A stretch of DNA of 64,000 nucleotides, taken from NCBI GenBank assembly GCA_028279405.1, contig JANQNU010000035.1:62001-126000 (forward strand), read 5' to 3'. Positions within the stretch are counted from its first letter, which is position 1, and each line of letters begins with the position of its first letter. The notes under the pieces are model-generated. The model searched no databases and had not been told where the DNA came from. It saw nothing but the letters and a program-made list of their open reading frames with translations. The position numbers and the translations under genes were made by a program. Source of the DNA: Phycisphaerae bacterium. Lineage in GTDB: Bacteria; Planctomycetota; Phycisphaerae; UBA1845; Fen-1342. Of this stretch, positions 1 through 64,000 are shown in pieces.

Positions 1-502
1 AACAGTTACATGCGCGGACGGCGTTGCTTGTGCGGGGGCAGCGATGGCACATGTGAACCTGGCGCTCTTTCTCGTCAGTCGGTTTCGATCCCCGGCGCTT
101 GCGGAGCAGGTTGCGAGACAGCTTCTTCTGGATTCCGGCGGCAGGCAGGCCTGTCACATCGATTACAGCAGCATGAATGACTTGCCGCCTGTGATCCGCC
201 GCGCGGAGGAATGGGTCAAGAATCACCTTGCCGAGCCGATCACAATTACCGAGATTGCTCACGCAATTGCGGTGAGCCCGCGAACGCTCGCCCGACGTCT
301 GATGGATACGGTCGGTCGATCCCCCATTAAGTTCGTCCAGCATCTTCGCGTACGAGAAGCGATCCACTTGTTGCAGAACACCATGCTCTCACTCGAGGAA
401 ATCGCGCTGCGCGTGGGCTACTCGAACGCGGTCAGTTTGCGCCGGGTCATCATCCGAGACACAGGGCGCCGACCGAATCAGTTTCGACGGGTTGGGGAGT
501 GA
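1..502 (+). CDS. AraC-family (GlxA-like) transcriptional regulator, C-terminal part, cut by left edge
   Basis: The frame is open from base 2 to the stop at 502, so the gene continues beyond the window; the ATG at 44 is internal because the residues just before it (TCADGVACAGAA) match the linker region of GlxA-type regulators. The visible part holds the end of a DJ-1/PfpI-like domain and then a full AraC-type DNA-binding domain of two helix-turn-helix units (about residues 65-145 of the visible product, with ITEIAHAIAVSPRTLARR and LSLEEIALRVGYSNAVSLRR). It should bind DNA and regulate nearby genes; the target is unknown. The following ECF sigma gene starts 54 bases downstream on the same strand, but I see no sign that they form one unit. 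Confidence 0.85.
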   Translation, partial: TVTCADGVACAGAAMAHVNLALFLVSRFRSPALAEQVARQLLLDSGGRQACHIDYSSMNDLPPVIRRAEEWVKNHLAEPITITEIAHAIAVSPRTLARRLMDTVGRSPIKFVQHLRVREAIHLLQNTMLSLEEIALRVGYSNAVSLRRVIIRDTGRRPNQFRRVGE

Positions 503-555
503 TTCATTGGATGGTGGTTCGGCCAAGCGCCGGAGGGTTCGGATAGAATGGTCGC

Positions 556-1176
556 ATGGAGAACCATGAGTCCCGGATCACGGTCTTACTTCAGAAAGCA
601 GGCAGCGGCGACACAGGTGCTTCCGCAAGACTTTTCCCGCTGATCTACGACCAACTTCGCAGGGCCGCGGCGATTCAGTTCCGCGCAGAGGATGCAGGTC
701 AGACGTTGCAGCCGACGGCGGTGGTTCATGAGGCTTATCTGCGGCTCGTCGGGCCGCGCGATATCCCTTGGGTCAGCCGCGGCCACTACTACGCAGCGGC
801 GGCGCAGGCGATGCGCCGAATTCTGATCGATCACGCTCGTTCTAGAGGGGCGCGGCGGGCGAGAGAAGCCGCTGTCGCGGCCTTCACTGACCCGGAATCC
901 CTTTCGCAGCAAGATCCTGAGGCGATTTTGGCAGTCGATCAAGCCTTGTCTCGCTTGGAGAGTGAGGACCCGGAAGCCGCTACAATTGTGAAGTTACGGT
1001 TCTTCGCCGGCCTCAGCGTGGAGCAGGCCGCTCGTGCCTCGGGAGTATCTTCTCGGACGGCGGCCCGCCTCTGGTCGCTCGCCCGCGCCAGGCTTCACCG
1101 CTTCCTGACCGAGCCGGGCGCGGAGTCAACCGATGAGTGGCGATCTGCAACAACGCGCGAGAGCGATCTTCCTTGA
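556..1176 (+). CDS. ECF-type RNA polymerase sigma factor (planctomycete TIGR02999-like group)
   Basis: A 206-residue protein with a sigma-70 region 2 (DQLRRAAAIQ, then QPTAVVHEAYLRL and the segment ending ILIDHARSRGARRA) and a region 4 helix-turn-helix near residues 140-180 (LRFFAGLSVEQAARASGVSS). The QTLQPTAVVHEAYLRL signature is typical of the planctomycete and acidobacterial ECF group that sits beside membrane Ser/Thr kinases. It overlaps the kinase gene by 44 bases, so the two are almost certainly co-transcribed and translationally coupled. I see no separate anti-sigma gene; in this group the kinase is thought to carry the signal, which here is inference from gene order. Confidence 0.93.
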   Translation: MENHESRITVLLQKAGSGDTGASARLFPLIYDQLRRAAAIQFRAEDAGQTLQPTAVVHEAYLRLVGPRDIPWVSRGHYYAAAAQAMRRILIDHARSRGARRAREAAVAAFTDPESLSQQDPEAILAVDQALSRLESEDPEAATIVKLRFFAGLSVEQAARASGVSSRTAARLWSLARARLHRFLTEPGAESTDEWRSATTRESDLP

Positions 1177-3544
1177 ACTTTCGACTCTCGACGGTCCGGG
1201 TGTGGCTGCGGAACTCGACCGGCTCACTCGAGGCGATGCCGAACTCCGTGAAGCTGTCGTCGACCTGATCGAGGCTCGGAATGCCGCCAGCGACGCCGGC
1301 ATCATGGCCGGTACGACCAAGACCGTCCCGACCGACACGATCATCGAGTCGCCCGGCTCGGTAATCGGTCCGTACAGGATTCTCCAGTTGATCGGAGAGG
1401 GTGGTTTCGGCTCGGTCTTTCTTGCCGAGCAGTTCGAGCCTGTCCGCCGGCGCGTCGCGCTCAAGATCATCAAGCTCGGGATGGACACCAAGCAGGTGAT
1501 TGCCCGATTCGAGGCCGAGCGCCAAGCGGTCGCGCTGATGGATCATCCACACATCGCGCGGGTCTTCGGCGCGGGTGCGACCGAGTCCGGACGCCCCTAT
1601 TTTGCGATGGAGTACGTCGTCGGGGATGCCATCACCAGATTTTCCGACGCGTACAAGCTCGACATTCCGTCTCGGCTGGCCCTCTTCACGCAGGTTTGTT
1701 CCGCGGTTCAGCACGCCCACACGAAGGGCGTCATCCACCGCGACTTGAAGCCCGCCAACGTGCTGGTCAGCATGGTTGACGGCAAGCCGTTCGCCAAGGT
1801 GATCGACTTTGGGATCGCCAAGGCGACGGCCACGCCGTTGACCGACAAGACGCTGTTTACCGAGCACCGCCAACTGATCGGTACGCCGGAGTACATGAGT
1901 CCCGAGCAGGCAGCGGGTTCACCTGACATCGATACACGAGCTGATGTGTATGCGCTTGGCGTATTGCTGTACGAGCTGCTTACCGGCGTTACGCCGTTCG
2001 ACGGCAAGCGGTTACGCTCGGCCGCATACGCCGAGATGCAGCGTATCATTCGCGAGGAGGATCCGCCGGCGCCGAGTCTGCGTCTGAACCGTGAGGTCGG
2101 GCGGCTCGTTGAGACAGCTGCCGTGCGCAAGCTCGACCCGCCGAAGCTCAGTACATCGATCCGAGGCGAGCTTGACTGGGTCGTAATGAAGGCGCTCGAC
2201 AAGGACCGTGCCCGTCGTTACGCGACCCCCGCGCAGCTCGGTGACGATATCGAGCGGCATCGCAAGGGTGAACCGGTGCATGCCGCCCCGCCGAGCGCGT
2301 CGTATCGATTCCGCAAGTTCGTGCGTCGCAACAAGGGTGCGGTGATCACGGGCAGCATGGTGGCTGTGGCGCTCCTGCTGGGTTTGATCGGCACGGCTTG
2401 GGGCTGGCTGGAATCGGACCAGGTAAACCGACTGCGTGCTGAGGATCTGGCCGTCGCGAAGTCAACGCTGGTCGATATCGTCGTCGAGACGACGGTCGAC
2501 ACACTCGAAGTCGACGAATTGGTGGCCTCTCGTGCTTCTGGCAAAGTGGCCAAGCGAGCGCTTGCCGAAGCGAGCATCATAGAATACCGAGCCGAAATCG
2601 TAGCGAAAGCGGCGATGGAAGGCAGAACGCCGTCACCGACGGAGCTGAGCGATATCGGGCTGCTCGCATACGTCGCTCGGCGGCGCGTCAAAGAGACGGT
2701 CGAACTTCGGGACCAACTGAAACAACAAGCCGATCGTGCTCGAAAAGGGGTCGCCGACATGATGTCGGTTCTAGTGGGCTGGCAAATGGGCGGCCTGGAT
2801 TGTCTAGACCCGGACACGGGGCTTTCCGTGTTCAACGCCGACCCTCTCGGTAGCACGATCGGGTTCGGGATGGATCTTGCTCTTCAACTAAAGGCTGAGC
2901 GAGATGCCCTTGCCAGCGAGTTGCAACAGCGGTACCTGGCCGAGGCCAATGCAAACGTCCGCTCCATCGTGGCCGATGCTGCTGCTTCGCAAGCCAATGG
3001 TGATTGGGATGTTTTGCTTGACGCGATCCGTGCCTATCGCAAGTATCGAGTCACCCATGACGAATCGCGTTATCGAGCGCTCGTTGATGCATTTGTGTCG
3101 ATTGACGTACGTTCTTCCCGTCACGTTTGGGCAGAATCTGCACTGCGGGCAGGTGATTTGGGAGCTGCGCTGACCATAGCACTCGAAGCACCAAGAGACC
3201 GTTTGACGGCACACGATCACAACACCGTGCCTTCAATCACCGCCGCGCTTTCAAGAGCCAATCCCTGCGAGCTCGCTGTACTGGCGATGACTCGGTACCG
3301 GTTGTCGGTTGCCGAGCAAGAGTGGCTTGAGTCTTCGGCCCGGATCGATCAACGCCTGTTGGGGCGCACGATGACCCGCCGCCAGCACCACGACGCTGCA
3401 ATCCGTCTGCTTAGTGAGGCAAGAGCGATCATGAACAACCTGGATGCACTCAACGAAGATGGCCTCCAGTGGGCGAATGATCCCGACGCGATCAATTTGA
3501 TCGCGGAGGCTGCGTCACTCGTACAAGATGGCGTGACGGAGTAA
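1133..3544 (+). CDS. Membrane-anchored Hanks-type Ser/Thr protein kinase
   Basis: An 803-residue protein. The kinase domain spans about residues 80-370: glycine loop GEGGFGSV at 88-95, VALK lysine at 111, HRDLKPANV from 202 (Asp204), DFG at 225-227 and GTPEYMSPEQA at 250-260, so it looks catalytically complete. One membrane helix follows at about 404-425. The roughly 380-residue C-terminal part is helical and would be extracytoplasmic; unlike many planctomycete relatives it shows no clear TPR or WD40 repeats. GGAG at 1122-1125 lies 7 bases before the ATG at 1133, supporting this start inside the sigma gene. Likely role: sense an envelope signal and phosphorylate targets, perhaps including its partner sigma factor (inference). 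Confidence 0.94.
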   Translation: MSGDLQQRARAIFLELSTLDGPGVAAELDRLTRGDAELREAVVDLIEARNAASDAGIMAGTTKTVPTDTIIESPGSVIGPYRILQLIGEGGFGSVFLAEQFEPVRRRVALKIIKLGMDTKQVIARFEAERQAVALMDHPHIARVFGAGATESGRPYFAMEYVVGDAITRFSDAYKLDIPSRLALFTQVCSAVQHAHTKGVIHRDLKPANVLVSMVDGKPFAKVIDFGIAKATATPLTDKTLFTEHRQLIGTPEYMSPEQAAGSPDIDTRADVYALGVLLYELLTGVTPFDGKRLRSAAYAEMQRIIREEDPPAPSLRLNREVGRLVETAAVRKLDPPKLSTSIRGELDWVVMKALDKDRARRYATPAQLGDDIERHRKGEPVHAAPPSASYRFRKFVRRNKGAVITGSMVAVALLLGLIGTAWGWLESDQVNRLRAEDLAVAKSTLVDIVVETTVDTLEVDELVASRASGKVAKRALAEASIIEYRAEIVAKAAMEGRTPSPTELSDIGLLAYVARRRVKETVELRDQLKQQADRARKGVADMMSVLVGWQMGGLDCLDPDTGLSVFNADPLGSTIGFGMDLALQLKAERDALASELQQRYLAEANANVRSIVADAAASQANGDWDVLLDAIRAYRKYRVTHDESRYRALVDAFVSIDVRSSRHVWAESALRAGDLGAALTIALEAPRDRLTAHDHNTVPSITAALSRANPCELAVLAMTRYRLSVAEQEWLESSARIDQRLLGRTMTRRQHHDAAIRLLSEARAIMNNLDALNEDGLQWANDPDAINLIAEAASLVQDGVTE

Positions 3545-3683
3545 CCGCAGAATTCCGCTGGGGATTCGGTCAAGTTCCGGGGTGATGTTGTGCGGCACAG
3601 CGCCGGCGCTCCGCACGGCGCTGCGGGCCAGACGCCTGCTTCGCCCGTGGCTTTCGGGATTAGTCCGAACGAGCAATGGATGC

Positions 3684-4496
3684 TTATACGTCCAGTGGCT
3701 CGGTTCGGACGCCGTCCGCGTCGACGATGAGCAGACTCGAAGGTTCGACGCGGGTCCAGTGCCCGCCGACGTCGCCGAGCGGTTCGGATGCGACGATCAC
3801 GGAGCGTTCGGGCAGCTCGGTTGTGCAACCGTCGAAGTCGCACAGCGCGAGCGGGTTCGTCGAGTAATAGAGCGTGCGGGGGTCGTCGTCGGTCGCGTAG
3901 CGGACCGCCCAGATGCGTTCGCCATCGGTGAACGAGCTGGTGTAGCGGAAGGGTCGATCGGGCGCCACCTCGTTCCTGGCGTCCTCGACAATCTCGATCA
4001 TGCGCCGGATGGCCCCCGGCGGGTCGTCGTCGAGACCTTCGGACAGCGTGAGCAGGAATGTGCACTCTGAATCGGTCGAGCCCTTGAGCGAAGCGAAGTA
4101 CTCGGGTGCGATACGGGCGTAGAGCCGTTGCTTCACGATTGAGAAGTCCGGGATCGAACCGTTGTGCTGGAAGAGCCATCGGCCGTGGCCGAAGGGGTGG
4201 CAGTTGGTTCGCTGAATCTCGCCGCCGGTTGCCTTGCGAATGTGCGCGAAGAACAGCGGCGACGTGATCTGCTCGGCGATCTGTTGCAGGTTGATGTCGT
4301 TCCATATCGGCAACACGTCGCGGAACACACCCGGCACGGGGCGCTGGTCGTACCATCCGATACCGAAGCCGTCGCCGTTTGTCGGCCACTCTATCTCGCG
4401 GGCGTTCAAAGCCTGGTCAAGCAGAGAGTGCCCGGGCTCGAGCAGGAGCTTCGATAGGAAAATCGGTTCACCCCTGTATACCAGCCAACGGCACAT
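3684..4496 (-). CDS. Class II glutamine amidotransferase (YafJ/Gn-AT_II type)
   Basis: A 270-residue protein beginning MCRWLVYRG, so Cys2 becomes the N-terminal nucleophile after Met removal. Family motifs follow: NGDGFGIGWY, FFAHIRKATGG, and NCHPFGHGRWLFQHNGSI. An in-frame ATG 45 bases upstream is rejected because it would bury the catalytic cysteine and because AAGGAG sits 6 bases before the 4496 start. The family hydrolyses glutamine to release ammonia; single-domain members like this have no fixed acceptor domain, so the physiological substrate is unknown. It is monocistronic as far as can be seen. The 139 bases between it and the kinase stop hold GC-rich sequence resembling dispersed repeats and no gene. 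Confidence 0.93.
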   Translation of the reverse strand: MCRWLVYRGEPIFLSKLLLEPGHSLLDQALNAREIEWPTNGDGFGIGWYDQRPVPGVFRDVLPIWNDINLQQIAEQITSPLFFAHIRKATGGEIQRTNCHPFGHGRWLFQHNGSIPDFSIVKQRLYARIAPEYFASLKGSTDSECTFLLTLSEGLDDDPPGAIRRMIEIVEDARNEVAPDRPFRYTSSFTDGERIWAVRYATDDDPRTLYYSTNPLALCDFDGCTTELPERSVIVASEPLGDVGGHWTRVEPSSLLIVDADGVRTEPLDV

Positions 4497-4643
4497 ACCT
4501 GACTCCTTCCGTGTGTGCGTTTGGCACCCATATCGGTTCAACTAAGAGACATAATAGACCCGTCGTCCGGGCAGGACGATCCCATCCCTCCGGCCCCCGC
4601 GCCGAGTCTGGATGGGGCGGGTAGCGGTGCCATGCCGCCGGTA

Positions 4644-4973
4644 TCACTCCTCGACGGCGGCTCTCAGTCGCTCGATCGCCTCGTCCCACTGCGCGGAAGC
4701 GCGGGTCAGATAGTCTCTGGCTCTTGCGATAGGGTCGGGCCTGATGGTAAACCGACTTTCTCTTCCGACACGCGTGCAAGAGACCATGCCGGCCTGCTCC
4801 AGCACATGCAGATGTTTGGTGATGCCCTGGCGCGTCAGGTCGAGACCGTCTGCAAGTTGCACGATCGAGTGCTGCTTTCCGTCGCTGAGGCGAGAAACGA
4901 GTTCGAGACGGGTGGTGTCGCCAAGAGCGGAAAACACAGGGGCAGATTCAATCGCGGCGCTAGCGTTCGACAT
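4644..4973 (-). CDS. ArsR-family winged-helix repressor
   Basis: A 109-residue protein with one winged helix-turn-helix (FSALGDTTRLELVSRLSDG, then LADGLDLTRQGITKHLHVLEQAGMV). This is the ArsR subgroup that pairs with SRPBCC proteins; no cysteine pair for metal binding is visible in the recognition helix. The start at 4973 overlaps the end of the SRPBCC gene by 14 bases, so it is the second gene of a coupled operon. In most such pairs the repressor gene comes first; here it is second. The two inverted repeats upstream of the operon are the likely binding sites, giving autoregulation. Confidence 0.93.
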   Translation of the reverse strand: MSNASAAIESAPVFSALGDTTRLELVSRLSDGKQHSIVQLADGLDLTRQGITKHLHVLEQAGMVSCTRVGRESRFTIRPDPIARARDYLTRASAQWDEAIERLRAAVEE

Positions 4974-5421
4974 GGGCGGCAATGTTCTTGGCCTGAATAT
5001 CCCAACCCTCTGTGTTCGAACGCAGGACCTCCAGTCGCTTTGCATCTGGGAATTGCCGAAAGCCCGTTTCCGTAATCGTGAGGCGGGTGCCTCGTTCCGT
5101 CGGCTCTAGCCGAAACTCGACGCGTACTTTGGCTTCAGTGTCGTACTCCGTGTCGGGATCAACGGCGCCTGGGGGCCAGGAAAAGGCGAACAAGCGCTCG
5201 TGGTCCATTTGCTCGGTCACCGACACCCACTTCATATGTTCGTAGCCCGGGTAGGTGATGTTTCCGGTGGTTGTTGCCCCAACTCTGAACGGGTTATCCA
5301 GTCGAACCCGAAACCACTCCCCAAACTCCTTGTGATCCGTAATCGCTCGCCAGACCCGCGCGACAGGTGCGGCAAGCTCGACGACCTTTTCGATTCGGTC
5401 CTGATCCTTGTGGATGTTCAT
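4960..5421 (-). CDS. SRPBCC (AHSA1-like) domain protein
   Basis: A 153-residue single-domain protein of the START/Bet v1-like fold (N-terminal IEKVVELAAPVARVWRAITDHKEFGEWF; C-terminal helix with DIQAKNIAAHVER). Such proteins bind a hydrophobic ligand in a cavity; the ligand is not predictable. It is the first gene of the operon with the ArsR-type repressor, a very common partnership. AGGAGG lies 7 bases before the ATG and is itself inside an inverted repeat, so repressor binding could block both transcription and access to the ribosome site. Confidence 0.92.
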   Translation of the reverse strand: MNIHKDQDRIEKVVELAAPVARVWRAITDHKEFGEWFRVRLDNPFRVGATTTGNITYPGYEHMKWVSVTEQMDHERLFAFSWPPGAVDPDTEYDTEAKVRVEFRLEPTERGTRLTITETGFRQFPDAKRLEVLRSNTEGWDIQAKNIAAHVER

Positions 5422-5422
5422 T

Positions 5423-5485
5423 ACGCAACCTCCTGGTTGCGTTTACAGTAAGCGACGGGTTCTTGAAATGCAACCATTTTGTTGC
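5423..5485 (-). promoter_or_regulatory. Two inverted-repeat operators upstream of the SRPBCC-ArsR operon
   Basis: Site 1 (5423-5442) is a perfect inverted repeat ACGCAACC-N4-GGTTGCGT that covers the ribosome-binding site. Site 2 (5470-5485) is GCAACC-ATTT-TGTTGC, the same half-sites and spacer with one mismatch. Their centres are 45 bases apart. The matching half-sites and spacing strongly suggest binding by one dimeric repressor, most simply the ArsR protein of this operon. Confidence 0.75.
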
Positions 5486-5495
5486 GGTTTTTCGT

Positions 5496-7385
5496 TCAGC
5501 GTTGATCACGGACGAGTTCAAGCGCACGTTCGAGTACAGCATCACGCCCGGCCGCGATGTCAGCGCGTGTAGCCTCGATCTCCACATCTGGCAGGATGCC
5601 AACGCCAACGAACTCTCCGCCCCCTGGGAGATAGTCCCACTTTGAGACGATTCCTACCCGCGCCGCATGTACGTTGAATGTCAGCGGCTGGCCTGTCGAA
5701 CCGCCGGTTGGTTTCCCGACAAGCTGTGCTCGCCCTGAGCTCTGGATCGGAACGAGGAAGTCCTCTGCTGCACTGTAGGTGCGCGGTCCGATGAGGACCG
5801 CAACTGGTCCGGAAAACGGCTGCTCTCCGCGTGGCTCGACGACACCGTGTCTGCCTTCGAACCACTCCGATGGATGCCCCCATGCGTGGAACGCCGGGCG
5901 ATGAACACGCGTTCGCCACCGCGAAGTATGCTGATTGGGCTCGCTGATCAGCCGAGAGAGGATCGCAAATGCATGGCGCGTCGAGCCTCCCTGATTCTCT
6001 CGCAGATCGAGTATCAGCGCAGGCGCGCCAAGAATCTGTTCAAAGTGCTGATCGAATTCTTCGACAACAACTGCGTCTGCGAATGTGTTGAGGGCGACAT
6101 ACACCTCTCCGCCCGCGAGCTCGCGAATCTCGAAAGGGGGCCGCGTTTGGCGCGCCTGAAAAGCTTCGTGTTTCGATGCATCTCGGCGGAGGTCGAGGCG
6201 ATCCGAGGATCCGTCAGGCCTTGTCAGTACGACCTCTACCGTCGTCCCGGGGATTCCATCGAGCAATCGAGCACAAGCCCGCTCGTTCCTGTCTTGCGTT
6301 GTGGACGCACAGATACGCGGGTGAATGTGCGTTGCGAGATACTCGCCGACCGCGACACCGTCGATGGAAGTTATCGCCGTGCCTGGAGCAATCCGCGTCC
6401 GCAGTTCGTCCGCGACATCGACAATCACGGGTTGCCCTTCCACTGGAACGATCAACAGTGGCGGGCTGTCGGTCAACTCACGAGCGCTGCCCGTCGGATA
6501 TACCCAAGAGTGCCCATCTTTGAGGAGCGCCACGAACTCTTCGAGTACCGCGACGTAGGCCGCATCGTTCTCTGCGGCCTCAACGCGCGGCAGGAATTCC
6601 GTAAATGCACGGTCCCAGTCCAGACCCGGGCGTTCGTCGATGAACACAAAGTTGTATCGCACTTCGCTCCAGATTCGCGCCAAGCCCGCGATACGCCTGG
6701 TGCGCACTGAAACTTCAGGAGCCGGGTCGAGTTGTTCGCGCTTGGAGAGGAGTAGCGCTTCGCGGGAGACATCGAGCAACCACGCCACGCGATCAATCGC
6801 GTTCGCAACCTCCAGCAACTCCGAGGCCGAGTTTTCGCCCTCGCTCGGCGCAAGGATCTTGAATGGCACTTGATACCCAACATTGATGATCGATCGTCCG
6901 TTGCGCACCACTGCTGCGACGGCGTCACGCCCGCCGTCTACCCTTAGCGTGATGAACGTGGCGCGGCGAGGTTCCATAACACCCGAGTGCGCCTGATTCA
7001 CGTGCCCCATCACGGTCTGTGCATGGAGCGTACGTTCATAGGCGAGCAGATCAATCCAATAAGAGTTGTCTGGTGCTTCTGCTCTCAACCAATGGCTTGG
7101 CCGGCCTGGATCGGCGAACTTGGCCCCGAATCGGATCGTTTCTCCGCGCTCCAGCTTCTTGAGCGGTACTCCCGCCCGTCCGGCAGTGCTGAGAATCTCC
7201 GCCATCGCGCGATCGAGCTCAGGACGCCACGTCCCTTGAAGCAGCGCCGTTGATGCGCTTCGAGGCGCCTCGCAGATGCGCTCAAAGTTGTCCCAGAATG
7301 AACGGTTGTCCTGAAGCCCAGCGGCACTCCCGCCGAAAACACAGCACGCTAACAACCAGGACATGATTGGCTGAGGTAGGTTCAT
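5496..7385 (-). CDS. Secreted S41-family (tail-specific-like) peptidase
   Basis: A 629-residue protein with an N-terminal signal peptide (MNLPQPIMSWLLACCVFGGSAAG). The C-terminal half is an S41 peptidase domain: catalytic serine in GPRTYSAAEDF, catalytic lysine in VGKPTGGSTGQP about 26 residues later, and LILDLRENQGGS before them. A PDZ-like stretch (APGTAITSIDGVAVGEYL) precedes it. Its ATG overlaps the stop of the GntR gene in an ATGA, so it is translationally coupled and is the likely regulatory target of that repressor. An upstream in-frame ATG lies deep inside the GntR gene and is rejected. Role: processing or degradation of exported proteins; substrate unknown. Confidence 0.9.
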   Translation of the reverse strand: MNLPQPIMSWLLACCVFGGSAAGLQDNRSFWDNFERICEAPRSASTALLQGTWRPELDRAMAEILSTAGRAGVPLKKLERGETIRFGAKFADPGRPSHWLRAEAPDNSYWIDLLAYERTLHAQTVMGHVNQAHSGVMEPRRATFITLRVDGGRDAVAAVVRNGRSIINVGYQVPFKILAPSEGENSASELLEVANAIDRVAWLLDVSREALLLSKREQLDPAPEVSVRTRRIAGLARIWSEVRYNFVFIDERPGLDWDRAFTEFLPRVEAAENDAAYVAVLEEFVALLKDGHSWVYPTGSARELTDSPPLLIVPVEGQPVIVDVADELRTRIAPGTAITSIDGVAVGEYLATHIHPRICASTTQDRNERACARLLDGIPGTTVEVVLTRPDGSSDRLDLRRDASKHEAFQARQTRPPFEIRELAGGEVYVALNTFADAVVVEEFDQHFEQILGAPALILDLRENQGGSTRHAFAILSRLISEPNQHTSRWRTRVHRPAFHAWGHPSEWFEGRHGVVEPRGEQPFSGPVAVLIGPRTYSAAEDFLVPIQSSGRAQLVGKPTGGSTGQPLTFNVHAARVGIVSKWDYLPGGGEFVGVGILPDVEIEATRADIAAGRDAVLERALELVRDQR

Positions 7386-8362
7386 GGCTTGATGGCCTCT
7401 TCCATGGATTCGGTTGAGTAGCCGGAGACCAGTTCCTGCAGGGCTTCGGGTTGGGGCTCGAAGACAAGCTCGATCGCCTCGGTTGATTTCGGAACGACAC
7501 GGCGAATGAGCGCGTCGCACGGCGTTGTATAGATCAACGCACCACAACGCTCCGCCAGCGACCGTACCGACGTCTCGTCGTCGGCAAGCGCCCAGGAAAC
7601 TTCGATCCCAATTCTCTCGCGTACGATCTCGCGGTACCCAGGGACGGAGTGTGCGTCACGCACGACAAGACCAACGCGTGACAACGCTGCGCTCTGCCTG
7701 ACGCGCACAACGCACGCTTCCGAAAGACGAACAGTCATTGCATGCACCTCCAGCGCCATATGCTTCAGGCGGGTTCTCGCTTCTGCGACGTGCCACGCCG
7801 GCGTGAGCACATGCCGGAGCGACGGGGCTAGCGGGCTCTCGGCACTGCCAAGCGCATCGAGTTCAAGCGCAATCACCTTCCGATGAAGGTACTGCGCCAC
7901 GACTTCAGCAAACGCCTCCGCCTGACGGAGGCTGCACTCGACGACACACCAGCGCGGGTAGCGCACATCATGCTCGTGCGCACAGCGGCTAAACAGCGAC
8001 GCAAAGTGAAGACTATCCAGCCCCTCCGTCTCGGTGCGTCGAAGGAACTCGCCGGCCAACTCGCGGGCGAGCCGACTCGCGCACTCTCCTGACGTTGCCG
8101 CCTGAAGATCCGCTACGCGGGCCTCGCAGCCACGACGCATCACAATCAACCCATCGACTGCCAGCTCGGAGTAGGCTCGTCGCACCGTGTTGCGGTTGAC
8201 GCCGAGCTCAGATTCAAGCTGTCTGATCGAGGGCAACGCGTCGCCTGGCAACAGCGCGCCGACCGAAACGGCATAGCGAACCTGGTCCTGGATCTGACGA
8301 AACAGCGGAGACCGAGACCTCTGGTCGAGCGTGAACTCAAGCTTGGAAGTGTTATACTGCAC
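7382..8362 (-). CDS. GntR-family (YtrA-like) transcriptional regulator, GTG start
   Basis: A 326-residue protein. Residues 1-80 form a GntR winged helix (SPLFRQIQDQVRYAVSVGALLPGDALPSIRQLESELGVNRNTVRRAYSEL). The remaining ~240 residues are longer than the usual YtrA tail and do not show an aminotransferase signature; the middle resembles no domain I can name. The start is GTG and sits inside a palindromic operator with no Shine-Dalgarno sequence. A -10-like TATACT ends 6 bases before the GTG, so the mRNA may be leaderless. It heads an operon with the S41 peptidase. Confidence 0.88.
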   Translation of the reverse strand: MQYNTSKLEFTLDQRSRSPLFRQIQDQVRYAVSVGALLPGDALPSIRQLESELGVNRNTVRRAYSELAVDGLIVMRRGCEARVADLQAATSGECASRLARELAGEFLRRTETEGLDSLHFASLFSRCAHEHDVRYPRWCVVECSLRQAEAFAEVVAQYLHRKVIALELDALGSAESPLAPSLRHVLTPAWHVAEARTRLKHMALEVHAMTVRLSEACVVRVRQSAALSRVGLVVRDAHSVPGYREIVRERIGIEVSWALADDETSVRSLAERCGALIYTTPCDALIRRVVPKSTEAIELVFEPQPEALQELVSGYSTESMEEAIKP

Positions 8363-8376
8363 TATGTCAGTATAAC
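8351..8376 (-). promoter_or_regulatory. Palindromic GntR operator overlapping the start codon and -10 element
   Basis: GTTATACTG (8351-8359) and CAGTATAAC (8368-8376) are perfect 9-base arms around an 8-base spacer. Read on the minus strand the right arm contains TATACT, a good -10 hexamer, and the GTG start of the GntR gene follows 6 bases later. Binding here would block transcription of the GntR-S41 operon, so autorepression is likely. Confidence 0.72.
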
Positions 8377-8735
8377 AAAAGAGCAGTCCGGAGAGAGAAA
8401 AAGAAGTCTTCGCTCAATAAAATCGATAACCATTTTCATATTCTTCACTTATGGCCAGATCGAGTCGCGTCACACTGCTCGGCCCTCCCATTTCACGCGG
8501 AGGATCGTGGTCGATGACCGCCCCTTGAGCCCGACAGGCTGCACTCGAACACGGAGGCCCGTCACCAGTCGGATGAGGTCCGCAGCATCGCCGACCGGCA
8601 TCACGTGGAGTAAAGGTAGGCGCCGTTGACGACGGGGGAAAAAACCGATGACAGTCCGCACGGAAACGAGCCGACGGGGCGCCGCGTGTTGCAACGCCCG
8701 GCGTGGACGTCGCTTCGGCTGGCTTGCCGTCGTCG
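8377..8735. other. Intergenic stretch with no supportable gene
   Basis: Between the GntR start and the stop of the next membrane protein. Two overlapping minus-strand open frames exist (8414-8773 and 8470-8694). The shorter one contains PVGDAADLIRLVTGLRVRVQPVGLKG, which has protein-like composition, but neither has a convincing start, ribosome site or recognisable domain. It may be decayed coding sequence. Confidence 0.4.
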
Positions 8736-9482
8736 CTAGCGCTGGCGTGTAACGTCAGAAGGTGACAGCTCAACCGCAGGGGAGCGAGAGAGGACAGCGT
8801 CTGCCAATAGCCAAAGTACCGGCCCGAAAAACACGATCGACCAGCTTATCTGCTCCAGCAGAGCATTCCGGGGGAAACCCATTGCGTTCATGGGAAAAAA
8901 TATGAGGACAGATGTGAATGTAAGCAACGATGCTCCATCGACCGCAATCTTGGACCGGACGATTCGATAGGTAGGGTCCGAGCTCGTACTCAAAAGAAGC
9001 CTGAGTCCATGAAGTCCAGTTGCGAATCCAGCAATGCCGCCGACGAGGTACAGGCCCGGCACATCAAACTGGTCGAGCGTTAGGTGGCCCCATGATCCCG
9101 CCGTAACGGCCCACAGCGTGTGGTGGATTCCAATAAGGGTATGAAAGCCGCCGACAATTCTTGCGTACCAGCTGATTGTGACTCCCGCCGACGATGACAG
9201 TGTTCCTCGCCGGCGTGTCACGAGCAGGCCCGCGATCGTAGCAGCCGTTCCAAGCACACCGTACATCAGGAGGTAACCCAGCTTCCAGGCAGGCGCCACA
9301 GTTTCGACACGACGAGGATATTGCGATCCCACTCCGCCGAAGATCTCGTCCCAACCGGGCAAGAACTCCAACCCCAACGTCTTCCAGACAAGCGTTACGA
9401 CGGCCAGACACAAGCACGAATAAGCTAGCGGAACCTCTGCCCACGCAGCGAACAAGCGAAACTGTGGTTTCGTTTCCTTCAT
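8736..9482 (-). CDS. Multi-pass membrane protein of unknown function
   Basis: A 248-residue protein starting MKETKPQFRLF with GAGGAA about 10 bases upstream; the longer open frame (start 9593) is not used because its extra residues are uncharged-poor, repeat-free junk lacking a ribosome site. It has about five to six hydrophobic segments: residues 10-30, 65-85, 100-125 (with conserved-looking GFHTLIGIHHTLWAV), 150-175, 200-215 and 225-245. I do not recognise the family. It stands alone between the GntR operon and a divergent secreted nuclease-like gene. Confidence 0.75.
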   Translation of the reverse strand: MKETKPQFRLFAAWAEVPLAYSCLCLAVVTLVWKTLGLEFLPGWDEIFGGVGSQYPRRVETVAPAWKLGYLLMYGVLGTAATIAGLLVTRRRGTLSSSAGVTISWYARIVGGFHTLIGIHHTLWAVTAGSWGHLTLDQFDVPGLYLVGGIAGFATGLHGLRLLLSTSSDPTYRIVRSKIAVDGASLLTFTSVLIFFPMNAMGFPRNALLEQISWSIVFFGPVLWLLADAVLSRSPAVELSPSDVTRQR

Positions 9483-9772
9483 CGGGCTGTTTCCTCTAGG
9501 CGGTACACTTGTGGCAGCTTTGTTTGCGGTACGGCTCCGTCTGTGGCACTCCGATGCTCCGGGCCTCACGAAGTCTGTGTGAACTCCACGCATGTACCCA
9601 ACAGTGTTCCATCGCCTTCGTTGTCGTCGTTGGGGACTTCCTGGGGTCCACGCCGAGCGGGTAAGCCATATACTCTACGACAAGGAGTTCCGTGCGATAG
9701 AATAGCGGCCGAAGAGTGATCGCGTTTCCGAGGAGGTTGCCGATTGGTCGGCGTGCTAGGAAGGGTGTTCCG

Positions 9773-11419
9773 GTGAACCATCCGTTTTTTCGGGTCGTTA
9801 CGGCAAGTACAGTTTTGGCGATCTTGGTTGGCGGCAATGGCGGCAATTCGGTTGCAGGTCAGCCGGTCGTCGATGGCCGTTTTGGCGAGTGGACATCGGA
9901 CAAGCTCGTCGTAACAGATGCGGCTGGCGATGCCTCTTCGGTGTTCGATGTCACGGAAGTCTATGCCGCCAGTGCCGGTACGCTTTTGTACGTCAGTTTC
10001 GGCACCGGTACGATCCTGAACGTACAAGCGAGTCCGCCTGGTGAGGATACCCTGCGGCTGGAAGTGGGCTTCCAGGGTAGCTCGGCACTGACAATCGACC
10101 TTCGCAACCGCAATGCCTATACCGGCGGCAATCCATCGAACTACCTGCCGTGGTCGGCGTTCGAATTTGAAGCCATGACCACCCATGCGGCCGACCGCTT
10201 CGAGATTCGCGCGGATCTCGGCGCAGTGGGGATTGGCGTGGGAGACACGATCACGCTCAACTTCAGCGGTTCGGACACGTTGGACGCGCCGGTGCCGTTC
10301 ACTCTTCAGCAACCGGCAGCGGTTCCCGTTCGCCGTGATCCCGGACGCCTTGGCGACACGTCTGTTCGCATCGCTAGTCTGAACACGTTGCGAGGCGGCT
10401 TATTGGCTCCGGGACAGACCGAACCCATCGGTCGGCTCGTCAGGGCTGTGGCGGCGGATGTCTACTGCTTTCAGGAGCAAAACTCCCCGGCAGCCTCTAT
10501 TGCAAACAGACTCGCCGAACTGGACCCCTTGGGCAACGGCTTGGCCTGGGACGTTCATCGTGTCGGCGATACAGCGATCGCCACGCAACAGACGATGATT
10601 CCGCTGTTTCGCAGCGGCGACGCGGCGACCATCATCGATTTTGCGGGTGAAGGTGCCGTGCTGGTCTTCAGCGTTCATCCACCCTGTTGTGGCTACATCG
10701 GGAGTAGTCAGGACAAGGCGCGCGTGGCAGAAATGGCGGGCGTTGTCGCAACCATCGCGGCGTTGCGATCGGGCCAGTTCGGCCAGACGTTTGAACCCTA
10801 CCGTGATGTTCCAGTCATCATCATTGGGGATTGGAACCTCGTTGGTTCGAGAACGCCGTTGGATCTGGTGGAGGATCAGCAAGGTCCGGCCATGACCCAT
10901 TGGCTTCTACCCCACCTGATTGGCGATGACGTTCACACGTGGCGCGATCTGTTCGAGGCACCGGGTGATTTCGCCCCCGGCCTGTTGGATCTCCTCACAT
11001 ACAGCTCCCAGCAGTTGGTTCGGCGCAACGGTTTCGTACTCGACAGCCTGGAGCTTGACACCTCGGAATTGCAGTTGCTCGGCCTGGAATCCGGGGACAG
11101 CGGGGCCAGTGACCATCTCATGCTCGTGGGTGATTTCCTTTTCGGCAATGATTGCAACAACAACGGCATACCCGACAAAACCGAGTCCGTTAGCGGCGGT
11201 GATTTCGACGGCGATGGGGTCGTCGACGGTAACGACATGATCGCCTTCGGCCTCTGTTCGGCAGGGCCGGATGTGCCACCGGTCGCGCCGGAGCTGGCGT
11301 GCGTGACGATATGTCTGGATGCCTTCGACGGTGAAAACGATGGCGATGTGGACTTGAACGACCTTGCCACATTCCAGGTGGCATTCAAGGGCTCGTCACC
11401 CGGGGATACCTGCCCATAG
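9773..11419 (+). CDS. Secreted endonuclease/exonuclease/phosphatase-family protein with dockerin-like C-terminus
   Basis: A 548-residue exported protein. GTG at 9773 is chosen because AGGAAGG lies about 8 bases upstream and it gives a clean signal peptide (NHPFFRVVTASTVLAILVGG, cleavage near SVAG-QP); a GTG at 9716 would add 19 basic residues. Residues about 30-190 look like a beta-rich module of the kind found in secreted proteins; residues 200-460 form an EEP-like domain with SLNTLRGG, FQEQNS, IIIGDWNLVG and GASDHLML, i.e. the metal-binding Glu, Asp-x-Asn and terminal Asp-His positions. Two EF-hand/dockerin-like repeats end the protein (DFDGDGVVDGNDM and DGENDGDVDLNDL). Substrate unknown: nucleic acid, phosphoester or sphingolipid are all possible. 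Confidence 0.82.
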   Translation: MNHPFFRVVTASTVLAILVGGNGGNSVAGQPVVDGRFGEWTSDKLVVTDAAGDASSVFDVTEVYAASAGTLLYVSFGTGTILNVQASPPGEDTLRLEVGFQGSSALTIDLRNRNAYTGGNPSNYLPWSAFEFEAMTTHAADRFEIRADLGAVGIGVGDTITLNFSGSDTLDAPVPFTLQQPAAVPVRRDPGRLGDTSVRIASLNTLRGGLLAPGQTEPIGRLVRAVAADVYCFQEQNSPAASIANRLAELDPLGNGLAWDVHRVGDTAIATQQTMIPLFRSGDAATIIDFAGEGAVLVFSVHPPCCGYIGSSQDKARVAEMAGVVATIAALRSGQFGQTFEPYRDVPVIIIGDWNLVGSRTPLDLVEDQQGPAMTHWLLPHLIGDDVHTWRDLFEAPGDFAPGLLDLLTYSSQQLVRRNGFVLDSLELDTSELQLLGLESGDSGASDHLMLVGDFLFGNDCNNNGIPDKTESVSGGDFDGDGVVDGNDMIAFGLCSAGPDVPPVAPELACVTICLDAFDGENDGDVDLNDLATFQVAFKGSSPGDTCP

Positions 11420-11524
11420 GGGACTCGCCGCTACCCTGAGCCAGTTCGCCGAAACTGGATGATGCCCAAGACCCAGCCCTACCTTTGGAACCAATACGAG
11501 GTCCGGCGCAACTGCAGCGAATGA

Positions 11525-12373
11525 TCATTCGCTGCACGGTCCAGCACCGAAGGCCCGCTGAAATGCGGAAAAGTCAGCCAGATCGATGTCGTCGTCGAGA
11601 TCCTTGTCAAATGGAGCAATACACGCGCTGGGCACGGAGGTGGTTGGCCCCAGTAAACACGATGTGGTAAATGCACGCGCGTCCAGTATCTCGACTTCAC
11701 CATTGCGATTGAAGTCGCCTGGAGGCGGAATCGCAGCTGTCGAACCAAACGTAAACGTTTCGATTTCGATGATCCCCTTCGCCAATGTCGAACACTCGCC
11801 AAATGAGAATTTGTTTTGTAGCGCTACTACTTCTGGAGCGGCTGCAAGCGTGAGTTCTCGAGTACCGTCGACGAACACTTCGGCTTGATCGTTCGTGATT
11901 CTCAGCTCGAAATCGTGGAAGGTGCTGCCTAGCAGTAGTGCTTTGCGTGCCAGTGCACAGTCCTGGCTGCTACCCCCTGTGATGAGCAGGATTTCGGTCT
12001 GATCGATGTAGAGCGTAAACTGTCGGCCGTCGTCATCGATGATGCTAATGCTCAGGCCTTTCCGGCAATCACTCACATTCATCTCTTGGATGATTCGAGC
12101 CCGAAAATGACAAGTCGCAACGGCGCTTGTGAAATCGACCGTCAGACAGGTGCTTTGGAAACACTGCCGCGATTCCGGATGGGTCGTTTCAATCCGAAGA
12201 ACGTTGCTCACTATTGACGGAGGATCTTCGTCCGGTCCGTCCATTAACAGAACGATGCCGTTTGTTTCCTGCGGAAGAACACCCAGAGCAGCGTCAAATT
12301 GGAGCTCGATTCCTTGAGCACTGACCGAAACACTTAGGCCAACGAGCCAAATAAAATGGTAAGCATTATGCAT
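11525..12373 (-). CDS. Secreted protein with C-terminal dockerin-like repeats
   Basis: A 282-residue protein with a short signal peptide (MHNAYHFIWLVGLSVSVSAQG) and AGGAGG 7 bases before the ATG. The body is predicted beta-rich (a concanavalin/laminin-G-like fold is possible but not demonstrable). It ends in paired Asp-rich calcium-loop repeats (DFNRNGEVEILDA and DKDLDDDIDLADF), the same arrangement as in its two neighbours. Several cysteine pairs in the body fit an exported, disulphide-containing protein. It is convergent with the EEP gene. Function unknown. Confidence 0.75.
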   Translation of the reverse strand: MHNAYHFIWLVGLSVSVSAQGIELQFDAALGVLPQETNGIVLLMDGPDEDPPSIVSNVLRIETTHPESRQCFQSTCLTVDFTSAVATCHFRARIIQEMNVSDCRKGLSISIIDDDGRQFTLYIDQTEILLITGGSSQDCALARKALLLGSTFHDFELRITNDQAEVFVDGTRELTLAAAPEVVALQNKFSFGECSTLAKGIIEIETFTFGSTAAIPPPGDFNRNGEVEILDARAFTTSCLLGPTTSVPSACIAPFDKDLDDDIDLADFSAFQRAFGAGPCSE

Positions 12374-12564
12374 CTTCTCTCCTCCTTGAATGTCAACGGC
12401 CTATATCACAATTCTAAGGAGGCCTCGAGGGTAGAACATGGTTTTTTGGACAGGATTTAGCGCGAAGCCATTCGTCGGAAGCGATACTCGCTAATCTGCC
12501 GTTTTTCGGGCTGTGGCGCGTGCCGCGCTCACTCTTCTGGGTCCAACACAGTTTGGAGTACACA

Positions 12565-14175
12565 ATGAGTCCACGAGGATTGCTTGTCGTTTCCTTGATC
12601 GGCTGTAGTGCTGCCCCCTGCCTGGGGACCGCCAGCGTTAGGTCAACCACCACGACAAGAGCGGAAACGGAGTTCAGTTGGGCGGGCTGGTACGGGCTCC
12701 AGAGTGATCGCGAGGCACCTCCGAGTGTCGACGATATCCAGTACGTCAACGGCGCGCTGGTGGGCTACGGGATGGGGTTTGCTCTGTTCCTGCCGACGGG
12801 CGAATTGTGCGCGCTCATTGATGGCCAGTCGTCCTTCATCCTGCCCGGTGAGGTGGAGGCCGGTCTCGCGATCTCGACGTCCGCGGAAGCCGGAAAGTCA
12901 ACGTCAACCGCGTGCGGTTCGGGCGTCATCCGAGAGCTCCCCACGTACGGGTCGCCGAACGGGGTGCGCGTCGAATACGACAGCGGGTACATTGTCGAGG
13001 TCCTCTCGGGCGGCGATCAGTCCAGCGGCGACACGCACGCGGCAGGGGCGGTCGGGTATGGCGCGACCTACACGAATGTCAGCAGGCAGCCGTTCGTCTA
13101 CTACACGGCCGCGTACGGGGAGATGAGTTGGGTACACACGGTCACGGACGGATCGCTCGGCGGCGACAAGCTCACGTCGGCGTCGATCAACAACAACCCC
13201 AACGCGTCGGTAATCGCGACTGTTGACAGCGAGTCTTTCACCCCGGGCGATCAGGTTCTCGTGTCGTGCGGCGCCGGGCCTGAGTGCTTCGGTCCTGAGT
13301 TCGCCTATGATCTCAACAACGACGGCGAGATCGACATCCGCATCCGCCCTGCGTCGCAGGCCACTCCGGGCGCCGGTTCGGTGACCGAATCCGGGGTGTG
13401 GAACGGCATCTTCTACAGCTTCACGTACATTGAGGGTGTCGACTACTTCTGCGTGGACGATCTCTCCTGCGTGTGGGTCAACGGAGGGGCCCGGTACACG
13501 AGCGGCGTGAACAGCTCCAGGTTCCAGGCCCTGCAAATTCATCTCGCCTTAAGCACGTCAGGCGGGGCGTCTGTCGGCGCTCAGGCGATCGTTGCCGTGA
13601 CGGACGACGGCAGCGTCACCTCCGCGACCACCGACCCGTCCTTCTCCATCGCTGTGCGCTCGGGCGTCGATGTCGTCCTCGCCGAGTTCTCCCACGCGGC
13701 CTCGATCACCGTGGAGCCGGGCGAGACGCTCGAGATCGATCAGAGCGTGATCCAGGTGGATAGCTATGCGTACGACTTGAACGAGGACGGCTTCGTCGAT
13801 GGGCTCGACCTCGACCTGATGGTCTTCGCGATCATGTTCCCCGGGACGCTGGACGTGACCGACCTCACACTGGAGGACGCAGAGGGCTTTCGCGCCTTCC
13901 TGACCAGCCCGCTGCTCGGGCAGCTCGACCTGGACGGCGCCTTCTTGAACGGCCCGGAGATCATGGGCGACTACGACCGCGATGGTGTTCTGGAGTTCGA
14001 GGACTACGCCGCTCTGCTGATCGCGTTCCGTCGTCTCCCGGCGGGCACATCGGACGTGCTCGGAATCCAGTCGAACAGCCCGGACTACAACGCCCTCGTC
14101 GACTTTGACTTCGACGGCGTGATCCGCCAGGACGACGTGCTCGAGCTCTTCAACCTCTCGGCGGCCCTGCCCTGA
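12565..14175 (+). CDS. Large secreted protein with Asp-rich calcium-binding repeats
   Basis: A 536-residue protein. The ATG at 12565 has GGAG 7 bases upstream and starts a signal peptide (MSPRGLLVVSLIGCSAAPCLG); the longer frame from 12520 is not used. The body is rich in Gly, Ser, Thr and Asp, with an internal EF-hand-like loop (DLNNDGEIDIRI) and three more near the C-terminus (DLNEDGFVDGLDL, DYDRDGVLEFEDY, DFDFDGVIRQDDV), which resemble dockerin type I repeats. No catalytic domain is recognised. A strong terminator follows. It is probably a surface or extracellular structural protein. Confidence 0.78.
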   Translation: MSPRGLLVVSLIGCSAAPCLGTASVRSTTTTRAETEFSWAGWYGLQSDREAPPSVDDIQYVNGALVGYGMGFALFLPTGELCALIDGQSSFILPGEVEAGLAISTSAEAGKSTSTACGSGVIRELPTYGSPNGVRVEYDSGYIVEVLSGGDQSSGDTHAAGAVGYGATYTNVSRQPFVYYTAAYGEMSWVHTVTDGSLGGDKLTSASINNNPNASVIATVDSESFTPGDQVLVSCGAGPECFGPEFAYDLNNDGEIDIRIRPASQATPGAGSVTESGVWNGIFYSFTYIEGVDYFCVDDLSCVWVNGGARYTSGVNSSRFQALQIHLALSTSGGASVGAQAIVAVTDDGSVTSATTDPSFSIAVRSGVDVVLAEFSHAASITVEPGETLEIDQSVIQVDSYAYDLNEDGFVDGLDLDLMVFAIMFPGTLDVTDLTLEDAEGFRAFLTSPLLGQLDLDGAFLNGPEIMGDYDRDGVLEFEDYAALLIAFRRLPAGTSDVLGIQSNSPDYNALVDFDFDGVIRQDDVLELFNLSAALP

Positions 14176-14183
14176 ACACCCGG

Positions 14184-14218
14184 ACCCGCATCGCGAGGCG
14201 ATGCGGGTCTTTCTCTTT
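14184..14218 (+). terminator. Rho-independent terminator after the secreted protein gene
   Basis: Perfect 11-base stem ACCCGCATCGC / GCGATGCGGGT with loop GAG (14184-14208), followed by a T-rich CTTTCTCTTT. It lies 9 bases after the stop at 14175. Confidence 0.85.
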
Positions 14219-14232
14219 GCAGGGCCAGATGT

Positions 14233-14455
14233 TCAGTCGCCCGACGCGAACTCTATCTCGTAGTGCTCGACCCCTGCCTCCATGAACATGGCGGCAGTGA
14301 CCATTCTGCCGGGGACGAGTAAAGATCGATGGCGTCGAAGCGGAAGTGCAGGAAGAGCGATACCAAGCCCAGGGGGTCGAAGGTGGGGCGTTCGAGCTTG
14401 ATGATCAGCGCAAAGGGTGTCCCTCGATACACAAGTCAATCGTATCGGGTTTCAT
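14233..14455 (-). pseudogene. Possible frameshifted small gene directly after ampC
   Basis: An ATG at 14455 overlaps the ampC stop in an ATGA and opens MKPDTIDLCIEGHPLR before a stop. The other two minus-strand frames continue with protein-like sequence: LIIKLERPTFDPLGLVSLFL then FRFDAIDLYSSP in one, and AAMFMEAGVEHYEIEFASGD ending at 14233 in the other. Joining them needs two indels, so if this was a gene it is now broken. I do not recognise a family; the call rests only on composition and the coupled start. Confidence 0.3.
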
Positions 14456-15651
14456 GGAATCGAGCTGTCGTACGTCGACGTTGCGGCCAGCAGATCTGCC
14501 GCGAGCCGGTGCGCGGCTTCGACCCGCGCCTGGATGGGAAAGTTCTTGTTCGCTAGAAGCGCGATCGCAAGTTCTTCTTGTGGGACGACCAGCACATAGG
14601 CACCAAAGCCACCGGTCGAGCCTGTTTTGCTGAGTACAAACGGTCGATCCGCTTGCATGGGGTCTATCCCGACAACGGGCGCAGCTTCGAGGATCATCGT
14701 GTAGGAATTTCCCGATTTGAGTTCGTCACTATCGATCGGATGCCTGTACTTCTCCCAGATCATCGCCTGATGGAACGACCCCGTATCAAACCAGCTTGTG
14801 TGTGTTCGACACACTGCTCTCGCCAGAGTGACTCGACGGCTGTCGCAACGAAGATTGAGTTTGAGGAATTTCAGGAGATCCGAGCTGGTCGTCTTTATCC
14901 CGTACGCTTCATCGGCTAATAGCGCGGGGCTGACGCGCACCCGCTCGCCCCTACGGTTGTGGCCCCACGCGTAGTTGCTTCGTTTCTCCTCAGGAACATT
15001 GATGAAGGAACTCTTCATCCCGATGTTGGGGAACAGACCCTGCTCCATCAGTTCGACAAAGTCCTTGCTCTTTGTTCTTGCGACGAGCAAGCCCAACAAG
15101 CCGATGCTCGGATTTGCGTAGTGCCTGTGGGTGCCCTCTGGAAACTCCGGAACCCAATCGCGGTAGTATTGAATGAGGGCGTTTTCTGTATTGACATGAT
15201 CCGGGAGCTGCAAAGGGAATCCGCCCGCGGTATGTGTCGCAAGATGCAGTACTGCTACGTCACCAAGCGGCGTTTCGGCCAGTTCAGGCAGGTAGTCCCC
15301 AATTGGCGCGCCTAGCGAAACCAGGCCTTCCTGTTCGGCCATAGCCGCCAATGTCGCAGTAAAGAGCTTCGAAACAGATCCGATCTCGAAGAGAGTTTCC
15401 TGAGTGACAGCCTCACCAGATGACAGGTCGACGACGCCGTAGTTACCGAACCGATCCTTTCCTCTGTGTGAAACGGCGACGGCCATACCCGGAATGTCGT
15501 ACTCGGACATCAGATCGAGTAGAAGCCGATGATTGATCGATGGCAAAGAGCCACCCTGCTGTCTAGCAGAACTGGTGCTACACGCACCGAGACCCATCAT
15601 CGCAAACAAAGCCGTCGCGTAGCCGACAATTGACCTCGATATTCCTGGCAT
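14452..15651 (-). CDS. ampC: Class C (AmpC-type) beta-lactamase-like lipoprotein
   Basis: A 399-residue protein with all class C motifs: SVSK at 92-95 (nucleophile Ser92, Lys95), YAN at 178-180 followed by PSIGLLG, and KTG at 342-344 in SKTGSTGGFGAYV. The C-terminal LANKNFPIQARVEAAH matches true AmpC enzymes, making a generic serine-esterase assignment less likely. The signal sequence ends in a lipobox LGAC (Cys24), so it should be an anchored lipoprotein, unusual for AmpC, which is normally soluble in the periplasm. AGGAAG precedes the ATG. The family hydrolyses beta-lactams; peptidoglycan-related or peptidase activity cannot be excluded. No ampR-like gene is adjacent, so expression may be constitutive. 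Confidence 0.88.
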   Translation of the reverse strand: MPGISRSIVGYATALFAMMGLGACSTSSARQQGGSLPSINHRLLLDLMSEYDIPGMAVAVSHRGKDRFGNYGVVDLSSGEAVTQETLFEIGSVSKLFTATLAAMAEQEGLVSLGAPIGDYLPELAETPLGDVAVLHLATHTAGGFPLQLPDHVNTENALIQYYRDWVPEFPEGTHRHYANPSIGLLGLLVARTKSKDFVELMEQGLFPNIGMKSSFINVPEEKRSNYAWGHNRRGERVRVSPALLADEAYGIKTTSSDLLKFLKLNLRCDSRRVTLARAVCRTHTSWFDTGSFHQAMIWEKYRHPIDSDELKSGNSYTMILEAAPVVGIDPMQADRPFVLSKTGSTGGFGAYVLVVPQEELAIALLANKNFPIQARVEAAHRLAADLLAATSTYDSSIP

Positions 15652-16033
15652 TCACATCTTCCTGAGGCACACGAGTTTAATGGCAGCATAGCTGCATCGA
15701 GATCGACTGCTGAGACAGGCTCACTCAAAACAACCAACTACACACTAAGTGGATCGAACCCGGATACACAAGCGCACTTCGAACGTGATCCGTGAAGCTG
15801 TCCGCCTCAATAGTCGACTGCGACAGGCGGGATACTGTTGACTCTGGGAAGAGTATCCTCAGATACAAGGCCTTGCGAAGGATGATCGCCACCAGTGTGC
15901 TTCGTAGTGCTGCCGAGGCCCCGCCGATGGCTACTCGTTCAAATCGATACGAAGTGCCTGTGTCGGCGAGATACGTTTGAACCCCACCTAGCTGCGGAAG
16001 GTCTCAGCAGTTGGCGAGGTCTTCCGATTCATC
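15652..16033. other. Gap between ampC and the cassette array; no gene seen
   Basis: Low coding potential on both strands. A 62-codon frame (15792-15980) lacks a ribosome site and a recognisable domain. No tRNA-Pro-type direct repeat is visible here, so the array as defined starts at 16034. The region could include an older, eroded cassette end. Confidence 0.5.
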
Positions 16034-16080
16034 AATCGGGGTGACTGGACACCAATAGAACTTTCTCTGGCTCAGATCAG
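16034..16080 (+). repeat. Direct repeat plus Y end, leftmost copy
   Basis: The tRNA-Pro 3'-end repeat (16034-16049) followed by the start of the Y sequence (CACCAATAGAACTTTCTCTGG). It shares about 45 bases with the copies at 17791 and 19918, then diverges. A local inverted repeat CTGGCTCA/TGAGCCAG follows within 16067-16093. Confidence 0.75.
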
Positions 16081-16300
16081 TCTATTGAGCCAGCAGACGC
16101 CGGTTCAGCTTTCGCGATGGAGTACGCATGCCACCGTGAATACCCGATGTATGTCCAATCTAACCGACAAGATCCAGTCCTCCTTCGCCATCAACGTTCG
16201 GAGCCACACCGGGCCGCCGACAGCCTCCCACAGACGATCGTTGCATAGCTTCAGGTCACGGATCTGTCGCGGCGGGAATTGTTTACAGATACAATCATCG

Positions 16301-16837
16301 ATGAGCATGGCTAGGAATGTGGAGATCAAGGCCCGGGTATCTCACGAGCGCTTGAAAAGCATCGAACGCGAAGCGAGAGCTCGCTCGAAGACACCGGTTG
16401 AGCAACTCGAGCAGAATGACACCTTCTACGCGGTTGGCTCTGGCCGCCTGAAGCTGCGCCGCTTTGCCGATGGCGCCGCCGAGCTCATAGCGTACGATCG
16501 ACCTGATGATCAGGGCCCAACCCTTTCAAGCTACGTCCGCTGCCCTTGTTCTGATCCCGACTCGCTCGACGAAGCGCTCTCACAGACCATCGGCGTACGG
16601 TCCCGGGTGAAGAAATCACGCCGCGTCCTGATCGTCGATCAAACACGGGTTCACCTTGATTGCGTGGCAGGTCTCGGCTCCTTCGTCGAACTTGAGGTCA
16701 TTTTGCGCGAAGATCAAACGCTCAAGGAGGGCCAGGCGATTGCCCACCATCTCATGCATGAACTCAGGATCAAGTCCGATTCTCTTGTACGAGAGTCTTA
16801 TGTCGATCTCATCGAGCGTGTGGAAGAACGAGAATAA
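16301..16837 (+). CDS. CYTH-domain (CyaB-like class IV adenylate cyclase) protein
   Basis: A 178-residue single CYTH domain. The N-terminal MARNVEIKARV carries the ExK start of the signature; further conserved basic and acidic residues follow (GRLKLRRF, VKKSRRVLIV, VHLDCVAGLGSFVELEVIL). CYTH enzymes bind triphosphates through an eight-stranded tunnel with metal; CyaB-type members can make cAMP, others are thiamine triphosphatases or phosphohydrolases, and activity cannot be assigned here. ATG codons at 16301 and 16307 are both possible and neither has a clear ribosome site; 16085 is rejected as its upstream residues are repeat-derived. It is cargo of cassette unit 4, convergent with a GNAT gene. 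Confidence 0.85.
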   Translation: MSMARNVEIKARVSHERLKSIEREARARSKTPVEQLEQNDTFYAVGSGRLKLRRFADGAAELIAYDRPDDQGPTLSSYVRCPCSDPDSLDEALSQTIGVRSRVKKSRRVLIVDQTRVHLDCVAGLGSFVELEVILREDQTLKEGQAIAHHLMHELRIKSDSLVRESYVDLIERVEERE

Positions 16838-17014
16838 GGTCTGCGCTATCAACCAGACCTTCCCGTCGCCCCGAGCGATGAGAGCCCGGACCAGGACAGC
16901 GGCGTCCGAATCCCTTGCGGAGTAGGGACATTAGCGTCGCCGTCGGAATGCTCCCAAACACTTCGCCTCAGCCGTTCTCGCACCGGAACTCACTTTCCCG
17001 TGCAGCATGCAATG

Positions 17015-17467
17015 CTATTGCAGCGTCTTTCGCTGGATGACGACACCGATCTGCTCGGCGTTAAGCTCGAAGCCGACGATCTCAAACCCTGACTTCAGGT
17101 TGAGCACGATCATTGGCGAATTGGATGCTCTCGTGCGCGTCTCGATTCTTGAGTACCCATGTTCGGCCGCCCACTGGTGCTGATCAGAGAGTAATTGTTG
17201 GGCGATCCCTTGCTTCCTATACTCCGGATGAACACCGCCCAGCCAACTGTAAAACAAAGTGGAGCCCAGCCGGTATCCGAGCTTAAATCCGATGAGATCG
17301 CCATCGATGCTCCTTGCTCGCGTGATCGCGGGGCCTGTAATGTGCGGCAATCGTGAGCGCACATACATCGGATCAAACGTTTCGAACAGTCGGCTACACA
17401 GCTCGATTACTTCGTCCTCGCCCGCACGGTCAATCCTACTTGTCGTTTCAATAGCGATATTTGCCAT
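17015..17467 (-). CDS. GNAT-family N-acetyltransferase
   Basis: A 150-residue single-domain acetyltransferase. The acetyl-CoA-binding motif A is clear (LGGVHPEYRKQGIAQQLLSDQHQWA, with the R/Q-x-x-G-x-A/G loop), followed by motif B (SRIETRTRASNSPMIVLNLKSGFEIVGFE). Substrate unknown; small GNATs of this kind acetylate amines, antibiotics or protein N-termini. ATG 17467 is used; a GTG two codons upstream is an alternative. It is cargo of cassette unit 4 and is oriented opposite to its companion CYTH gene, unlike the uniform orientation seen in integron arrays. Confidence 0.9.
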   Translation of the reverse strand: MANIAIETTSRIDRAGEDEVIELCSRLFETFDPMYVRSRLPHITGPAITRARSIDGDLIGFKLGYRLGSTLFYSWLGGVHPEYRKQGIAQQLLSDQHQWAAEHGYSRIETRTRASNSPMIVLNLKSGFEIVGFELNAEQIGVVIQRKTLQ

Positions 17468-17626
17468 ATGCACGAGTCTATACGATGGCTTTTCCAGGTG
17501 TAACCTCCTCCACGCTTAGGTTCGACAGCGGTGATTTTCGAGGTCGTTTCGAAACTGGCAGAGCAGCCGTAAGATCCGATTTCAAAACGGAGTCAACAAG
17601 CCCGATTGGCGATGATCGTAGTACAC

Positions 17627-17790
17627 AATCGGGGTGACTGGATTGTGCTGCCCAGCGCCGTCGCTTCGCTCGGCGTGGACTACGCGAGACGCCCGCTTCG
17701 CCTGACGGCTCGCGGTCGTCGGTCGCCGGTTCAAATCCCCAGTAACGCAGATTGCCTGCCGACCCGCCTGACGGCAGATCAACGGGTAAT
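17627..17790 (+). repeat. X end, full copy 1, flanked by tRNA-Pro-type direct repeats
   Basis: 164 bases starting with AATCGGGGTGACTGG and running to the next direct repeat at 17791. It is about 90 percent identical by eye to 22756-22917. It includes a GC-rich part shared with the genome's REP-like sequences, a T-arm-like CGGTTCAAATCCCC and a terminal inverted repeat built on CTGCCG...CGGCAG. Open frames through it on both strands are repeats, not genes. Confidence 0.8.
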
Positions 17791-17885
17791 AATCGGGGTG
17801 ACAAGACACCAGTTGAACTCTTTGTAGCCCAGATCGGCCTCTGGAGCTTGAAAACGCGGGTATTGGTTTCAGGGTGAGAACTGAC
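17791..17885 (+). repeat. Direct repeat plus Y end, long copy
   Basis: AATCGGGGTGAC followed by Y. It aligns over about 90 bases with 19918-20010 (shared AGATCGGCCTCTGG, then GAAAACGCGGG/GAAACGCAGAG and GTGAGA). Contains AGTTGAACT. It forms the left terminus of cassette unit 3. Confidence 0.75.
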
Positions 17886-18080
17886 ACGCTCAGAGTCCCG
17901 CTATGCCCGATGAGTGTCTCATCGCACAGACGGAAACATTGGTCGATCGCCGTGGCCGCTGTCTTCGCCGCGGGGCGAAGCAACCTCGCCGGGCCTAGTA
18001 GAGCTATCAGGAAATGCCTAGCCGCTCACAGCTGAGGACCTGTCAGTAGCCTCCGCCCACCGGGTTGGTGTAAAGCATGC

Positions 18081-18124
18081 TTGACATGGTGTTTTGCTAA
18101 CTATACACTATGTTCCATGGAACA
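18081..18124 (+). promoter_or_regulatory. Promoter and palindromic operator of the membrane protein-HTH pair
   Basis: TTGACA (18081-18086), 17-base spacer, TACACT (18104-18109), then a perfect 14-base palindrome TGTTCCA/TGGAACA at 18111-18124 that would overlap the transcription start. The HTH protein encoded second in this operon is the natural candidate to bind it. Confidence 0.65.
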
Positions 18125-18145
18125 AACATTTGAGAAACTTGTCGC

Positions 18146-18583
18146 ATGAGTCACCAGGAACGCGCCAGCGCCGTGGCAATCGTCATCGGCCTCTTGTTGA
18201 ACGGATACGTGTCGATTCGCCTGTGGCAGCTCTTTGAAGCTGGGGCCCTGTCGGGCGAGAACGCCCCGATGATGTGGGCCCAGGCCATCGTTTGGGTCAT
18301 CCCTGCTGCCATCGTGCTCACCATTGTTTCGAACATCGTCTTTGCGATTGTGACGAAGGGCAGTACGCAGAAGACAAACACAGATGAACGTGACCATCTG
18401 TACAGGTCTCGAGGCATGTGCGTAACGCTTATCGTCTTCGGCCTTGGCTTCACCGCGATGTTGATCGGGCTCGCTGTTGGCTGGCCAGTCGTTTTTGGAC
18501 TGACCCTTATGTACGCATCAGCAGCACTGGGCGACCTGCTCGGTCAATGCACGCGGCTGGTCAGCTATCGGATCGGGTGTTGA
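18146..18583 (+). CDS. Small four-helix membrane protein, partner of HTH regulator
   Basis: A 145-residue protein with four hydrophobic segments (about residues 8-28, 45-70, 95-112 and 113-132) separated by short loops, including a charged cytoplasmic-type loop KGSTQKTNTDERDHLYRSRG. Small membrane proteins of this layout are frequently encoded directly before a YgzD/XRE-type regulator; the function of the pair is not established. The stop at 18583 is one base before the regulator start, so they are coupled. Ribosome site is weak. Cargo of cassette unit 3. Confidence 0.8.
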   Translation: MSHQERASAVAIVIGLLLNGYVSIRLWQLFEAGALSGENAPMMWAQAIVWVIPAAIVLTIVSNIVFAIVTKGSTQKTNTDERDHLYRSRGMCVTLIVFGLGFTAMLIGLAVGWPVVFGLTLMYASAALGDLLGQCTRLVSYRIGC

Positions 18584-18584
18584 T

Positions 18585-18848
18585 ATGGCCGAACTGCGAA
18601 TCACGAACACAATCCGTCGTTTGCGATTCGAGAATGACGAGATGACGCAGCAGGCGCTTGCGGATGCCGTCGGCTGCACTCGCCAGACCATCGCAGCCAT
18701 CGAGAAGGCGAAGTACTCGCCGAGCCTTGAACTCGCAGTGCGCATCGCGATGGCGTTTGAACGGCCTTTGAGCGAAGTTTTCATTTTCGAGAGCGACGGG
18801 ACAGGGATTGCAGTGTCGCGAGAACCCGATCGGGACTCGGCTCGATGA
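18585..18848 (+). CDS. XRE-family helix-turn-helix regulator
   Basis: An 87-residue protein that is essentially one lambda-repressor-like DNA-binding domain (LRFENDEMTQQALADAVGCTRQTIAAIEKAKYSPSLELAVRIA) with a short acidic tail. It belongs to the short 'YgzD-like' type found next to membrane genes. The palindrome at 18111-18124 upstream of the operon is its likely operator, giving autoregulation. It could be part of a two-gene maintenance or stress module in the cassette, but I see no toxin signature in the partner. Confidence 0.88.
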   Translation: MAELRITNTIRRLRFENDEMTQQALADAVGCTRQTIAAIEKAKYSPSLELAVRIAMAFERPLSEVFIFESDGTGIAVSREPDRDSAR

Positions 18849-19173
18849 AGCAAACACTCGTGTACGTAGCCCTTGTTGTCACATCCGCAAAAAACAGCAC
18901 GTCTCGGGGGCGGCGATCTCGCCCATCGCGACTTGCCGAGGCCGAGCAACTAAGCGGGCGACATATGCCCACGGAGCGCTGGGGTGCATTCAGTAAGCAT
19001 CGCGAGTTCGTTGCGACTCGCGAATGTATCCGCGAGTCAGTTCGCCACACCGTCTTATGGATATTCAGCTGAAATGACAAGGTGAGATGGCATCCTGCAG
19101 AAGTGAACCGGGATCAACACGCCCGCACCGCTCGGCAGTGACACTCGACCAGATGATACGAAGAGGGAGTGCA
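18849..19173. other. Non-coding stretch with CGCGAGT inverted repeats inside unit 3
   Basis: No convincing gene. CGCGAGT (19001-19007), ACTCGCG (19016-19022) and CGCGAGT (19031-19037) form alternative 7-base-stem hairpins. ACTTGCCGAGGCC near 18937 recurs near 19892 next to a Y end, suggesting a shared ancestral segment. This may be the remnant of an internal cassette boundary. Confidence 0.45.
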
Positions 19174-19803
19174 ATGAAGCTACAAAGATCCGAGTGGATC
19201 GTCGTGATCAGTCTGCTCCTGTTGAGCTTCATCCCATGTGTTGGTGGTACGATCCGGCTGATTGAACTCGGGCTCGGCGCGACATTTGAATTTCTGCCCG
19301 AAAAACCAGAGATCAGATCCACTCCCATTCCCGTGCAGATCCATCTCGCAACCGCCATCCCCTACTGTGTTTTGGGAATCGGACAGTTTCTCCCCAGCGT
19401 CCGTCGTCGACACCCAAAGCTACATCGAATCACAGGCCGGGTGCTCGCTCTTGCCGGAGTTGTTTCTGTCTTGTCTGCGTTGTGGATGACTCAGTATTAC
19501 GCGTATCCGGACGGCGTTCAGTCGCCTCTCCTCTATGTGGTCCGATTCACCGTTGGGGTTACGATGCTCGGGTCCATCTGCTTGGGGATCGCTAATGCGA
19601 TGAAGAGAAAGATCGGCACGCATCAGGCTTGGATGATTCGAGCATATGCTCTGGGCCAAGGCGCGGGAACACAGTCGTTAATAGGGATCCCGTGGGTCTT
19701 AGCGGCTGGAGAACCTACTGGGACTTCACGCGATTTCGTAATGACAGGAGGCTGGGTCATCAACGCTCTCGTAGCCGAGTGGATCAACCGCCGGCAGCGT
19801 TAG
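19174..19803 (+). CDS. DUF2306-like multi-pass membrane protein
   Basis: A 209-residue protein with ATG at 19174 and GAGGGAG 5 bases upstream. Five to six hydrophobic segments are visible (about 10-30, 52-72, 85-103, 117-140, 165-180, 188-203). The motif RRRHPKLHRITGRVLALAG resembles the conserved HP-x-LHR-x-x-GR loop of DUF2306/DUF2269-type proteins, and GTHQAWMIRAYALGQGAG fits the second conserved loop. These proteins are of unknown function. Last gene of cassette unit 3 before the boundary. Confidence 0.78.
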   Translation: MKLQRSEWIVVISLLLLSFIPCVGGTIRLIELGLGATFEFLPEKPEIRSTPIPVQIHLATAIPYCVLGIGQFLPSVRRRHPKLHRITGRVLALAGVVSVLSALWMTQYYAYPDGVQSPLLYVVRFTVGVTMLGSICLGIANAMKRKIGTHQAWMIRAYALGQGAGTQSLIGIPWVLAAGEPTGTSRDFVMTGGWVINALVAEWINRRQR

Positions 19804-19917
19804 ATTCCTCGATCCGCAGGCTGGTTCAAATCGGTCAGGTGTGTCCTTGGGTGACGGGACAAGATTGAACTGCCCAGTAAGTGCGGATGGCACTTGCCGA
19901 GGCCATCACGCTCGCTG

Positions 19918-20010
19918 AATCGGGGTGACTGGACGCCAATAGAACTTTTTCTGGCCCAAATCGGCCTCTGGTCGTCGGAAACGCAGAGTTTGACCTTGCC
20001 GTGAGATTAA
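19918..20010 (+). repeat. Direct repeat plus Y end; degenerate copy just upstream
   Basis: AATCGGGGTGACTGGA at 19918-19933 followed by Y. Immediately left (about 19820-19878) lie a degenerate T-arm-like GGTTCAAATC and a second worn Y-like segment (GGGTGACGGGACAAGATTGAACT), which looks like a nested empty or deleted unit. Confidence 0.72.
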
Positions 20011-20052
20011 GCTCAAGCTCGCGATCATCGGTGCGAGTGGTAGCATTCAGGC

Positions 20053-20589
20053 ATGAATACATATCGATCTGGACCAGAGACCGAAAGAATCGAGCACCGC
20101 GCGTTCACGCTCAATGATTGCGAGGCGTTCTATCGCCTCAATAGCCATTCAGAGGTCATGCGCTTCACCGGCGAGCCACCGCTGAATTCACTGGAAGACG
20201 CTCGACAGGCCATCGCCGACTATCCGGATTTCGAAACGGTCGGTTACGGACGGTGGGCCTGTGTCTTGAAAGAAACCCGTGCCGTCATCGGATTCTGCGG
20301 CCTGAAATACTTGCCGGATCTGAACGAGGTTGATGTGGGGTTCCGGTTCCTGCCTGAGTATTGGGGGCAGGGGATTGCAACAGAAACGTGTTCCGCGTGC
20401 ATCGCGTTCGGTTTCGATGTTCTCAAGCTCAACTGCATCCTGGGATTGGTGCTCGCAGAAAACAAAGCGTCGATGCGCGTCCTCGAAAAGTGTGGGATGA
20501 CCAGGCACGGCGAAATCACGTGCAACGGTGAGCGTGCTCTGAAGTACGAAATCGCTCGCTCGACCAAAGTCCAGAAACTGAGCGGATAA
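20053..20589 (+). CDS. RimJ/RimL-type GNAT acetyltransferase
   Basis: A 178-residue protein of the Acetyltransf_3 type: N-terminal IEHRAFTLNDCEAFYRLNSHSEVMRF, central VIGFCGLKYLPDLNEVDVGFRF, acetyl-CoA motif LPEYWGQGIATETCSACIAFGF, and C-terminal LAENKASMRVLEKCGMTRHGE. These features are those of enzymes that acetylate ribosomal protein N-termini or small molecules such as aminoglycosides or toxins; the substrate here is unknown. It is the only cargo gene of cassette unit 2 (774 bases repeat to repeat), the smallest unit, so this one gene with its ends may represent the minimal mobile form. Confidence 0.92.
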   Translation: MNTYRSGPETERIEHRAFTLNDCEAFYRLNSHSEVMRFTGEPPLNSLEDARQAIADYPDFETVGYGRWACVLKETRAVIGFCGLKYLPDLNEVDVGFRFLPEYWGQGIATETCSACIAFGFDVLKLNCILGLVLAENKASMRVLEKCGMTRHGEITCNGERALKYEIARSTKVQKLSG

Positions 20590-20630
20590 TCCAGCCGGCA
20601 CGACAAGACGCTGGCTCAAACGTCGGGCAG

Positions 20631-20725
20631 GTCAAATCCCACAACAACGCAATCGCCCGCCGACCCGCCTGGAGGCGGATCAACGGACAATAATCGGGGT
20701 GACAAACGGCTATTGAACTTTTTGA
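20631..20725 (+). repeat. Partial X end, direct repeat and short Y end
   Basis: GGTCAAATCCCACAACAACGC through GACAAT (20630-20691) matches the last third of X, with the hairpin CCGCC-TGGA-GGCGG replacing the CCGCCTGACGGC of the other copies. The repeat AATCGGGGTGAC follows at 20692 and a short Y (GGCTATTGAACTTTTTGAGC). Confidence 0.72.
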
Positions 20726-21003
20726 GCAAGAAACGGCTACCTGGAATCCCGGTTTTGTTCAGCTTGTCGAACGCATCGCTGGATGACCCCTTGGATCGTG
20801 TCACTCCAGCATGAAGTACTTCGCTCCCCGGCCCCTTGCCCGCTGCTCGCGTCCACGCAGTCTGCGTCGGACGATGAATCCGAAGCAGTTAGGACCAGAC
20901 ACTTGGTACGGGTGTTTTGTCACACTTCCGGGAATCAGCGACTTCGGGAATCTGTCGCGGAACTTCTGAGAGTGGCGACCCACGTTGCCGACGTTGTTAC
21001 GGT

Positions 21004-21843
21004 CTATATTTTCCTCGCGACCACTGCCATATCAGGAGAGTCTGGGGAAAATGCAGAGCCTGCAACATCAGAATAGAACTCTATGGCCTGGAATCCGTTC
21101 TTCTCGAGTTCCTCTCGCAGTGACTCTCTACTGAAGTACTGCAGCCAGTTGTAAACGATGCGAGTTCTTGCCTTCTCGACTATCGTGTACTTATCAAGGG
21201 TCACCTTTTCCTTGTCATATTTGAAGGTGTTCAAGAAGCCGTAGTAGTCTTCCGTAGACCAAAAATTGTCGAGTTGGTTGCGCTCGTATGCGGCAGCTTC
21301 ATCTCTGCCGTCGAACACATTCAGCGAATGAACATCCAAGAACACTGACCCGCTAGGCTTGAGGAAGGCGTGGAACTTGGCAAGCAACGTCGCTCTCTGC
21401 GAAGGACTCAGCGCACAGAAATCGCAGAAAATCATCGTAATGAGATCGAGTCGTTTCCCGGTCTCGAACTCAAGGTAGTCCTCCTCGCAATAGTCAATCT
21501 CTAGTCCCTTCTGGTGAGCAACTTTCCGTGCATGTTGGATGGATCTTGCCGAGAAGTCGATTCCAGAAACCTCAGCGCCAGCGGACGCGAACAGGGTCGT
21601 GTATAGCCCCGGACCACACCCAAAATCCGCGATGCTCGTGCCGCCGTCTACTCCGAAGTGGGACACGATCCAGTTTGCGGAACGAGCAATGAAACCTGCG
21701 TTTCGGGATGCAAGGTCAATGGACTCATTTAGATGGTATTCAAGCATCTTCGTCGAAGTGTGTTCATCAGTCCATAGGTCCTTTGCCGTGTAGAACTGAA
21801 ATGGCGCAGGACGCGAACGCATTTCTTCCAGTACGTCAAACAC
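21004..21843 (-). CDS. Class I SAM-dependent methyltransferase
   Basis: A 279-residue protein with a Rossmann-type SAM-binding domain: motif I IADFGCGPGLYT (about residues 70-81), motif II acidic residue in VSGIDFSARSI, and the post-motif DLITMIFCDFCALSPSQR. It resembles small-molecule methyltransferases (UbiE/Methyltransf_11/25) and has an N-terminal helical cap (WTDEHTSTKMLEYHLNESIDLASR). Substrate unknown. It is cargo of cassette unit 1, divergent from the MerB-like gene, with a 200-base spacer between them. Its codon choice looks less GC-rich than that of the flanking chromosomal genes. Confidence 0.9.
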   Translation of the reverse strand: MFDVLEEMRSRPAPFQFYTAKDLWTDEHTSTKMLEYHLNESIDLASRNAGFIARSANWIVSHFGVDGGTSIADFGCGPGLYTTLFASAGAEVSGIDFSARSIQHARKVAHQKGLEIDYCEEDYLEFETGKRLDLITMIFCDFCALSPSQRATLLAKFHAFLKPSGSVFLDVHSLNVFDGRDEAAAYERNQLDNFWSTEDYYGFLNTFKYDKEKVTLDKYTIVEKARTRIVYNWLQYFSRESLREELEKNGFQAIEFYSDVAGSAFSPDSPDMAVVARKI

Positions 21844-22047
21844 CGATGCCCCTCTTTCACATAGCTCGGTTATAGGAAAGTCTGACTATCAACTGTAGTT
21901 CACAAATGTGCGGTCTACAGCGATGGCAGTTACTGTCGCAAGTCTCATTTTAACAAGTGGTCTCCCGTCGGTCTCGCCATGTTTCCTGCGCGACAGGCGG
22001 CCCCTGCCTAGCGCTCACTTGAAGTCCGTGTTATCCTTGAGGGTGTC

Positions 22048-22725
22048 ATGAATGTTTCGACCCTGCACGAGACGATCATCGCGTCGTTCCTTGAACGCCA
22101 GCGCCCCCCGACTCTATGTGAAATCGCCTCCCGCTTTCGGCGCGACGCGGCCGACGCGCGGCGGGCGCTGCGCGAGCTCGCCGACAATCACGGAGTGGTG
22201 CTTCACCCCAACTCCGAGGACATCTGGATCGCCCACCCATTCTCCGCAGCACCAACGACATTTGTGGTAAGCTCGGGCACAAGCAAGTGGTGGGGCAACT
22301 GTGCCTGGTGTTCGCTGGGTGTGGCAGCGCTTGCCGGCGGAACGGCGACCATCGAAACGCGAATCGGTGCGATCGATGATCATGCGACGATCAGGATCGA
22401 AAACGGAGAGCTGCTCGACACCGACTTCGTTGTGCACTTTCCGATACCGATGCAGCGCGCTTGGGACAATGTCATCTACACATGCTCTGTTATGCTGCTC
22501 TTCCGCAATGAAGCCCAAGTGGACAAGTGGTGCGCCACGAGAGGTATCGCCAAAGGAGATGTGCGACCGATCGCACAAGTTTGGCGTTTCGCGGCCGAGT
22601 GGTACGCACGCCACGCCGACCCGAACTGGACCAAGTGGTCAGCACAACAAGCCGCGGCGATATTCTCGCGTCACGGTCTAACCGGTCCTATCTGGACGCT
22701 TCCAAGCGAGGCCGCGCGCTTCTGA
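22048..22725 (+). CDS. MerB-like (organomercurial lyase family) protein with altered active site
   Basis: A 225-residue protein with the MerB layout: an N-terminal winged-helix-like domain (residues 8-60, LCEIASRFRRDAADARRALREL) and a MerB-type core starting NCAWCSLGVAALAG. MerB uses Cys96, Asp99 and Cys159. Cys88 here matches the first and Cys146 (YTCSVMLLF) the last, but the position of Asp99 is Gly91, so classic protonolysis of carbon-mercury bonds is doubtful. No merA, merR or merT is nearby. GAGGG precedes the ATG. It sits next to the X end of cassette unit 1, closest to the tRNA. Confidence 0.78.
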   Translation: MNVSTLHETIIASFLERQRPPTLCEIASRFRRDAADARRALRELADNHGVVLHPNSEDIWIAHPFSAAPTTFVVSSGTSKWWGNCAWCSLGVAALAGGTATIETRIGAIDDHATIRIENGELLDTDFVVHFPIPMQRAWDNVIYTCSVMLLFRNEAQVDKWCATRGIAKGDVRPIAQVWRFAAEWYARHADPNWTKWSAQQAAAIFSRHGLTGPIWTLPSEAARF

Positions 22726-22755
22726 TCGCAACGGCCCCCGAGAAACCGTGAAAGA

Positions 22756-22917
22756 AATCGAGGTGACTGGGATTGTGCTGCGCAGCGCCGTTTCGCTCGG
22801 CGTGAACTGCGCGAGACGCCCGCTTCGCCTGACAGCTCGCGGTCGTCGGTCGCCGGTTCAGATCCCCTGTAACGCAGATTGCCCGCCGACCCGCCTGACG
22901 GCAGATCAACGGGCAAT
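22756..22917 (+). repeat. X end, full copy 2, adjacent to tRNA-Pro
   Basis: 162 bases from the variant repeat AATCGAGGTGACTGG to the tRNA 3' end. It is nearly the same as 17627-17790. Outer inverted repeat TTGCCCG/CGGGCAA spans the last 40 bases. This is the junction expected between an integrated element and its intact tRNA target. Confidence 0.8.
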
Positions 22918-22919
22918 AA

Positions 22920-22994
22920 TCGGGGTGACTGGATTTGAACCAGCGACCTCTGCGTCCCGAACGCAGCGCTCTGGCCAAGCTGAGCTACACCCCG
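22920..22994 (-). tRNA. tRNA-Pro (anticodon CGG)
   Basis: The minus-strand transcript folds as a full cloverleaf: acceptor CGGGGTG/CACCCCG, D stem GCTC/GAGC, anticodon stem CTGCG/CGCAG with loop TTCGGGA (anticodon CGG), variable AGGTC, T stem GCTGG/CCAGT with loop TTCAAAT, discriminator A. The 3' CCA is not encoded; the cca gene is at 33408-34664. Its 3' end is the repeated core of the cassette array on its downstream side. Confidence 0.96.
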
Positions 22995-23156
22995 GTACCA
23001 GGATCGCGGCTGTCGCCCCGGTCTCGTCGTGAATCGCGAATCATAGCCCCAAATGTCGATCGCAACAAGGCCCGGTCGTTTGTCCTGTTACGTGCCTCGC
23101 CGATACAGTTACCACTCGACTATCGCGGTTTCGATCGGAACCGGTCTCGATCTGAG

Positions 23157-23211
23157 TGGGAAAAAAGTGCGGGCGAGTCGAGCATGGGCGTGGGCGGGAC
23201 TCGACTCGCCC
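23157..23211 (-). terminator. Terminator downstream of the nrdR operon
   Basis: Perfect 12-base inverted repeat GGGCGAGTCGAG (23171-23182) and CTCGACTCGCCC (23200-23211); on the minus strand it is followed after 4 bases by a T6 run (23161-23166). It lies about 200 bases beyond the stop at 23407. The rest of the 22995-23406 interval shows no supportable gene. Confidence 0.75.
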
Positions 23212-23406
23212 TTCATCAGGGAACGGAGGATTGTGAATATCGACCCGCAGCAGCTCCAGCGCCGTTACCGGCTGAATGTTGGAGAACGCCTTCCCTGATC
23301 CTGCTACGGGCCGCGCTCCTTCATGGGCACATGGCCCCTCGCGTCGTCGACCGTCTCGCCGTGGCGCTTGGCAGTGAACGGTTCCGAACCGGACGCCTCG
23401 GGGCCG

Positions 23407-24003
23407 TCAGGACTCCTTCACCTTCGGCGACCCACTTACCGGGGCCGCAGTGATGCTGGGCGCCGGAGCGGACGTGACCGGCTCGCTCAAGCCCCAGGCC
23501 ATTACCTCGTTTTTCACCAACTCCGCTAGCAGCGTCTTGCTGACCAAGCGGTAGTTCAGTGCGAACACGCGTTGTTCGACCTGCCCAGCCAGATACCGGG
23601 ATACGCTGCGACGGAGTTCGTAACGTTCCATCAGATTCGTCACAAGCTCGCGCTTGCGCCACGCGACCGAGTTCCGACGGCCGATGTCGCTACCGACGAC
23701 TCGAATCGAACGCCGAGCACGATCGCGGAGTCGCGCTTTGTGACTCAGCTCTTGCGAGACGTCCTCGAGACCCGTTTGCTGCAGCACCGAACGCACACAA
23801 CGGAAGATGTACTCCGTCGTGGCGGGCTTGCTCCGGTCGATCTCGTCGAGATGGACCTTGACCGCCCGCGCCAGCGGGTCGCAGATGGCTTCGTCATAGC
23901 CACAGTCCCGCATCGCGGCCGCGATCGAACGCCGAAGCTTGGCCATTTCGAACACTTCGGTCGTGCCGTCACGCTTGGTTACATGTAGCTGGTTCCCACT
24001 CAC
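23407..24003 (-). CDS. ATP-cone domain protein downstream of nrdR
   Basis: A 198-residue protein with one ATP-cone domain at residues 5-95 (HVTKRDGTTEVFEMAKLRRSIAAAMRDCG, TTEYIFRCVRSVLQQTGLEDV), then a basic region (RDRARRSIRVVGSDIGRRN) and a low-complexity Ala/Pro/Ser tail. ATP-cones sense ATP/dATP in NrdR and ribonucleotide reductases; here the domain is not fused to a zinc ribbon or to a reductase. It overlaps nrdR by 4 bases (ATGA), so it is translated with it and probably modulates or is modulated by the same nucleotide signal. A regulatory partner of NrdR is the simplest reading, but is inference. Confidence 0.82.
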   Translation of the reverse strand: MSGNQLHVTKRDGTTEVFEMAKLRRSIAAAMRDCGYDEAICDPLARAVKVHLDEIDRSKPATTEYIFRCVRSVLQQTGLEDVSQELSHKARLRDRARRSIRVVGSDIGRRNSVAWRKRELVTNLMERYELRRSVSRYLAGQVEQRVFALNYRLVSKTLLAELVKNEVMAWGLSEPVTSAPAPSITAAPVSGSPKVKES

Positions 24004-24509
24004 GACTGGTCGGTCTCCTCAAAGAGACTCTGTTGACCGGGGATATCATCGGCGGACCGCTCAATCACATCCCGCGCTTCCTCGATGAAATCACCGACAT
24101 CTTCGAACTGGCGGTAAACACTTGCGAATCGCACATACGCGACCTGATCCACTCGCCGCAGCACCGCCGACACGCGCTCACCGATCGTCTGAGAAGAGAC
24201 CTCCTTCTCAAACTCGGAGATCAGTGACTCTTCCACCTCGTCGACAACCTGACCGATCTGCTCCATCGAGATCGGACGCTTGTAAGCCGATTGTCGCACA
24301 CTCTCGAGGATCTTCTGTCGGTCATAGGGCATGCGCGTTCCGTCGCGCTTGATGACCGCCAGCTTGACCGCATCCTCAGTACGCTCGTAGGTCGTATAGC
24401 GCCTGGCACAACCAAGGCACTCCCGCCGTCGCCGAATCGAACGGCCGTTCTCAGTCGACCGCGAATCCACGACCTTGTCATTATCGGACTTGCAGAACGG
24501 ACAACGCAT
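24000..24509 (-). CDS. nrdR: Transcriptional repressor NrdR
   Basis: A 169-residue protein, complete for the family: zinc ribbon with Cys3, Cys6, Cys31 and Cys34 (MRCPFCKSDN; CLGCARRYTTYER) and an ATP-cone at about 49-139 (LAVIKRDGTRMPYDRQKILESVRQSAYKRP split across the start). NrdR binds NrdR boxes and represses ribonucleotide reductase genes when dATP is high. No nrd reductase gene is in the window. The following ATP-cone gene overlaps its stop. Confidence 0.96.
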   Translation of the reverse strand: MRCPFCKSDNDKVVDSRSTENGRSIRRRRECLGCARRYTTYERTEDAVKLAVIKRDGTRMPYDRQKILESVRQSAYKRPISMEQIGQVVDEVEESLISEFEKEVSSQTIGERVSAVLRRVDQVAYVRFASVYRQFEDVGDFIEEARDVIERSADDIPGQQSLFEETDQS

Positions 24510-24632
24510 CCTGCTCCGTACTTACCTCGTGCCTGACGTGCGATACCCATCGATGGCCCGATTGAGAGTACTGCTTCCGACTTGCTTCGACCCACGCAAC
24601 GTTACACCACACAACCACTTGCGATCGAACTG

Positions 24633-24661
24633 AATGTAGTACACAAGATTCTGTATGTCAA
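24633..24661 (-). promoter_or_regulatory. Probable nrdR promoter with a degenerate NrdR-box-like site
   Basis: On the minus strand TTGACA (24661-24656), 17-base spacer, TACATT (24638-24633). The spacer region 24641-24656 (ACACAAGATTCTGTAT) matches 12 of 16 positions of the NrdR-box consensus, but only one box is visible where functional sites usually come in pairs, so autoregulation is tentative. Confidence 0.5.
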
Positions 24662-24716
24662 CAAAAAAACCCTGATTCCGGGACTTTTTGAAGCGTTGCG
24701 GCTATAACGCGCCCCA

Positions 24717-25601
24717 ATGGCCGCTGCACACGCCGAGTTCGTTCACGATGAGATCCGGATCCTCGGTCGTTCGGTCGCAGGTGAGGAATCGTGGTATGCG
24801 CTGCCCGAATTGAACGTCGGGTTCGAGTTCGGTCGGGCGCCTCAGGAGATCGTGTCCATCGACCACATTTTCCTGTCGCATGGGCATATGGATCATGCCG
24901 CCGGCGTCGCCTACTACTTCGCGCAGCGGTTGTTCATCGACAACGAACCGGGCCATCTGTACCTGCCGCATCCACTAGTGCAACCTGTCCGGGATCTGCT
25001 CGCGATCTGGGGCAGCATCGACGGCAACGAGCCGCCGGGGCATGTCGAGGCGGCTGTCGCCGGTTTTGATATCGCGGTCCGTCGGGACCTCGTCGTCCGG
25101 CCGTTCGAGGTCAATCACCCCTGTCGAACACGCAACCGCACGGCCGTGACCGCGTTGGGTTTTGCGGTCATCGACGTCCGCAAGAAGCTCCTCGATGAGT
25201 TTCATGGACTGAGTGGGCCGGAGCTGGTCGAGCTTAAGAAGAAGGGTGTCGAGATCACTCGGCGGGTCGAAGTCCCGCTCGTGGCATACTGTGGCGACAC
25301 CGCTCCAGGTGATTTTCTAGGGCTCGACTACGTTCGGGATGCGCGAGTGCTGCTGCTCGAATGTACGTTCATCGATCCGGACCACGTTGGTCGAGCGCGC
25401 GCCGGGAACCACATGCATATCACCGATTTGCGACGGGTGCTGCCGACGCTTCGAAACGAGCGGATTCTGCTGACGCACCTGACGCGCCGGACATTCCTGC
25501 TCGATGCGCGTGAGGCACTTCGAAGGGAACTGGATGAAGCGGACCAGGCGCGCGTCAGCTTCTTGATGGAGCATCGCAAGCGTCGGAAGCGTTCAGGCTA
25601 G
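24717..25601 (+). CDS. Metallo-beta-lactamase-fold hydrolase, RNase Z-like
   Basis: A 294-residue protein with HGHMDH at 55-60 (HxHxDH zinc motif), a second histidine region (VNHPCRTR), YCGDTAPGDF (Asp of the ELAC-type motif) and a C-terminal LLTHLTRR. The opening RILGRSVAGEESWYALPELNVGFEFGRAP is characteristic of an RNase Z-like group also seen in plant plastids. RNase Z removes tRNA 3' trailers, which would suit the non-CCA-encoding tRNA-Pro, but a general hydrolase role is possible. No Shine-Dalgarno is visible; a TATAAC eight bases before the ATG suggests a leaderless or very short-leader mRNA. Confidence 0.82.
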   Translation: MAAAHAEFVHDEIRILGRSVAGEESWYALPELNVGFEFGRAPQEIVSIDHIFLSHGHMDHAAGVAYYFAQRLFIDNEPGHLYLPHPLVQPVRDLLAIWGSIDGNEPPGHVEAAVAGFDIAVRRDLVVRPFEVNHPCRTRNRTAVTALGFAVIDVRKKLLDEFHGLSGPELVELKKKGVEITRRVEVPLVAYCGDTAPGDFLGLDYVRDARVLLLECTFIDPDHVGRARAGNHMHITDLRRVLPTLRNERILLTHLTRRTFLLDAREALRRELDEADQARVSFLMEHRKRRKRSG

Positions 25602-25668
25602 GGCCGTCAAACGTTAGGGTGCGATCGTCGGGCTCGAGCTGTCGTCTTGGGCTGATCGCGACCCGGTA

Positions 25669-26460
25669 CTACGTTCGGGTGGGCGCGTTGACTTGGAAGA
25701 TCCGGGCGGCGTTGTCGCCTACCACCGCAGCGAAGTCGTTCCTGGAGAGTTTTTCTTCGAGTGTGGTGAGCATTTGCATGGCGTGCTCGATCTCGCCGGG
25801 GCGGTTGGCGCCGCCGCCTGTGCCGAACAGCACCTTGTCAGCGCCCACGCGTGCGATCGCGCTCACGGTGTCCGCCGGGGCAGCGTCGGTCGTATCCGCA
25901 AAGAGCCGCGCGTCTTCGCGTTCGGCGGCGCGGGAGATAACGTTGGTCGTGTCGCCGAGCCGGGCGCTGCGCAACCCGCCCACCAGGATGAACGCGACGC
26001 GCGGATGGCGGCGTGCGGTGGCGTAGATCTGGATCGGCGAGCTGCGATCGCCTTCGCCAACCTCGATCATCACAGGCACATCGAGGCGCGCCGCGACGCG
26101 TAGATGCTCCTCCAGCAGATCGCTCGAGATGTCAAAGTCGTTAAGTCCGGGGGACAGGAATGCGCCTCCGAACGAGCCTGAGACGAGTGCGCCAGCGAAT
26201 GCCGCCAGGTTGCAGTCGGGGCCGCCGGGCCGTACCCAATACAGTGGAGCGAACTGGGCGTACTTGTCGCAGGTGTCGAGGCACGCATAGTTGGCGTCCG
26301 GTTCGTGCTGGTCTTCGCCACCGACCGTACGCGACGCTGCCGAGATGTTTGAGACGAACACGGCGTCAAGTCCGCAGCGGGCGGCGTGCTCCTTCAGGTG
26401 TGCCACGGAGTACGCGACATCGCCGAAGGTTCCGAGATGGCCGTGAACATCGATCCGCAT
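25669..26460 (-). CDS. Amidohydrolase-family (TIM-barrel metal-dependent) protein
   Basis: A 263-residue protein starting MRIDVHGHLG, whose HxH (His6, His8) is the first metal-binding motif of amidohydrolase-2 proteins. Later elements include PVMIEVGEGD, FILVGGLRSARLGDTTNVI and the Asp/Gly loop VLFGTGGGANRP, where the family usually has the final catalytic Asp (here FGTG rather than FGSD, so metal ligation may be altered). The long frame from 26538 is not used because its N-terminal extension precedes this motif. Substrate unknown. Confidence 0.8.
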   Translation of the reverse strand: MRIDVHGHLGTFGDVAYSVAHLKEHAARCGLDAVFVSNISAASRTVGGEDQHEPDANYACLDTCDKYAQFAPLYWVRPGGPDCNLAAFAGALVSGSFGGAFLSPGLNDFDISSDLLEEHLRVAARLDVPVMIEVGEGDRSSPIQIYATARRHPRVAFILVGGLRSARLGDTTNVISRAAEREDARLFADTTDAAPADTVSAIARVGADKVLFGTGGGANRPGEIEHAMQMLTTLEEKLSRNDFAAVVGDNAARIFQVNAPTRT

Positions 26461-26584
26461 ACCTTCGTTTTCGGACGATCGTTCTGATTCGCCGATACGC
26501 TTAGGCGCGACGGCGCAACAACTGCGCCAAACGCGCAATCGCTGCGGCGCCGAGCCGTCCGCGACCTGAGCTGCGCGGCTCTCG

Positions 26585-29041
26585 TCATCGAGCTCGTCGT
26601 CGGGCGCGGGTGTTTCGAAGCAGACGTCCGCTAGCGAGCGAGAGCATCAGCAGCGGGAATGCCGCCGCCGTTCCGGTACCACAAGCGGGTGGCAGGGTCG
26701 GTACGTCACCAGGATCATCGTCCCCGGGTTCATCGTCTCCGGGGTCGTCCGTACCCGTGTCATCCGAATCGCAAGCACCGAGCGTGGCGCCCTTGGCGAG
26801 TTGGTGATCGACGCGGTGCGGTCTAACGTGGATCGTTTCGCGCTTCTCGCGACGATTGCGTTTGCCCGCCTTCTTGACCTTGCACATGGCTACCTTCTGG
26901 CCCTTGGCACAGCCATGCTCGTCGACACTGCGTTCGGGTTTCGTCTCCGGACACCAGTCGTCTTCGTCGGCCACGCCGTCGCTGTCCGCGTCTTCAAGCA
27001 AGGTACACGGTTCGACGCTCGACTCGGCGTCGGTGCTTTGCGGGTTACCATTGCCATCGAGCCAACTGATTTCGATGCGGTTCTTGCTGTCGGGCACGGT
27101 CTCGGATGCGAACTGCGACTCGCCCGGCGGCGCCACGTGCGCGCCTCCGACCTTGGAGTCGAGCACTCGCCAGTCCAGCGCGACGTCAAAGTCGTTGGGG
27201 TTGGTGACGACCCAGTTGCGGAGCAACTCGGGCTCGTCGGTACACGCGCCGCGCACCGTTAGCGGAGCGGTGGGCGTCGCGCTGCATCCGTCGGCGTCGA
27301 CGACCGTATCAGGCGGCGTTTGCGGGCACTGATCGCACGCGTCGATCACGCCGTCCGCGTCGCCGTCCGGCTCGCAGGTGTCGGGCACGCCATTATTGTC
27401 GCAGTCCGCGACACCGGCGGCGATGTCGCACGCATCAAGCACGCCGTTGCCGTCACAGTCCGGCCCGCCGGCTGCGAGATCGCACTCATCGGGCGTGCCG
27501 TTTCCGTCGCAATCGCTGCTGGTCGTGTCGGCGATGTCGCACTCGTCCGGGACGTCGTTGCCGTTGCAGTCGCTGCTCGTCCCATTGCTGAGGTCGACGT
27601 CGTCCGGGATCTGGTTGAGGTTGCAGTCCGGATCACACTCGTCGACGCGGTTGTTGTCGTTGATATCGGTGCTCGTGCCGGCAAGCAGGTCGCACGTGTC
27701 GAGCAGCCCGTTCTGGTTGCAGTCGGTGATCGACTGGAACAGGTACGCGGCGCCGGAGTTGAATCCGTCGTCGTCATCCTGAGGCGAGCCGGCGAGCACG
27801 ACTTCGTCGCCCATCGCCAGTGGCGCACCGAACTCGTCGGTGTTGGCGCTGTCCGAAACGACCAGCTTGGCATTCGAGAACCAGCGGCTCCCGCTCTGGC
27901 GCAGGACGTACAACGCGCCGGCGTTGGTGCCGCCGTCATCATCGCCGCTGGCCGCGATCACGATCGTCTCTCCGTTGCTCGCGACTGCTACGCCGAACCG
28001 GTCGCCAAAGGCGCCGTCAAATGCGAGCAGCGACGCCTCATGGCCCCACGTGCCGCTCGTATCCCGTCGGAAGACGAAGGCAGCCCCGGCGTTCGAGCCG
28101 CGCACGTCATTCTCCGGCGCGCCCGCGACCGCGAGGTCGGCTACGAGTGACACGGCACGGCCAAACTCGTCATTGCCGGCGGGGGTGGGTGCCGTAAGCT
28201 TGCTCTCCTGGCTCCACAGCCCGTTGTCGCTGCGGAACACGTACGCAGCGCCGCTGTTTCCGAGTCCGTCGGCGTTGTGCAACGGCGCGCCGACCAGCGC
28301 GCCGTCATCATCGAGGGCCACGCTGTGGCCGAAGTCGTCGGACGCGGCCAGGTCCGAGGATTGGACCTTGGCTTCGAACAGCCAACCGCTGCCGGCGTCG
28401 TTGCGGAATACGTAGGCCGACCCGGCGCCCTGGTGCCCGGGGGCGCCGACGAGCACGTGATCGTCGTCAGCATCCACCGCGTGCCCGAAGCGATCGTCCG
28501 CGTCCGTGTCGGGACCGCTGAACGCTGCGCTGAAACTCCAGTCCTGCCCGTCATATTCGAAGATGTAGACCACGCCGCTGTCATCGCCGAGGTCACCGTT
28601 GGCCGGTGCACCGACGACAATGACATTGCCGGAGACGGCCACCGCTTCGCCGAACTGCTCAAATGCAGCCGGGTTGGGTGAGACCAGTCTCGCTTCCTCC
28701 GACCAGGTGCCGTTCACGTGTCGGTAGACGTACACGGCGCCGGCGTCGTCGTTGCCGACGAAGGGCGCACCGATCACGGCCAGGTCGGTGTCGAGGTCGA
28801 CCGACCAGCCGAACCGATCGCGGGCGGCGGCGTCACTGGCCGTCACCTTCTCGTCCTCGGGCGCGTCGCAGCGCTCGCATTCGTCGGGAATTCCGTTGAG
28901 GTTATCGTCGAGGCTGGTGCCGTCGGCGATGTCCGTGGCGTCCGGTACGTTGTTGTTGTTGCAATCCTGCCCGATAACGGGCGCGCTGAGCGCAGCGATA
29001 GCGGCGAATGCAACGAGGCCGTGGGTGAGATGACGCTTCAT
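26585..29041 (-). CDS. Large FG-GAP beta-propeller surface protein with TSP3-like repeats and C-terminal sorting signal
   Basis: An 818-residue exported protein. Signal peptide MKRHLTHGLVAFAAIAALSAPVIG; GGAGG 6 bases before the ATG. After one EF-like unit (DCNNNNVPDATDIADGTS) come about seven FG-GAP/integrin-type repeats (residues ~65-455) of the pattern DRFGxxVxxDxDxxxVGAP...GAxYVFR, predicted to form a propeller. Then a run of thrombospondin-3/dockerin-like calcium loops (DCNGNDVPDECDIA, DCDGNGTPDECDLA and others, ~460-620), a beta domain, an acidic DDPGDDEPGDD linker and a tail CGTG + hydrophobic helix + RNTRARRRAR that looks like a sorting/anchoring signal. Likely cell-surface adhesion or structural role. 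Confidence 0.85.
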   Translation of the reverse strand: MKRHLTHGLVAFAAIAALSAPVIGQDCNNNNVPDATDIADGTSLDDNLNGIPDECERCDAPEDEKVTASDAAARDRFGWSVDLDTDLAVIGAPFVGNDDAGAVYVYRHVNGTWSEEARLVSPNPAAFEQFGEAVAVSGNVIVVGAPANGDLGDDSGVVYIFEYDGQDWSFSAAFSGPDTDADDRFGHAVDADDDHVLVGAPGHQGAGSAYVFRNDAGSGWLFEAKVQSSDLAASDDFGHSVALDDDGALVGAPLHNADGLGNSGAAYVFRSDNGLWSQESKLTAPTPAGNDEFGRAVSLVADLAVAGAPENDVRGSNAGAAFVFRRDTSGTWGHEASLLAFDGAFGDRFGVAVASNGETIVIAASGDDDGGTNAGALYVLRQSGSRWFSNAKLVVSDSANTDEFGAPLAMGDEVVLAGSPQDDDDGFNSGAAYLFQSITDCNQNGLLDTCDLLAGTSTDINDNNRVDECDPDCNLNQIPDDVDLSNGTSSDCNGNDVPDECDIADTTSSDCDGNGTPDECDLAAGGPDCDGNGVLDACDIAAGVADCDNNGVPDTCEPDGDADGVIDACDQCPQTPPDTVVDADGCSATPTAPLTVRGACTDEPELLRNWVVTNPNDFDVALDWRVLDSKVGGAHVAPPGESQFASETVPDSKNRIEISWLDGNGNPQSTDAESSVEPCTLLEDADSDGVADEDDWCPETKPERSVDEHGCAKGQKVAMCKVKKAGKRNRREKRETIHVRPHRVDHQLAKGATLGACDSDDTGTDDPGDDEPGDDDPGDVPTLPPACGTGTAAAFPLLMLSLASGRLLRNTRARRRAR

Positions 29042-29339
29042 GAGTACCTCCGCCACGCCGTATCCCCGGGGAGCCGCAATTGGAAGTGTCGCTTCTGGTA
29101 AGCCTTCGATAACGTCGACCCGAGAGCAAATCGGGCGGGCTGGGAAAGCTGGAGAATCCCACCCGGTGCGCTGGTATCGGACCGTACAATGCACTCGGAC
29201 GTTCGGGGACGGGGAGAGGGCGAGGGAGGGTTATCGGGTCGGTTTCCGTCTCTCACTCCAGGATCACGCGGGTGGGGCGGATGCGACGCAGCAGCCGACG
29301 TCGGCGCAAGCGGGATCGTGAGTATCGAGGCATGCGACC

Positions 29340-30095
29340 ATGGAACGTGTTCGGGGCAGCCTGGTTTGGCGATCGCTATTGCTGGCGACCGGGCTTGCCG
29401 TGGCGGGGCTTTCGCTTTACTCGGTGATGCTCCCGCAACTGATCGCGCCGAGTCCCGACGGAGCGCTGGGAAAGTACGCCCAGTATTGGGCGCTAACGGA
29501 CTGGCTGCATATGAGTCACTATCCCGGCAGCGTGTCCATTGGCGTCGTGCGATGTAGCTGGTGCTCCAGGTTGGACTATCGTGATCATTTCGCGACGTGC
29601 TCGTCCAAGTCGAAGCCCCCTGACCTTTCAGTAGCCGACCGCGAGATCATCTATTGGGAATCCGTCGGGGTTTACTACGGCGAGCAGGGCGGCGAGCAGC
29701 GTTTGATGTTCTCATTGTGGTACGGCGTCGCGCTTGGCCTGCTGTATCCCACCTGGCGCATTCTGATCTGGGTCTGGCGCCGTTGGCGGCGACGTGATTA
29801 CCCGGCGTGTTCGCGCTGCCGCTATGACCTGACGGGCAACACCACCGGCGTCTGTCCGGAATGCGGACAACTCGCTCCCCTGACGAGGACTGCGCCGACG
29901 CTGCAGGGCTCGTCGAATACCGGAGCTGTTGCCAGCGAGCCACGAGCGCGAGCGAGCGGGGAGCAAGCCCCCTCTGTTAGGCAGGCGTCTACGCCGCCTG
30001 CCCCGGCACGAACCGCGCACCTTTGGCGCGAGCCGCGAGCGCGAGCGAGCGGTCAGGCAGGCGAGACGCCCGCGTTTATCGAGGGCACCCGATGA
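29340..30095 (+). CDS. Membrane protein with CPECG-type zinc ribbon (family copy 1)
   Basis: A 251-residue protein: N-terminal membrane helix (residues 9-30), an extracytoplasmic part with a CSWC motif, a second helix at about 125-145, and a cytoplasmic zinc ribbon CSRCRYDLTGNTTGVCPECG at about 156-177. This ribbon is widespread in planctomycetes; its role is unknown. The last ~60 residues (EPRARASG twice) are encoded by a GC-rich dispersed repeat that has entered the 3' end of the gene. The stop overlaps the next family member's ATG in ATGA, so the copies are translated as a unit. Confidence 0.75.
   Translation: MERVRGSLVWRSLLLATGLAVAGLSLYSVMLPQLIAPSPDGALGKYAQYWALTDWLHMSHYPGSVSIGVVRCSWCSRLDYRDHFATCSSKSKPPDLSVADREIIYWESVGVYYGEQGGEQRLMFSLWYGVALGLLYPTWRILIWVWRRWRRRDYPACSRCRYDLTGNTTGVCPECGQLAPLTRTAPTLQGSSNTGAVASEPRARASGEQAPSVRQASTPPAPARTAHLWREPRARASGQAGETPAFIEGTR
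29937..30052 (+). repeat. REP-like repeat pair inside the 3' end of zinc-ribbon gene 1
   Basis: GAGCCACGAGCGCGAGCGAGCGG at 29937-29959 in near-identical form recurs at 30030-30052, separated by a GC-rich spacer with GGCAGGCG/CGCCTGCC inverted repeats. Similar CAGGCGAGACGCCCGC strings occur in the X ends of the cassette array and near 3630, so this is a genome-wide repeat. Confidence 0.7.
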
Positions 30096-31157
30096 GACGG
30101 CTATTCCACTGGTCATTGTTGCTCGGCTGCCTGACGCTGGCGGTGTGGGGCGCAGTCGGCGTGGTTCAGTATCGCGACCCGGATGTGTTGAGTCCGGCTC
30201 CAAATGGCCAGTGGAAGGTACTCGAGGACCGGACGCCGGATTCTGAGAGAGAGAACGTTCAACTATTATGTATCTGCGGGCGTTATCCGGGTGACCGTGG
30301 ACAAGCCTCAATCCTGGCAGAGTTGTTACTGGTGCCTTCAGCGGGGTGACAATCATCTGTCCACCTGTCGTACCATTTCGCGACCCAGCGGCCTTCGGAC
30401 GTTCTTGCGGATGGACGGTTGGCCGATTGTGAATGACTATCGTTGGGATGGAACTGGTGTTGTCGAGACCGACGAGCACTGGAAGCTCGACGTCAGCGCA
30501 TGGACGGTCGTGCTGGTGAGTTTGATCTACCCACTGCTTGCCCTGTGGCGCCGTCGGACTGTAAACGCCTCACGTTGCGCTCGTTGCCAATACGACCTGT
30601 ACGGCAATGTAAGCAGACGTTGTCCTGAATGCGGAACGATCGTGGGGAGCGCGACTGAAAGACGACCACTCGGCGTGCGGTTACGGGGAGGTGTGGTCCT
30701 CAGTTGCCTGCTCATCGCCGGCTGGGCGGCGATCGGCGGCGTGAATCGCGGGCTGCATTCGACATTCAGGCCACCCACCAAGATCGACACCGATCGCCTT
30801 TGGCACAAGCCTCGGCGGATCGGCGCGGCGCAAGGCGCGGTTCGCATCGTCGTTCACAAGCCCAATGCGTGGCATCGTTGTCGCCAGTGCGGAGACTACG
30901 AGTCCGATCTCCGTCGAGGGTGTCAGTACCACGGACCGAATCGCACAATCGACGCCACGTTTTTCAGCTTGTATCACATGGACTACACCTGGGCGGGGAC
31001 CGGGCTTGTTGAGGGCTACCAATCGTGGTGGATCGATCTCAACTGGTGGACGGTGCTGATCATCGCACTCGCTTACCCGGTGGCCGTGCTCTGGAGTGGC
31101 ACGCGACGAGCGCGGTCGGGCCACGTGATTGCCGCGACGCGAGCGACTGACGCCTGA
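30092..31157 (+). pseudogene. Zinc-ribbon membrane protein (family copy 2), frameshifted at a (GA)5 tract
   Basis: The reading frame from ATG 30092 encodes a signal/membrane helix (MRRLFHWSLLLGCLTLAVWG) and runs to about residue 50, then the homologous protein continues in another frame (from about 30255: NYYVSAGVIRVTV..., membrane helix, CARCQYDLYGNVSRRCPECG ribbon, another helix, a second extracellular part with CRQCGDYESD, and a last helix) to the stop at 31157. The shift falls in GAGAGAGAGA (30245-30254); loss of one GA or gain of one base would explain it. It may be a pseudogene, a phase-variable gene or a sequencing error. The downstream part looks like two family modules fused head to tail. 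Confidence 0.6.
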
Positions 31158-31164
31158 CGATGTG

Positions 31165-31359
31165 ATGGATGCGCAAATGGGCGCCTGGATCACACTGCTG
31201 TTGAGTCTGTTATTCCCGTCCTACGCACTATGGCGTTTCCTTCGGGGGCCTCGGTATCATCCGCCGCTGCCGCCGGACGGACGATGTGCGTATTGCGATT
31301 ACGATTTGACCGGGAACGTGAGCGGCGTTTGCCCAGAGTGCGGCAACCAAATTGAGTGA
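31165..31359 (+). CDS. Short zinc-ribbon membrane protein (family copy 3, C-terminal module only)
   Basis: A 64-residue frame: one membrane helix (ITLLLSLLFPSYALWRFL) then the ribbon CAYCDYDLTGNVSGVCPECG. It corresponds to the C-terminal module of the neighbouring family members and lies 7 bases after copy 2, which itself lacks a terminal ribbon. Copy 2 and this piece may therefore once have been one gene, now split. It could be translated, but it may be a remnant. Confidence 0.5.
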   Translation: MDAQMGAWITLLLSLLFPSYALWRFLRGPRYHPPLPPDGRCAYCDYDLTGNVSGVCPECGNQIE

Positions 31360-31392
31360 CGGTGTCCCCCCGCGAGAGCGGCCGTTCGGTTC

Positions 31393-32160
31393 TCAGGACT
31401 TGCTTCCGCGTCTGCGTACCGGTCGTTGGCCTACGACTGTACCTTCGGCGGTGAGCCGTTGGCTGGGCGGAAGAGCGGCGTCTGACTTCTGGTCACTTGC
31501 GGCGGGCGCCTTGGCGGTTGGCACGCGGTCGCGAATGTAGCGGACGGTCTCCTCAAGGTCGTCCGTGACGTGGAACAGATCCATATCGCCTGGCGAGATG
31601 TTGCCGAACTGCTCGAGCATCGTTCCCCGGAGCCAGTCGAGCAGCGGGTTCCAGAAATCGGTCCCGACGAGGACCACCGGCATCTGCGGGACCTTGCCTG
31701 TCTGGATCAGGGTCATCGATTCGAAGAATTCGTCCATGGTGCCGAACCCGCCGGGGAAGCAGACGAACGCGTCGGCATAACGGACGAACATGACCTTGCG
31801 GACGAAGAAGTAGTGGAATTCGATCGAGATCGTCTGGTAGGGGTTGCCTTCCTGCTCGTGGGGCAGGCAGATGTTCAGGCCGACGCTGGTACCGCCGGCC
31901 TCGAAGGCGCCCTTGTTGGCGGCCTCCATGATGCCGGGACCGCCGCCGGTGATGACCGAATAGCCGTTTTCGACCAGCATGCGGCCCAGCTGCACCGCTT
32001 GAGGATAGTACGGCCGGTCCGGGGCAGTGCGAGCGGATCCGAAAACGGACACAGCGGGTCCGATGCCGGAGAGGTCGTCGACGCCTTCGACGAACTCGGC
32101 CATGATGCGGAAGATTCGCCAGGTTTCTTCGCCGGCGGAGCGGTAACTGAGGTCTGACAT
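31393..32160 (-). CDS. LOG-family (TIGR00730) nucleotide phosphoribohydrolase-like protein
   Basis: A 255-residue protein with the Rossmann-type LOG fold and both signature motifs: GGGPGIMEAANKGAFE (about residues 72-87) and PGGFGTMDEFFE (about 135-146). Enzymes with these motifs cleave nucleoside 5'-monophosphates to base and ribose 5-phosphate; plant and some bacterial members release cytokinins, but bacterial homologues also serve in nucleotide turnover. The N-terminal extension and the Pro/Ala-rich, basic C-terminal tail (~45 residues) are variable regions. It is divergent from rpsL. Confidence 0.92.
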   Translation of the reverse strand: MSDLSYRSAGEETWRIFRIMAEFVEGVDDLSGIGPAVSVFGSARTAPDRPYYPQAVQLGRMLVENGYSVITGGGPGIMEAANKGAFEAGGTSVGLNICLPHEQEGNPYQTISIEFHYFFVRKVMFVRYADAFVCFPGGFGTMDEFFESMTLIQTGKVPQMPVVLVGTDFWNPLLDWLRGTMLEQFGNISPGDMDLFHVTDDLEETVRYIRDRVPTAKAPAASDQKSDAALPPSQRLTAEGTVVGQRPVRRRGSKS

Positions 32161-32342
32161 CGGCTGTTCCCGGGCGCTGGTGGTCGTTGGTTCGCGGCAA
32201 AAACCCGATTCTGGCGGTCCGGGCGGGTGCGGGCAAGCCTAAATTGAAGATGCGGGGGAGAGGGAAGGGGGGCGGCGGCCTGGGCTCAGGGCAACTCTCA
32301 GGGCACCTAGTGAGCGGGGCGTCGGGTGGTTTTCTGCCCCCC

Positions 32343-32370
32343 TTGGCAAGCGGGATTGGTGTGGTATACT
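32343..32370 (+). promoter_or_regulatory. Promoter of the rpsL-rpsG operon
   Basis: TTGGCA (32343-32348), 16-base spacer, TATACT (32365-32370), about 60 bases before the rpsL start. It is the best sigma-70-type match in the divergent interval between the LOG gene and rpsL. Confidence 0.7.
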
Positions 32371-32437
32371 ACGCGGCTCTTCATCTCCGTCGGGGATGGG
32401 GAAGTGAACCATCAGGGAACGAAATAGCAGGATCACG

Positions 32438-32830
<393 letters not shown>

Positions 32831-32861
32831 GCACTTCCGTTAGCGAGAGAGACCCGCACCC

Positions 32862-33338
32862 ATGGCGTACAAGAGCTTCACCGCGTCTGCCAAGCAGCTC
32901 AAAGGCGATCCGCGATACGACAATCGGACCGCGAGCAAGTTCATCAATTGCCTGATGCTCGACGGCAAGAAGTCGGTCGCGCAGCGCGTCTTTTACGACG
33001 CGATGGATCGCATTCACAAGAAGATCACGGATGTTCAGCCGATCGAGGTATTCGAAGAGGCGCTGAGCAACGTCAAGCCGAACGTCGAGGTTCGTTCGAA
33101 GCGTGTCGGCGGTGCGAACTATCAGGTGCCGATGCCGGTCAGCAACCGTCGACAGCAGTCCTTGGCGATTCGCTGGTTGCTGCAGGCGATCCGCGGCAAG
33201 AGTGGTCGACCGATTGCGATTCGGCTGGCTGACGAGTTGATGGCGGCCTACCGCAAGGAGGGTGAAGCCATGACCATGCGGGAGAACGTGCATCGCATGG
33301 CGGACGCCAACAAGGCGTTCTCGCACTTCGCTTGGTAG
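32862..33338 (+). CDS. rpsG: 30S ribosomal protein S7
   Basis: A 158-residue S7, the primary 16S rRNA 3'-domain binder, with typical elements ([81 protein letters not shown]). Length and motifs are normal. It ends the transcription unit: a strong terminator begins 32 bases after its stop. AGAGAGA precedes the ATG as a ribosome site. Confidence 0.98.
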
Positions 33339-33370
33339 TTTCGCCGGCTTGGAGAAACGAGATTCGATCG

Positions 33371-33395
33371 GGCCGGGTGATCCCGGCCTTTTTTT
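33371..33395 (+). terminator. Rho-independent terminator after rpsG
   Basis: Stem GGCCGGG/CCCGGCC with loop TGAT (33371-33388) followed directly by T7 (33389-33395). The next gene's first possible ATG touches the end of the T run. Confidence 0.93.
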
Positions 33396-33407
33396 ATGCG
33401 CTGCGCC

Positions 33408-34664
33408 ATGAACGCTGAATCGTTCCAAATCCGCGAATTGCCGCCTGCTGCCGACCCTGCCGTGGCGATCGTTCGCCGACTGGTCGACGCCGGGCATCAG
33501 GCGCTGCTGGCCGGCGGCTGCGTTCGTGATTTATTGCGCGACGACTCGCCGGCCGACTACGATGTCGCGACCGACGCGCGCCCGGATGAGATCCTCAAGC
33601 TGTTTCGCACGACGCGCAAGGTCGGCGTGCAGTTCGGCGTCGTACTGGTCAAGTCCAAGGGACGCTGGGTCGAGGTCGCGACTTTTCGTTCCGATGACGA
33701 ATACGCGGACGGTCGACGCCCGGTAAGCGTACGGTTCACCGATGCGGTGGAGGATGCCCGTCGGCGCGACTTTACCGTCAACGGGATGTTCCTGGACCCG
33801 TTCGGCGGCGCCATACTGGACTACGTCGGCGGCGCCGCAGACCTGCGTGCCAAGCGAATTCGCGCGATCGGCACGCCGGCCCAGCGTTTTGCGGAGGATC
33901 ACCTGCGCCTGATTCGGGCCGTCCGGTTCGCCGCCCGGCTCGGGTTCGAGATCGAGGCCGCTACGCGAGAGGCGATTCAGGCACATGCCGAGCGACTCCG
34001 CGACGTGGCCGCCGAGCGGATCCTGCAAGAACTCGAGAAGATACTCGTTGCACCGACGCGCGCTCGAGCTGCTGCACTGCTAGACGAGTGTCGGCTGCTG
34101 GGCACGCTCTGGCCAGCAGCGGCGGGTCCCTCGGCACGCGCTGAGCAAACGGTTCCGCTGCTGGAAAAGCTGCCGCGGCAGGTCTCGTTCGTGTCGGCGT
34201 TCAGTTGCCTTGTGCTCGATCACGATGCATGTGCCCTCGAACGGATTGCCCGCGCGCTTTCGTTCTCCAACGACCAACGAGAAGCCGTGCTCTGGACCGT
34301 CGGGCAGCGGGACGCGCTGCTCGACGCGGGTGGGATGGAATTGGCCGCATTGAAGCGGCTGATGGCGAATCCGAGCTTCGATGCGCTGCGCGTGGTGACG
34401 GAAGCCCGGCTGGAGTTGCAGAACGACGAACGCCGACGGGATGCATTGCGGGCACGGTTGAGCGTCGTCGCGCCGGACGCGGTTGCGCCGACGCCGTTCT
34501 TGACAGGGCAGGACTTGATCGATCGCGGCCTGCCGCCCGGGCCGCGGTTCAAGGAGTTGCTCGACGCGGTCTATACCGCGCAGCTCAACGAAGATCTCAC
34601 GGATCGTGAGCAGGCAATGCGACTGCTCGATCGACTGCTGCGCGATTCGGCGCATGGCCACTAG
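33408..34664 (+). CDS. cca: CCA tRNA nucleotidyltransferase / poly(A) polymerase family
   Basis: A 418-residue class II nucleotidyltransferase: LAGGCVRDLL (GG motif), DYDVATDARPDEIL with the catalytic acidic pair, VEVATFRSDD, RRRDFTVNGMFLDP, and EDHLRLIRAVRFAARLGF. The C-terminal half is helical and lacks an HD phosphohydrolase motif. It adds CCA to tRNA 3' ends; the tRNA-Pro in this window does not encode its CCA and so needs such an enzyme. A poly(A) polymerase cannot be fully excluded. The ATG at 33396 directly abuts the terminator T-run; ATG 33408 is preferred, but neither has a clear ribosome site. Confidence 0.9.
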   Translation: MNAESFQIRELPPAADPAVAIVRRLVDAGHQALLAGGCVRDLLRDDSPADYDVATDARPDEILKLFRTTRKVGVQFGVVLVKSKGRWVEVATFRSDDEYADGRRPVSVRFTDAVEDARRRDFTVNGMFLDPFGGAILDYVGGAADLRAKRIRAIGTPAQRFAEDHLRLIRAVRFAARLGFEIEAATREAIQAHAERLRDVAAERILQELEKILVAPTRARAAALLDECRLLGTLWPAAAGPSARAEQTVPLLEKLPRQVSFVSAFSCLVLDHDACALERIARALSFSNDQREAVLWTVGQRDALLDAGGMELAALKRLMANPSFDALRVVTEARLELQNDERRRDALRARLSVVAPDAVAPTPFLTGQDLIDRGLPPGPRFKELLDAVYTAQLNEDLTDREQAMRLLDRLLRDSAHGH

Positions 34665-34891
34665 TGAGGGGTTGCGCGTCGGGCGTAGCGCGCTGTGGTC
34701 CGGTAGGCGGACAACCCGAATTGTTGTAATATTTTGTCTGGTCAGGCGGGGCGCGCGAACGTGTCCTACAATCACCGCAAAGCCGGGAGGAATCGGCGAC
34801 CAAACAGTGAATTTCTCTGGAGCGGCTTCGGACGTGTTGCAGCGACAGTGATCGTTGCGAGTCGAACGACTGGCCCCCAAAACGGCTTTTC

Positions 34892-36643
34892 ATGCAGGAA
34901 TCGAACAAGTTTTCCACAAACGGTGTCCCCTCTGCGCCATCGAGCGGTACGTCGCCGTTTCGGCGGCTCGTTCGTTTGTTGGCTCCCGAGCGGCGGGATA
35001 TCTCGATCGTCATCGCGTTCTCGGTCGGCGTCGGCATCCTGACGCTGGCGACACCGGCGGCCGTCCAGGCGCTTGTCAACTCGGTCGCTTTCGGCGGGTT
35101 GATTCAACCGCTGGTCGTGCTCGGGATCCTTTTGTTTGCATTCTTGGCGCTGGCCGGCGCGATTCGCACGTTCAAGACATGCGTGGTCGAGATTCTGCAG
35201 CGCCGGATCTTCGTGCGTGTCGTGAACGACCTGGCGCAGCGTCTGCCGCGCGTCCACGTGACAGCGTTCGATCGCGGGCACGGTCCCGAGTTGGTCAATC
35301 GTTTCTTCGACGTCCTGACTGTCCAGAAGGCCGGTGCCACGCTGCTGCTCGACACGGTCGGCGTGATACTCCAGACGCTGATCGGACTGCTGATCCTGGC
35401 GTTCTATCATCCCGTGCTGCTGGCATTCGATGTCGTGCTGATCGCATGCATCTTTTTCGTGATCTTCGTTCTCGGTCGCCGAGCGGTGAAGACTGCGATC
35501 CTGGAGTCGAAGGCCAAGTACGCGGTCGCGGCCTCGCTGGAGGAAATCGCGCGGAATCCAACGACCTTCAAGTTGGCCGGTGGCCCGGCGTTTGCCCGGC
35601 AGCGCGCCGACCAACTCGCGGTCGATTACGTCAAGGCCCGCAAGGGTCACTTTACGGTCGTCTTGCGACAGGTGATCGGCGCGGTCACGCTGCAGGCGGC
35701 GGCGGGAACGGCACTCCTGACGCTCGGCGGGTGGTTGGTGATCCAGGGTCAGCTCACGCTGGGCCAACTGGTCGCGTCCGAGCTGATCGTCTCGATCGTG
35801 CTGGCCAATTTCGCCAAGATCGGCAAGCAACTTGAAAGTTGCTACGACCTGCTAGCGGCGGTAGACAAGCTGGGGCAACTCGAAGACCTGCCGCTGGAGC
35901 GCGACACCGGCGAATGGCGTGCGCCGGTACCGACCGGAGCGGCGTTGCAGTTGCGAGACGTTTGTTTTCAGTTTGATGATACACACCCCGTATTCAGCGG
36001 CCTCTCGTTCGACGTTGCCGCAGGGGAGCGGGTTTGCGTAATCGGCGGACATGGAAGCGGCAAGAGCACGTTGGCCGACTTGCTGTTCGGCCTCCGGCAC
36101 CCGGATCGCGGACGGATCGAGCTGGATGGGATCGACCTGCGCGAGCTGAGCCTATCGGCGGTGCGGGCCAGCATCTCGCTGGTCCGTAGCATCGAGATGA
36201 TCGATGGCACGATCGAGGAGAATGTCCTCGCTGGCCGCAGCGGGATCGACTCGGCAGCGGTGCGCGCGGCGCTCGCGGACGTGGGTGTGCTCGATGAGCT
36301 CCGCAGCCTCCCCGACGGTCTGGCAACGCACCTGTCGTCGACCGGGGCGCCGCTTTCGCTGGGGCAGTCGCGACGACTCGTACTGGCCCGCGCCATTCTC
36401 AGCGAGCCGCGACTGCTCGTGCTGGACGACGTGCTGGACGATCTCGATGAGTATGCCCGTAGTAAGGTGCTCGAGACGTTGCTTTCCCCGCAGCGTCAGT
36501 GGACAGTGATCATCTTGAGCCGCGGCGACTGGGTGCATGACGTCATTCGACGGGTCGTCAACCTTGATGATCTTTCGGGTCGTCGAAGACCCGAGCGCCG
36601 CAGTCCTGACCGAATAATCCCGGAAGCCCCAACGGTGTCATGA
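34892..36643 (+). CDS. ABC transporter, type I secretion-like permease-ATPase with degenerate nucleotide-binding site
   Basis: A 583-residue protein with six predicted membrane helices (~38-310) and a C-terminal ABC domain. Walker A is intact (GGHGSGKST, 385-393). The signature is LSLGQSRRL (488-496) rather than LSGGQ. Walker B ends LLVLDD, with Asp in place of the catalytic Glu. The Q-loop glutamine is absent (SLVRSIEMIDGTIEEN) and the H-loop histidine position reads LSRG. ATP may bind but hydrolysis should be weak. It is the first gene of a coupled secretion trio (ATGA with the HlyD gene). No N-terminal C39 peptidase domain is present, so it is not a bacteriocin-type exporter. Confidence 0.87.
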   Translation: MQESNKFSTNGVPSAPSSGTSPFRRLVRLLAPERRDISIVIAFSVGVGILTLATPAAVQALVNSVAFGGLIQPLVVLGILLFAFLALAGAIRTFKTCVVEILQRRIFVRVVNDLAQRLPRVHVTAFDRGHGPELVNRFFDVLTVQKAGATLLLDTVGVILQTLIGLLILAFYHPVLLAFDVVLIACIFFVIFVLGRRAVKTAILESKAKYAVAASLEEIARNPTTFKLAGGPAFARQRADQLAVDYVKARKGHFTVVLRQVIGAVTLQAAAGTALLTLGGWLVIQGQLTLGQLVASELIVSIVLANFAKIGKQLESCYDLLAAVDKLGQLEDLPLERDTGEWRAPVPTGAALQLRDVCFQFDDTHPVFSGLSFDVAAGERVCVIGGHGSGKSTLADLLFGLRHPDRGRIELDGIDLRELSLSAVRASISLVRSIEMIDGTIEENVLAGRSGIDSAAVRAALADVGVLDELRSLPDGLATHLSSTGAPLSLGQSRRLVLARAILSEPRLLVLDDVLDDLDEYARSKVLETLLSPQRQWTVIILSRGDWVHDVIRRVVNLDDLSGRRRPERRSPDRIIPEAPTVS

Positions 36644-37974
36644 TGTCGACCGCAAGTTCATTGTCTTCGACGATCGACGATCGACGCGCGCTCCAGATGG
36701 TGAAGTCTGCGCGCTGGGTCACGCGTATCGCGCTGTTGCTGGCACTCGTGTTCATCATCGGGCCGGTGGGCGTGCTCTTCGTCCCGTGGCAACAGAACAT
36801 TCGCGGCGCCGGGCGCGTGATCGCTTTTGCGCCGCTCGAACGGCAGCAGCGCATCGATGCTTCGGTGGACGGGCGGATCATGGAGGTTTGGATTCAGGAA
36901 GGCGAACATGTTTCCGCCGGCGACCCGCTGCTGAAGATTGCGGACGTCGATCCCAATCTGGTCACACGGCTCGAACAGGAGAAGAACGCCTTTCTGGCGA
37001 AGCTCGAAGCCTACGAGCAGAAGGTGCTCGCCTACGAGCAGCAGACACAGAACCTCGAAGCGACGCGCGATCTGGCTGTGGCGGCGGCTGGCTTCCGCGT
37101 GCAGATGGCCAGCGATCGCGTCCTGTCCGGGACCGAAGCGGTCGCTGCTGCGAAGGCCGTTTTGAAGGCGGCGGAGCTGCGCTACGAACGCAAAAAGACC
37201 CTGCTGGCCGAGGATATCGCGTCGCGTCAGGACTACGAGTTCGCCGAGCGGGATCTGGAGGTGGCGCGCACGACGGTGAAGAGCCGGGACGCGGCGCTCA
37301 ACGCCGCGAAAAGCGAGAAGAAGGCGGTCGAGAAGGAGCTGGAGCGCGTTCGCGCTGACGCCGACGCGAAGATCCAGTCGGCGCGAGCTGCGATGAATGA
37401 AGCCAAGGGGCAGGTGCAGGGTGCGCTGGCGAGCCTGGCGAAAATCGACGTGCAGCTTGCAAGACAGGCCTCGCGGGTGATCACTGCGCCGCGCGACGGA
37501 TTCGTGTTCCGGCTGGTTGCCAACCAGGGCGGCGAAATCGTGAAGATCGGCGACCCGCTGCTCGTGCTCGTCCCGGAGACGGAAGACCGTGCCGTCGAGC
37601 TTTGGATCGACGGGAACGACGCGCCGCTCGTTCAGCAGGGCGCCGCGGTTCGTCTGCAGTTCGAGGGGTGGCCGGCGGTGCAGTTTGCCGGCTGGCCTTC
37701 GGTTGCGGTGGGGACGTTCGGTGGGAAGGTTACGCTCGTCGATTCGACGGACGACGGGACCGGTCGTTTTCGCATCGTCGTTCAGCCGGATGCGAGCGAT
37801 CCCGAGCGCTGGCCCGAGGGGCGTTTCTTGCGACAGGGTGTACGGGCCAAGGGCTGGGTATTGCTCAACCAGGTTTCGATCGGGTACGAAGTCTGGCGCC
37901 AGCTCAACGGTTTTCCGCCTGTGATTTCCAGCACCGAGCCGAAGTCGGACATTGCGCGCAAACGTCTGAAGTAA
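36640..37974 (+). CDS. HlyD-family membrane fusion protein
   Basis: A 444-residue adaptor: one N-terminal membrane helix (residues ~28-52), lipoyl/barrel-sandwich halves around residues 75-105 (GRIMEVWIQEGEHVSAGDPLLKIAD) and 285-310 (RVITAPRDGFVFRLVANQGGEIVKIGDPLLVLV), an antiparallel coiled coil between them (~105-280, Ala/Glu/Lys-rich) and a beta-barrel C-terminus. It links the inner-membrane ABC protein with an outer-membrane channel in the periplasm. It overlaps the ABC gene by 4 bases and is followed 29 bases later by a TolC-like gene, completing the trio. Confidence 0.9.
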   Translation: MMSTASSLSSTIDDRRALQMVKSARWVTRIALLLALVFIIGPVGVLFVPWQQNIRGAGRVIAFAPLERQQRIDASVDGRIMEVWIQEGEHVSAGDPLLKIADVDPNLVTRLEQEKNAFLAKLEAYEQKVLAYEQQTQNLEATRDLAVAAAGFRVQMASDRVLSGTEAVAAAKAVLKAAELRYERKKTLLAEDIASRQDYEFAERDLEVARTTVKSRDAALNAAKSEKKAVEKELERVRADADAKIQSARAAMNEAKGQVQGALASLAKIDVQLARQASRVITAPRDGFVFRLVANQGGEIVKIGDPLLVLVPETEDRAVELWIDGNDAPLVQQGAAVRLQFEGWPAVQFAGWPSVAVGTFGGKVTLVDSTDDGTGRFRIVVQPDASDPERWPEGRFLRQGVRAKGWVLLNQVSIGYEVWRQLNGFPPVISSTEPKSDIARKRLK

Positions 37975-38003
37975 CGAACCAGCAAACGCAACCAGGAACC
38001 TTC

Positions 38004-39806
38004 ATGCGATCGAGTCAGTACGACCGACGGCACCCTCGCTCCACCGCCGGGACCGGCTTTCGACCGGGCGTCGCCACGATCCGTACTGTGCTCAGTTTCT
38101 TGTTGTTAGTGGGGGGGCTCTGTAGCTGCACGCTTCCGGATCGGCGCGTCGATGCCGCGTTGCGGCAGCGGGCGGCCTCGCAGACACAAGGAATCGACCG
38201 CCTCGATCTGGGCGCGCGAGCGACCGCCGAGCCGCAGACTGTCCAGGACGAGGTCGATCGGTTCGCTCTCGACCATCGTGCACAACTCGCCGAGCCGGTA
38301 CCCGAGCGGTTGCCGCTTTCCGTTTCCGATGCTCGGCTCCGCGCATTGGCGAACAATCTCGACCTGCAGGTGGCGTTCGTCGATCCTGCGCTGGCGCGGA
38401 CGAAGGTGGGCGAAGAGGAGGCCAAGTTCGACGCAACGATTTACGGTGGGGCGCGGTTCAAGCGAGAAGACCTGCCTGAAATCGACAGCGATCTCGTTTC
38501 GTTCACCTCGGATACCAAGGAGGTCGACAAGGCGATCGCGAAGCTGACAGAGATCGAGCAACGTAAGGAAGCGTTGGAGTTGGACGTCGGCATCAAGGTG
38601 CCGCTCCCGACCGGTGGTGCGGTCAAGGTCGAGAACACGTTCAGCGAGAAGAACACGATCGAGCCGCAGCGGTTCGAACAGAACATCAGCGCGTTGAAGT
38701 TCTCGTTGAGCCAGCCGCTGTTGCGCAATGCAGGGATTGACGCGAACCTCGCCTCGATTCGTGTGGCGCGGCTTGGATCGGGGGTTGCCCGCACCAAGAC
38801 CAAGCTGGCTGCGATCCGCATTCTGGCGGCGGCAGAGAAGGCTTACTGGCGGGTCTACGCGGCTCAGGAAGTGCTGCGGGTCCGGACACAGCAGTACGAA
38901 CTGGCCTACACCAACCTCGAGTTCGTCCGCAAGCGGGTCGCTGCCGGGGAGTCGGCCGGCATCGAGGTGATTCGCGCGGAGGTCGGCGTCGTCGCGCGGC
39001 TCGAGGCGCTGATTATCGCCCGGACGGCATACCGGCTCCAGCAGCGTGAGCTGAAGCGGATTCTCAACATCGCTAACGTCGGCCTCGATACAGAGACGCG
39101 GATTGAGACGACGACACTGCCGCAGTTGTTGCGCTTCGAGCTCGACGCCGTGGAGCTGGTGCAGTATGCCCTCGACAATCGCATGGAGATGCTCGAACTC
39201 GAGCTCAAGCTGGCTGCGGACGCGATCCGGGTCGACTTCGCCCGGAACCAGGCGTTGCCGCTGTTCGTCGTCGATTTCGAGTACGGCGTGCTGGATCGTC
39301 GCGGGTCATTTGGTACGGCTTGGGACGACATGTGGGATTTTGACAAGGATGCGTTTGCGGTCGGTGTGCGTGGCGAGATCCCCGTCACGAACGAAGCGCG
39401 CCGATCGCGGCTGCGCCGCGCTATCCTGACACGCGCGCAACGGCTGGCAAGCCAACAGAAACGGGCTCTGGCCATCCGCCAGGAGGTCCGCGATGCGCTC
39501 GACACGCTCAATCAGAACTGGCAGCGGATCCTCGCGGCGCGACAGAACGTCGTCGTTTCCGGCGTCAACTACGAGGCGGAGTTGAAGCAGTTTCGCGAAG
39601 GACTTCGAACCATGCGCGAAGTCAACGAGGCGCTCACGCTGCTCGGGGAGGCGCAGCTCAAGGAGATCAACGCGATACTGGTCTATCAGGTTGCGCAGAT
39701 CGATCTGGCCTTCGCGACCGGCACATTGTTGGGTTACGCAAAGCTCGAACTAGCGAACATCTCGATTAGCGATGCGCTCGATCGACCGCTGCCCGAAGCG
39801 CGGTAA
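38004..39806 (+). CDS. TolC-like outer membrane efflux lipoprotein
   Basis: A 600-residue outer membrane factor. ATG 38004 has AGGAA 7 bases upstream; the longer frame from 37602 overlaps the HlyD gene and is a shadow. A hydrophobic signal ends in a lipobox LCSC, giving a lipid anchor as in many efflux channels. Two OEP repeats follow (LSQPLLRNAGIDANLASIRVARLG and EIPVTNEARRSRLRRAILTRAQRLASQQ), each with long helices. A ~200-residue N-terminal extension with charged repeats is longer than in Escherichia coli TolC. It should form the outer-membrane exit of the system. Confidence 0.87.
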   Translation: MRSSQYDRRHPRSTAGTGFRPGVATIRTVLSFLLLVGGLCSCTLPDRRVDAALRQRAASQTQGIDRLDLGARATAEPQTVQDEVDRFALDHRAQLAEPVPERLPLSVSDARLRALANNLDLQVAFVDPALARTKVGEEEAKFDATIYGGARFKREDLPEIDSDLVSFTSDTKEVDKAIAKLTEIEQRKEALELDVGIKVPLPTGGAVKVENTFSEKNTIEPQRFEQNISALKFSLSQPLLRNAGIDANLASIRVARLGSGVARTKTKLAAIRILAAAEKAYWRVYAAQEVLRVRTQQYELAYTNLEFVRKRVAAGESAGIEVIRAEVGVVARLEALIIARTAYRLQQRELKRILNIANVGLDTETRIETTTLPQLLRFELDAVELVQYALDNRMEMLELELKLAADAIRVDFARNQALPLFVVDFEYGVLDRRGSFGTAWDDMWDFDKDAFAVGVRGEIPVTNEARRSRLRRAILTRAQRLASQQKRALAIRQEVRDALDTLNQNWQRILAARQNVVVSGVNYEAELKQFREGLRTMREVNEALTLLGEAQLKEINAILVYQVAQIDLAFATGTLLGYAKLELANISISDALDRPLPEAR

Positions 39807-39823
39807 CCGACCCCCGCGTCTCG

Positions 39824-40255
39824 CTACGACGACTTCGGACCCTCGGACAGGTAGAAGGCGGTCAGCGCGCCGAGTTGCAGCAGCGTTGCGAACTGTAGCT
39901 TGACGAGTATGGCGCCCGCGCCGGCGTGGAAGAACGCGTCTGAAAGCGCCCATAGCAAGAGCCCGACCACAATCGCCTGTAACACCGCGCCCGCCGCACG
40001 CATCATCGCGAAATCTTTGTACTGCGATTCGCGCGCCGATACGTCCAAAAGGTCCCGAATTTCGCGCAACAGCTTCTCGACACGTTCGCTTGCGGGAAGC
40101 GAGGCCGGCTGGTTCTTCGCGTCCGGGGCCTCCGCGCCGGGAGTTTCCGGCCGGAAGGCGGACGGCTGCGGCTCGGACTGGGTGGAGTCGCGTCCTTTGC
40201 GGGCTGTTTCCGTTTCCGTCATCGGTGCAGGTGGGGGCGGGTTCTTGCGGCTCAT
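39824..40255 (-). CDS. Small membrane protein with Pro/Glu-rich N-terminus
   Basis: A 143-residue protein: ~55 residues of proline- and charge-rich sequence, an amphipathic helix (ASERVEKLLREIRDLLDVSAR), then two membrane helices (~85-105 and ~117-135). The family is not recognised. Its ATG overlaps the stop of the preceding DHS-like gene (ATGA), so it belongs to the lpxK operon and may act at the inner membrane in lipid A or envelope work, which is only a context guess. Confidence 0.72.
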   Translation of the reverse strand: MSRKNPPPPAPMTETETARKGRDSTQSEPQPSAFRPETPGAEAPDAKNQPASLPASERVEKLLREIRDLLDVSARESQYKDFAMMRAAGAVLQAIVVGLLLWALSDAFFHAGAGAILVKLQFATLLQLGALTAFYLSEGPKSS

Positions 40256-41253
40256 GCGGGCCTCCCTGCGAGTCTCTCCAGCACGGCTTGCCTGAGCAGT
40301 GGCAATAGTATCTCGTGATGACCGGTCACACTGTGTCCGTGGCCGGCCCGGACAGGCCGTGTGATCACGTTCTGCATCGGACGATAATGCCGCAACATGT
40401 CGAAGTTGGCGGTCTGCATGGCATCCAGATTGTGGCCCAGGTTGCGCACGATGGAAACCGCCTTCAGAAAAACTTCGGGCATGATGACCGCGGAGCCGAC
40501 GTTCAGCCAGACACCGCCTGGCCCGTCAGGAGCTGCGGCGCCCAGGCCCGCGACCACGCTGCAAAGTGCGCGAAAATCCACCATCGTCGCTTCGCCGATC
40601 GCGCCACCGTCGGCGGCGGGGTGCATGTGAACCGTGTCCGTGCCGAGCGCGACGTGCACCGTGGCCGGAATGTTGCATCGCGCCGCGGCGCCGAAGATGC
40701 TGAGTTGCTTGAACGGTGCCGTGCCGGATTCGATCAGCCTTCCCAAAGCGCTTCCGAGCCCCTCCGTACGGCCTTGGGCGGCGGCGGCGTTCATTCGCTC
40801 GCAGGTTTCGCGGACCATCCCGAAGCTTCCGTCCCGGATCGTGTCGGCGACTTCCTCGCTGGTTTCGCCGGTCTCGGCCAGCTCGAGGTCGTGAATGGCG
40901 CCGGAACCGTTCGTGGCGATCGCGGTTATGACGCCGCGCTCGATGAGATCGATGACGAGTGGGGCGCAGCCGGTCTTGATCACGTGCCCGCCGAACGCAA
41001 AGAGCACGTGTCGGCCGGCACGCCGCGCTTGAACGATGGCATTCACGATTGCGCGCAAGGACTTCGCGCCGAGGAACTCCGGAAGGGAATCGAACCATGC
41101 AGCGAAGGACGCGCCATCAGGAACGGGTTTGCCGAGGGCGCTGACCGAGACCTTGTGTGCTCGGGTTTCGCGCGACTTCAGGCGGAGCTGATCGAAATCA
41201 AGCGGAATCGGCGCCGGTAGCGGCAATTCGGAATGTTGTGATTCGTCGGTCAA
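40252..41253 (-). CDS. Deoxyhypusine synthase-like fold protein of unknown function, TTG start
   Basis: A 333-residue protein. Segments LFAFGGHVIKTGCAPLVIDLIERGVITAIATNGSGAIHDLELA and PATVHVALGTDTVHMHPAADGGAIG resemble the NAD-binding fold of deoxyhypusine synthase, but bacteria of this type lack eIF5A hypusination and the catalytic lysine cannot be placed, so a different reaction is likely. Homologues next to lipid A genes are known to me only loosely. The TTG at 41253 is chosen because it overlaps the lpxK stop (TTGA) and GAGG lies about 5 bases upstream; the ATG at 41382 would lie inside lpxK. Confidence 0.62.
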   Translation of the reverse strand: MTDESQHSELPLPAPIPLDFDQLRLKSRETRAHKVSVSALGKPVPDGASFAAWFDSLPEFLGAKSLRAIVNAIVQARRAGRHVLFAFGGHVIKTGCAPLVIDLIERGVITAIATNGSGAIHDLELAETGETSEEVADTIRDGSFGMVRETCERMNAAAAQGRTEGLGSALGRLIESGTAPFKQLSIFGAAARCNIPATVHVALGTDTVHMHPAADGGAIGEATMVDFRALCSVVAGLGAAAPDGPGGVWLNVGSAVIMPEVFLKAVSIVRNLGHNLDAMQTANFDMLRHYRPMQNVITRPVRAGHGHSVTGHHEILLPLLRQAVLERLAGRPA

Positions 41254-42290
41254 GTCAGCCTCACAGCGCGTTGCAATCGGTCGTTGAACGTCCCTGAAGG
41301 ATCGGCGATCGCCATTCCGATGTCGAGTCGCGCGAACGGGGGACCTGCGAGGTTGCGGATCAGCGGAAACAGTTTGACCCAATCCTTGCGGGTTGTCACG
41401 ACCGTTGCGCCGGGTTGGCGCTCCGCGGCGCGCACAATGCGCTCGACGTCCCGGGTCGAGTAATGATGATGATCACGGTAGACCAACGGCGGCGCCAAGC
41501 GCGCCTTCAGCGACCGCAGCATCTCCGTAAAGACATCCGGGTTTCCGATGCCGCAAACCGGAATTACATAGCGGTCGGCCAGCCAGCTCGGCGGGTGCGT
41601 ACTCGCGTCGGCGAGCTGCACTCTTGTGGCCGAAACCGTTGCCCGGAAGAAAATCGCATCCGGTGCGGCGGTTCGAATCGTCGAAATCAGCGACTCGACC
41701 GTCTCCGCGGCAGCCAGCGTGGTCCGAGTCAACACAACGACATCCGCACGCTGCAGCGCACTCAGCGGTTCGCGCAAACGGCCCGCCGGCAGCAGTCGAC
41801 CACCACCCCAAGGATTGAGCGCATCCACGAGCACGATGTCGAGATCGCGGTAGAGTCGGCGATGTTGGAACCCGTCATCCAGGATCGCGCAGTCGGCCGA
41901 GTGCTGGTGCATCGCCGTCGTCGCCCCCTGAACACGCACGGGGTTGACAACTACCGGCATGTCCGCGATGGCCTCGCGCAACTCCATCACCTCGTCCGCC
42001 TCCCCGCCGGCGCGCGCGTGATAGCCGCGGGTCAGCACGGCCGGGCGCTTGCCCAGCGCCCGCAGCCGCTGTGCTACTTCGATGACCATCGGCGTCTTGC
42101 CGGTACCGCCGACGGTTAGGTTTCCGACACTGATGATCGGGATTGCGGCCTTCTTAACGGCACCGCGAAATCGGTCGTAGTAGCGATTGCGTGCGTGGAT
42201 GATCGCCGCGTAGACGCCGCTGAGCGGCCCGAGAACGGCAGATGCGAGCGTCGCGTGCCCGGAACTCTCAACTGCCGCGGTCGTCGACAT
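41250..42290 (-). CDS. lpxK: Tetraacyldisaccharide 4'-kinase
   Basis: A 346-residue LpxK. The P-loop SVGNLTVGGTGKTP is near residues 53-66, followed by RGYHAR, DDGFQHRRLYRDLDIVLVDA and a C-terminal TTRKDWVKL. LpxK phosphorylates the lipid A disaccharide at the 4' position on the inner membrane's cytosolic face, so this organism should make lipid A. The start at 42290 lies 2 bases after the epimerase stop; the longer frame from 42764 lies inside the epimerase gene and is discarded. It leads the coupled genes downstream. Confidence 0.95.
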   Translation of the reverse strand: MSTTAAVESSGHATLASAVLGPLSGVYAAIIHARNRYYDRFRGAVKKAAIPIISVGNLTVGGTGKTPMVIEVAQRLRALGKRPAVLTRGYHARAGGEADEVMELREAIADMPVVVNPVRVQGATTAMHQHSADCAILDDGFQHRRLYRDLDIVLVDALNPWGGGRLLPAGRLREPLSALQRADVVVLTRTTLAAAETVESLISTIRTAAPDAIFFRATVSATRVQLADASTHPPSWLADRYVIPVCGIGNPDVFTEMLRSLKARLAPPLVYRDHHHYSTRDVERIVRAAERQPGATVVTTRKDWVKLFPLIRNLAGPPFARLDIGMAIADPSGTFNDRLQRAVRLT

Positions 42291-42292
42291 GA

Positions 42293-43219
42293 CTACAGCC
42301 GACCGGATTCGCGTTGCCAGCGGATCGCAGCCGGGATTCCCGCAGTCAACGGCGTGCTCGGGGAGTAGCCGAGCAGCTTGCGGGCTTTGCCGATATCGGC
42401 CACGTAGCGCGTGACTTCGCCGGCGCGCGTCGGATGGTAGTCCACGTTCGCCTGCTTTCCGAGCGCGAGTGCGATCAGGTTCACGACGTCGTCGAGCGTG
42501 GAGCCCTGCCCGAACGCGAGATTGATGGTCTCGCGGTGAATGCGGCCGGCGATCAGCGCGTTGATCCCCTTGAGCACCCCGTCGACACAATCGTCGACGT
42601 AGGTGAAATCGAGCACCTTCTCGCGCCCGAAGAGCGTAATGGGCTGCTCCTCGTTGATCTTGCGGATGAATAGTGGAATCACGCGCTCCATACGGTCGAG
42701 ATCGCAATCGTACCGCCCGTAGACGTTGCTGAAGCGAAACACCAGATGCGGTAGGTCGTAGCACTCGAAGTACGAGTATATAAATGCTTCACCGGCAATC
42801 TTCGAGGCACTATACGGGCTCTCGGCGACCACGAAGTCGGCTTGCGATTCCTCCGTAATGTGGCGGTGGATGTCGCCGTAGACCTCACGTGAGCTGCCAA
42901 AGATCAACGGCGTCCGGGTTCGACGGCAGTACTCCAACACGTTGAAGCACATTGTCATGTTGGCCAGAGCGCGCTCGGGATGCTCGACCAACTCAAAGAC
43001 CTTGGCATGTGCCGCCAGATGCACGACGACATCGAACTTCCCCTGGACCGGGAGTTCGCCGACCGGCAAGCGCCCAATGTCGGCGAGTTCCGTCGGGACC
43101 TTGTCAGTCCAGGTATTGGGTCGGCTGTCGATACCCTGGACCTCGTCGCCACGTGCTTGGAGTGCCAGGGCGGCGTTGGTGCCGATCTGCCCGCTGGAGC
43201 CGGTAATCAGGATGCGCAT
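42293..43219 (-). CDS. NAD-dependent epimerase/dehydratase (nucleotide-sugar type)
   Basis: A 308-residue short-chain dehydrogenase of the extended type: N-terminal GSSGQIG nucleotide-binding loop, HLAAHAKVFE, catalytic Ser region FGSSREVYGD, and YSASK (Tyr-x3-Lys). The later FRFSNVYGRYDCDLDRMERVIPLFI and DFTYVDDCVDGV are those of UDP-sugar 4-epimerases and dehydratases. The sugar cannot be read. It is first in the minus-strand cluster with lpxK, fitting a role in lipopolysaccharide or surface glycan synthesis. Confidence 0.92.
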   Translation of the reverse strand: MRILITGSSGQIGTNAALALQARGDEVQGIDSRPNTWTDKVPTELADIGRLPVGELPVQGKFDVVVHLAAHAKVFELVEHPERALANMTMCFNVLEYCRRTRTPLIFGSSREVYGDIHRHITEESQADFVVAESPYSASKIAGEAFIYSYFECYDLPHLVFRFSNVYGRYDCDLDRMERVIPLFIRKINEEQPITLFGREKVLDFTYVDDCVDGVLKGINALIAGRIHRETINLAFGQGSTLDDVVNLIALALGKQANVDYHPTRAGEVTRYVADIGKARKLLGYSPSTPLTAGIPAAIRWQRESGRL

Positions 43220-43320
43220 TCATTCGCTCGGTTCGGGTTGCGGGTCGCCGCGGGGCGCAACGTTCGGCGCTGCGGCGGGAAGGTTCTACGCCGGTACGGG
43301 GGCAGCGTCAACCGGCGGCC

Positions 43321-43803
43321 TCAATAGAACAGCGTCACGATCAGATGCGGGTCCTGCTGCTTGCCCTCGACGACGCCAATGGTCGTATTGCAGAACTTGA
43401 TCTCGACCTCATCCTGTTCGTCGATCCACTCGTTGATCTGCTCCTCGAGGTGCCGCATGGAGGCGTCGCTCAGCTTGCAATGGAAGATGCGACACCTTGT
43501 GGCATTCGGCGAGCCTCCGAGCAAGGATCGTCGGAATGTGGTGGCCTTCGGGCCGGTCTGGAACCCGATGCCACCGTGGCTGCCAAAGGCCCGGATCTGC
43601 GTGCTGGCTTGTGCCGCTACCGCCTGGTCCGGCGCGAGCGAGACGGTCGGCTCGGGCTCCGTGTTGGCGCGCTTTTCACGTAAGCAATGAACACATAGTA
43701 GTTTACCTTCCCAGTGTTCCGCGACCTGCCGGGCAATGTGCTCCGGGTAGATGGTAGCGCCGCAGGCGTCGCATTGTTGAAAAGCTTGTTCGTTGTCGGT
43801 CAT
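43321..43803 (-). CDS. Zinc-finger-containing protein of unknown function
   Basis: A 160-residue protein. The N-terminus has a four-cysteine finger (QCDACGATIY ... LLCVHCLRE). A low-complexity linker follows, and the C-terminal ~65 residues form a compact domain (CRIFHCKLSDASMRHLEEQINEWIDEQDEVEIKFCNTTIGVVEG) ending in HLIVTLFY, a tail I have a sense of from planctomycete proteins but cannot name. It stands 100 bases upstream of the epimerase gene on the same strand and may belong to that operon. Confidence 0.72.
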   Translation of the reverse strand: MTDNEQAFQQCDACGATIYPEHIARQVAEHWEGKLLCVHCLREKRANTEPEPTVSLAPDQAVAAQASTQIRAFGSHGGIGFQTGPKATTFRRSLLGGSPNATRCRIFHCKLSDASMRHLEEQINEWIDEQDEVEIKFCNTTIGVVEGKQQDPHLIVTLFY

Positions 43804-44002
43804 GGCGTGCCTCGTTTGCAGGCTGCTGCGAGGCCCTGACCCGTGTCGGATTTCAGCGGCCGCTTGCCTTACCCGATAAAATTGGGAGGGCCGTCAGGTG
43901 ATGTACGCCAGTATAGACGCGTTCCGCGTGGTTATGCAAAAGCTCGCTATCAATGGGCTGGCGGAATTTTCGGACCTTGAGTTGGAACGAAGGAGTTCGG
44001 TC

Positions 44003-44452
44003 ATGAAAGCGTGGCTGCGAACGGCGATTGCGAGCGTTCTGTACGTGTTGCTGGTGGCTCCGATCGTTGGCTGCCTCGTTTCGCTTCCCGAGGTGGCGCC
44101 GCCGGAGGACACGGACAATCTGCCCACCCAACAGGAGATCCGCGAGTCGTTGGCCAACGAGCCGCCCGTCGCGAACGCCGGCGAGGATCAGGATGCCGAC
44201 CAAGGCGAACTGGTGGTTCTCGATGCCACGGGTTCGACCGATCCGGATCGGAACCGTCTGATCTTCATCTGGACGCAGACCGATGGTGAGCCGCTGGTGG
44301 ATCTCCAGCCGAACCCGTTCAGCTCGATCGTAACCTTCGAGACTCCCGCGGTCCTCGACGAGACCGTTCTGACATTCCAACTGGCGATCGTCGACGGGTT
44401 TTCCGTGGAGTTCGACGAGGTCGCGGTGACCGTTCAGCCGGCCGCCGAGTAA
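44003..44452 (+). CDS. PKD-like domain lipoprotein
   Basis: A 149-residue protein with AAGGAG about 8 bases before the ATG at 44003. The signal sequence ends LLVAPIVGC, a lipobox, so it is probably membrane-anchored. The mature part is one PKD/Ig-like domain (PPVANAGEDQDADQGELVVLDATGSTDPDRNRLIFIW...), a fold used in extracellular protein-protein or glycan contacts. The longer frame from 43898 adds a 35-residue non-signal extension and is not used. Alone between convergent and divergent neighbours. Confidence 0.82.
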   Translation: MKAWLRTAIASVLYVLLVAPIVGCLVSLPEVAPPEDTDNLPTQQEIRESLANEPPVANAGEDQDADQGELVVLDATGSTDPDRNRLIFIWTQTDGEPLVDLQPNPFSSIVTFETPAVLDETVLTFQLAIVDGFSVEFDEVAVTVQPAAE

Positions 44453-44649
44453 GTTCCGAGCCGCGGCTTTCGTCCGGGCGGCGAGAGGGGCGTTCGGCAG
44501 GAGTTTCGCGCAAACTGGTCGCGCCCACCTTCCCGATTGCATTCGGGTTCCGTAGACTAGGCAGGAGTCCGCTCTCAGCGGCCGGCATCGTCGGCGTTGT
44601 CGCTGGGGAAACTGGGACCACCTGTTCTAGTAGGATTGGATCGCCCGCC

Positions 44650-46122
44650 TTGTATCGTTTTCGGCTTGGTTCAACCCAGCGCAAGACTCCGCCGCTCAAG
44701 GATCTGCACGGCGCCCACCTGCTCGGCGGCGATGGCGTGGCGGTCCGTGGCGATCTACGGCTGAAGGGCGGCGAGATCCAATGTGACGTGCGGATTCATG
44801 AACCGACCGGCCTGTCTTTGGTTTGGCCGGTGGCGGACTTCGGCGCCGTGCAACTCGAGACGACTCGTCTTCCGAATCGCGAGCAGCCCTATGATTTGCC
44901 GCTGGAGTTGGTGCGTCATCGGCTGATGCGGATCAACATGAAGCGTGAGGAGTGGGGGCTCTTCGATTATCCGGGCATGGAAGACCTCGCGACGCGGATC
45001 GAGGAGGCGCGCGCATTGTTCGTCAAGGCGCTGCAGCACTCCGACACGCCGGAACGCGCGATGACGTTCGCTGAGAAGGCGCTGCTCGCGGCGCTGGCGG
45101 CATCGGAGGACATCTCCGGATTTCACGCAGGCGTGTTCATCAACCGTCGTCGTCAGATGGGTGGGTTTGCCAAGCCATTCCTCGGCGTCGGGCTTCCTGC
45201 TCGCATGCCGGACGAGCAACTGTTGAACGCCATTCGGCCGACGTTCGATTTCGTGCGCCTTCCGATGGTGTGGCGCGAGATCCAGCCCAAGGAGCAGGGC
45301 ATCTCGTTCGACTATACCGACGCATGGGTTAGCGCGGCGAGCGAGGCCGGGATCGGTCTCGTCGGCGGCCCGTTGTTGAATTTCGGCGTCCGGTTCGTGC
45401 CTGATTGGATGTATATCTGGGAAAACGACTTCGAGACGATCATCGATTATGCCCGCGAGCAGGTGCGTCGAACGGTGCAGCGCTATGCGAGTCGGATCGA
45501 CCGTTGGATCGTTGCGAGTGGGTTACACGCGGACAATGCGTTAGCGTTCAGCTTCGAGCAGATCATGGAGTTGACGCGCATGGCGGCGACCACGGCGCGG
45601 AGTCTGGCGCCGAAATCCCAGATCCTGCTCGAGCTTACGCAGCCCTGGGGTGAATACTACGCGCGGAATCAGCAGACCGTCCCACCGTGGTTGTATGCTG
45701 ACATGGCTGTTCAGGGCGGCGTACCGTTCGATGCGTTCGGCGTGCAGTTTCTGTTCGGAATCGATAGTGACGGGTTCCACTTGCGAGATATGCTGCAAAT
45801 CAGCGCATTGATCGATCGGTTGGCAAACTTCGGTAAGGCGCTGCACGTTACCGCGATCGCAGTCCCGTCGACGAAACAGAGCATCGCGGGCGGGAAATGG
45901 CGCGAGGAGTGGTCGGCCAAGTCGCAAGCGGCCTGGCTCGATGCTTTCATGCAAGTCGCGTTGTCGAAGCCGTATGTGGAGAGCGTCGCGCTCCATACAC
46001 TGTGCGACGGTCCGGATTGCGTGATTCCGGAAAGCGGCGTGTTGAAGCGGGACGGCGACGCCAAGCCGGCCCTGGAGATGCTTCGGCGCTTGAGAACACG
46101 GCTCCGGACTCCCGGCGAGTGA
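44650..46122 (+). CDS. GH10-like TIM-barrel protein lacking both catalytic glutamates
   Basis: A 490-residue protein with a TTG start and a weak ribosome site. The C-terminal ~320 residues resemble family 10 glycoside hydrolases (FLGVGLPARMPDEQLLNAIRPTFDFVRLPMVWREIQP; FDYTDAWVSAASEAGIGLVGGPLL; VRRTVQRYASRIDRW). In active enzymes the acid/base glutamate follows W-D/V-V-N-E and the nucleophile lies in a TE-x-D strand; here the equivalent places read RWIVASG (285-291) and HVTAIAV (399-405), with no Glu. It has no signal peptide. It is probably a non-catalytic sugar-binding or regulatory relative, or has a changed reaction. The ~150-residue N-terminal part is not recognised. Confidence 0.75.
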   Translation: MYRFRLGSTQRKTPPLKDLHGAHLLGGDGVAVRGDLRLKGGEIQCDVRIHEPTGLSLVWPVADFGAVQLETTRLPNREQPYDLPLELVRHRLMRINMKREEWGLFDYPGMEDLATRIEEARALFVKALQHSDTPERAMTFAEKALLAALAASEDISGFHAGVFINRRRQMGGFAKPFLGVGLPARMPDEQLLNAIRPTFDFVRLPMVWREIQPKEQGISFDYTDAWVSAASEAGIGLVGGPLLNFGVRFVPDWMYIWENDFETIIDYAREQVRRTVQRYASRIDRWIVASGLHADNALAFSFEQIMELTRMAATTARSLAPKSQILLELTQPWGEYYARNQQTVPPWLYADMAVQGGVPFDAFGVQFLFGIDSDGFHLRDMLQISALIDRLANFGKALHVTAIAVPSTKQSIAGGKWREEWSAKSQAAWLDAFMQVALSKPYVESVALHTLCDGPDCVIPESGVLKRDGDAKPALEMLRRLRTRLRTPGE

Positions 46123-46136
46123 GTTGACGACGCGTG

Positions 46137-46502
46137 ATGCCTTCGGTGCGCCAACGCGGTTCCGCTCATATCGCACAGCAGATGCTGGCTATGCTGACGT
46201 TCTTCGGTGCGATCGTCATCGGCGCCGGATGGGCCTCGGTGGGGCCGGTCGGCGGGTCGGTAACGAGCAACTGCGGTCTTCAGCTAGATCCGAATTGTTG
46301 TACCGCCGCCGAGCTGCAGCTGCTGCCGCGTATCGGCCCCGCGCTGGCCGATCGGATCGTCGTGTTCCGAACAGAAAGCGAGACGGGGTTCCGCAGCCCG
46401 GCTGACCTGTCGGCAGTGACCGGGATCGGGCCACGTACTGTCGAGCGGATCGCGCCGTATCTCAGGTTTGACGAGTTGTCCGATAATGGCGGACGTCGCT
46501 GA
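46137..46502 (+). CDS. ComEA-like helix-hairpin-helix membrane-anchored protein
   Basis: A 121-residue protein: one N-terminal membrane helix (residues ~16-35), a short linker with NCGLQLDPNCC, then a double helix-hairpin-helix domain (AAELQLLPRIGPALADRIVVFR and DLSAVTGIGPRTVERIAPYL). ComEA-type proteins bind double-stranded DNA at the cell surface during transformation, and the same domain occurs in other DNA-binding roles. The start is ATG 46137 (a GTG one codon earlier is possible). It follows the GH10-like gene by 14 bases and precedes the prepilin-like genes, so a competence-type connection is conceivable. Confidence 0.85.
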   Translation: MPSVRQRGSAHIAQQMLAMLTFFGAIVIGAGWASVGPVGGSVTSNCGLQLDPNCCTAAELQLLPRIGPALADRIVVFRTESETGFRSPADLSAVTGIGPRTVERIAPYLRFDELSDNGGRR

Positions 46503-46743
46503 TTTTTTCGGCATGCTGTATCAAATTGTTGGAATTGAGCCATTTTCGATCGGAATTCGGTCGTAGATCACGATGTTCATTATTATGGGAACGATTGGGT
46601 GACGCCTCGCGAATCGGTCCTGGGTGAGGCGTTACCACAGTTCGACGTGGCCGGAGTAGAAACGATCAACAAAATGGATGTGACCGGGAGAGTGACAACT
46701 GTTTTGGCTAGCCGGGAGTTCCTCTTACCTCGGAGTCATCGTC

Positions 46744-47742
46744 ATGAACCGAAAGCATCTTGCCTTCACATTGATCGAGTTACTTGTCGTGGTCGCGATC
46801 ATCGCCTTGTTGATCGCGATTCTGGTCCCGACCCTCAACGGCGCGCGTGAACAGGCCAAGAAGGTCGTCTGTCTCGCCAATCTAAGCAACATCGGTAAAG
46901 CGCTCGCTCAGTACTCCTCCGAAGACGACAAAGAGCACGCCTTTCCGGTCTCGCAGTCGATCATTGACACAGGCCTGTCAGGCAACGCGCAACTCTTCGT
47001 TTCGTGGTTCGCGTGGGGCGGGCGCAATGGTCAGGTTCCGTTTCAGTTTACCAGTTTCAGTGGGATTCTGATCGACGACACCACGATCTGGGCGGCCCGT
47101 CACCGTCCGCTCAATCGTTACATCTACGGGGCCTACACCGAAGAGGAGGCGAACGAGATGCCGGCCTTCGAGTGTCCGTCCGATTCCGGCTATCCCAAAC
47201 AGATCGGTGGCGGCCCAAGCTCGATCATCGATGACGCGCCGCAAGCCATGCGCGGTATTCCCCAGTACGACTCGGTCGGCAACAGCTACCGGGGTAGCTT
47301 CATCAGTCGTGGTGGGCAGGGGCAAATGTTCACGGTCGGCGCGCTGGGGCACCGTTTGTCGACGCTGACGAACATTGGCGAGTTGATGGTGGCGGGCGAA
47401 CCGCTGTTTTTCAACATGCTCGGAACCAATGGCCAGATCACCAGCGGCGACCTGACGCTGGTGGAGATGGTGGGGTGGCACAAGCGACTGATGACCGATA
47501 ACTTGCTTTTTGGTGATGGATCAGCGCGCTCGACGCAGGCGGTTCAGGAAGCGCCGGCACCGGCTGCGGATTATCCGGACATTGATCCAAGTGCGATCAG
47601 CTTCCTTGTCCGTGGGCCGGGATGGCGCTTGGATTGCTACCCGACGCCGGGCGCGGTCGTTCGCGGAGGAAACGACGTGAGCTGGCTGAACCTGGACGCC
47701 GGCAAATGGCCCTTGCGCAGCTACCAGAACCTGATGAGATAG
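46744..47742 (+). CDS. Type II/IV prepilin-like N-methylated protein, paralogue 1
   Basis: A 332-residue protein with an N-terminal class III signal (AFTLIELLVVVAIIALLIAILVP), the Glu5-type methylation helix, and a large exported globular domain ending in the FGDGSARSTQAVQ motif of the planctomycete 'H-x9-DG' family (DUF1559-like). A conserved leader (CCGGGAGTTCC...CTCGGAGTCATCGTC) precedes the ATG, with GGAG 9 bases away. These proteins are secreted by a type II-like system and assembled or retained at the surface; function is unknown. It is the most diverged of three adjacent copies, and shorter at the C-terminus (no GPGNSLSRTGH tail). Confidence 0.88.
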   Translation: MNRKHLAFTLIELLVVVAIIALLIAILVPTLNGAREQAKKVVCLANLSNIGKALAQYSSEDDKEHAFPVSQSIIDTGLSGNAQLFVSWFAWGGRNGQVPFQFTSFSGILIDDTTIWAARHRPLNRYIYGAYTEEEANEMPAFECPSDSGYPKQIGGGPSSIIDDAPQAMRGIPQYDSVGNSYRGSFISRGGQGQMFTVGALGHRLSTLTNIGELMVAGEPLFFNMLGTNGQITSGDLTLVEMVGWHKRLMTDNLLFGDGSARSTQAVQEAPAPAADYPDIDPSAISFLVRGPGWRLDCYPTPGAVVRGGNDVSWLNLDAGKWPLRSYQNLMR

Positions 47743-48130
47743 CAGCCGAACACATGTTTTGAATGAAGGGGGTGCCGGTTGTGTCGACAGGGCGCGACCG
47801 GCTATAATCGCGCTGCGCCCTGGTTGAAGGGCGTGGCGTGTCACATCGCCTTTGCAGGATCTTGCTTTCTTTCGGAAACGCTCCCGAAGCCGGTTGGGCC
47901 GCCGCTAGGCGGTGATCGGTGGATTTTGGCGGTCCCGCTCGACGGCGGGAATTGAAATCCAGGCTGGATTGTTGTATTACTTGCCGTCTTCACCTCGTGG
48001 CACGGTCCTTGGTAAGACGGCCTCAACCACGTCGGTCGGCCGGAGATTGCTCGTATTCGTGGCGTGGACACTGGGAGAGTGCCGTTGGCGCTCCTGGGCC
48101 CGGGAGTTTCCCCAAACCGCGGAGTAGGTC
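47743..48130. other. 388-base spacer between prepilin-like paralogues 1 and 2
   Basis: No gene is visible. It contains a GC-rich region with CCGC/GCGG-type stems (CCCGCTCGACGGCGGG near 47936) and ends in the leader shared by the three paralogues (about 48098-48130). It may hold a transcription start for paralogue 2. Confidence 0.45.
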
Positions 48131-49171
48131 ATGAACCGAGAACGAAGTGCGTTTACGCTTATTGAGTTGCTGGTCGTGGTGGCGATTATTGCGCTGCTGA
48201 TCGCGATTCTGGTGCCGACGTTGAATGGTGCCCGCGAGCAGGCGAAGAAGGTTGTCTGCTTGGCCAACTTGAGCAACCTCGGAAAGAGCTTCGCTCAATA
48301 CTCGGCCGAGGATGACAAGGAGCACGCGGTTCCGGTGTCGCGGAGTATTCGGAATCTGACCCTCTCGCGCCTCGAGCAGCTGTTCGTGTCGTGGTTTGCG
48401 TGGGGGGGGCGCAACGGGCAGGTACCGTTCCAGATGACTTCGTTTAGTGGGCTGCTGATCGACGATGACACGATCTGGTCCGCCCGGCATCGCCCGCTGA
48501 ACCGCTACATTTACGGTACCTACAACGACGACGAAGCCAACGACATGCCGGCGTTCGCGTGCCCTTCCGATACGGGCTATCCGAAGATCGTCGGCGGTGC
48601 GACGCCGATTGTTGACGATTCGCCGGACACGATGCGCGGTGTTCCCCTCTACGATTCGGTTGGCAACAGCTATCGCGGCAGCTTCATTAGCACTGGCAGC
48701 TCGGGGTTTATGTTCACCATGGGGGCGCTGGGACACCGGTTGTCGACGCTCCAGAACGCGGCGGAATTGATGGTGGTCGGTGAGCCGCTGTTCTTCAACA
48801 TGCTCGGAACCAACGGGCAGTTGAGCAACGACGATCGTGAACTCGTCGAGATGGTCGGTTGGCACAAGCGTGTAATGACCGATAACTTGCTTTTCGCAGA
48901 TGGTTCGGCACGCTCGACGCAGGCTGTGCAGGACGTTTTGGCGCAGGCAGCCGACTATCCGGATGTCGATCCGACTCGGCTCTTCTGGTTTGTGCGCGGT
49001 CCGGGCTGGCGTCTGGACTGCTATCCGACGCCGGGTGCGCTGGTTCGCGGGGGCGCCGCCGGGGTGACGCAAATGCAGGGTGCTGCAGACAAGTGGCCCA
49101 AGCGTAACTTCCAGAACCTGATGCGCGGGCCGGGCAATAGTCTTTCGCGGACCGGGCATCGCGGGCGCTAG
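48131..49171 (+). CDS. Type II/IV prepilin-like N-methylated protein, paralogue 2
   Basis: A 346-residue paralogue with the same layout as its neighbours: class III signal peptide, methylated helix, globular domain with SWFAWGGRNGQVPFQMTSFSGLL and GNSYRGSFIST, C-terminal LLFADGSARST and a final GPGNSLSRTGHRGR. GGAG lies 7 bases upstream within a leader matching those of the other copies. It is close to paralogue 3 over the signal/helix region and more distant over the rest. Such families often assemble together as pseudopilins with distinct tips. Confidence 0.9.
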   Translation: MNRERSAFTLIELLVVVAIIALLIAILVPTLNGAREQAKKVVCLANLSNLGKSFAQYSAEDDKEHAVPVSRSIRNLTLSRLEQLFVSWFAWGGRNGQVPFQMTSFSGLLIDDDTIWSARHRPLNRYIYGTYNDDEANDMPAFACPSDTGYPKIVGGATPIVDDSPDTMRGVPLYDSVGNSYRGSFISTGSSGFMFTMGALGHRLSTLQNAAELMVVGEPLFFNMLGTNGQLSNDDRELVEMVGWHKRVMTDNLLFADGSARSTQAVQDVLAQAADYPDVDPTRLFWFVRGPGWRLDCYPTPGALVRGGAAGVTQMQGAADKWPKRNFQNLMRGPGNSLSRTGHRGR

Positions 49172-49233
49172 CGCTCGGCTGCTTGCGACGGTGTGGAATG
49201 CGGTCGTCGCGGCGGCAGCTTGACATTGACTAT

Positions 49234-49247
49234 TGACCGATAGGTCA
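49234..49247. promoter_or_regulatory. Small inverted repeat upstream of paralogue 3
   Basis: TGACC-GATA-GGTCA lies 109 bases before the ATG of paralogue 3, just after a TTGACA hexamer at 49220-49225. It may be part of a promoter/operator, but no good -10 element is at the usual distance. Confidence 0.3.
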
Positions 49248-49355
49248 GAATTGAATCCCACGTCGCTGCCATTATTTCGTGGAGGCGGCGTGGATATTGG
49301 ATGAACGCTTCTGGCGTTCCTGTACCGGGAGAATCCCCTAAACGCGGAGTAGGTC

Positions 49356-50396
49356 ATGAACCGAGAACGGAGTGCGTTTACGCTTATTGAGTTGCTGGTC
49401 GTGGTGGCGATTATTGCGCTGCTGATCGCGATTCTGGTCCCGACCCTCAACGGTGCGCGCGAGCAAGCCAAGAAGGTCGTCTGCCTCGCCAACCTGAGCA
49501 ACATGGGTAAGGCGTTCGCTCAGTACTCCTCCGAAGACGACAAGGAGCACGCGGTTCCGGTTTCCCGGAGCATTCGCAACCTGACCTTGTCGAATCTCGA
49601 GCAGTTGTACGTGTCGTGGTTCGCATGGGGCGGGCGAAATGGCCAGGTGCCGTTCCAGATGACGGCTTTCAGTGGATTGCTGATCGACGACGATACCATC
49701 TGGTCTGCGCGGCATCGTCCTTTGAACCGGTACATCTACGGTTCTTACAACGAAGAAGAGGCCAACGACATGCCGGCGTTCCAATGTCCGTCGGATTCGG
49801 GTTATCCGAAGATCGTTGGCGGGTCCACGCCGGTCGTGGATGATGCGCCCGTTGCGATGCGCGGCATCCCGATGTACGACGCGGTGGGCAACAGCTATCG
49901 TGGCAGCTTCATCAGCACCGGTGGCCAGGGTTTCATGTTCACGGTTGGTGCGCTCGGCCATCGGCTGTCGACGCTTCAGAACACTGGCGAGCTGGTCGTG
50001 GTTGGTGAACCGCTGTTCTTCAACATGCTTGGCACGAACGGTCAGCTGACGGCAACGGATACGCCGCTGGTCGAGATGGTCGGCTGGCACAAGCGTGTGA
50101 TGACCGACAACCTGTTGTTCGCGGACGGTTCCGCTCGTTCGACCCAGGCGGTCGAGGACGTCATCGCGCAGCCCGCTGATTATCCGGATGTTGATACGAC
50201 GGCGATCGGGTTCTTCCGGCGGGGTCCGGGCTGGCGGTTGGAGTGCTATCCGACGCCGGGCGCGATCGTGCGTGGCGGCGCCAACACGGTCAACTCCCTG
50301 CCTTGGGATGCGGACAAGTGGCCGAAGCGCAATTTCCAGAACATCATGAATGGGCCGGGTAACAGCCTTTCCCGGACAGGGCACGCGGGCCGCTAG
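49356..50396 (+). CDS. Type II/IV prepilin-like N-methylated protein, paralogue 3
   Basis: A 346-residue paralogue of the two preceding genes, ending GPGNSLSRTGHAGR like copy 2. The first ~85 bases of its coding region are virtually identical to copy 2, after which the sequence CCCGACCCTCAACGG matches copy 1 rather than copy 2, and further downstream it again resembles copy 2. This mosaic shows gene conversion. The shared leader with GGAG 7 bases before the ATG is present. The same surface or secretion role as copies 1 and 2 is expected. Confidence 0.9.
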   Translation: MNRERSAFTLIELLVVVAIIALLIAILVPTLNGAREQAKKVVCLANLSNMGKAFAQYSSEDDKEHAVPVSRSIRNLTLSNLEQLYVSWFAWGGRNGQVPFQMTAFSGLLIDDDTIWSARHRPLNRYIYGSYNEEEANDMPAFQCPSDSGYPKIVGGSTPVVDDAPVAMRGIPMYDAVGNSYRGSFISTGGQGFMFTVGALGHRLSTLQNTGELVVVGEPLFFNMLGTNGQLTATDTPLVEMVGWHKRVMTDNLLFADGSARSTQAVEDVIAQPADYPDVDTTAIGFFRRGPGWRLECYPTPGAIVRGGANTVNSLPWDADKWPKRNFQNIMNGPGNSLSRTGHAGR

Positions 50397-50425
50397 GCTG
50401 CACGACCCATTGGGACGCAATAATG

Positions 50426-50456
50426 ACGGCCGGTTTGCTCACTGCAAGCCGGCCGT
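50426..50456. terminator. Hairpin between convergent prepilin and xer genes
   Basis: Thirteen-base stem ACGGCCGGTTTGC / GCAAGCCGGCCGT (one T-G pair) with loop TCACT. There is no run of T on either side, so it may be a weak bidirectional terminator. Confidence 0.6.
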
Positions 50457-50498
50457 TCGCTATTCTATCCCGTTGCCCATCGAGGGCTTTGGCGATTG

Positions 50499-51452
50499 TC
50501 AGGCCCGCGGGTGGGCTTCGTCGTATTCTTCCTTGACCGTTTCGCCGGACAGGTGCGTGTAGATTTGCGTGGTTGAGAGGCTCTGATGACCAAGCATCTC
50601 CTGCACGCTGCGTAGGTCGGCACCCTTGCGCAGCATGTGGGTTGCGAAGCTGTGTCGCAGGGTGTGCGGGCTGACGGAGAGGTCCAGGCCCGCCTCGAGG
50701 AGGTACTTGTCGAGCTTTCGGCGAACGCTACGTGTGCTGAGTCGCTGGCCGTGCTTGTTGATGAACAAGGCGTCGGCGTCGAACGAGGTGCTGCGGGTAT
50801 CGTTCCGGCGCAGGTCGAGGAAGTGCAGGATTGCCTGCACGGCGCCGGGGCCCAGCGGGATGACGCGCTGTTTCTTGCCCTTGCCGCGGACGTGTACGAC
50901 GCTGTTGCCCAGGTCGACGTCGGCGATATTCAGCGCGACAAGCTCGCTGACCCGCATTCCCGTCGAGTAGAGCACCTCGAGCATCGCCCGGTCGCGTGCG
51001 CCGAGCAGCGTCGTGGTGTCCGGGTTCGACAGAAGCCGATCGATCTGCTCGATTTCGAGGCACTTCGGCAGGCGCTTGTCCTGCTTGGGTGTCCGGATCG
51101 ATGAGACCGGATTGCTCGCGATATAGTTGCGCTTGACGAGGAACTTGTAGAAGCTGCGCAGCGTCGCCAGCTTGCGGGCGATGGTGCTCTTGCAGTAGTT
51201 CTTGTCGCGCAGTTCGGACATGAAGAGTCGCACGATATCCGTGTCGACTGTCATGAGTTTGCGATTGACTTGCTCGCCGGTCAGCTCGTTGCTGCCGTTG
51301 GCGCCCTGGCTTTCCTGCGCGGCGCGCTTCGACAGAAAGCTGCAGAACTGCTGCAGATCGGCGGCATAGCACTTCGAGGTATGAGGCGAGAAGTGCCGCT
51401 CGGCCTGCAGATAGTTCATGAACTGCTGAATCAGGCTCGCTTGTTCGCTCAT
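50499..51452 (-). CDS. Tyrosine recombinase, XerC/XerD family
   Basis: A 317-residue phage-integrase-family recombinase with SAM-like N-terminal domain (LIQQFMNYLQAERHFSPHTSKCYAADLQQF) and full catalytic set: Arg167 (TGMRVSE), Lys191 region (VRGKGKKQRVIPL), His263-x2-Arg266 (HTLRHSFATH), His289 (LGHQS) and Tyr298 (TTQIYTHL). Length and motifs are those of housekeeping XerC/D, which resolve chromosome dimers at dif. The start at 51452 gives the conventional N-terminus; an ATG at 51506 adds 18 residues. It is the last gene of a three-gene minus-strand unit. It is the only recombinase in the window and could be tested for action on the cassette array, though a dedicated enzyme elsewhere is more likely. 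Confidence 0.93.
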   Translation of the reverse strand: MSEQASLIQQFMNYLQAERHFSPHTSKCYAADLQQFCSFLSKRAAQESQGANGSNELTGEQVNRKLMTVDTDIVRLFMSELRDKNYCKSTIARKLATLRSFYKFLVKRNYIASNPVSSIRTPKQDKRLPKCLEIEQIDRLLSNPDTTTLLGARDRAMLEVLYSTGMRVSELVALNIADVDLGNSVVHVRGKGKKQRVIPLGPGAVQAILHFLDLRRNDTRSTSFDADALFINKHGQRLSTRSVRRKLDKYLLEAGLDLSVSPHTLRHSFATHMLRKGADLRSVQEMLGHQSLSTTQIYTHLSGETVKEEYDEAHPRA

Positions 51453-51519
51453 GACTGGCTCACTCAGCTGCACCGACGAATTGCCGGGATCATCGACGTT
51501 CCACATAATGCCCTACTCT

Positions 51520-51726
51520 TTACCCGACCGGATCGAGGTTCTGTTCCAACTGCTGTCCAAGCTGATAACTCATGACAGCGGCGTCGAACCAGTCGAACTC
51601 GCTGTCGGGATCGCTCGCAAGCCGAACAAAATCGGCTAGCAACTCCGGTTCGCGTCCCGCGACATACCGAAACAGGAACCGGTGCTGTCCCTTGACCAGA
51701 TTGAGCGTCCGGTGCTCTGCATTCAT
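51520..51726 (-). CDS. Small conserved-looking protein between a lipoprotein gene and xer
   Basis: A 68-residue acidic protein (MNAEHRTLNLVKGQHRFLFRYVAG then FVRLASDPDSEFDWFDAAVM). Its ATG overlaps the stop of the lipoprotein gene (ATGA), so it is co-translated. No signal peptide, membrane helix or known domain is visible. The operon position suggests a cytoplasmic partner for one of its neighbours. Confidence 0.7.
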   Translation of the reverse strand: MNAEHRTLNLVKGQHRFLFRYVAGREPELLADFVRLASDPDSEFDWFDAAVMSYQLGQQLEQNLDPVG

Positions 51727-52457
51727 GAACGCTGGTCTCCCATCGCTGCGCCCTGCGAATCCTGCACTTGTAGGATCGACCGAATAAGCGACCAGGCACA
51801 ATAACGGACGTACAGTTCCTGCGACTTTGTGAACTTTTTGTACCCGTAGGGGCTTTCGTGGCCCGGATGCTGCTTGGCGTAGAGCTGGATTTCCTGCAGA
51901 ACGTCTTTGTCGGACGCGCGAAAAACGCGCTGAATCTGCACCTGGGGCCGGCTGGCGTCGGTCGCGAGCGTTGCTTGCGGCTCGCCCGCGGCACGGGAAG
52001 CGGCGACCGGATCGAGCCCGCGGCGTTCCGCGAGACTGTTGCGGCCGTACCATTGCATGACCATTCCGACGACAGGCGGGTCGTACGGGTTGTATTCCGT
52101 GATGGCGGTGACGACCGTCGCATCTGCGCCAAACTCCTGGGCGAGCTCCAACGCTGCCGCCGGGGACTCGACCCACAACGTTCCTTTCCGCGCAAGCGCG
52201 GCCAGGACAAGATTGACCGGAATCGTCGTGACATTTTCAAACGAGAGGAATTCCGAGGCGATCGCGTCGGTGATTCGGAGCGGGTCCAGATCTTCCGTCC
52301 CGCTCAGATTCAAGGCCGGCGCGACGACGATCACCACCGGTTCCGTTGGTCGCTGGACTTCCTGTTTTTTCGGTCGGTTCGCGCATCCGCTCTGGAACAA
52401 CAAGCTGCCGAAAGCGGTAACGCATGCGGCCGCAACCCATCCGGACGAACGCCCCAC
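51723..52457 (-). CDS. Lipoprotein of unknown function, GTG start
   Basis: A 244-residue protein. GTG 52457 starts a signal (GRSSGWVAAACVTAFGSLLFQSGC) whose lipobox is FQSGC, so the mature protein is a lipoprotein. The mature part begins with a basic/polar stretch, then has a domain with VVAPALNLSGTEDLDPLRITDAIASEFLSFENVTTIPVNLVLAAL resembling the CsgG/TolB-N-like assemblies found in outer-membrane lipoproteins, which fits an exported product; the similarity is by eye. The longer ATG (52559) would place 34 extra residues before the signal and is less likely. Confidence 0.75.
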   Translation of the reverse strand: MGRSSGWVAAACVTAFGSLLFQSGCANRPKKQEVQRPTEPVVIVVAPALNLSGTEDLDPLRITDAIASEFLSFENVTTIPVNLVLAALARKGTLWVESPAAALELAQEFGADATVVTAITEYNPYDPPVVGMVMQWYGRNSLAERRGLDPVAASRAAGEPQATLATDASRPQVQIQRVFRASDKDVLQEIQLYAKQHPGHESPYGYKKFTKSQELYVRYCAWSLIRSILQVQDSQGAAMGDQRS

Positions 52458-52598
52458 CCAGGTTCGATAACATCCTGATCTCTCCGTCGCCCGGCAACGA
52501 ATTCTAGGACCATTCCTCGCATATGGCAAAGCGGGGCTGGGTGGTCGTCGGGAATTCATCAGATTTGTTCCGCTTTCGGATCTGCTGTAAGTATCTAT

Positions 52599-53735
52599 TT
52601 ATTCCGTATTTGCGGCACTGCTGGCCGTATCGCCGATCCCCATGTCGCCCGCGACGGGTACGCCGGGGGAAAGAGACCAGATGTTCTCGAGCGTTCCTTG
52701 CTTGCCGACGAAGTACACGCGACCGTCAGCGCCCCAGGTTGGGTTGAATGCCGCGGCGCCGCCGTTGGTGAGTTTCCAGCGCGTTCCGGACTCGTACTCC
52801 ACCACCCACAGATCGGCGATCAGGCCCGCCGAGCTTCCGGGGTGGACCACAGTCGATCGGTTGTTGACCGCGGAGTAGACCAGGAAGGTTCCGTCGGGGG
52901 ACCACGCCGGCGAAATGCAAGCGGCAGCTTCGCTGTAGGCGATCTCGGTTGGATGACGCGCCTCGCCTTCGATCAGATCGATGGTCCAGATACTGAACCA
53001 CCGACTGCCGCGCTGCCGAGCGCGTTGGAACGCGATTCGGCTGCCGTCCGGCGACCAAGCCGGGAACATGCCGTGGGCAAGGAACTTTCGAATACCGGGC
53101 TGTTCGACATCGAGGGTCCAGATTTCCCAGCGGCGTTCACGTTTGCTCCACATCGTGTATGCCACCTGGCGCCCGTCGGGTGACCAGCTGGGCGCCAGTT
53201 CATCCGACACCGACTGCGTCAATTGCGTGAGGTCGGTCCCGTTTCGGCGGACCATCCAGATGTCCCAGTTGCCGCCGCGGTTGGACGCGAAGACGACTCG
53301 GCCTCCGTCCGGGCTGAATTTCGGCTGAATGTCGGCGGCTGGATCGTGCGTGAGTTGGGTCATGGCGCTGCCGCGCGGGCTCTTGATATAGACGTCTGGG
53401 TTAGGAGCGTGCCGGGTCGAGGCGAACGCGAGCCAGCGCCCGCTGGGGTCCATGTGTGGGTCGTAGTCCTCCCCTTCGCTGGTGAAGGAGTGCTGGTCCT
53501 GGTTGACGACGAGCTGGTTGTCGAAGGGCACCTGGCGGGCGGGTAGATCGCCGAACAGTCGCAGCCCTTCCGGAAGTTCACCCGCGGGATTGATTGGATC
53601 GTCCGGCACCGGCGCTGGCGTCGGCGGGGCTTGCGAGACGATTACCGGCCGCTGCTGCATCGGGAGCACGCCGCACCCGCACAGCGGTGCCATTAGCGCA
53701 CCGACGGTCATCCAAGAGATGCAAATGCTGCGCAT
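52599..53735 (-). CDS. TolB-like WD40-type (PD40) beta-propeller lipoprotein
   Basis: A 378-residue protein with a lipobox (LMAPLCGC) at about residues 14-21, so it is anchored, unlike soluble TolB. GAGGT is 7 bases before the ATG. After a ~60-residue linker come five or six PD40 repeats with FSPDGGRVVFASNRGG, WSPDGRQVAYT, WSPDGSRIAF, WSPDGTFLVYS and WGADGRVYFVG. No N-terminal TolB D1 domain is visible. Such propellers serve as protein-protein platforms in the periplasm. It could share a transcript with the lipoprotein-xer unit downstream (141-base gap). Confidence 0.87.
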   Translation of the reverse strand: MRSICISWMTVGALMAPLCGCGVLPMQQRPVIVSQAPPTPAPVPDDPINPAGELPEGLRLFGDLPARQVPFDNQLVVNQDQHSFTSEGEDYDPHMDPSGRWLAFASTRHAPNPDVYIKSPRGSAMTQLTHDPAADIQPKFSPDGGRVVFASNRGGNWDIWMVRRNGTDLTQLTQSVSDELAPSWSPDGRQVAYTMWSKRERRWEIWTLDVEQPGIRKFLAHGMFPAWSPDGSRIAFQRARQRGSRWFSIWTIDLIEGEARHPTEIAYSEAAACISPAWSPDGTFLVYSAVNNRSTVVHPGSSAGLIADLWVVEYESGTRWKLTNGGAAAFNPTWGADGRVYFVGKQGTLENIWSLSPGVPVAGDMGIGDTASSAANTE

Positions 53736-53988
53736 GATCCGACCTCACATGCCAGTACTGACGCCGCGAGCCCTTCAATGGGCGCTGCAGCGATGTGCGC
53801 CCACTCCCAGGGTGGCGCTTCAGGTGATATGGGTCGTATCGGATGATTATGAGTCCGGATTCTGTTGGCGTTGCACCGTGCGACGGTATCGCGATACAAT
53901 ATCAGTACCAAACGTGGCGTGTGGGGGGTATGCCAATCCCGCAATTTACGCGCGGTCGGGCGAGGCCGACTAGCGGACGGAGGGTACG

Positions 53989-54582
53989 GTGAGTCGTATT
54001 TCAGGTTTTGTCTGGGGCGCGGTGTTGATTGGGGCCGCGTCGCCGCTCTATGCCGCGACCGTAATCGATTTCGATGATGGGCAGGATCAGACATCCGTTG
54101 GCGATCATTACGCGCCTGTCGGTGTTCGTTTCGAAAATGCCCAGTGGGATGACTTTGTTTCGCCCGGTGAGGACCTGGTCGGTGCCGGCGGGTTGAAGCT
54201 GATCGGCGATTTCAACTCCTTTCGACCGTCGGTCTCTTCTCCAATCGTCGCGATTTTCGCTGAACCGGTAAGTATGGTCGAAGTGCGCGGGCTGAACGTC
54301 GGTGTCGGCGGCGCGCGGATCGACGCGTTCGACGCCCCCATTGGCGGAAACGCGATCGCTGCCGACGAGGCCTTCGGCGTCGGGCTCGGGCCGGCCAACC
54401 ACCCGTTGCTTCAGGTCGAGTCCGCCGAGGGCATCTGGCGGGTCCATTTCTACCAGCCTGACTACACGATCGAGCCCAACGATGGAATCCTGTTCGACAA
54501 CCTGACGTTTGTCAGCGTGCCGGAGCCGGCGGCGGGCGTGCTCGTCGTCGTGGGCGCAATGTTTGCGTTGCGTCGTCGCTAG
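53989..54582 (+). CDS. PEP-CTERM-sorted exported protein, GTG start
   Basis: A 197-residue protein. The signal peptide SRISGFVWGAVLIGAASPLYA starts at GTG 53989 with GGAGGG about 6 bases before it. The mature domain (VIDFDDGQDQTSVGDHYAPVGVRFENAQW) is a beta-rich NPCBM/DUF-type sheet often found in PEP-CTERM proteins. The C-terminus VPEPAAGVLVVVGAMFALRRR is a classic PEP-CTERM signal: VPEP, hydrophobic helix, basic end. It should be processed by an exosortase, not encoded here, and exported to the surface or matrix. Confidence 0.92.
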   Translation: MSRISGFVWGAVLIGAASPLYAATVIDFDDGQDQTSVGDHYAPVGVRFENAQWDDFVSPGEDLVGAGGLKLIGDFNSFRPSVSSPIVAIFAEPVSMVEVRGLNVGVGGARIDAFDAPIGGNAIAADEAFGVGLGPANHPLLQVESAEGIWRVHFYQPDYTIEPNDGILFDNLTFVSVPEPAAGVLVVVGAMFALRRR

Positions 54583-54766
54583 CGACCATCCCCTGCGGGG
54601 CCACGCTTGACGAGCCGAGCGAAGCGGACCGCGCTTCCTTCGAAGAGCGGCGCCTCGCGGACCGAAACCACTCATACCACGCACTCGCCGCCTCACTGGG
54701 CTACAATACGCGCTGACCGGAAACGAACAGCAACCATTACCGCTGCTAGAACGGAACCCTCTACCC

Positions 54767-56335
54767 ATGAACGAACTCCTTACGCGACTCGGAATTGACC
54801 AAGCGAATCCCAATCCCGGCGGCTTCGCTGGCGACTGGCATGCCTCCGGAGACACGGTCGAGATCGAGACTCCCATCAACGGCGAGCGAATTGCGACGGT
54901 CCGACATATCACCGGTGAGGAGTACGAACGGATCGTGACCCGGGCCCAGGAGGCCTTTCTCAGTTGGCGACGCGTCCCGGCGCCGAAGCGCGGCGAAGTC
55001 GTACGCCAACTCGGCAACGCGTTGCGCGAGGTGAAGCACGAATTGGGCATGCTGGTCACGCTCGAGATGGGCAAGATCGTCGCGGAGGGTGAAGGCGAAG
55101 TGCAGGAAATGATCGACATCTGCGACTTCGCAACCGGGCTTTCGCGCCAGCTCTACGGGCTGACGATGCATTCCGAGCGCCCACAACATCGGATGTACGA
55201 GCAATGGCATCCGCTTGGCGTCGTGGGAGTGATCAGCGCCTTCAACTTCCCGGTAGCGGTGTGGGCCTGGAACGCGGCGCTGTCGGCCGTCTGCGGGAAC
55301 AGCACGCTTTGGAAGCCATCGCATCAGACGCCGTTGACTGCGATCGCGTGCACGAAGATCGCGGAACGTGTCTGCCGCGCGAATGACGTCGACCCGGCTG
55401 TTTTTGCGCTCGCGTTCGGTGATGTCCCGAGCGTGGGTGAGCGACTGTTGGCGGACTCACGCGTCCCGCTCGTGTCCGCGACCGGTTCGTGCCGCATGGG
55501 CAAGCGCGTAGCGGAAGTCGTCGGCAAGCGGTTCGGCAAGACGATTCTCGAACTCGGCGGCAACAACGCGATCATCGTCACCAGCCATGCCGACCTCGAG
55601 ATGGCGACCCGCGCGATCGTCTTCGGCGCTGTCGGCACGGCCGGACAGCGCTGCACCAGTACGCGGCGCGTGATCGTGCACCGGAGCCTGGAAGCAAAGC
55701 TGACCGAGAACCTGCTGCGGGCGTACGAGACGGTCCGGATCGGCGATCCACGCAAGCCCGATACGCTCATGGGCCCGCTCGTCAATCTGCAAGCCGTGCA
55801 AACCATGCAGGAGGCGATCGAACGGTTGAAGCAGGAGGGCGGGCGCGTGCTTGCCGGCGGTGGCGTCCTCGACGGACCCGACACACCCGGCGGACATTAC
55901 GTCAAGCCCTGTATCGCGCTCGCTGAGAACGACTACGAGATCGTCCAGGATGAGACGTTCGCACCGATTCTCTATCTGATTCCCTATGGCGGCGCGTCCG
56001 CGCCGAACAACAACGAGGCGCTGACGCGCGAACTCGCGGAGGCGCTGGCTTTGCACAACGGTGTGCCCCAGGGGCTCTCCAGCGCGATCTTCACGCAAAA
56101 CGTGATTGAGGCGGAGACGTTCCTGTCGCACGTCGGTAGTGATTGCGGAATCGCGAACGTGAATATCGGGACGAGCGGGGCCGAGATCGGCGGCGCCTTC
56201 GGCGGCGAGAAGGAGACCGGCGGCGGTCGCGAATCCGGGTCCGACGCCTGGCGCGCGTACATGCGCCGGCAGACCAACACGATCAACTGGGGCACCGAAC
56301 TGCCGCTCGCGCAAGGCATCAAGTTCGGGGAGTAG
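54767..56335 (+). CDS. Aldehyde dehydrogenase of the ALDH7 (alpha-aminoadipate semialdehyde dehydrogenase) family
   Basis: A 522-residue protein of the family that includes antiquitin and bacterial AmaB/Pcd. Markers: ISAFNFPVAVWAWNAALS, the NAD-binding Lys/Glu elements (GNSTLWKPSHQTPLT), catalytic Glu in LELGGNNAI (about residue 263), nucleophile Cys in GTAGQRCTSTRR (about 297), and the ALDH7-specific GGAFGGEKETGGGRESGSDAWRAYM. It should oxidise alpha-aminoadipic semialdehyde or a related aldehyde to the acid with NAD(P)+, i.e. in lysine catabolism, or act in aldehyde protection. No lysine-pathway gene is adjacent. Confidence 0.95.
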   Translation: MNELLTRLGIDQANPNPGGFAGDWHASGDTVEIETPINGERIATVRHITGEEYERIVTRAQEAFLSWRRVPAPKRGEVVRQLGNALREVKHELGMLVTLEMGKIVAEGEGEVQEMIDICDFATGLSRQLYGLTMHSERPQHRMYEQWHPLGVVGVISAFNFPVAVWAWNAALSAVCGNSTLWKPSHQTPLTAIACTKIAERVCRANDVDPAVFALAFGDVPSVGERLLADSRVPLVSATGSCRMGKRVAEVVGKRFGKTILELGGNNAIIVTSHADLEMATRAIVFGAVGTAGQRCTSTRRVIVHRSLEAKLTENLLRAYETVRIGDPRKPDTLMGPLVNLQAVQTMQEAIERLKQEGGRVLAGGGVLDGPDTPGGHYVKPCIALAENDYEIVQDETFAPILYLIPYGGASAPNNNEALTRELAEALALHNGVPQGLSSAIFTQNVIEAETFLSHVGSDCGIANVNIGTSGAEIGGAFGGEKETGGGRESGSDAWRAYMRRQTNTINWGTELPLAQGIKFGE

Positions 56336-56381
56336 TTGTCGTGGACGCGCACGAGATCGGGTGTTCGCGGGAGGATCTTGC

Positions 56382-57275
56382 GTGATTCGAGCATTCTGTT
56401 GGTGCGGCGTTCTTCCCGGAATGTGCGCGGGGGCCCCGGCGCTCGATGCGCCCGCCGAAGTCGTGCTCATTTTTCCAAAGTGGAAGGTCGGGCAGGAAGT
56501 CACGTACCGTTTCGAGAAGGCGAGATCGGCTAAAAAGGATGCGCCGTCCGCGATTACGCCGGTCACGATCCGAGTGAAAGAAAAGACAGATGAGGACTTT
56601 CTGTTGGTCGTTCGGAACGGCAAGCCCGAATTCAAGGGAATGAAGAATCCCGGCTTCGACCTTTCGACGTTGCCGCCCATGCGCATCCGTGTGGATTACG
56701 AAGGCACGATTACGCAGGTCGTCAATTGGAGGGAACTGCGGGACGCCGCCACGAAAATGATCGAGGATCTTGCCCGCCCGGCGGCAGCGCAAAAGGAGGT
56801 CGTGGGGGCCTTGAAGATGTTGCGGGAACGGCTCGCAACGGAGCCACAGACTCGCGCCATGCTTTCGCGAGATATCAGTCAGCTGTTGTTTGTTTTTGGT
56901 TTCGAACTGGAAGTCGGCCAACCCGTTACATGGGACGACCAATTGGCCAATCCGCTAGGAGGAGCGCCGCTGAAAGCGAAGTGCGGCGTGTTGATTGCCG
57001 AGCCGCCGAGCGACGGGAGGGTGACGCTAACCTATCGGATGAAGACCGAGCCGATGGAGGCTGGCGAATTTCTGGGCGATGAGCTGACGAAGAACGCCGA
57101 AAAACACGCAGACTCCAAGCAGGAGCTCGTGAAGTCGTTGACCATCAAGGATCGGACCGACTACGAATTCGATCTGGAGTCTACATGGCCCTCAAGGCTC
57201 ACTTACCTTCGCAAGATTAGCGTCGGGACTCAGACGCGCGTCGATCGTGTAACCTGGACGCGCGTGGAGAAGTAG
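56382..57275 (+). CDS. Exported protein of unknown function
   Basis: A 297-residue protein. GTG 56382 has GGAGG 7 bases upstream (ATCTTGC spacer) and starts a signal-like N-terminus (VIRAFCWCGVLPGMCAGAPA); GTG 56361 would sit before the ribosome site. The mature part is predicted alpha/beta, with charged segments and VGQEVTYRFEKARSAKKDAP; planctomycete secreted proteins of this shape are common but I can assign no family. It follows the ALDH7 gene by 46 bases on the same strand. Confidence 0.7.
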   Translation: MIRAFCWCGVLPGMCAGAPALDAPAEVVLIFPKWKVGQEVTYRFEKARSAKKDAPSAITPVTIRVKEKTDEDFLLVVRNGKPEFKGMKNPGFDLSTLPPMRIRVDYEGTITQVVNWRELRDAATKMIEDLARPAAAQKEVVGALKMLRERLATEPQTRAMLSRDISQLLFVFGFELEVGQPVTWDDQLANPLGGAPLKAKCGVLIAEPPSDGRVTLTYRMKTEPMEAGEFLGDELTKNAEKHADSKQELVKSLTIKDRTDYEFDLESTWPSRLTYLRKISVGTQTRVDRVTWTRVEK

Positions 57276-57381
57276 CGCGCGGGCAATAGAGGCGAGCAAC
57301 CGATACCAGCCAGGGCGACCCAACCGAATGCTATGATCAAACGAATGCAGGGGGGCGGTAATGGAAGCAAGGAGTAGAGCC

Positions 57382-58389
57382 ATGCGCGCATACACGTTCG
57401 ATCAGTTCGACCTGGACCGTCTGAAGATGACCGAGCAGCCGACGCCGACACCTGGACCCGGCGAGGTGCTGGTTGATCTTCGGGCGCTGAGCCTGAATTA
57501 CCGCGATCTGCTCGTCATTCGCGGTTTGTACAACCGCAAGCTCGCTTTGCCGGCGACGCCAGTTAGTGATGGTGCCGGGGTGGTTGCCGCGATCGGCGAC
57601 GGTGTGACGCGCGTCAAGGCTGGCGATCCGGTCGTTGGCCACTTCGTTGCCGACTGGCTCGACGGGCCGTTTCGTGGCGAGTACTCCGCGAGTTCGTTGG
57701 GGACGCCCGGCGCCGGCTTGGCGGCCGAGCAGGCTGTCGTTCCGGAACACGCGCTCGTAGCGCCGCCGGCGGGCTATGACTTTGCGCAGGCCAGCACGCT
57801 GCCGATCGCGGCGCTGACCGCGTGGAGTGCGCTGGTGACCGAGGGTCGGCTCCAGGCGGGCCAGACGATCTTGACGCTCGGTACGGGTGGCGTTTCGATC
57901 TGGGCCGTCCAGCTCGCGAAGGCGCTGGGCGCGACCGCGATCATCACCAGCAGCAGTGACGAGAAGCTCGAACGGGCGCGGGCGCTCGGCGCCGACCACG
58001 GGATCAACTATACAACCAACGCCGACTGGGAGCGGGAGGTGCTTGCGCTTACGGACGGCCGCGGTGTGGACGTCGTCGTCGAGACCGGTGGGGCCGGGAC
58101 GCTCAACCAATCGATGAAGGCGACGTCTCCGGGGGGAACGCTCGCAATCCTCGGCGCGCTGACCGGACTTTCAGCGGAAGTTTCCACCGGCACGATTCTG
58201 ATGAAGCGATTGACGTTGGCGGGGATCTACGTGGATTGTCGTCGCGCGTTCGAGGAGATGAACGCGTTTCTGAGTGCGAAGTCGATCGAGCCGGTGATCG
58301 ATCAACGTTTCGTCTTTGACCGACTGCCCGACGCGCTACGAACGATGGAGGCGGGGGGCCATTTCGGCAAGATCGTCGTCGAAGTCTGA
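57382..58389 (+). CDS. Medium-chain dehydrogenase/reductase, quinone-oxidoreductase-like (zinc-free)
   Basis: A 335-residue MDR protein. ATG 57382 with AAGGAG 8 bases upstream is preferred over 57361. The GroES-like N-terminal domain (PGPGEVLVDLRALSLNYRDLLVIRG) lacks the catalytic zinc cysteine/histidine set. The Rossmann domain has LGTGGVSIWAVQLAKALG and a C-terminal FDRLPDALRTMEAGGHFGKIVV. Such enzymes reduce quinones, enones or polyketide intermediates with NADPH. The natural substrate is unknown and it is not obviously linked to its neighbours. Confidence 0.92.
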   Translation: MRAYTFDQFDLDRLKMTEQPTPTPGPGEVLVDLRALSLNYRDLLVIRGLYNRKLALPATPVSDGAGVVAAIGDGVTRVKAGDPVVGHFVADWLDGPFRGEYSASSLGTPGAGLAAEQAVVPEHALVAPPAGYDFAQASTLPIAALTAWSALVTEGRLQAGQTILTLGTGGVSIWAVQLAKALGATAIITSSSDEKLERARALGADHGINYTTNADWEREVLALTDGRGVDVVVETGGAGTLNQSMKATSPGGTLAILGALTGLSAEVSTGTILMKRLTLAGIYVDCRRAFEEMNAFLSAKSIEPVIDQRFVFDRLPDALRTMEAGGHFGKIVVEV

Positions 58390-58525
58390 CAGTCCAAACA
58401 GCCGACCCGCCGAATCGGGCAACTTCGTGGTGATCGCCGCTCCTGCGAGAAGCCCGTCACCGGGCGTGCAAAGCTGAAGAAGGCGTTTCTGTATCGGTTT
58501 ACCTGTTTGGATGATTGATCAGCCG

Positions 58526-59698
58526 CTACGCGCCAGCGAGTCGCACCAGTGCATCGCAGGCGGCATCGACGTCCTCACGCTTCGTGAACGCCCCAAACGA
58601 GAAACGCGTCGCGCCGCCGTGTTCGATCGTCGCTATCGTCTGGTGGGCGAGGGGGGCGCAATGCAGCCCACTGCGCGTCAGGATGCCGAAGTCGCTCTCG
58701 AGAATTGCCGACAAACTCTCCGGCTCGAACGTTTCGGTACGCACGCAGAACACGCCGACCCGTCGATCTGCGGTGCGCGGCCCGTACCATTGAAGGTTCG
58801 GAACTGCGGCAAGACGGTCGATCATTCGTCGGCACAATGCGAGCTCGTGGTTCCGGACATGCTCGATCGATTGTTCCGCTAGCCACGTGACCGCTTTCAG
58901 CAAGCCCGCGATGCCCGGCAGGTTGTGCGTGCCGGACTCAAAACGCTCCGGGGAGTCCAGTGGCTGAGTGACTTGTTCGCTGTGGCTGCCGGTGCCACCC
59001 TCGCGGAGCGAATCGAGCCGCTCGGCCAGATCGGCCCGAATTAGCAATACGCCGGTGCCTTGCGGGCCCATCAGGCCCTTGTGCCCTGGAGTTGCCAGCA
59101 GGTCCACCCCCCAGTCGGCAAACGCGATCGGTACGTGTCCCGCGGATTGGGCCGCATCGACGAGTAGCAGAGCGCCGGCCTCCCGGCAGATCGCAGCCAC
59201 CTCAGCAATCGGCTGGAGCGCGCCCGTGACATTGCTCGCGTGATTGACGACCACCAGCTCGGTGTTGTCGCGCATTCCCGCACGCACGGCATCGGGGTCG
59301 AGCAGCGTGGAGCGCGGGTCGACCGGAACCGTCGACCATGCCACGTCGCGATCATCCTCCATCTTCTTGAGCGGGCGCGCGACCGAGTTATGCTCGAGTA
59401 CGGTGGTCAGGACATGTGCGCCAGGGCTGACGAGGCCCTTGATCGCAATGTTCAGCGCGTCGGTGCCATTCAGCGTGAAGACCACGGAATCGTCGGACGC
59501 CGCACAGAAGAGCTGGCGGATGCCATCGCGGCAGTCCGTGAGGATTCGCTCTGCGGCCAAGGCCTCGCGATAGGCACCGCGGCCGGCACTCGCGCCCTGG
59601 CGGGCGATGAAGTCCGCAACCGCGTCGGCCACGCCGGGGGGTTTCGGGAAGCTCGTCGCCGCGTTGTCGAGGTAACGACGAGGCTGTTCGGTACTCAT
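58526..59698 (-). CDS. Class V aminotransferase / cysteine desulfurase-like PLP enzyme
   Basis: A 390-residue PLP enzyme of the NifS/Csd type: YLDNAATSFPKP, LNGTDALNIAIKGL, VVNHASNVTGALQPI, VDAAQSAGHVPI, PLP-binding lysine in ATPGHKGLMGPQGTG, and a C-terminal RSGLHCAPLAH carrying a cysteine where desulfurases place their persulphide Cys. It would take sulfur from cysteine for Fe-S or other thio groups. No suf or isc neighbours are present, so a standalone desulfurase or selenocysteine lyase role is possible. Confidence 0.92.
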   Translation of the reverse strand: MSTEQPRRYLDNAATSFPKPPGVADAVADFIARQGASAGRGAYREALAAERILTDCRDGIRQLFCAASDDSVVFTLNGTDALNIAIKGLVSPGAHVLTTVLEHNSVARPLKKMEDDRDVAWSTVPVDPRSTLLDPDAVRAGMRDNTELVVVNHASNVTGALQPIAEVAAICREAGALLLVDAAQSAGHVPIAFADWGVDLLATPGHKGLMGPQGTGVLLIRADLAERLDSLREGGTGSHSEQVTQPLDSPERFESGTHNLPGIAGLLKAVTWLAEQSIEHVRNHELALCRRMIDRLAAVPNLQWYGPRTADRRVGVFCVRTETFEPESLSAILESDFGILTRSGLHCAPLAHQTIATIEHGGATRFSFGAFTKREDVDAACDALVRLAGA

Positions 59699-59713
59699 GG
59701 ACGCTGCGCTCCG

Positions 59714-60361
59714 TCAACGACGCGATACCCGTTCCGCCCGCTCTTGTTCACGGGCTTCCATTCGAATCAACTGCCCCAAGTGTAATCGTAACGCCACTTG
59801 CGGCGGATACTGCGTCATCTCGTAGAAACCCGGTGTCAGGTCGCCGGCGACGACGTAGATCGGGCGCTCGTTGAGACTGACGCGATAAACAGCAAGCCAT
59901 TGATCCTGGCAACGGAACAGCACTACCACGCTCTCATCCGCGATCCGCGCCTGCGGGTTGGTGTCCTGTAGCAGCTGGCGGAACGCCTCGCGCGCCTCCG
60001 CTGGCTCCTGCTCGAGCGGCCGTTTCTCGAGGCCGACCTCCATCATGAACCGAGTACCGATATGTAGGCTATAGATATCGCTAGCGGACAGGCCGTAGGC
60101 CGGATGGTAGTTCGGTTGCGTCTCACCGACGACGACGTAATGCAGCGGGTCGTAGCGATTGCACTCCTGGTTAGCGTCGCTCGCGGGCGCGGTCGCAACG
60201 GGGAGCGAGAACTGAAACACGGCCACCGGGCCCTCGCCTTCCAGTGGGGATTCCGCGAACCGCTCGGCGAACTCCAGCACGTCCGGCGTGCGCGACTGAA
60301 GCTGCCCGAGCAGGTACTCCCTTGCCTGTCGTTCGAGCTGTTGAAGATCGCCTGCGTCCAT
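59714..60361 (-). CDS. Conserved-looking protein of unknown function
   Basis: A 215-residue cytoplasmic-looking protein with no signal peptide, no membrane helix and no nameable domain. It has a middle segment that reads as beta strands (YVVVGETQPNYHPAYGLSASDIYSLHIGTRFMMEV, VVVLFRCQDQWLAVYRV) and a basic C-terminus. Its stop lies 15 bases from the aminotransferase start and it follows the HEAT lipoprotein by about 50 bases, so it belongs to the minus-strand run from moeA. Confidence 0.7.
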   Translation of the reverse strand: MDAGDLQQLERQAREYLLGQLQSRTPDVLEFAERFAESPLEGEGPVAVFQFSLPVATAPASDANQECNRYDPLHYVVVGETQPNYHPAYGLSASDIYSLHIGTRFMMEVGLEKRPLEQEPAEAREAFRQLLQDTNPQARIADESVVVLFRCQDQWLAVYRVSLNERPIYVVAGDLTPGFYEMTQYPPQVALRLHLGQLIRMEAREQERAERVSRR

Positions 60362-60411
60362 CGATTCCGTCCGTCAGAAATTCCCGATTGCACCGGAAAG
60401 ATGATAGTCGA

Positions 60412-61455
60412 TCAGCTGTCGACGATCTCGCAAATCGCGAGTGCCGCAGCAACCTGCGTGCGCTCGTCGGAACGATCCGCAGCCACTTCGCTCAAGGGTT
60501 CCAGCGATTGCTCGTCGCCGAGCGCCCCGAGCGCGAAAGCCGCTAATTGGCGAACGCGAGACGTCTCGTGCGGGTCCTGCTTGTTCCGGCCGACGTGACG
60601 CAGGTGTCGTTCGCAGAACGCACGCAGCGTTTGGCGGTCCTTGCGCTTGAGGCGCATTTGGGCCAGACCCCGGGCGGCAACCAGCCGCGTCTCGAGGTGC
60701 GCATCCTTGTCGACGAAGTACCGGCCCATCGCGTTCTGTGTTCGCGGGTCGGCAACCTCGGCGAGCATCTGCAGCGCCAGAACGCGCGAGAACACGTCCA
60801 CCCGCGTATAGTCGATCAGTCGCAACATCGCATCCTGATCGCCGAGCATCGCCAGGGCTCCGTAGCAGTGAATGAGCACGCGGGCATTATTCGTGTTGAG
60901 CGGACTCTTGATCGCGCCGCGAAGCTGCTTCCGGGCACGCGACTCGCCCATGCGCCCCAGCAGATAGGCGGCATCAGCACGCACCAACTCGTCGTTACTC
61001 TGCCGCAGCGACGTCGTCAGGATGTGCGCATAGCGTTTTTCACCCAGCCGATAAGCGGCATATGCTGCGGCCATGCGAACCCGCAGATTCGCGTCGCGCA
61101 GACATCGGCGTATATGTGACAGGCCCCGCTTGTCGCGGGTCTCGCCGATCGCTACGCAGCCGGCGAACCGGACCATCGGGACGCTCGATCCAGTCGCCGC
61201 GTGGAAACGCGGGATGGCCTGGCGCGAGTCGACCCGTTGGAGCGCTTCGATCGCATTGCACGTAATCAGCCCGACGTCGCTCTCGGCGGCGGCCAGGAGC
61301 AGGTTCTCGGCGCGGTCGCGTAGCAACACCTGTTCGCTCGGCGTCAGCGACGTGCTTGTTCGTGTCGCTGTTTCGCAGCCGGCCACTGTGAGCAGCGTGA
61401 TCCCCAGCAAGGGTCCGCAGAGTGGTCCGAAGTATGGCAGCTGCCGTGCTGTCAT
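60412..61455 (-). CDS. HEAT-repeat lipoprotein
   Basis: A 347-residue protein, ATG 61455 overlapping the lnt stop (ATGA). The signal peptide MTARQLPYFGPLCGPLLGITLLTVAGC ends in the lipobox VAGC, so lipid anchoring is likely; Lnt, encoded just upstream, performs the final acylation of such lipoproteins. The body is about eight HEAT/PBS-type helical pairs (VPMVRFAGCVAIGETRDKRGL, NLRVRMAAAYAAYRLGEKRYA, ELVRADAAYLLGRMGE and so on), a scaffold for protein binding. Partner unknown. Confidence 0.85.
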   Translation of the reverse strand: MTARQLPYFGPLCGPLLGITLLTVAGCETATRTSTSLTPSEQVLLRDRAENLLLAAAESDVGLITCNAIEALQRVDSRQAIPRFHAATGSSVPMVRFAGCVAIGETRDKRGLSHIRRCLRDANLRVRMAAAYAAYRLGEKRYAHILTTSLRQSNDELVRADAAYLLGRMGESRARKQLRGAIKSPLNTNNARVLIHCYGALAMLGDQDAMLRLIDYTRVDVFSRVLALQMLAEVADPRTQNAMGRYFVDKDAHLETRLVAARGLAQMRLKRKDRQTLRAFCERHLRHVGRNKQDPHETSRVRQLAAFALGALGDEQSLEPLSEVAADRSDERTQVAAALAICEIVDS

Positions 61456-63374
61456 GGTGCTCCTCTCAAGCGCCAGGCGCGAACTCGTCGGCGAAGCGCA
61501 AACAACCAACGCGCCACGATGGCTTCGAGCCAGAGTGAGATGCCGGTCGCCAGGCACAAACCCGCGAACCAATCCCCATAACGTCCGTACATGCTGACGC
61601 GGTCGTCGAGTTGTAGCGCCGCGGTGCTGTGGCCCGCAATGCCGCGACCGATTCGCTGCCCGTCGCGTTCGACCACGTCGTGGATGCGACCGTTGGAGTC
61701 GATAAAGCCGCTGATACCGGTGTTGACGGCGCGCGCTATCGGAACCCGGTTCTCTACCGCACGGAACACGCAGATCCCCAGGTGCTGAGGTAGCTCGGCC
61801 TCTCGGAACCATCCGTCATTGCTGATGTTCAGCAGGAAGTCCACGCGTTTCCCTTCTTGGCCGTAGACAAAACGACGGGCCATATACGGCATCACGTCTT
61901 CATAACAGATCGGCACGGCAAAGTGAAATACGTCATCGTCGGCTACGAGATCGAACACGGTCGGCATTTTTCCGGGAGTAAGCGTATATTCGATCTTCCC
62001 GCCGTTGCTGAACGGACTCAGGCTGTTCAGCCACTTGTAGAGCCAGTGGATATCAAAGCCCAGGAAGCGGCCGTTGCGGAACGGGACCAACTCACCGAAG
62101 GGGACCAGGTGCATCTTGTCATAGCGCACATCCTGTTGGGCTCCCGTCCGGTCGTAGTACAGCGCCGAGTTGAACTTGAGCGTTTTCGGATAAACCTGGT
62201 CGGTCACTTCCAGCGACATTGCACCGACAATCAGTGGGACCGGGGGCGCAGATTGGTTCGAAAGCATGGGAAACGCATAATCGCCCCTTGATCGTTTCTG
62301 GATGTTCACCAGTACACGATTCACAGCCGGATAGTCGCCGCGCGCGAACGCGGCGATGGCCTGGTGGCACGCGTTGCCGTACGACCACATCCCGGCATGC
62401 GCGTCCTCCACGCTGCGCAGCTCGGTGGCCAGAAAGTCCTTGTTCTGGATTGCGGACCACGTTGTCTCGGGAAAGACCACGAGGTCGGGCTCGTCCATCG
62501 CAGCCTGCTGTGCACGGGTCAGGTAGTGCGCGAATACCACCTGCGCGGGGGCGCCATAAGGCGGCTTGCTCTCGAGCGGAAAATCCTCCTGAACCACCGA
62601 GATGGTCGGACCCGGACGGCGCCCGTCGTACGACAGGCGAAACATCCCATAAGCCGAAACCACCAGCAGCATGACCAACACGTAAACGGCGCCCGCCCGT
62701 AGCTGTCGGGTGCGCGTCGGCTGGCTTTGACGCTTCTGACGCAGCAGGAGCATTTCGGCAACGACCCCGTTGATCATCAGCGCCAGGAAGCTGAGCCCGT
62801 ATACACCGGTCAGGTCGCATACCTGGATCAGTAGCGTCTGCTGATAAAACGCATGTCCGACGAAGAACCAGGGGAAACCGCTCATGACCCAGGCCCGCAA
62901 GTACTCCGTCGCGACCCACACGGCCGGCAAGGTCCAGATCGGCGAGATTCGGTGCCGAATTCCCGCCCGAATCGCCCAGGCCGCCATCGGCCAGTACACG
63001 GCGAGATAGAACGCCAACGCGACGTAGCCCAACCCCGTCACCGGATACAGCCAGCGCAGCGCGATCAGGTAGAACAACCAGCCCCCGAAGAAACTGAGCC
63101 AGTGCACCACCCACGCGCGCTGGGTGCGAATCACGACCATGGTCCACGGGACCAGGCATATCAGCGCAAAGGCCCAGTAGCCGAACAGCGGAATCTGGCC
63201 CGACGGCAACTCGACCCACAGTACGCTCGGCGGAAAGGAAAGCAGCAGCAACAACGCCGACAAACAGGTGCAGCCGAGCATCTTGCCGAACTCCCGCCAG
63301 AACGGGGTGCGCGGGAACGCAGGCTCGGCGGCGGCGTTGGGCGCCATGGTGCTGGGGACGCGCGAACGGTTCAT
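61452..63374 (-). CDS. lnt: Apolipoprotein N-acyltransferase
   Basis: A 640-residue protein, longer than typical Lnt. Eight or so membrane helices are followed by a nitrilase-like catalytic domain with the triad Glu in VVFPETTW (about residue 300), Lys in DKMHLVPFGE (about 420) and Cys in PICYED (about 490). Lnt transfers a third acyl chain to lipoproteins in the inner membrane. It overlaps moeA by 4 bases and the HEAT lipoprotein gene by 4 bases. The window encodes several lipoproteins (TolC-like, TolB-like, HEAT, AmpC-like, PKD-like) as possible substrates. Confidence 0.96.
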   Translation of the reverse strand: MNRSRVPSTMAPNAAAEPAFPRTPFWREFGKMLGCTCLSALLLLLSFPPSVLWVELPSGQIPLFGYWAFALICLVPWTMVVIRTQRAWVVHWLSFFGGWLFYLIALRWLYPVTGLGYVALAFYLAVYWPMAAWAIRAGIRHRISPIWTLPAVWVATEYLRAWVMSGFPWFFVGHAFYQQTLLIQVCDLTGVYGLSFLALMINGVVAEMLLLRQKRQSQPTRTRQLRAGAVYVLVMLLVVSAYGMFRLSYDGRRPGPTISVVQEDFPLESKPPYGAPAQVVFAHYLTRAQQAAMDEPDLVVFPETTWSAIQNKDFLATELRSVEDAHAGMWSYGNACHQAIAAFARGDYPAVNRVLVNIQKRSRGDYAFPMLSNQSAPPVPLIVGAMSLEVTDQVYPKTLKFNSALYYDRTGAQQDVRYDKMHLVPFGELVPFRNGRFLGFDIHWLYKWLNSLSPFSNGGKIEYTLTPGKMPTVFDLVADDDVFHFAVPICYEDVMPYMARRFVYGQEGKRVDFLLNISNDGWFREAELPQHLGICVFRAVENRVPIARAVNTGISGFIDSNGRIHDVVERDGQRIGRGIAGHSTAALQLDDRVSMYGRYGDWFAGLCLATGISLWLEAIVARWLFALRRRVRAWRLRGAP

Positions 63375-64000
63375 GCGGACTCGTCGAATGGGATGAAACG
63401 GATCGAATCGCCGCGCGGCAGCGGCGGCGCGCCAGCCTCGCGAATCAGCAGCGCGTTAGCGGTTGCGAAACCAAACGGGTCGCCGGACCCTTGCCAATCG
63501 CTCGGCGTCAACCAATTCTCGCCGCGCGGCCCCGGACTCCAACGTGCAGGCTGATAGAGTGGACGCGGCCCATTGCCCGGCAGGTCCGCCGCCACGGTTC
63601 CGAGGAAGTGCCCCGGCGGCGCCGTTGGCAAACCCTGCAGCCCACGCGCCAGCCAGCGGCCAATCAGCAGGAAGCACACCGCACAACTGACCGGATTCCC
63701 TGGGAGACCCAGGACCCAGGCGCCGTTCGGTGCGCGCCCCACGTGTGTCGGCTTCCCGGGCTTCATCTTCAAGCTCGTCACGTGCCATTGCACGCCCAAC
63801 GTACTCAGTATTTCGGGAACGAAGTCGTGTGTACCCTTCGACATGCCACCCGTTACGCAAAGCAGGTCGCAGTCGAGGCCCTCCGTGATACGTGCGCGCA
63901 GCGCCTCGCGGTCGTCACCAACTGCCGGCAGCACGATCGGTGCCGCACCGGCCTCCGCGATCAGGCCCACGAGCACGGTCCCATTGCTGTCAATGATCTG
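63371..64000 (-). CDS. moeA: Molybdopterin molybdenumtransferase, C-terminal part, cut by right edge
   Basis: The frame continues beyond 64000; the final in-window residues before the first in-frame GTG (63976) read QIIDSNGT, which fits MoeA's QIxDSN motif, so the GTG is internal. The visible part has CVTGGMSKGTHDFVPEIL (MPT-binding MoCF domain) and GLPGNPVSCAVCF, and a final beta-barrel domain. MoeA inserts molybdenum into molybdopterin. It is the first gene of the minus-strand run with lnt (ATGA overlap). Confidence 0.93.
   Translation of the reverse strand, partial: QIIDSNGTVLVGLIAEAGAAPIVLPAVGDDREALRARITEGLDCDLLCVTGGMSKGTHDFVPEILSTLGVQWHVTSLKMKPGKPTHVGRAPNGAWVLGLPGNPVSCAVCFLLIGRWLARGLQGLPTAPPGHFLGTVAADLPGNGPRPLYQPARWSPGPRGENWLTPSDWQGSGDPFGFATANALLIREAGAPPLPRGDSIRFIPFDESA

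Follow-up and report, generated by a model that had tools for sequence, protein, structure and literature searches.

We describe a chromosomal gene, here called bla, in the genome of a Phycisphaerae bacterium. It very probably encodes a class C serine beta-lactamase that is intact and probably active, and that this planctomycete lineage gained laterally from an unsampled donor. Its protein is a divergent new member of a well-known family, and its chemistry is ordinary. By analogy with the established chemistry of class C enzymes, Ser92 would attack the beta-lactam, Lys95 and Tyr178 would assist, and water would free the product; acting outside the inner membrane, the enzyme would break down both penicillins and cephalosporins. 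All coordinates refer to the window, the whole stretch of 64,000 nucleotides that was analysed, and the features discussed below are collected in Table 1.

Table 1. Coordinates of bla, its motifs and its surroundings in the window
Feature	Position	Strand	Basis
Class C (AmpC-type) beta-lactamase (bla), 399 aa	14452..15651	-	ORF reading, PF00144 and NF033085 matches, motifs, model
AGGAAG, Shine-Dalgarno-like, 6 bases before the bla ATG	15658..15663	-	read from sequence
Predicted signal peptide, residues 1-23, assuming cleavage before Cys24	15583..15651	-	inference
Lipobox-like LGAC, residues 21-24; Cys24 is the predicted lipid site	15580..15591	-	sequence; motif comparison
S92-V-S-K95 motif with the nucleophilic Ser and the Lys (S64 and K67 in E. 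coli AmpC)	15367..15378	-	alignment
Y178-A-N180 (Y150/N152 of E. coli AmpC)	15112..15120	-	alignment
K342-T-G344 (K315-T-G317 of E. coli AmpC)	14620..14628	-	alignment
Spacer, 276 bases, between two convergent stop codons	14176..14451	.	coding-signal and Pfam searches
Terminator-like hairpin behind neighboring gene 12520-14175	14182-14210	+
Array of tRNA-Pro 3'-end copies (context, not part of bla)	16034..22994	+	repeat searches
Starts of the array copies	16034, 17627, 17791, 19918, 20692, 22756 (imperfect), 22918
tRNA-Pro(cgg), end of the array	22994-22920	-

Family assignment and predicted fold

A first reading of this DNA, made from its letters without database searches (the sequence-only reading), had proposed an AmpC-type beta-lactamase, and an open reading frame of exactly the proposed extent is present. 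It is read from the minus strand; in the same register, several stops break up the plus strand. The frame opens with an ATG, immediately 5' of which lies an in-frame stop codon. A promoter scan at bla returned 0 sites, with 1.0 expected by chance, and says little. The protein is a full-length match to the Pfam Beta-lactamase family PF00144 (1.9e-69) and scores 443.9 bits (3.2e-133) against the NCBI class C equivalog NF033085, above the curated cut-off of 415 bits and far beyond chance. It matched 45 families; among the 25 listed, the 24 named families besides NF033085 all fell under their own cut-offs, and the best of these 24 was blaPNC (369.6 of 750). Judged by these matches, the reading frame is a true class C beta-lactamase, for which hydrolytic activity is predicted.

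The class C motifs SVSK, YAN and KTG are all intact, as had been said from the letters of the sequence. Across 59 further class C rows aligned with the protein, 62 positions reach 93% conservation or more; the protein keeps 57 of these, S92, K95, Y178, N180, K342-T-G344, E300 and R376 among them, and it also keeps Q148, which is conserved in 56 of the 59 comparators. None of the five departures (L182I, Y203H, L269M, G335A and V337A in E. coli numbering) is a catalytic residue. The position of N346 is occupied by Ile373, a residue also found there in 12 of the 59 comparators.

The best AlphaFold2 model of the protein, built on an alignment of 11 sequences, had a pLDDT of 79.1 and a pTM of 0.83, with residues 1-35 below a pLDDT of 50; the mean pLDDT of the other four models was 53-67. 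The best matches of this model among solved structures are class C enzymes. Against 5evi_B, Foldseek gave a TM score of 0.93 (target length) and the structure comparison VIA a Z score of 51.4, with 1.8 A over 355 residues. The predicted model thus has a class C fold. In its full-length family match, catalytic motifs and predicted fold, the bla protein resembles the enzymes of Pseudomonas syringae (5evi), FOX-4 (5cgs) and E. coli AmpC. It differs from the known class C enzymes in its local identity to the sampled members (35.8-48.5%), in a host that lies outside the Pseudomonadota, and in its neighborhood, where a profile search of the bla neighbors scanned found no LysR/AmpR-type gene.

The N-terminus and a predicted membrane anchor

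The sequence-only reading had pointed to a lipobox, LGAC, with its cysteine at residue 24, and the motif is indeed there. The n-region carries one positive charge (Arg6), the hydrophobic core covers approximately residues 8-22 and ends in LGAC, and a Ser/Thr-rich stretch follows Cys24, in which an A-x-A site is absent and S-x-A (S27-S-A29) alone is present. Lipobox-like N-termini were counted in 15 of 398 open reading frames from 554 kb of host genome, bla included, by a crude rule that may admit chance ones; five of the 15 have Gly at -2, such as LGGC, MGGC and VGGC. The host genome also holds two LspA-type genes (PF01252 over cut-off), so that signal peptidase II is present. It is somewhat more likely than not that the bla protein is a membrane-anchored lipoprotein: following export, Cys24 would be lipidated, signal peptidase II would cut before it, and the enzyme would be held at the membrane.

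An alternative that is quite possible, short of probable, is an ordinary soluble periplasmic AmpC: signal peptidase I would cleave close to S27-S-A29/R30, and Cys24 would be one more of the many cysteines seen in AmpC signal peptides. E. coli AmpC is such a soluble enzyme, cleaved by signal peptidase I. An E. coli AmpC is among the 10 of 59 class C comparators that pass a loose PROSITE-like lipobox pattern. A cysteine stands at residues 14-30 in 29 of the 59, and the tighter motif [LVI][ASTVIG][GAS]C occurs in five. These comparator N-termini were set by rule, as the ATG nearest 38 residues before a conserved block, so some of the starts may be wrong, most clearly that of Devosia. Such frequencies favor the soluble form and are at odds with the earlier statement of rarity for AmpC, as far as lipobox-like cysteines in the precursors go. 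Four of the five tight-motif comparators fall in one six-row clade, itself nested in the 17-row clade that contains the bla protein (see below), and one of the five, the Caballeronia enzyme, likewise lacks A-x-A after the cysteine. Against the soluble form stand the S-x-A without A-x-A, the Ser/Thr-rich stretch and the host-like character of LGAC. The earlier call of a lipoprotein is plausible in view of its host-like lipobox, the LspA-type genes and the missing A-x-A, and is weakened by the similar strings in 5-10 of the 59 class C precursors.

NDM-1 belongs to class B, and PenA and BRO belong to class A. A review of beta-lactamase biogenesis, in the part of it available, names these three as lipid-anchored enzymes of Gram-negative bacteria and none of class C (PMC10235803). 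Like the bla product, they are beta-lactamases with a lipobox-like signal peptide, but they are of other molecular classes and their anchoring is reported as fact, whereas that of bla is predicted. A true anchor on the bla protein would extend lipid-anchored beta-lactamases to class C.

The surroundings of bla and the tRNA-Pro array

Behind bla, the spacer had been taken for decayed coding sequence, a view that the searches do not bear out. Short open stretches are present in it, but Pfam found 0 families on the spacer pieces (two minus-strand, one plus-strand), matches of the pieces to the fetched loci were at chance level (best E about 0.02 to 0.1), and by coding score no frame of the spacer is coding, whereas bla's own frame scores as coding.

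On the other side of bla lies an array of copies of a tRNA-Pro 3' end. The terminal sequence of the tRNA, ATCGGGGTGAC, occurs exactly and on one strand at 16035, 17628, 17792, 19919, 20693 and 22919 (the tRNA itself), with an extra copy bearing one mismatch at 22757; in 100 shuffles it occurred 0.02 times on average. The copies are spaced by 1593, 164, 2127, 774, 2064 and 162 bases, and those at 16034, 17791 and 19918 share up to 80 bases rightward at 70-73% identity. Between them lie genes of the CYTH, GNAT (two), DUF2178-like, HTH, DUF2306, methyltransferase and MerB-like types, and no recombinase was found among the eight array genes scanned. The array looks like the result of serial insertion of small elements at the tRNA end. 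A 144-base repeat (17659-17802 and 22786-22929, 94% identical) ends in a copy of the tRNA-Pro end, and a part of it, about 58 bases long, is found again at 20646-20703 with 90% identity.

The bla gene starts 382 bases to the left of the array, whose leftmost repeat is at 16034, so the earlier description of the gene as just outside a gene-capture region is correct. We considered bla as a cassette of the array and rejected this, given that it lies left of the leftmost copy and not between two repeat copies; left of 16034, on the array strand within the window, the 11-base core does not recur, either exactly or with one mismatch. A tyrosine recombinase at 50499-51506 (minus strand) was likewise rejected as the array integrase: it passes the XerC cut-off and falls far below that for integron integrases. 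The array terminus was not found in the viral contigs scanned. It occurs once more in the host genome, at C89:52820-52846 (locus L167, G000:C89:43001-62000), 2.4 kb behind a tRNA-Pro(tgg) (L167:7348-7421) and with a Peptidase_S15/PepX_C gene in between; elements of the same kind may have used this as a second site.

Phylogeny, distribution and origin

In a tree of 72 rows, with an outgroup of 10 S12 loci chosen from those fetched for the phylum (L024-L052), a 100/100 split places the bla protein together with the class C enzymes. It falls within a 17-row clade (100/97) that holds ACC-1, the Caballeronia enzyme and other Pseudomonadota enzymes, and its end branch is long (1.23). Two loci were left out of the tree and of the lipobox counts (L112, the same gene as L004, and L138, a cut match), one cut match (G1040) was outside the comparator set, and eight of 12 Photorhabdus loci, L021 and L022 were outside the tree. 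Grouping of the bla protein with the host's own paralogue was rejected by the AU test (p 0.00018), while a topology that keeps the 59 other class C rows together, apart from the bla protein, was not (p 0.36). In a quick tree without outgroup, no starred set contained the bla protein. The other class C rows in the tree come from Pseudomonadota. The bla protein thus groups with class C and not with other S12 hydrolases; it may be nested in the sampled class C enzymes or lie just outside them.

The NF033085 cut-off was passed in one of 392 genomes sampled from the phylum and in one of 397 sampled from the class, in both cases the host genome itself, and of 114 genomes of the order, one was found to carry bla in a protein search (E up to 1e-30); the three samples overlap. 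For comparison, 41 of 398 genomes from the phylum to which Pseudomonas xionganensis belongs passed the class C cut-off, and E. coli alone did so among 14 control genomes. Weaker matches (E up to 1e-30) occurred in 30 other genomes of the 392, where the listed scores did not exceed 150 bits. We read these as other S12 hydrolases; they could account for the frequency with which "putative beta-lactamases" are noted in planctomycete genomes. In the part of one such study available, at least one putative beta-lactamase is reported in each planctomycete genome (PMC5147048). These proteins come from the same phylum as bla, and their families are not stated in that part; their presence in every genome contrasts with the single genome, that of the host, over the curated class C cut-off. 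With the curated cut-off, true class C enzymes can be told apart from planctomycete "beta-lactamases" that are so named in a loose sense. In the part of a report available, a Stieleria strain is described as beta-lactam resistant although known determinants were not found (PMC10541342).

The composition of bla differs from that of its host. Its G+C content is 0.557, with lower values in 2.5% of the 398 host open reading frames (mean 0.624), and it stands at the 11.6th percentile for GC3 and the 7.8th for codon score. Comparably low values occur in several of the array genes to the right, though not in the MerB-like gene (0.606), and to the left the gene at 11525-12373 (minus strand), which has a weak dockerin match, has an unusually low G+C of 0.523. 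Low G+C extends over much of the stretch from 11 to 23 kb, so that composition alone does not single out bla, and the comparison with flanks called for earlier sets bla apart from the host's reading frames but not from these neighbors. No near donor was found, the best comparator standing at 48.5% identity. A close-relative scan of viral contigs matched three stretches, none a relative of bla, and a scan of genome contigs by exact peptide patterns, suited to close relatives only, gave 19 loci, the best at 45%. The bla protein matched 1624 plasmid records, all below 60% identity, and 22 phage records, which were kept out of the tree and of which the best (MW462191.1) stood at 44%. This last, a freshwater record filed as phage (L168), holds a class C beta-lactamase adjoining an AmpR-like gene and several bacterial-type genes, and its DNA may be bacterial rather than phage.

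Lateral transfer is the best reading of bla, as the patchy distribution and the composition fit it. The hint of transfer in the sequence-only reading is thus likely to be right. It is quite improbable that bla is a host peptidoglycan enzyme, an S12-family DD-peptidase or esterase resembling AmpC. Many PF00144-type proteins exist in planctomycetes, as the weaker matches attest, and the best solved sequence match of the bla protein is titled beta-lactamase/D-alanine carboxypeptidase, but bla passes the class C cut-off that the other listed phylum matches fall well short of, and the AU test rejects its grouping with the paralogue. A deep class C branch that this lineage has long retained while others lost it, or a class C line at home in a group outside the sample, would suit the long branch and the unrejected position outside the other 59 rows. 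The solved class C enzyme of Mycobacterium smegmatis (5e2h, among the structure matches) shows that the family is not confined to the Pseudomonadota. Single occurrences in the three overlapping samples and the low G+C speak against such a branch, which we regard as unlikely.

Contamination or misbinning could be suspected from the 92-contig assembly and from the absence of bla in every other searched genome of the order. It is extremely improbable: bla lies 76 kb into a contig of 156 kb, and to its right nrdR, an ATP-cone gene and the next open reading frame were matched in 14 of the 14 family regions fetched, by which the contig belongs to the bin, soundly so on the right side. Two outer reading frames of the window, 1133-3544 and 34892-36643, each match one family region at 31%. 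None of the 14 window reading frames tested between 7382 and 22725 matched the 14 family regions at 1e-8 and no tRNA-Pro was found in them, so an empty site could not be demonstrated there. The planctomycete label given earlier also fits the genome, with seven PF07596 matches over cut-off compared to none in the 14 control genomes; the dockerin-type matches in the genes adjoining bla agree, weak as they are and below Pfam's cut-off.

That bla represents a membrane-bound AmpC of a new deep branch, a lipid-anchored class C enzyme from a lineage branching outside the sampled Pseudomonadota radiation, is rather unlikely. On the reading that we prefer, a laterally gained class C enzyme, the isolated, intact and divergent copy would be a resistance gene in an environmental planctomycete, with no known donor. 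The presence of such a copy beside a gene-capture array, in one of 392 sampled genomes of the phylum, suggests that bacteria of this kind are occasional holders of resistance genes.

Follow-up and report, generated by a model that had tools for sequence, protein, structure and literature searches.

A repeated element of a Phycisphaerae genome as the probable tRNA-proximal end of small cassettes integrating at tRNA-Pro genes in Planctomycetota

The X element, a repeat in the genome of a Phycisphaerae bacterium, is best explained (with a probability of roughly 0.75) as the unit forming the tRNA-proximal, or right, end of small non-autonomous gene cassettes whose integration is site-specific and targets the 3′ ends of tRNA-Pro genes in Planctomycetota. 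Its copies lie within an array at 16.0-22.9 kb of the window, the whole stretch of 64,000 nucleotides analysed here. When up to two mismatches are allowed, ATCGGGGTGACNNGA is matched eight times in the window, compared with a mean of 2.65 in shuffled sequences (none of 100 shuffles reached eight), and seven of these matches fall at 16.0-22.9 kb, all on one strand. The core, TCGGGGYGAC, corresponds in reverse complement to the final bases of tRNA-Pro, and the last core of the array is that of a living tRNA-Pro(CGG) gene; a direct repeat of the tRNA 3′ end, tested as a feature of additive tRNA-cassette islands, is present at the cassette ends. The other cassette end, termed Y, comprises about 40 bases including the tRNA core. 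The array is composed of the following features.

22920 to 22994, minus strand: tRNA-Pro(CGG) gene, anchor of the array (ARAGORN; Rfam RF00005, 64.9 bits)
16034 to 16071, plus strand: core and Y arm (profile match 5.4e-11; the window copies were seeds)
17791 to 17829, plus strand: core and Y arm (profile match 1.6e-11; the window copies were seeds)
19918 to 19957, plus strand: core and Y arm, the query that found relatives (profile match 6.1e-13; the window copies were seeds)
20692 to 20730, plus strand: core and degenerate Y arm (profile match 4.6e-6; the window copies were seeds)
15969 to 16044, unstranded: F2-type right end, left border of the array (profile without window sequence, E 2.2e-8)
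19856 to 19928, unstranded: F2-type right end (profile without window sequence, E 5.4e-13)
16034 to 17626, unstranded: cassette A, with a CYTH gene (16310-16837, plus) and a GNAT gene (17015-17473, minus)
17791 to 19917, unstranded: cassette C, with DUF2178-like (below cut-off), HTH and DUF2306 genes, all plus; it has a relative in Phycisphaerales UBA1926
19918 to 20691, unstranded: cassette D, with a GNAT gene (20053-20589, plus)
20692 to 22756, unstranded: cassette E, with a methyltransferase gene (21004-21843, minus) and a MerB-like gene (22048-22725, plus)

No recombinase is encoded in the window array, none of the ten PF00589 matches of the genome lying inside 16.0-22.9 kb, and no transfer genes were seen in the window cassettes. 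Elsewhere in the window, positions 46744-50396 contain three consecutive genes (46744, 48131 and 49356) whose translations, inspected by eye, look prepilin-type and resemble one another.

The preliminary description presented X as a cassette end beside a tRNA-like core, with two copies about 90% identical and a third of the element recurring at 20631-20691, and each of these points is borne out, the core being that of a tRNA 3′ end. The two full copies are identical at 152 of 165 aligned columns (92%), the third piece matches either of them at 50 of 61 columns, and the borders repeat at the core, every X terminating at a reverse-complement copy of the tRNA-Pro 3′ end.

22756 to 22918, unstranded: X copy at the tRNA, adjoining the tRNA-Pro(CGG) gene; a core-to-core unit of about 162 nt with no Y arm, its left core carrying one mismatch (BLAST and alignment)
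17627 to 17790, unstranded: second core-to-core copy of X, 92% identical
20631 to 20691, unstranded: right-end third of X only, forming the right end of the GNAT cassette (50 of 61 columns)

Each of the two X units that run from core to core without a Y might, at a guess, consist of a right end plus a tRNA fragment that has decayed. In its own genome (5.6 Mb), X is found by BLAST at these three places (E 9e-69 for the second and 7e-15 for the third) with no further copy at E <0.01, the next best match being at 0.02. A search of 200 related genomes yielded no convincing relative, a match of 27 of 29 bases in genome G053 being judged a chance one, and searches of plasmids and phages gave three weak plasmid matches and no phage match. 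X was also rejected as a known RNA family, tRNA being the sole significant Rfam match, and as a right end of type F2, to which the F2 profile lends no support: built with no window sequence, that profile has two window matches below E 0.01, both at cores, and misses X. X is therefore a member of the cassette system by place and design; its sequence family is so far private to its own genome.

The Y end is far more widely distributed. With window positions 19912-19992 as query, matches at E≤0.01 were obtained in 15 of 120 genomes, often clustered a few kb apart, and an iterated profile identified 36 Y sites among the searched stretches, their consensus resembling AATCGGGGYGACWGKACRCCARTTGAACTTTTT. 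Y sites also occur in the cultured Roseiconus nitratireducens (L230 and L293). A strict Y pattern matched at least 118 stretches in the genomes of GTDB species; among the 118 matches listed, 113 are Planctomycetota by title, and of the remaining five, two correspond to a genome from the order to which the window belongs. Two stretches titled Alphaproteobacteria (L238 and L269) lie at positions coinciding with matches of G033, which belongs to the window's order; they are probably mistitled. Two contigs match the pattern among viral sequences. Within the window's order, the Y motif is found in 19 of 114 genomes and its reversed pattern in none. ARAGORN placed a tRNA-Pro gene to the right of the site and on the opposite strand, as in the window, at 19 of 129 Y sites in 120 loci, the linked genes having the anticodons CGG, GGG and TGG. 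The only other tRNA-Pro in these loci lies to the left, on the same strand, at one site, and other tRNAs occur near Y sites four times, in three arrangements. The absence of a tRNA-Pro at a given Y site says little, because most of the stretches are no longer than 8 kb.

Across genomes, 80 distinct closed units were delimited, of which 45 end at another Y, 26 at a tRNA-Pro and nine at a core alone. The median length of the 71 that end at Y or tRNA-Pro is 1632 nt (range 235-6928 nt). Cassettes carry mostly one to three unrelated genes, and among the 124 cassette ORFs with 120 aa or more, 106 lack a relative within the set. Genes are found on both strands (20,667 and 22,533 aa), and one contig of 39.8 kb bears eight Y sites, one of them weak. 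The cargo includes transporters, acetyltransferases, methyltransferases, a MerB-like gene and, as assessed by eye, a NACHT-type protein. Cassettes are shared between distant genomes: in five pairs, which together with the window pair were hand-picked from a longer list of matches, whole cassettes are 81-91% identical with breakpoints at the core, whilst their 300-nt flanks are 47-58% identical compared with 52% for random pairs (sd 2, max 58). One of the pairs shares a cassette that is closed by a Y in the first genome and by tRNA-Pro in the second. Cassette C of the window and its relative in Phycisphaerales UBA1926 (L235) are 75.8% identical over 1098 nt from the same core, but only 65% over full length, and a DUF2306 gene is present in both. 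Neither an excised circular form nor a vacant site in a sister strain was observed.

Integration of such units would call for a recombinase acting in trans, probably a tyrosine integrase. In the finished genome of Planctomycetales bacterium 10988 (L313), a tyrosine integrase of 410 aa starts 120 bases from a Y core, and relatives of it adjoin Y cores at L263, L253 and L264. The L313 integrase belongs to a large tRNA-targeting integrase family in the window's order, where it is found in 67 of 114 genomes; it is absent from the window's own genome. In 10 of 12 further loci (L371-L382), members lie beside tRNA genes of several isotypes. Presence of the family shows no association with Y (14/19 versus 53/95, p 0.20), on which ground an integrase of the L313 type was rejected as the universal enzyme. 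Tyrosine recombinases of about 200 aa, seemingly consisting of the catalytic domain only, were noted at L348, L350, L352, L353 and L356; these were rejected in the same role, being found in only five of 11 array-bearing genomes. The likeliest, as yet unproven, candidate is a tRNA-Pro-specific member of the L313 family acting in trans.

A different reading of the missing integrase is that the arrays are accreted, decayed tRNA-integrated islands whose units lost their integrases and are no longer mobile. This would make them relics akin to the cis-mobilizable element (CIME), described as a decayed ICE or IME that keeps its att sites and has no integrase (PMC5704250). The window array agrees with that definition on both points, its attL/attR-like cores being kept at both cassette ends and the integrase absent, and it shares with CIMEs, as far as the available part of that account extends, the tandem accretion at a tRNA gene. 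Seven of the ten tyrosine integrases (PF00589) of the window's own genome lie within 650 bases of the 3′ end of a tRNA gene, none of the seven being at tRNA-Pro; decayed tRNA cores and broken hairpin pairs occur in the window, and of the integrases beside Y cores one is broken and one partial (L253 and L264). In contrast to relics, however, the cassettes are of small and uniform size, with a median of 1632 nt, their ends are intact and their cargo differs, and whole cassettes recur at other places in other genomes; small units with uniform ends and one to three unrelated genes also differ from CIMEs as portrayed in the same partial account. Decay is thus a possible but distinctly less probable explanation than site-specific integration of cassettes that remain mobile.

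The right end has a hairpin next to the core. The preliminary description noted an end-proximal hairpin kept despite differences in sequence; it is present in all three copies of X.

22878 to 22917, minus strand: right-end hairpin with 18 pairs on the tRNA strand
20652 to 20691, minus strand: right-end hairpin, all 18 pairs retained via three compatible changes
17751 to 17790, minus strand: right-end hairpin with two pairs broken

On the minus strand, the hairpin at 22.88 kb has an 18-pair stem, ATTGCCCGTTGATCTGCC / GGCGGGTCGGCGGGCAAT, that includes four G.U pairs. The 61-nt pieces at 22.88, 20.65 and 17.75 kb fold at -34.6, -32.4 and -21.7 kcal/mol on the minus strand and at -20.7, -15.7 and -16.1 kcal/mol on the plus strand, the minus strand being more stable in all copies. 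The hairpin of X is without a T-run. Three copies of X are too few for an analysis of covariation, which was therefore carried out on relatives. Among 122 sites, the 60 bases to the left of the core fold with z<-2 at 58, as against seven in a control stretch to the right, and RNA of the tRNA strand is the more stable at 88, equal at two and less stable at 32. A T-rich run after the hairpin on the tRNA strand (at least four T in nine) is present at 45 of 96 sites, compared with 15 of 96 in a mirror test. The sequence families of the right ends differ (F1, F2 and F3), and the same families are also found directly 3′ of tRNA-Pro. In F1 (21 sequences picked by eye; 13 pairs), 96.3% of positions are paired, five pairs are changed on both sides, and the covariation score is 0.226, versus 0.150 in shuffles (reached by none of 500) and 0.089 or less in slid versions; the stem is followed by a T-rich run on the tRNA strand, which is the pattern of an intrinsic terminator, a G+C-rich hairpin with a T-run behind it. 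In F3 (22 rows, 20 distinct hairpins), 145 of 154 cells are paired versus 105 in shuffles (reached by none of 2000), whilst its pair types were reached by 643 and its double changes by 174 of 2000 shuffles. The alignment of F2 was poor and was left unscored for covariation. At three F3 sites (L190 9751, L191 12073 and L192 2195), the right end adjoins the start of a gene that by eye resembles a four-helix bundle, and these sites sit inside a long CTCTCC/GGAGAG inverted repeat.

The earlier proposal that pairing is kept over sequence therefore holds in the related right ends F1 and F3, but its corollary, recognition of the hairpin by a recombinase, does not fare as well. The strand bias, the T-rich run on the tRNA strand and the location immediately 3′ of tRNA-Pro speak more for a tRNA trailer or terminator, which may end or process the tRNA transcript, and it is more likely that the part read by the recombinase is the core with its Y arm, which the preliminary description did not name. 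In integrons, the attC boxes GTTRRRY and RYYYAAC mark the cassette junctions, and a folded single strand could by analogy be the recombination substrate here. Arrays of unrelated genes, structure kept over sequence and the favouring of one strand agree with such capture; against it, junctions read directly have the core TCGGGGYGAC and no GTTRRRY/RYYYAAC boxes, genes lie on both strands, many of the hairpins are terminator-like, and the five recombinases of other genomes tested all fall below the cut-off of the integron integrase model TIGR02249 (best 178 versus 265), which together make it improbable. Less probable still is that the hairpins are only ordinary tRNA terminators which homologous duplication copied along with the 3′ end of the tRNA, with no site-specific recombination, for although F1 has its T-rich run and X occupies a single locus of its own genome, breakpoints lie at a core of 10-12 bases across genomes amid unrelated flanks and Y is common far beyond that genome.

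A further element of the right end may be an arm site. The T-arm-like string reported in X, GGTTCAAATCCC, is indeed present, beginning at 17728, 65 bases out, and has relatives in the other copies at a near-equal distance (about 65 bases) from the core. Among 115 right ends, TTGAAC is found in 23 (four and five in two controls) and GTTCAA in 12 (two and seven), the positions of TTGAAC being scattered 55-110 bases out with peaks near 65 and 90; this weakly suggests TTGAAC/GTTCAA as a candidate arm site. An inverted tRNA arm was rejected as a hallmark, the window tRNA ranking only third in score (z 3.3; next 3.2). The inverted-arm pattern occurs in 17 of 114 genomes at a gap of 50-80, many of these chance-like, versus nine of 114 at a gap of 110-140. 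In five relatives, the T arm of tRNA-Pro recurs as an exact inverted copy about 60 bases past the gene (L169 11885-11965, L170 131-211, L171 10230-10309, L172 2594-2673 and L173 9680-9762); no array was seen near this copy at L169-L172.

Taken as cassettes integrating at tRNA-Pro, the units would each consist of the core (TCGGGGYGAC) with its Y arm, then the genes, then a right end in which a TTGAAC/GTTCAA arm-like motif sometimes stands about 65 bases out and is followed by the hairpin and the next core. A trans-acting tyrosine integrase would insert the cassette at tRNA-Pro, the insertion would restore the tRNA 3′ end, the right-end hairpin would become the new trailer or terminator of the tRNA, and successive insertions would give rise to an array. 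The design of X may also be employed at other tRNAs. In the same genome, the 3′ end of tRNA-Ser(GCT) is copied in tandem at a spacing of about 147 bases, and a single extra 3′-end copy, with at most one mismatch, exists for each of tRNA-Arg(TCT), Glu(CTC), Lys and Val(GAC). X-like units lie in tandem, about 147 bases apart, behind tRNA-Ser(GCT) (L110 1982-2500), and two related ones lie behind tRNA-Ser(CGA) (L116 12400-13870), where HMA-like, CsoR-like and methyltransferase genes were noted by eye.

Cassettes targeted to tRNA genes are already known in other bacteria. As far as the available parts of the reports extend, tRNAs are targets of gene cassettes with tRNA repeats in Ca. Actinomarinales (PMC7771536) and Alteromonas (PMC4119200), and tRNA-Lys repeats are found at additive islands of Methylophilaceae (PMC10872708). 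The Planctomycetota units resemble these additive flexible genomic islands in their tRNA target, the tRNA 3′-end repeats at cassette ends and their variable cargo, but differ from them as there described in having a conserved Y arm, covarying hairpin ends phylum-wide and a single tRNA isotype. Tycheposons, likewise cargo elements at tRNA genes, span 4-200 kb and contain xerD in the part of the account available (PMC10872708), whereas the units described here span 0.2-6.9 kb and have no recombinase. Unrelated single-gene units, structured end sites and the lack of a recombinase within the unit are shared with integron arrays (in part PMC4119200); the differences are a core from tRNA-Pro where integrons have attI/attC boxes, genes in mixed orientation and no integron integrase identified. 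A shared Y arm, a single tRNA-Pro target and covarying hairpin ends are absent from the descriptions in the available parts of PMC7771536, PMC4119200, PMC10872708 and PMC5704250, and no tRNA-Pro cassettes in Planctomycetota were found in the literature covered, a scope outside which bioRxiv preprints and most subscription papers fall. The Planctomycetota tRNA-Pro cassettes are thus a new variant.

Speculatively, and with the odds rather against it, Planctomycetota may operate a system of their own that parallels the integron. A dedicated trans-acting recombinase would capture integrase-free cassettes from a phylum-wide pool at tRNA-Pro, and every capture would re-terminate an essential tRNA gene through the portable, structure-conserved trailer or terminator that the cassette brings. 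One short motif makes cassette capture mappable across a large and little-studied phylum, and single-gene cargo is seen moving with exact borders. The arrangement also raises the question of whether incoming DNA can be the source of an essential tRNA gene's terminator.
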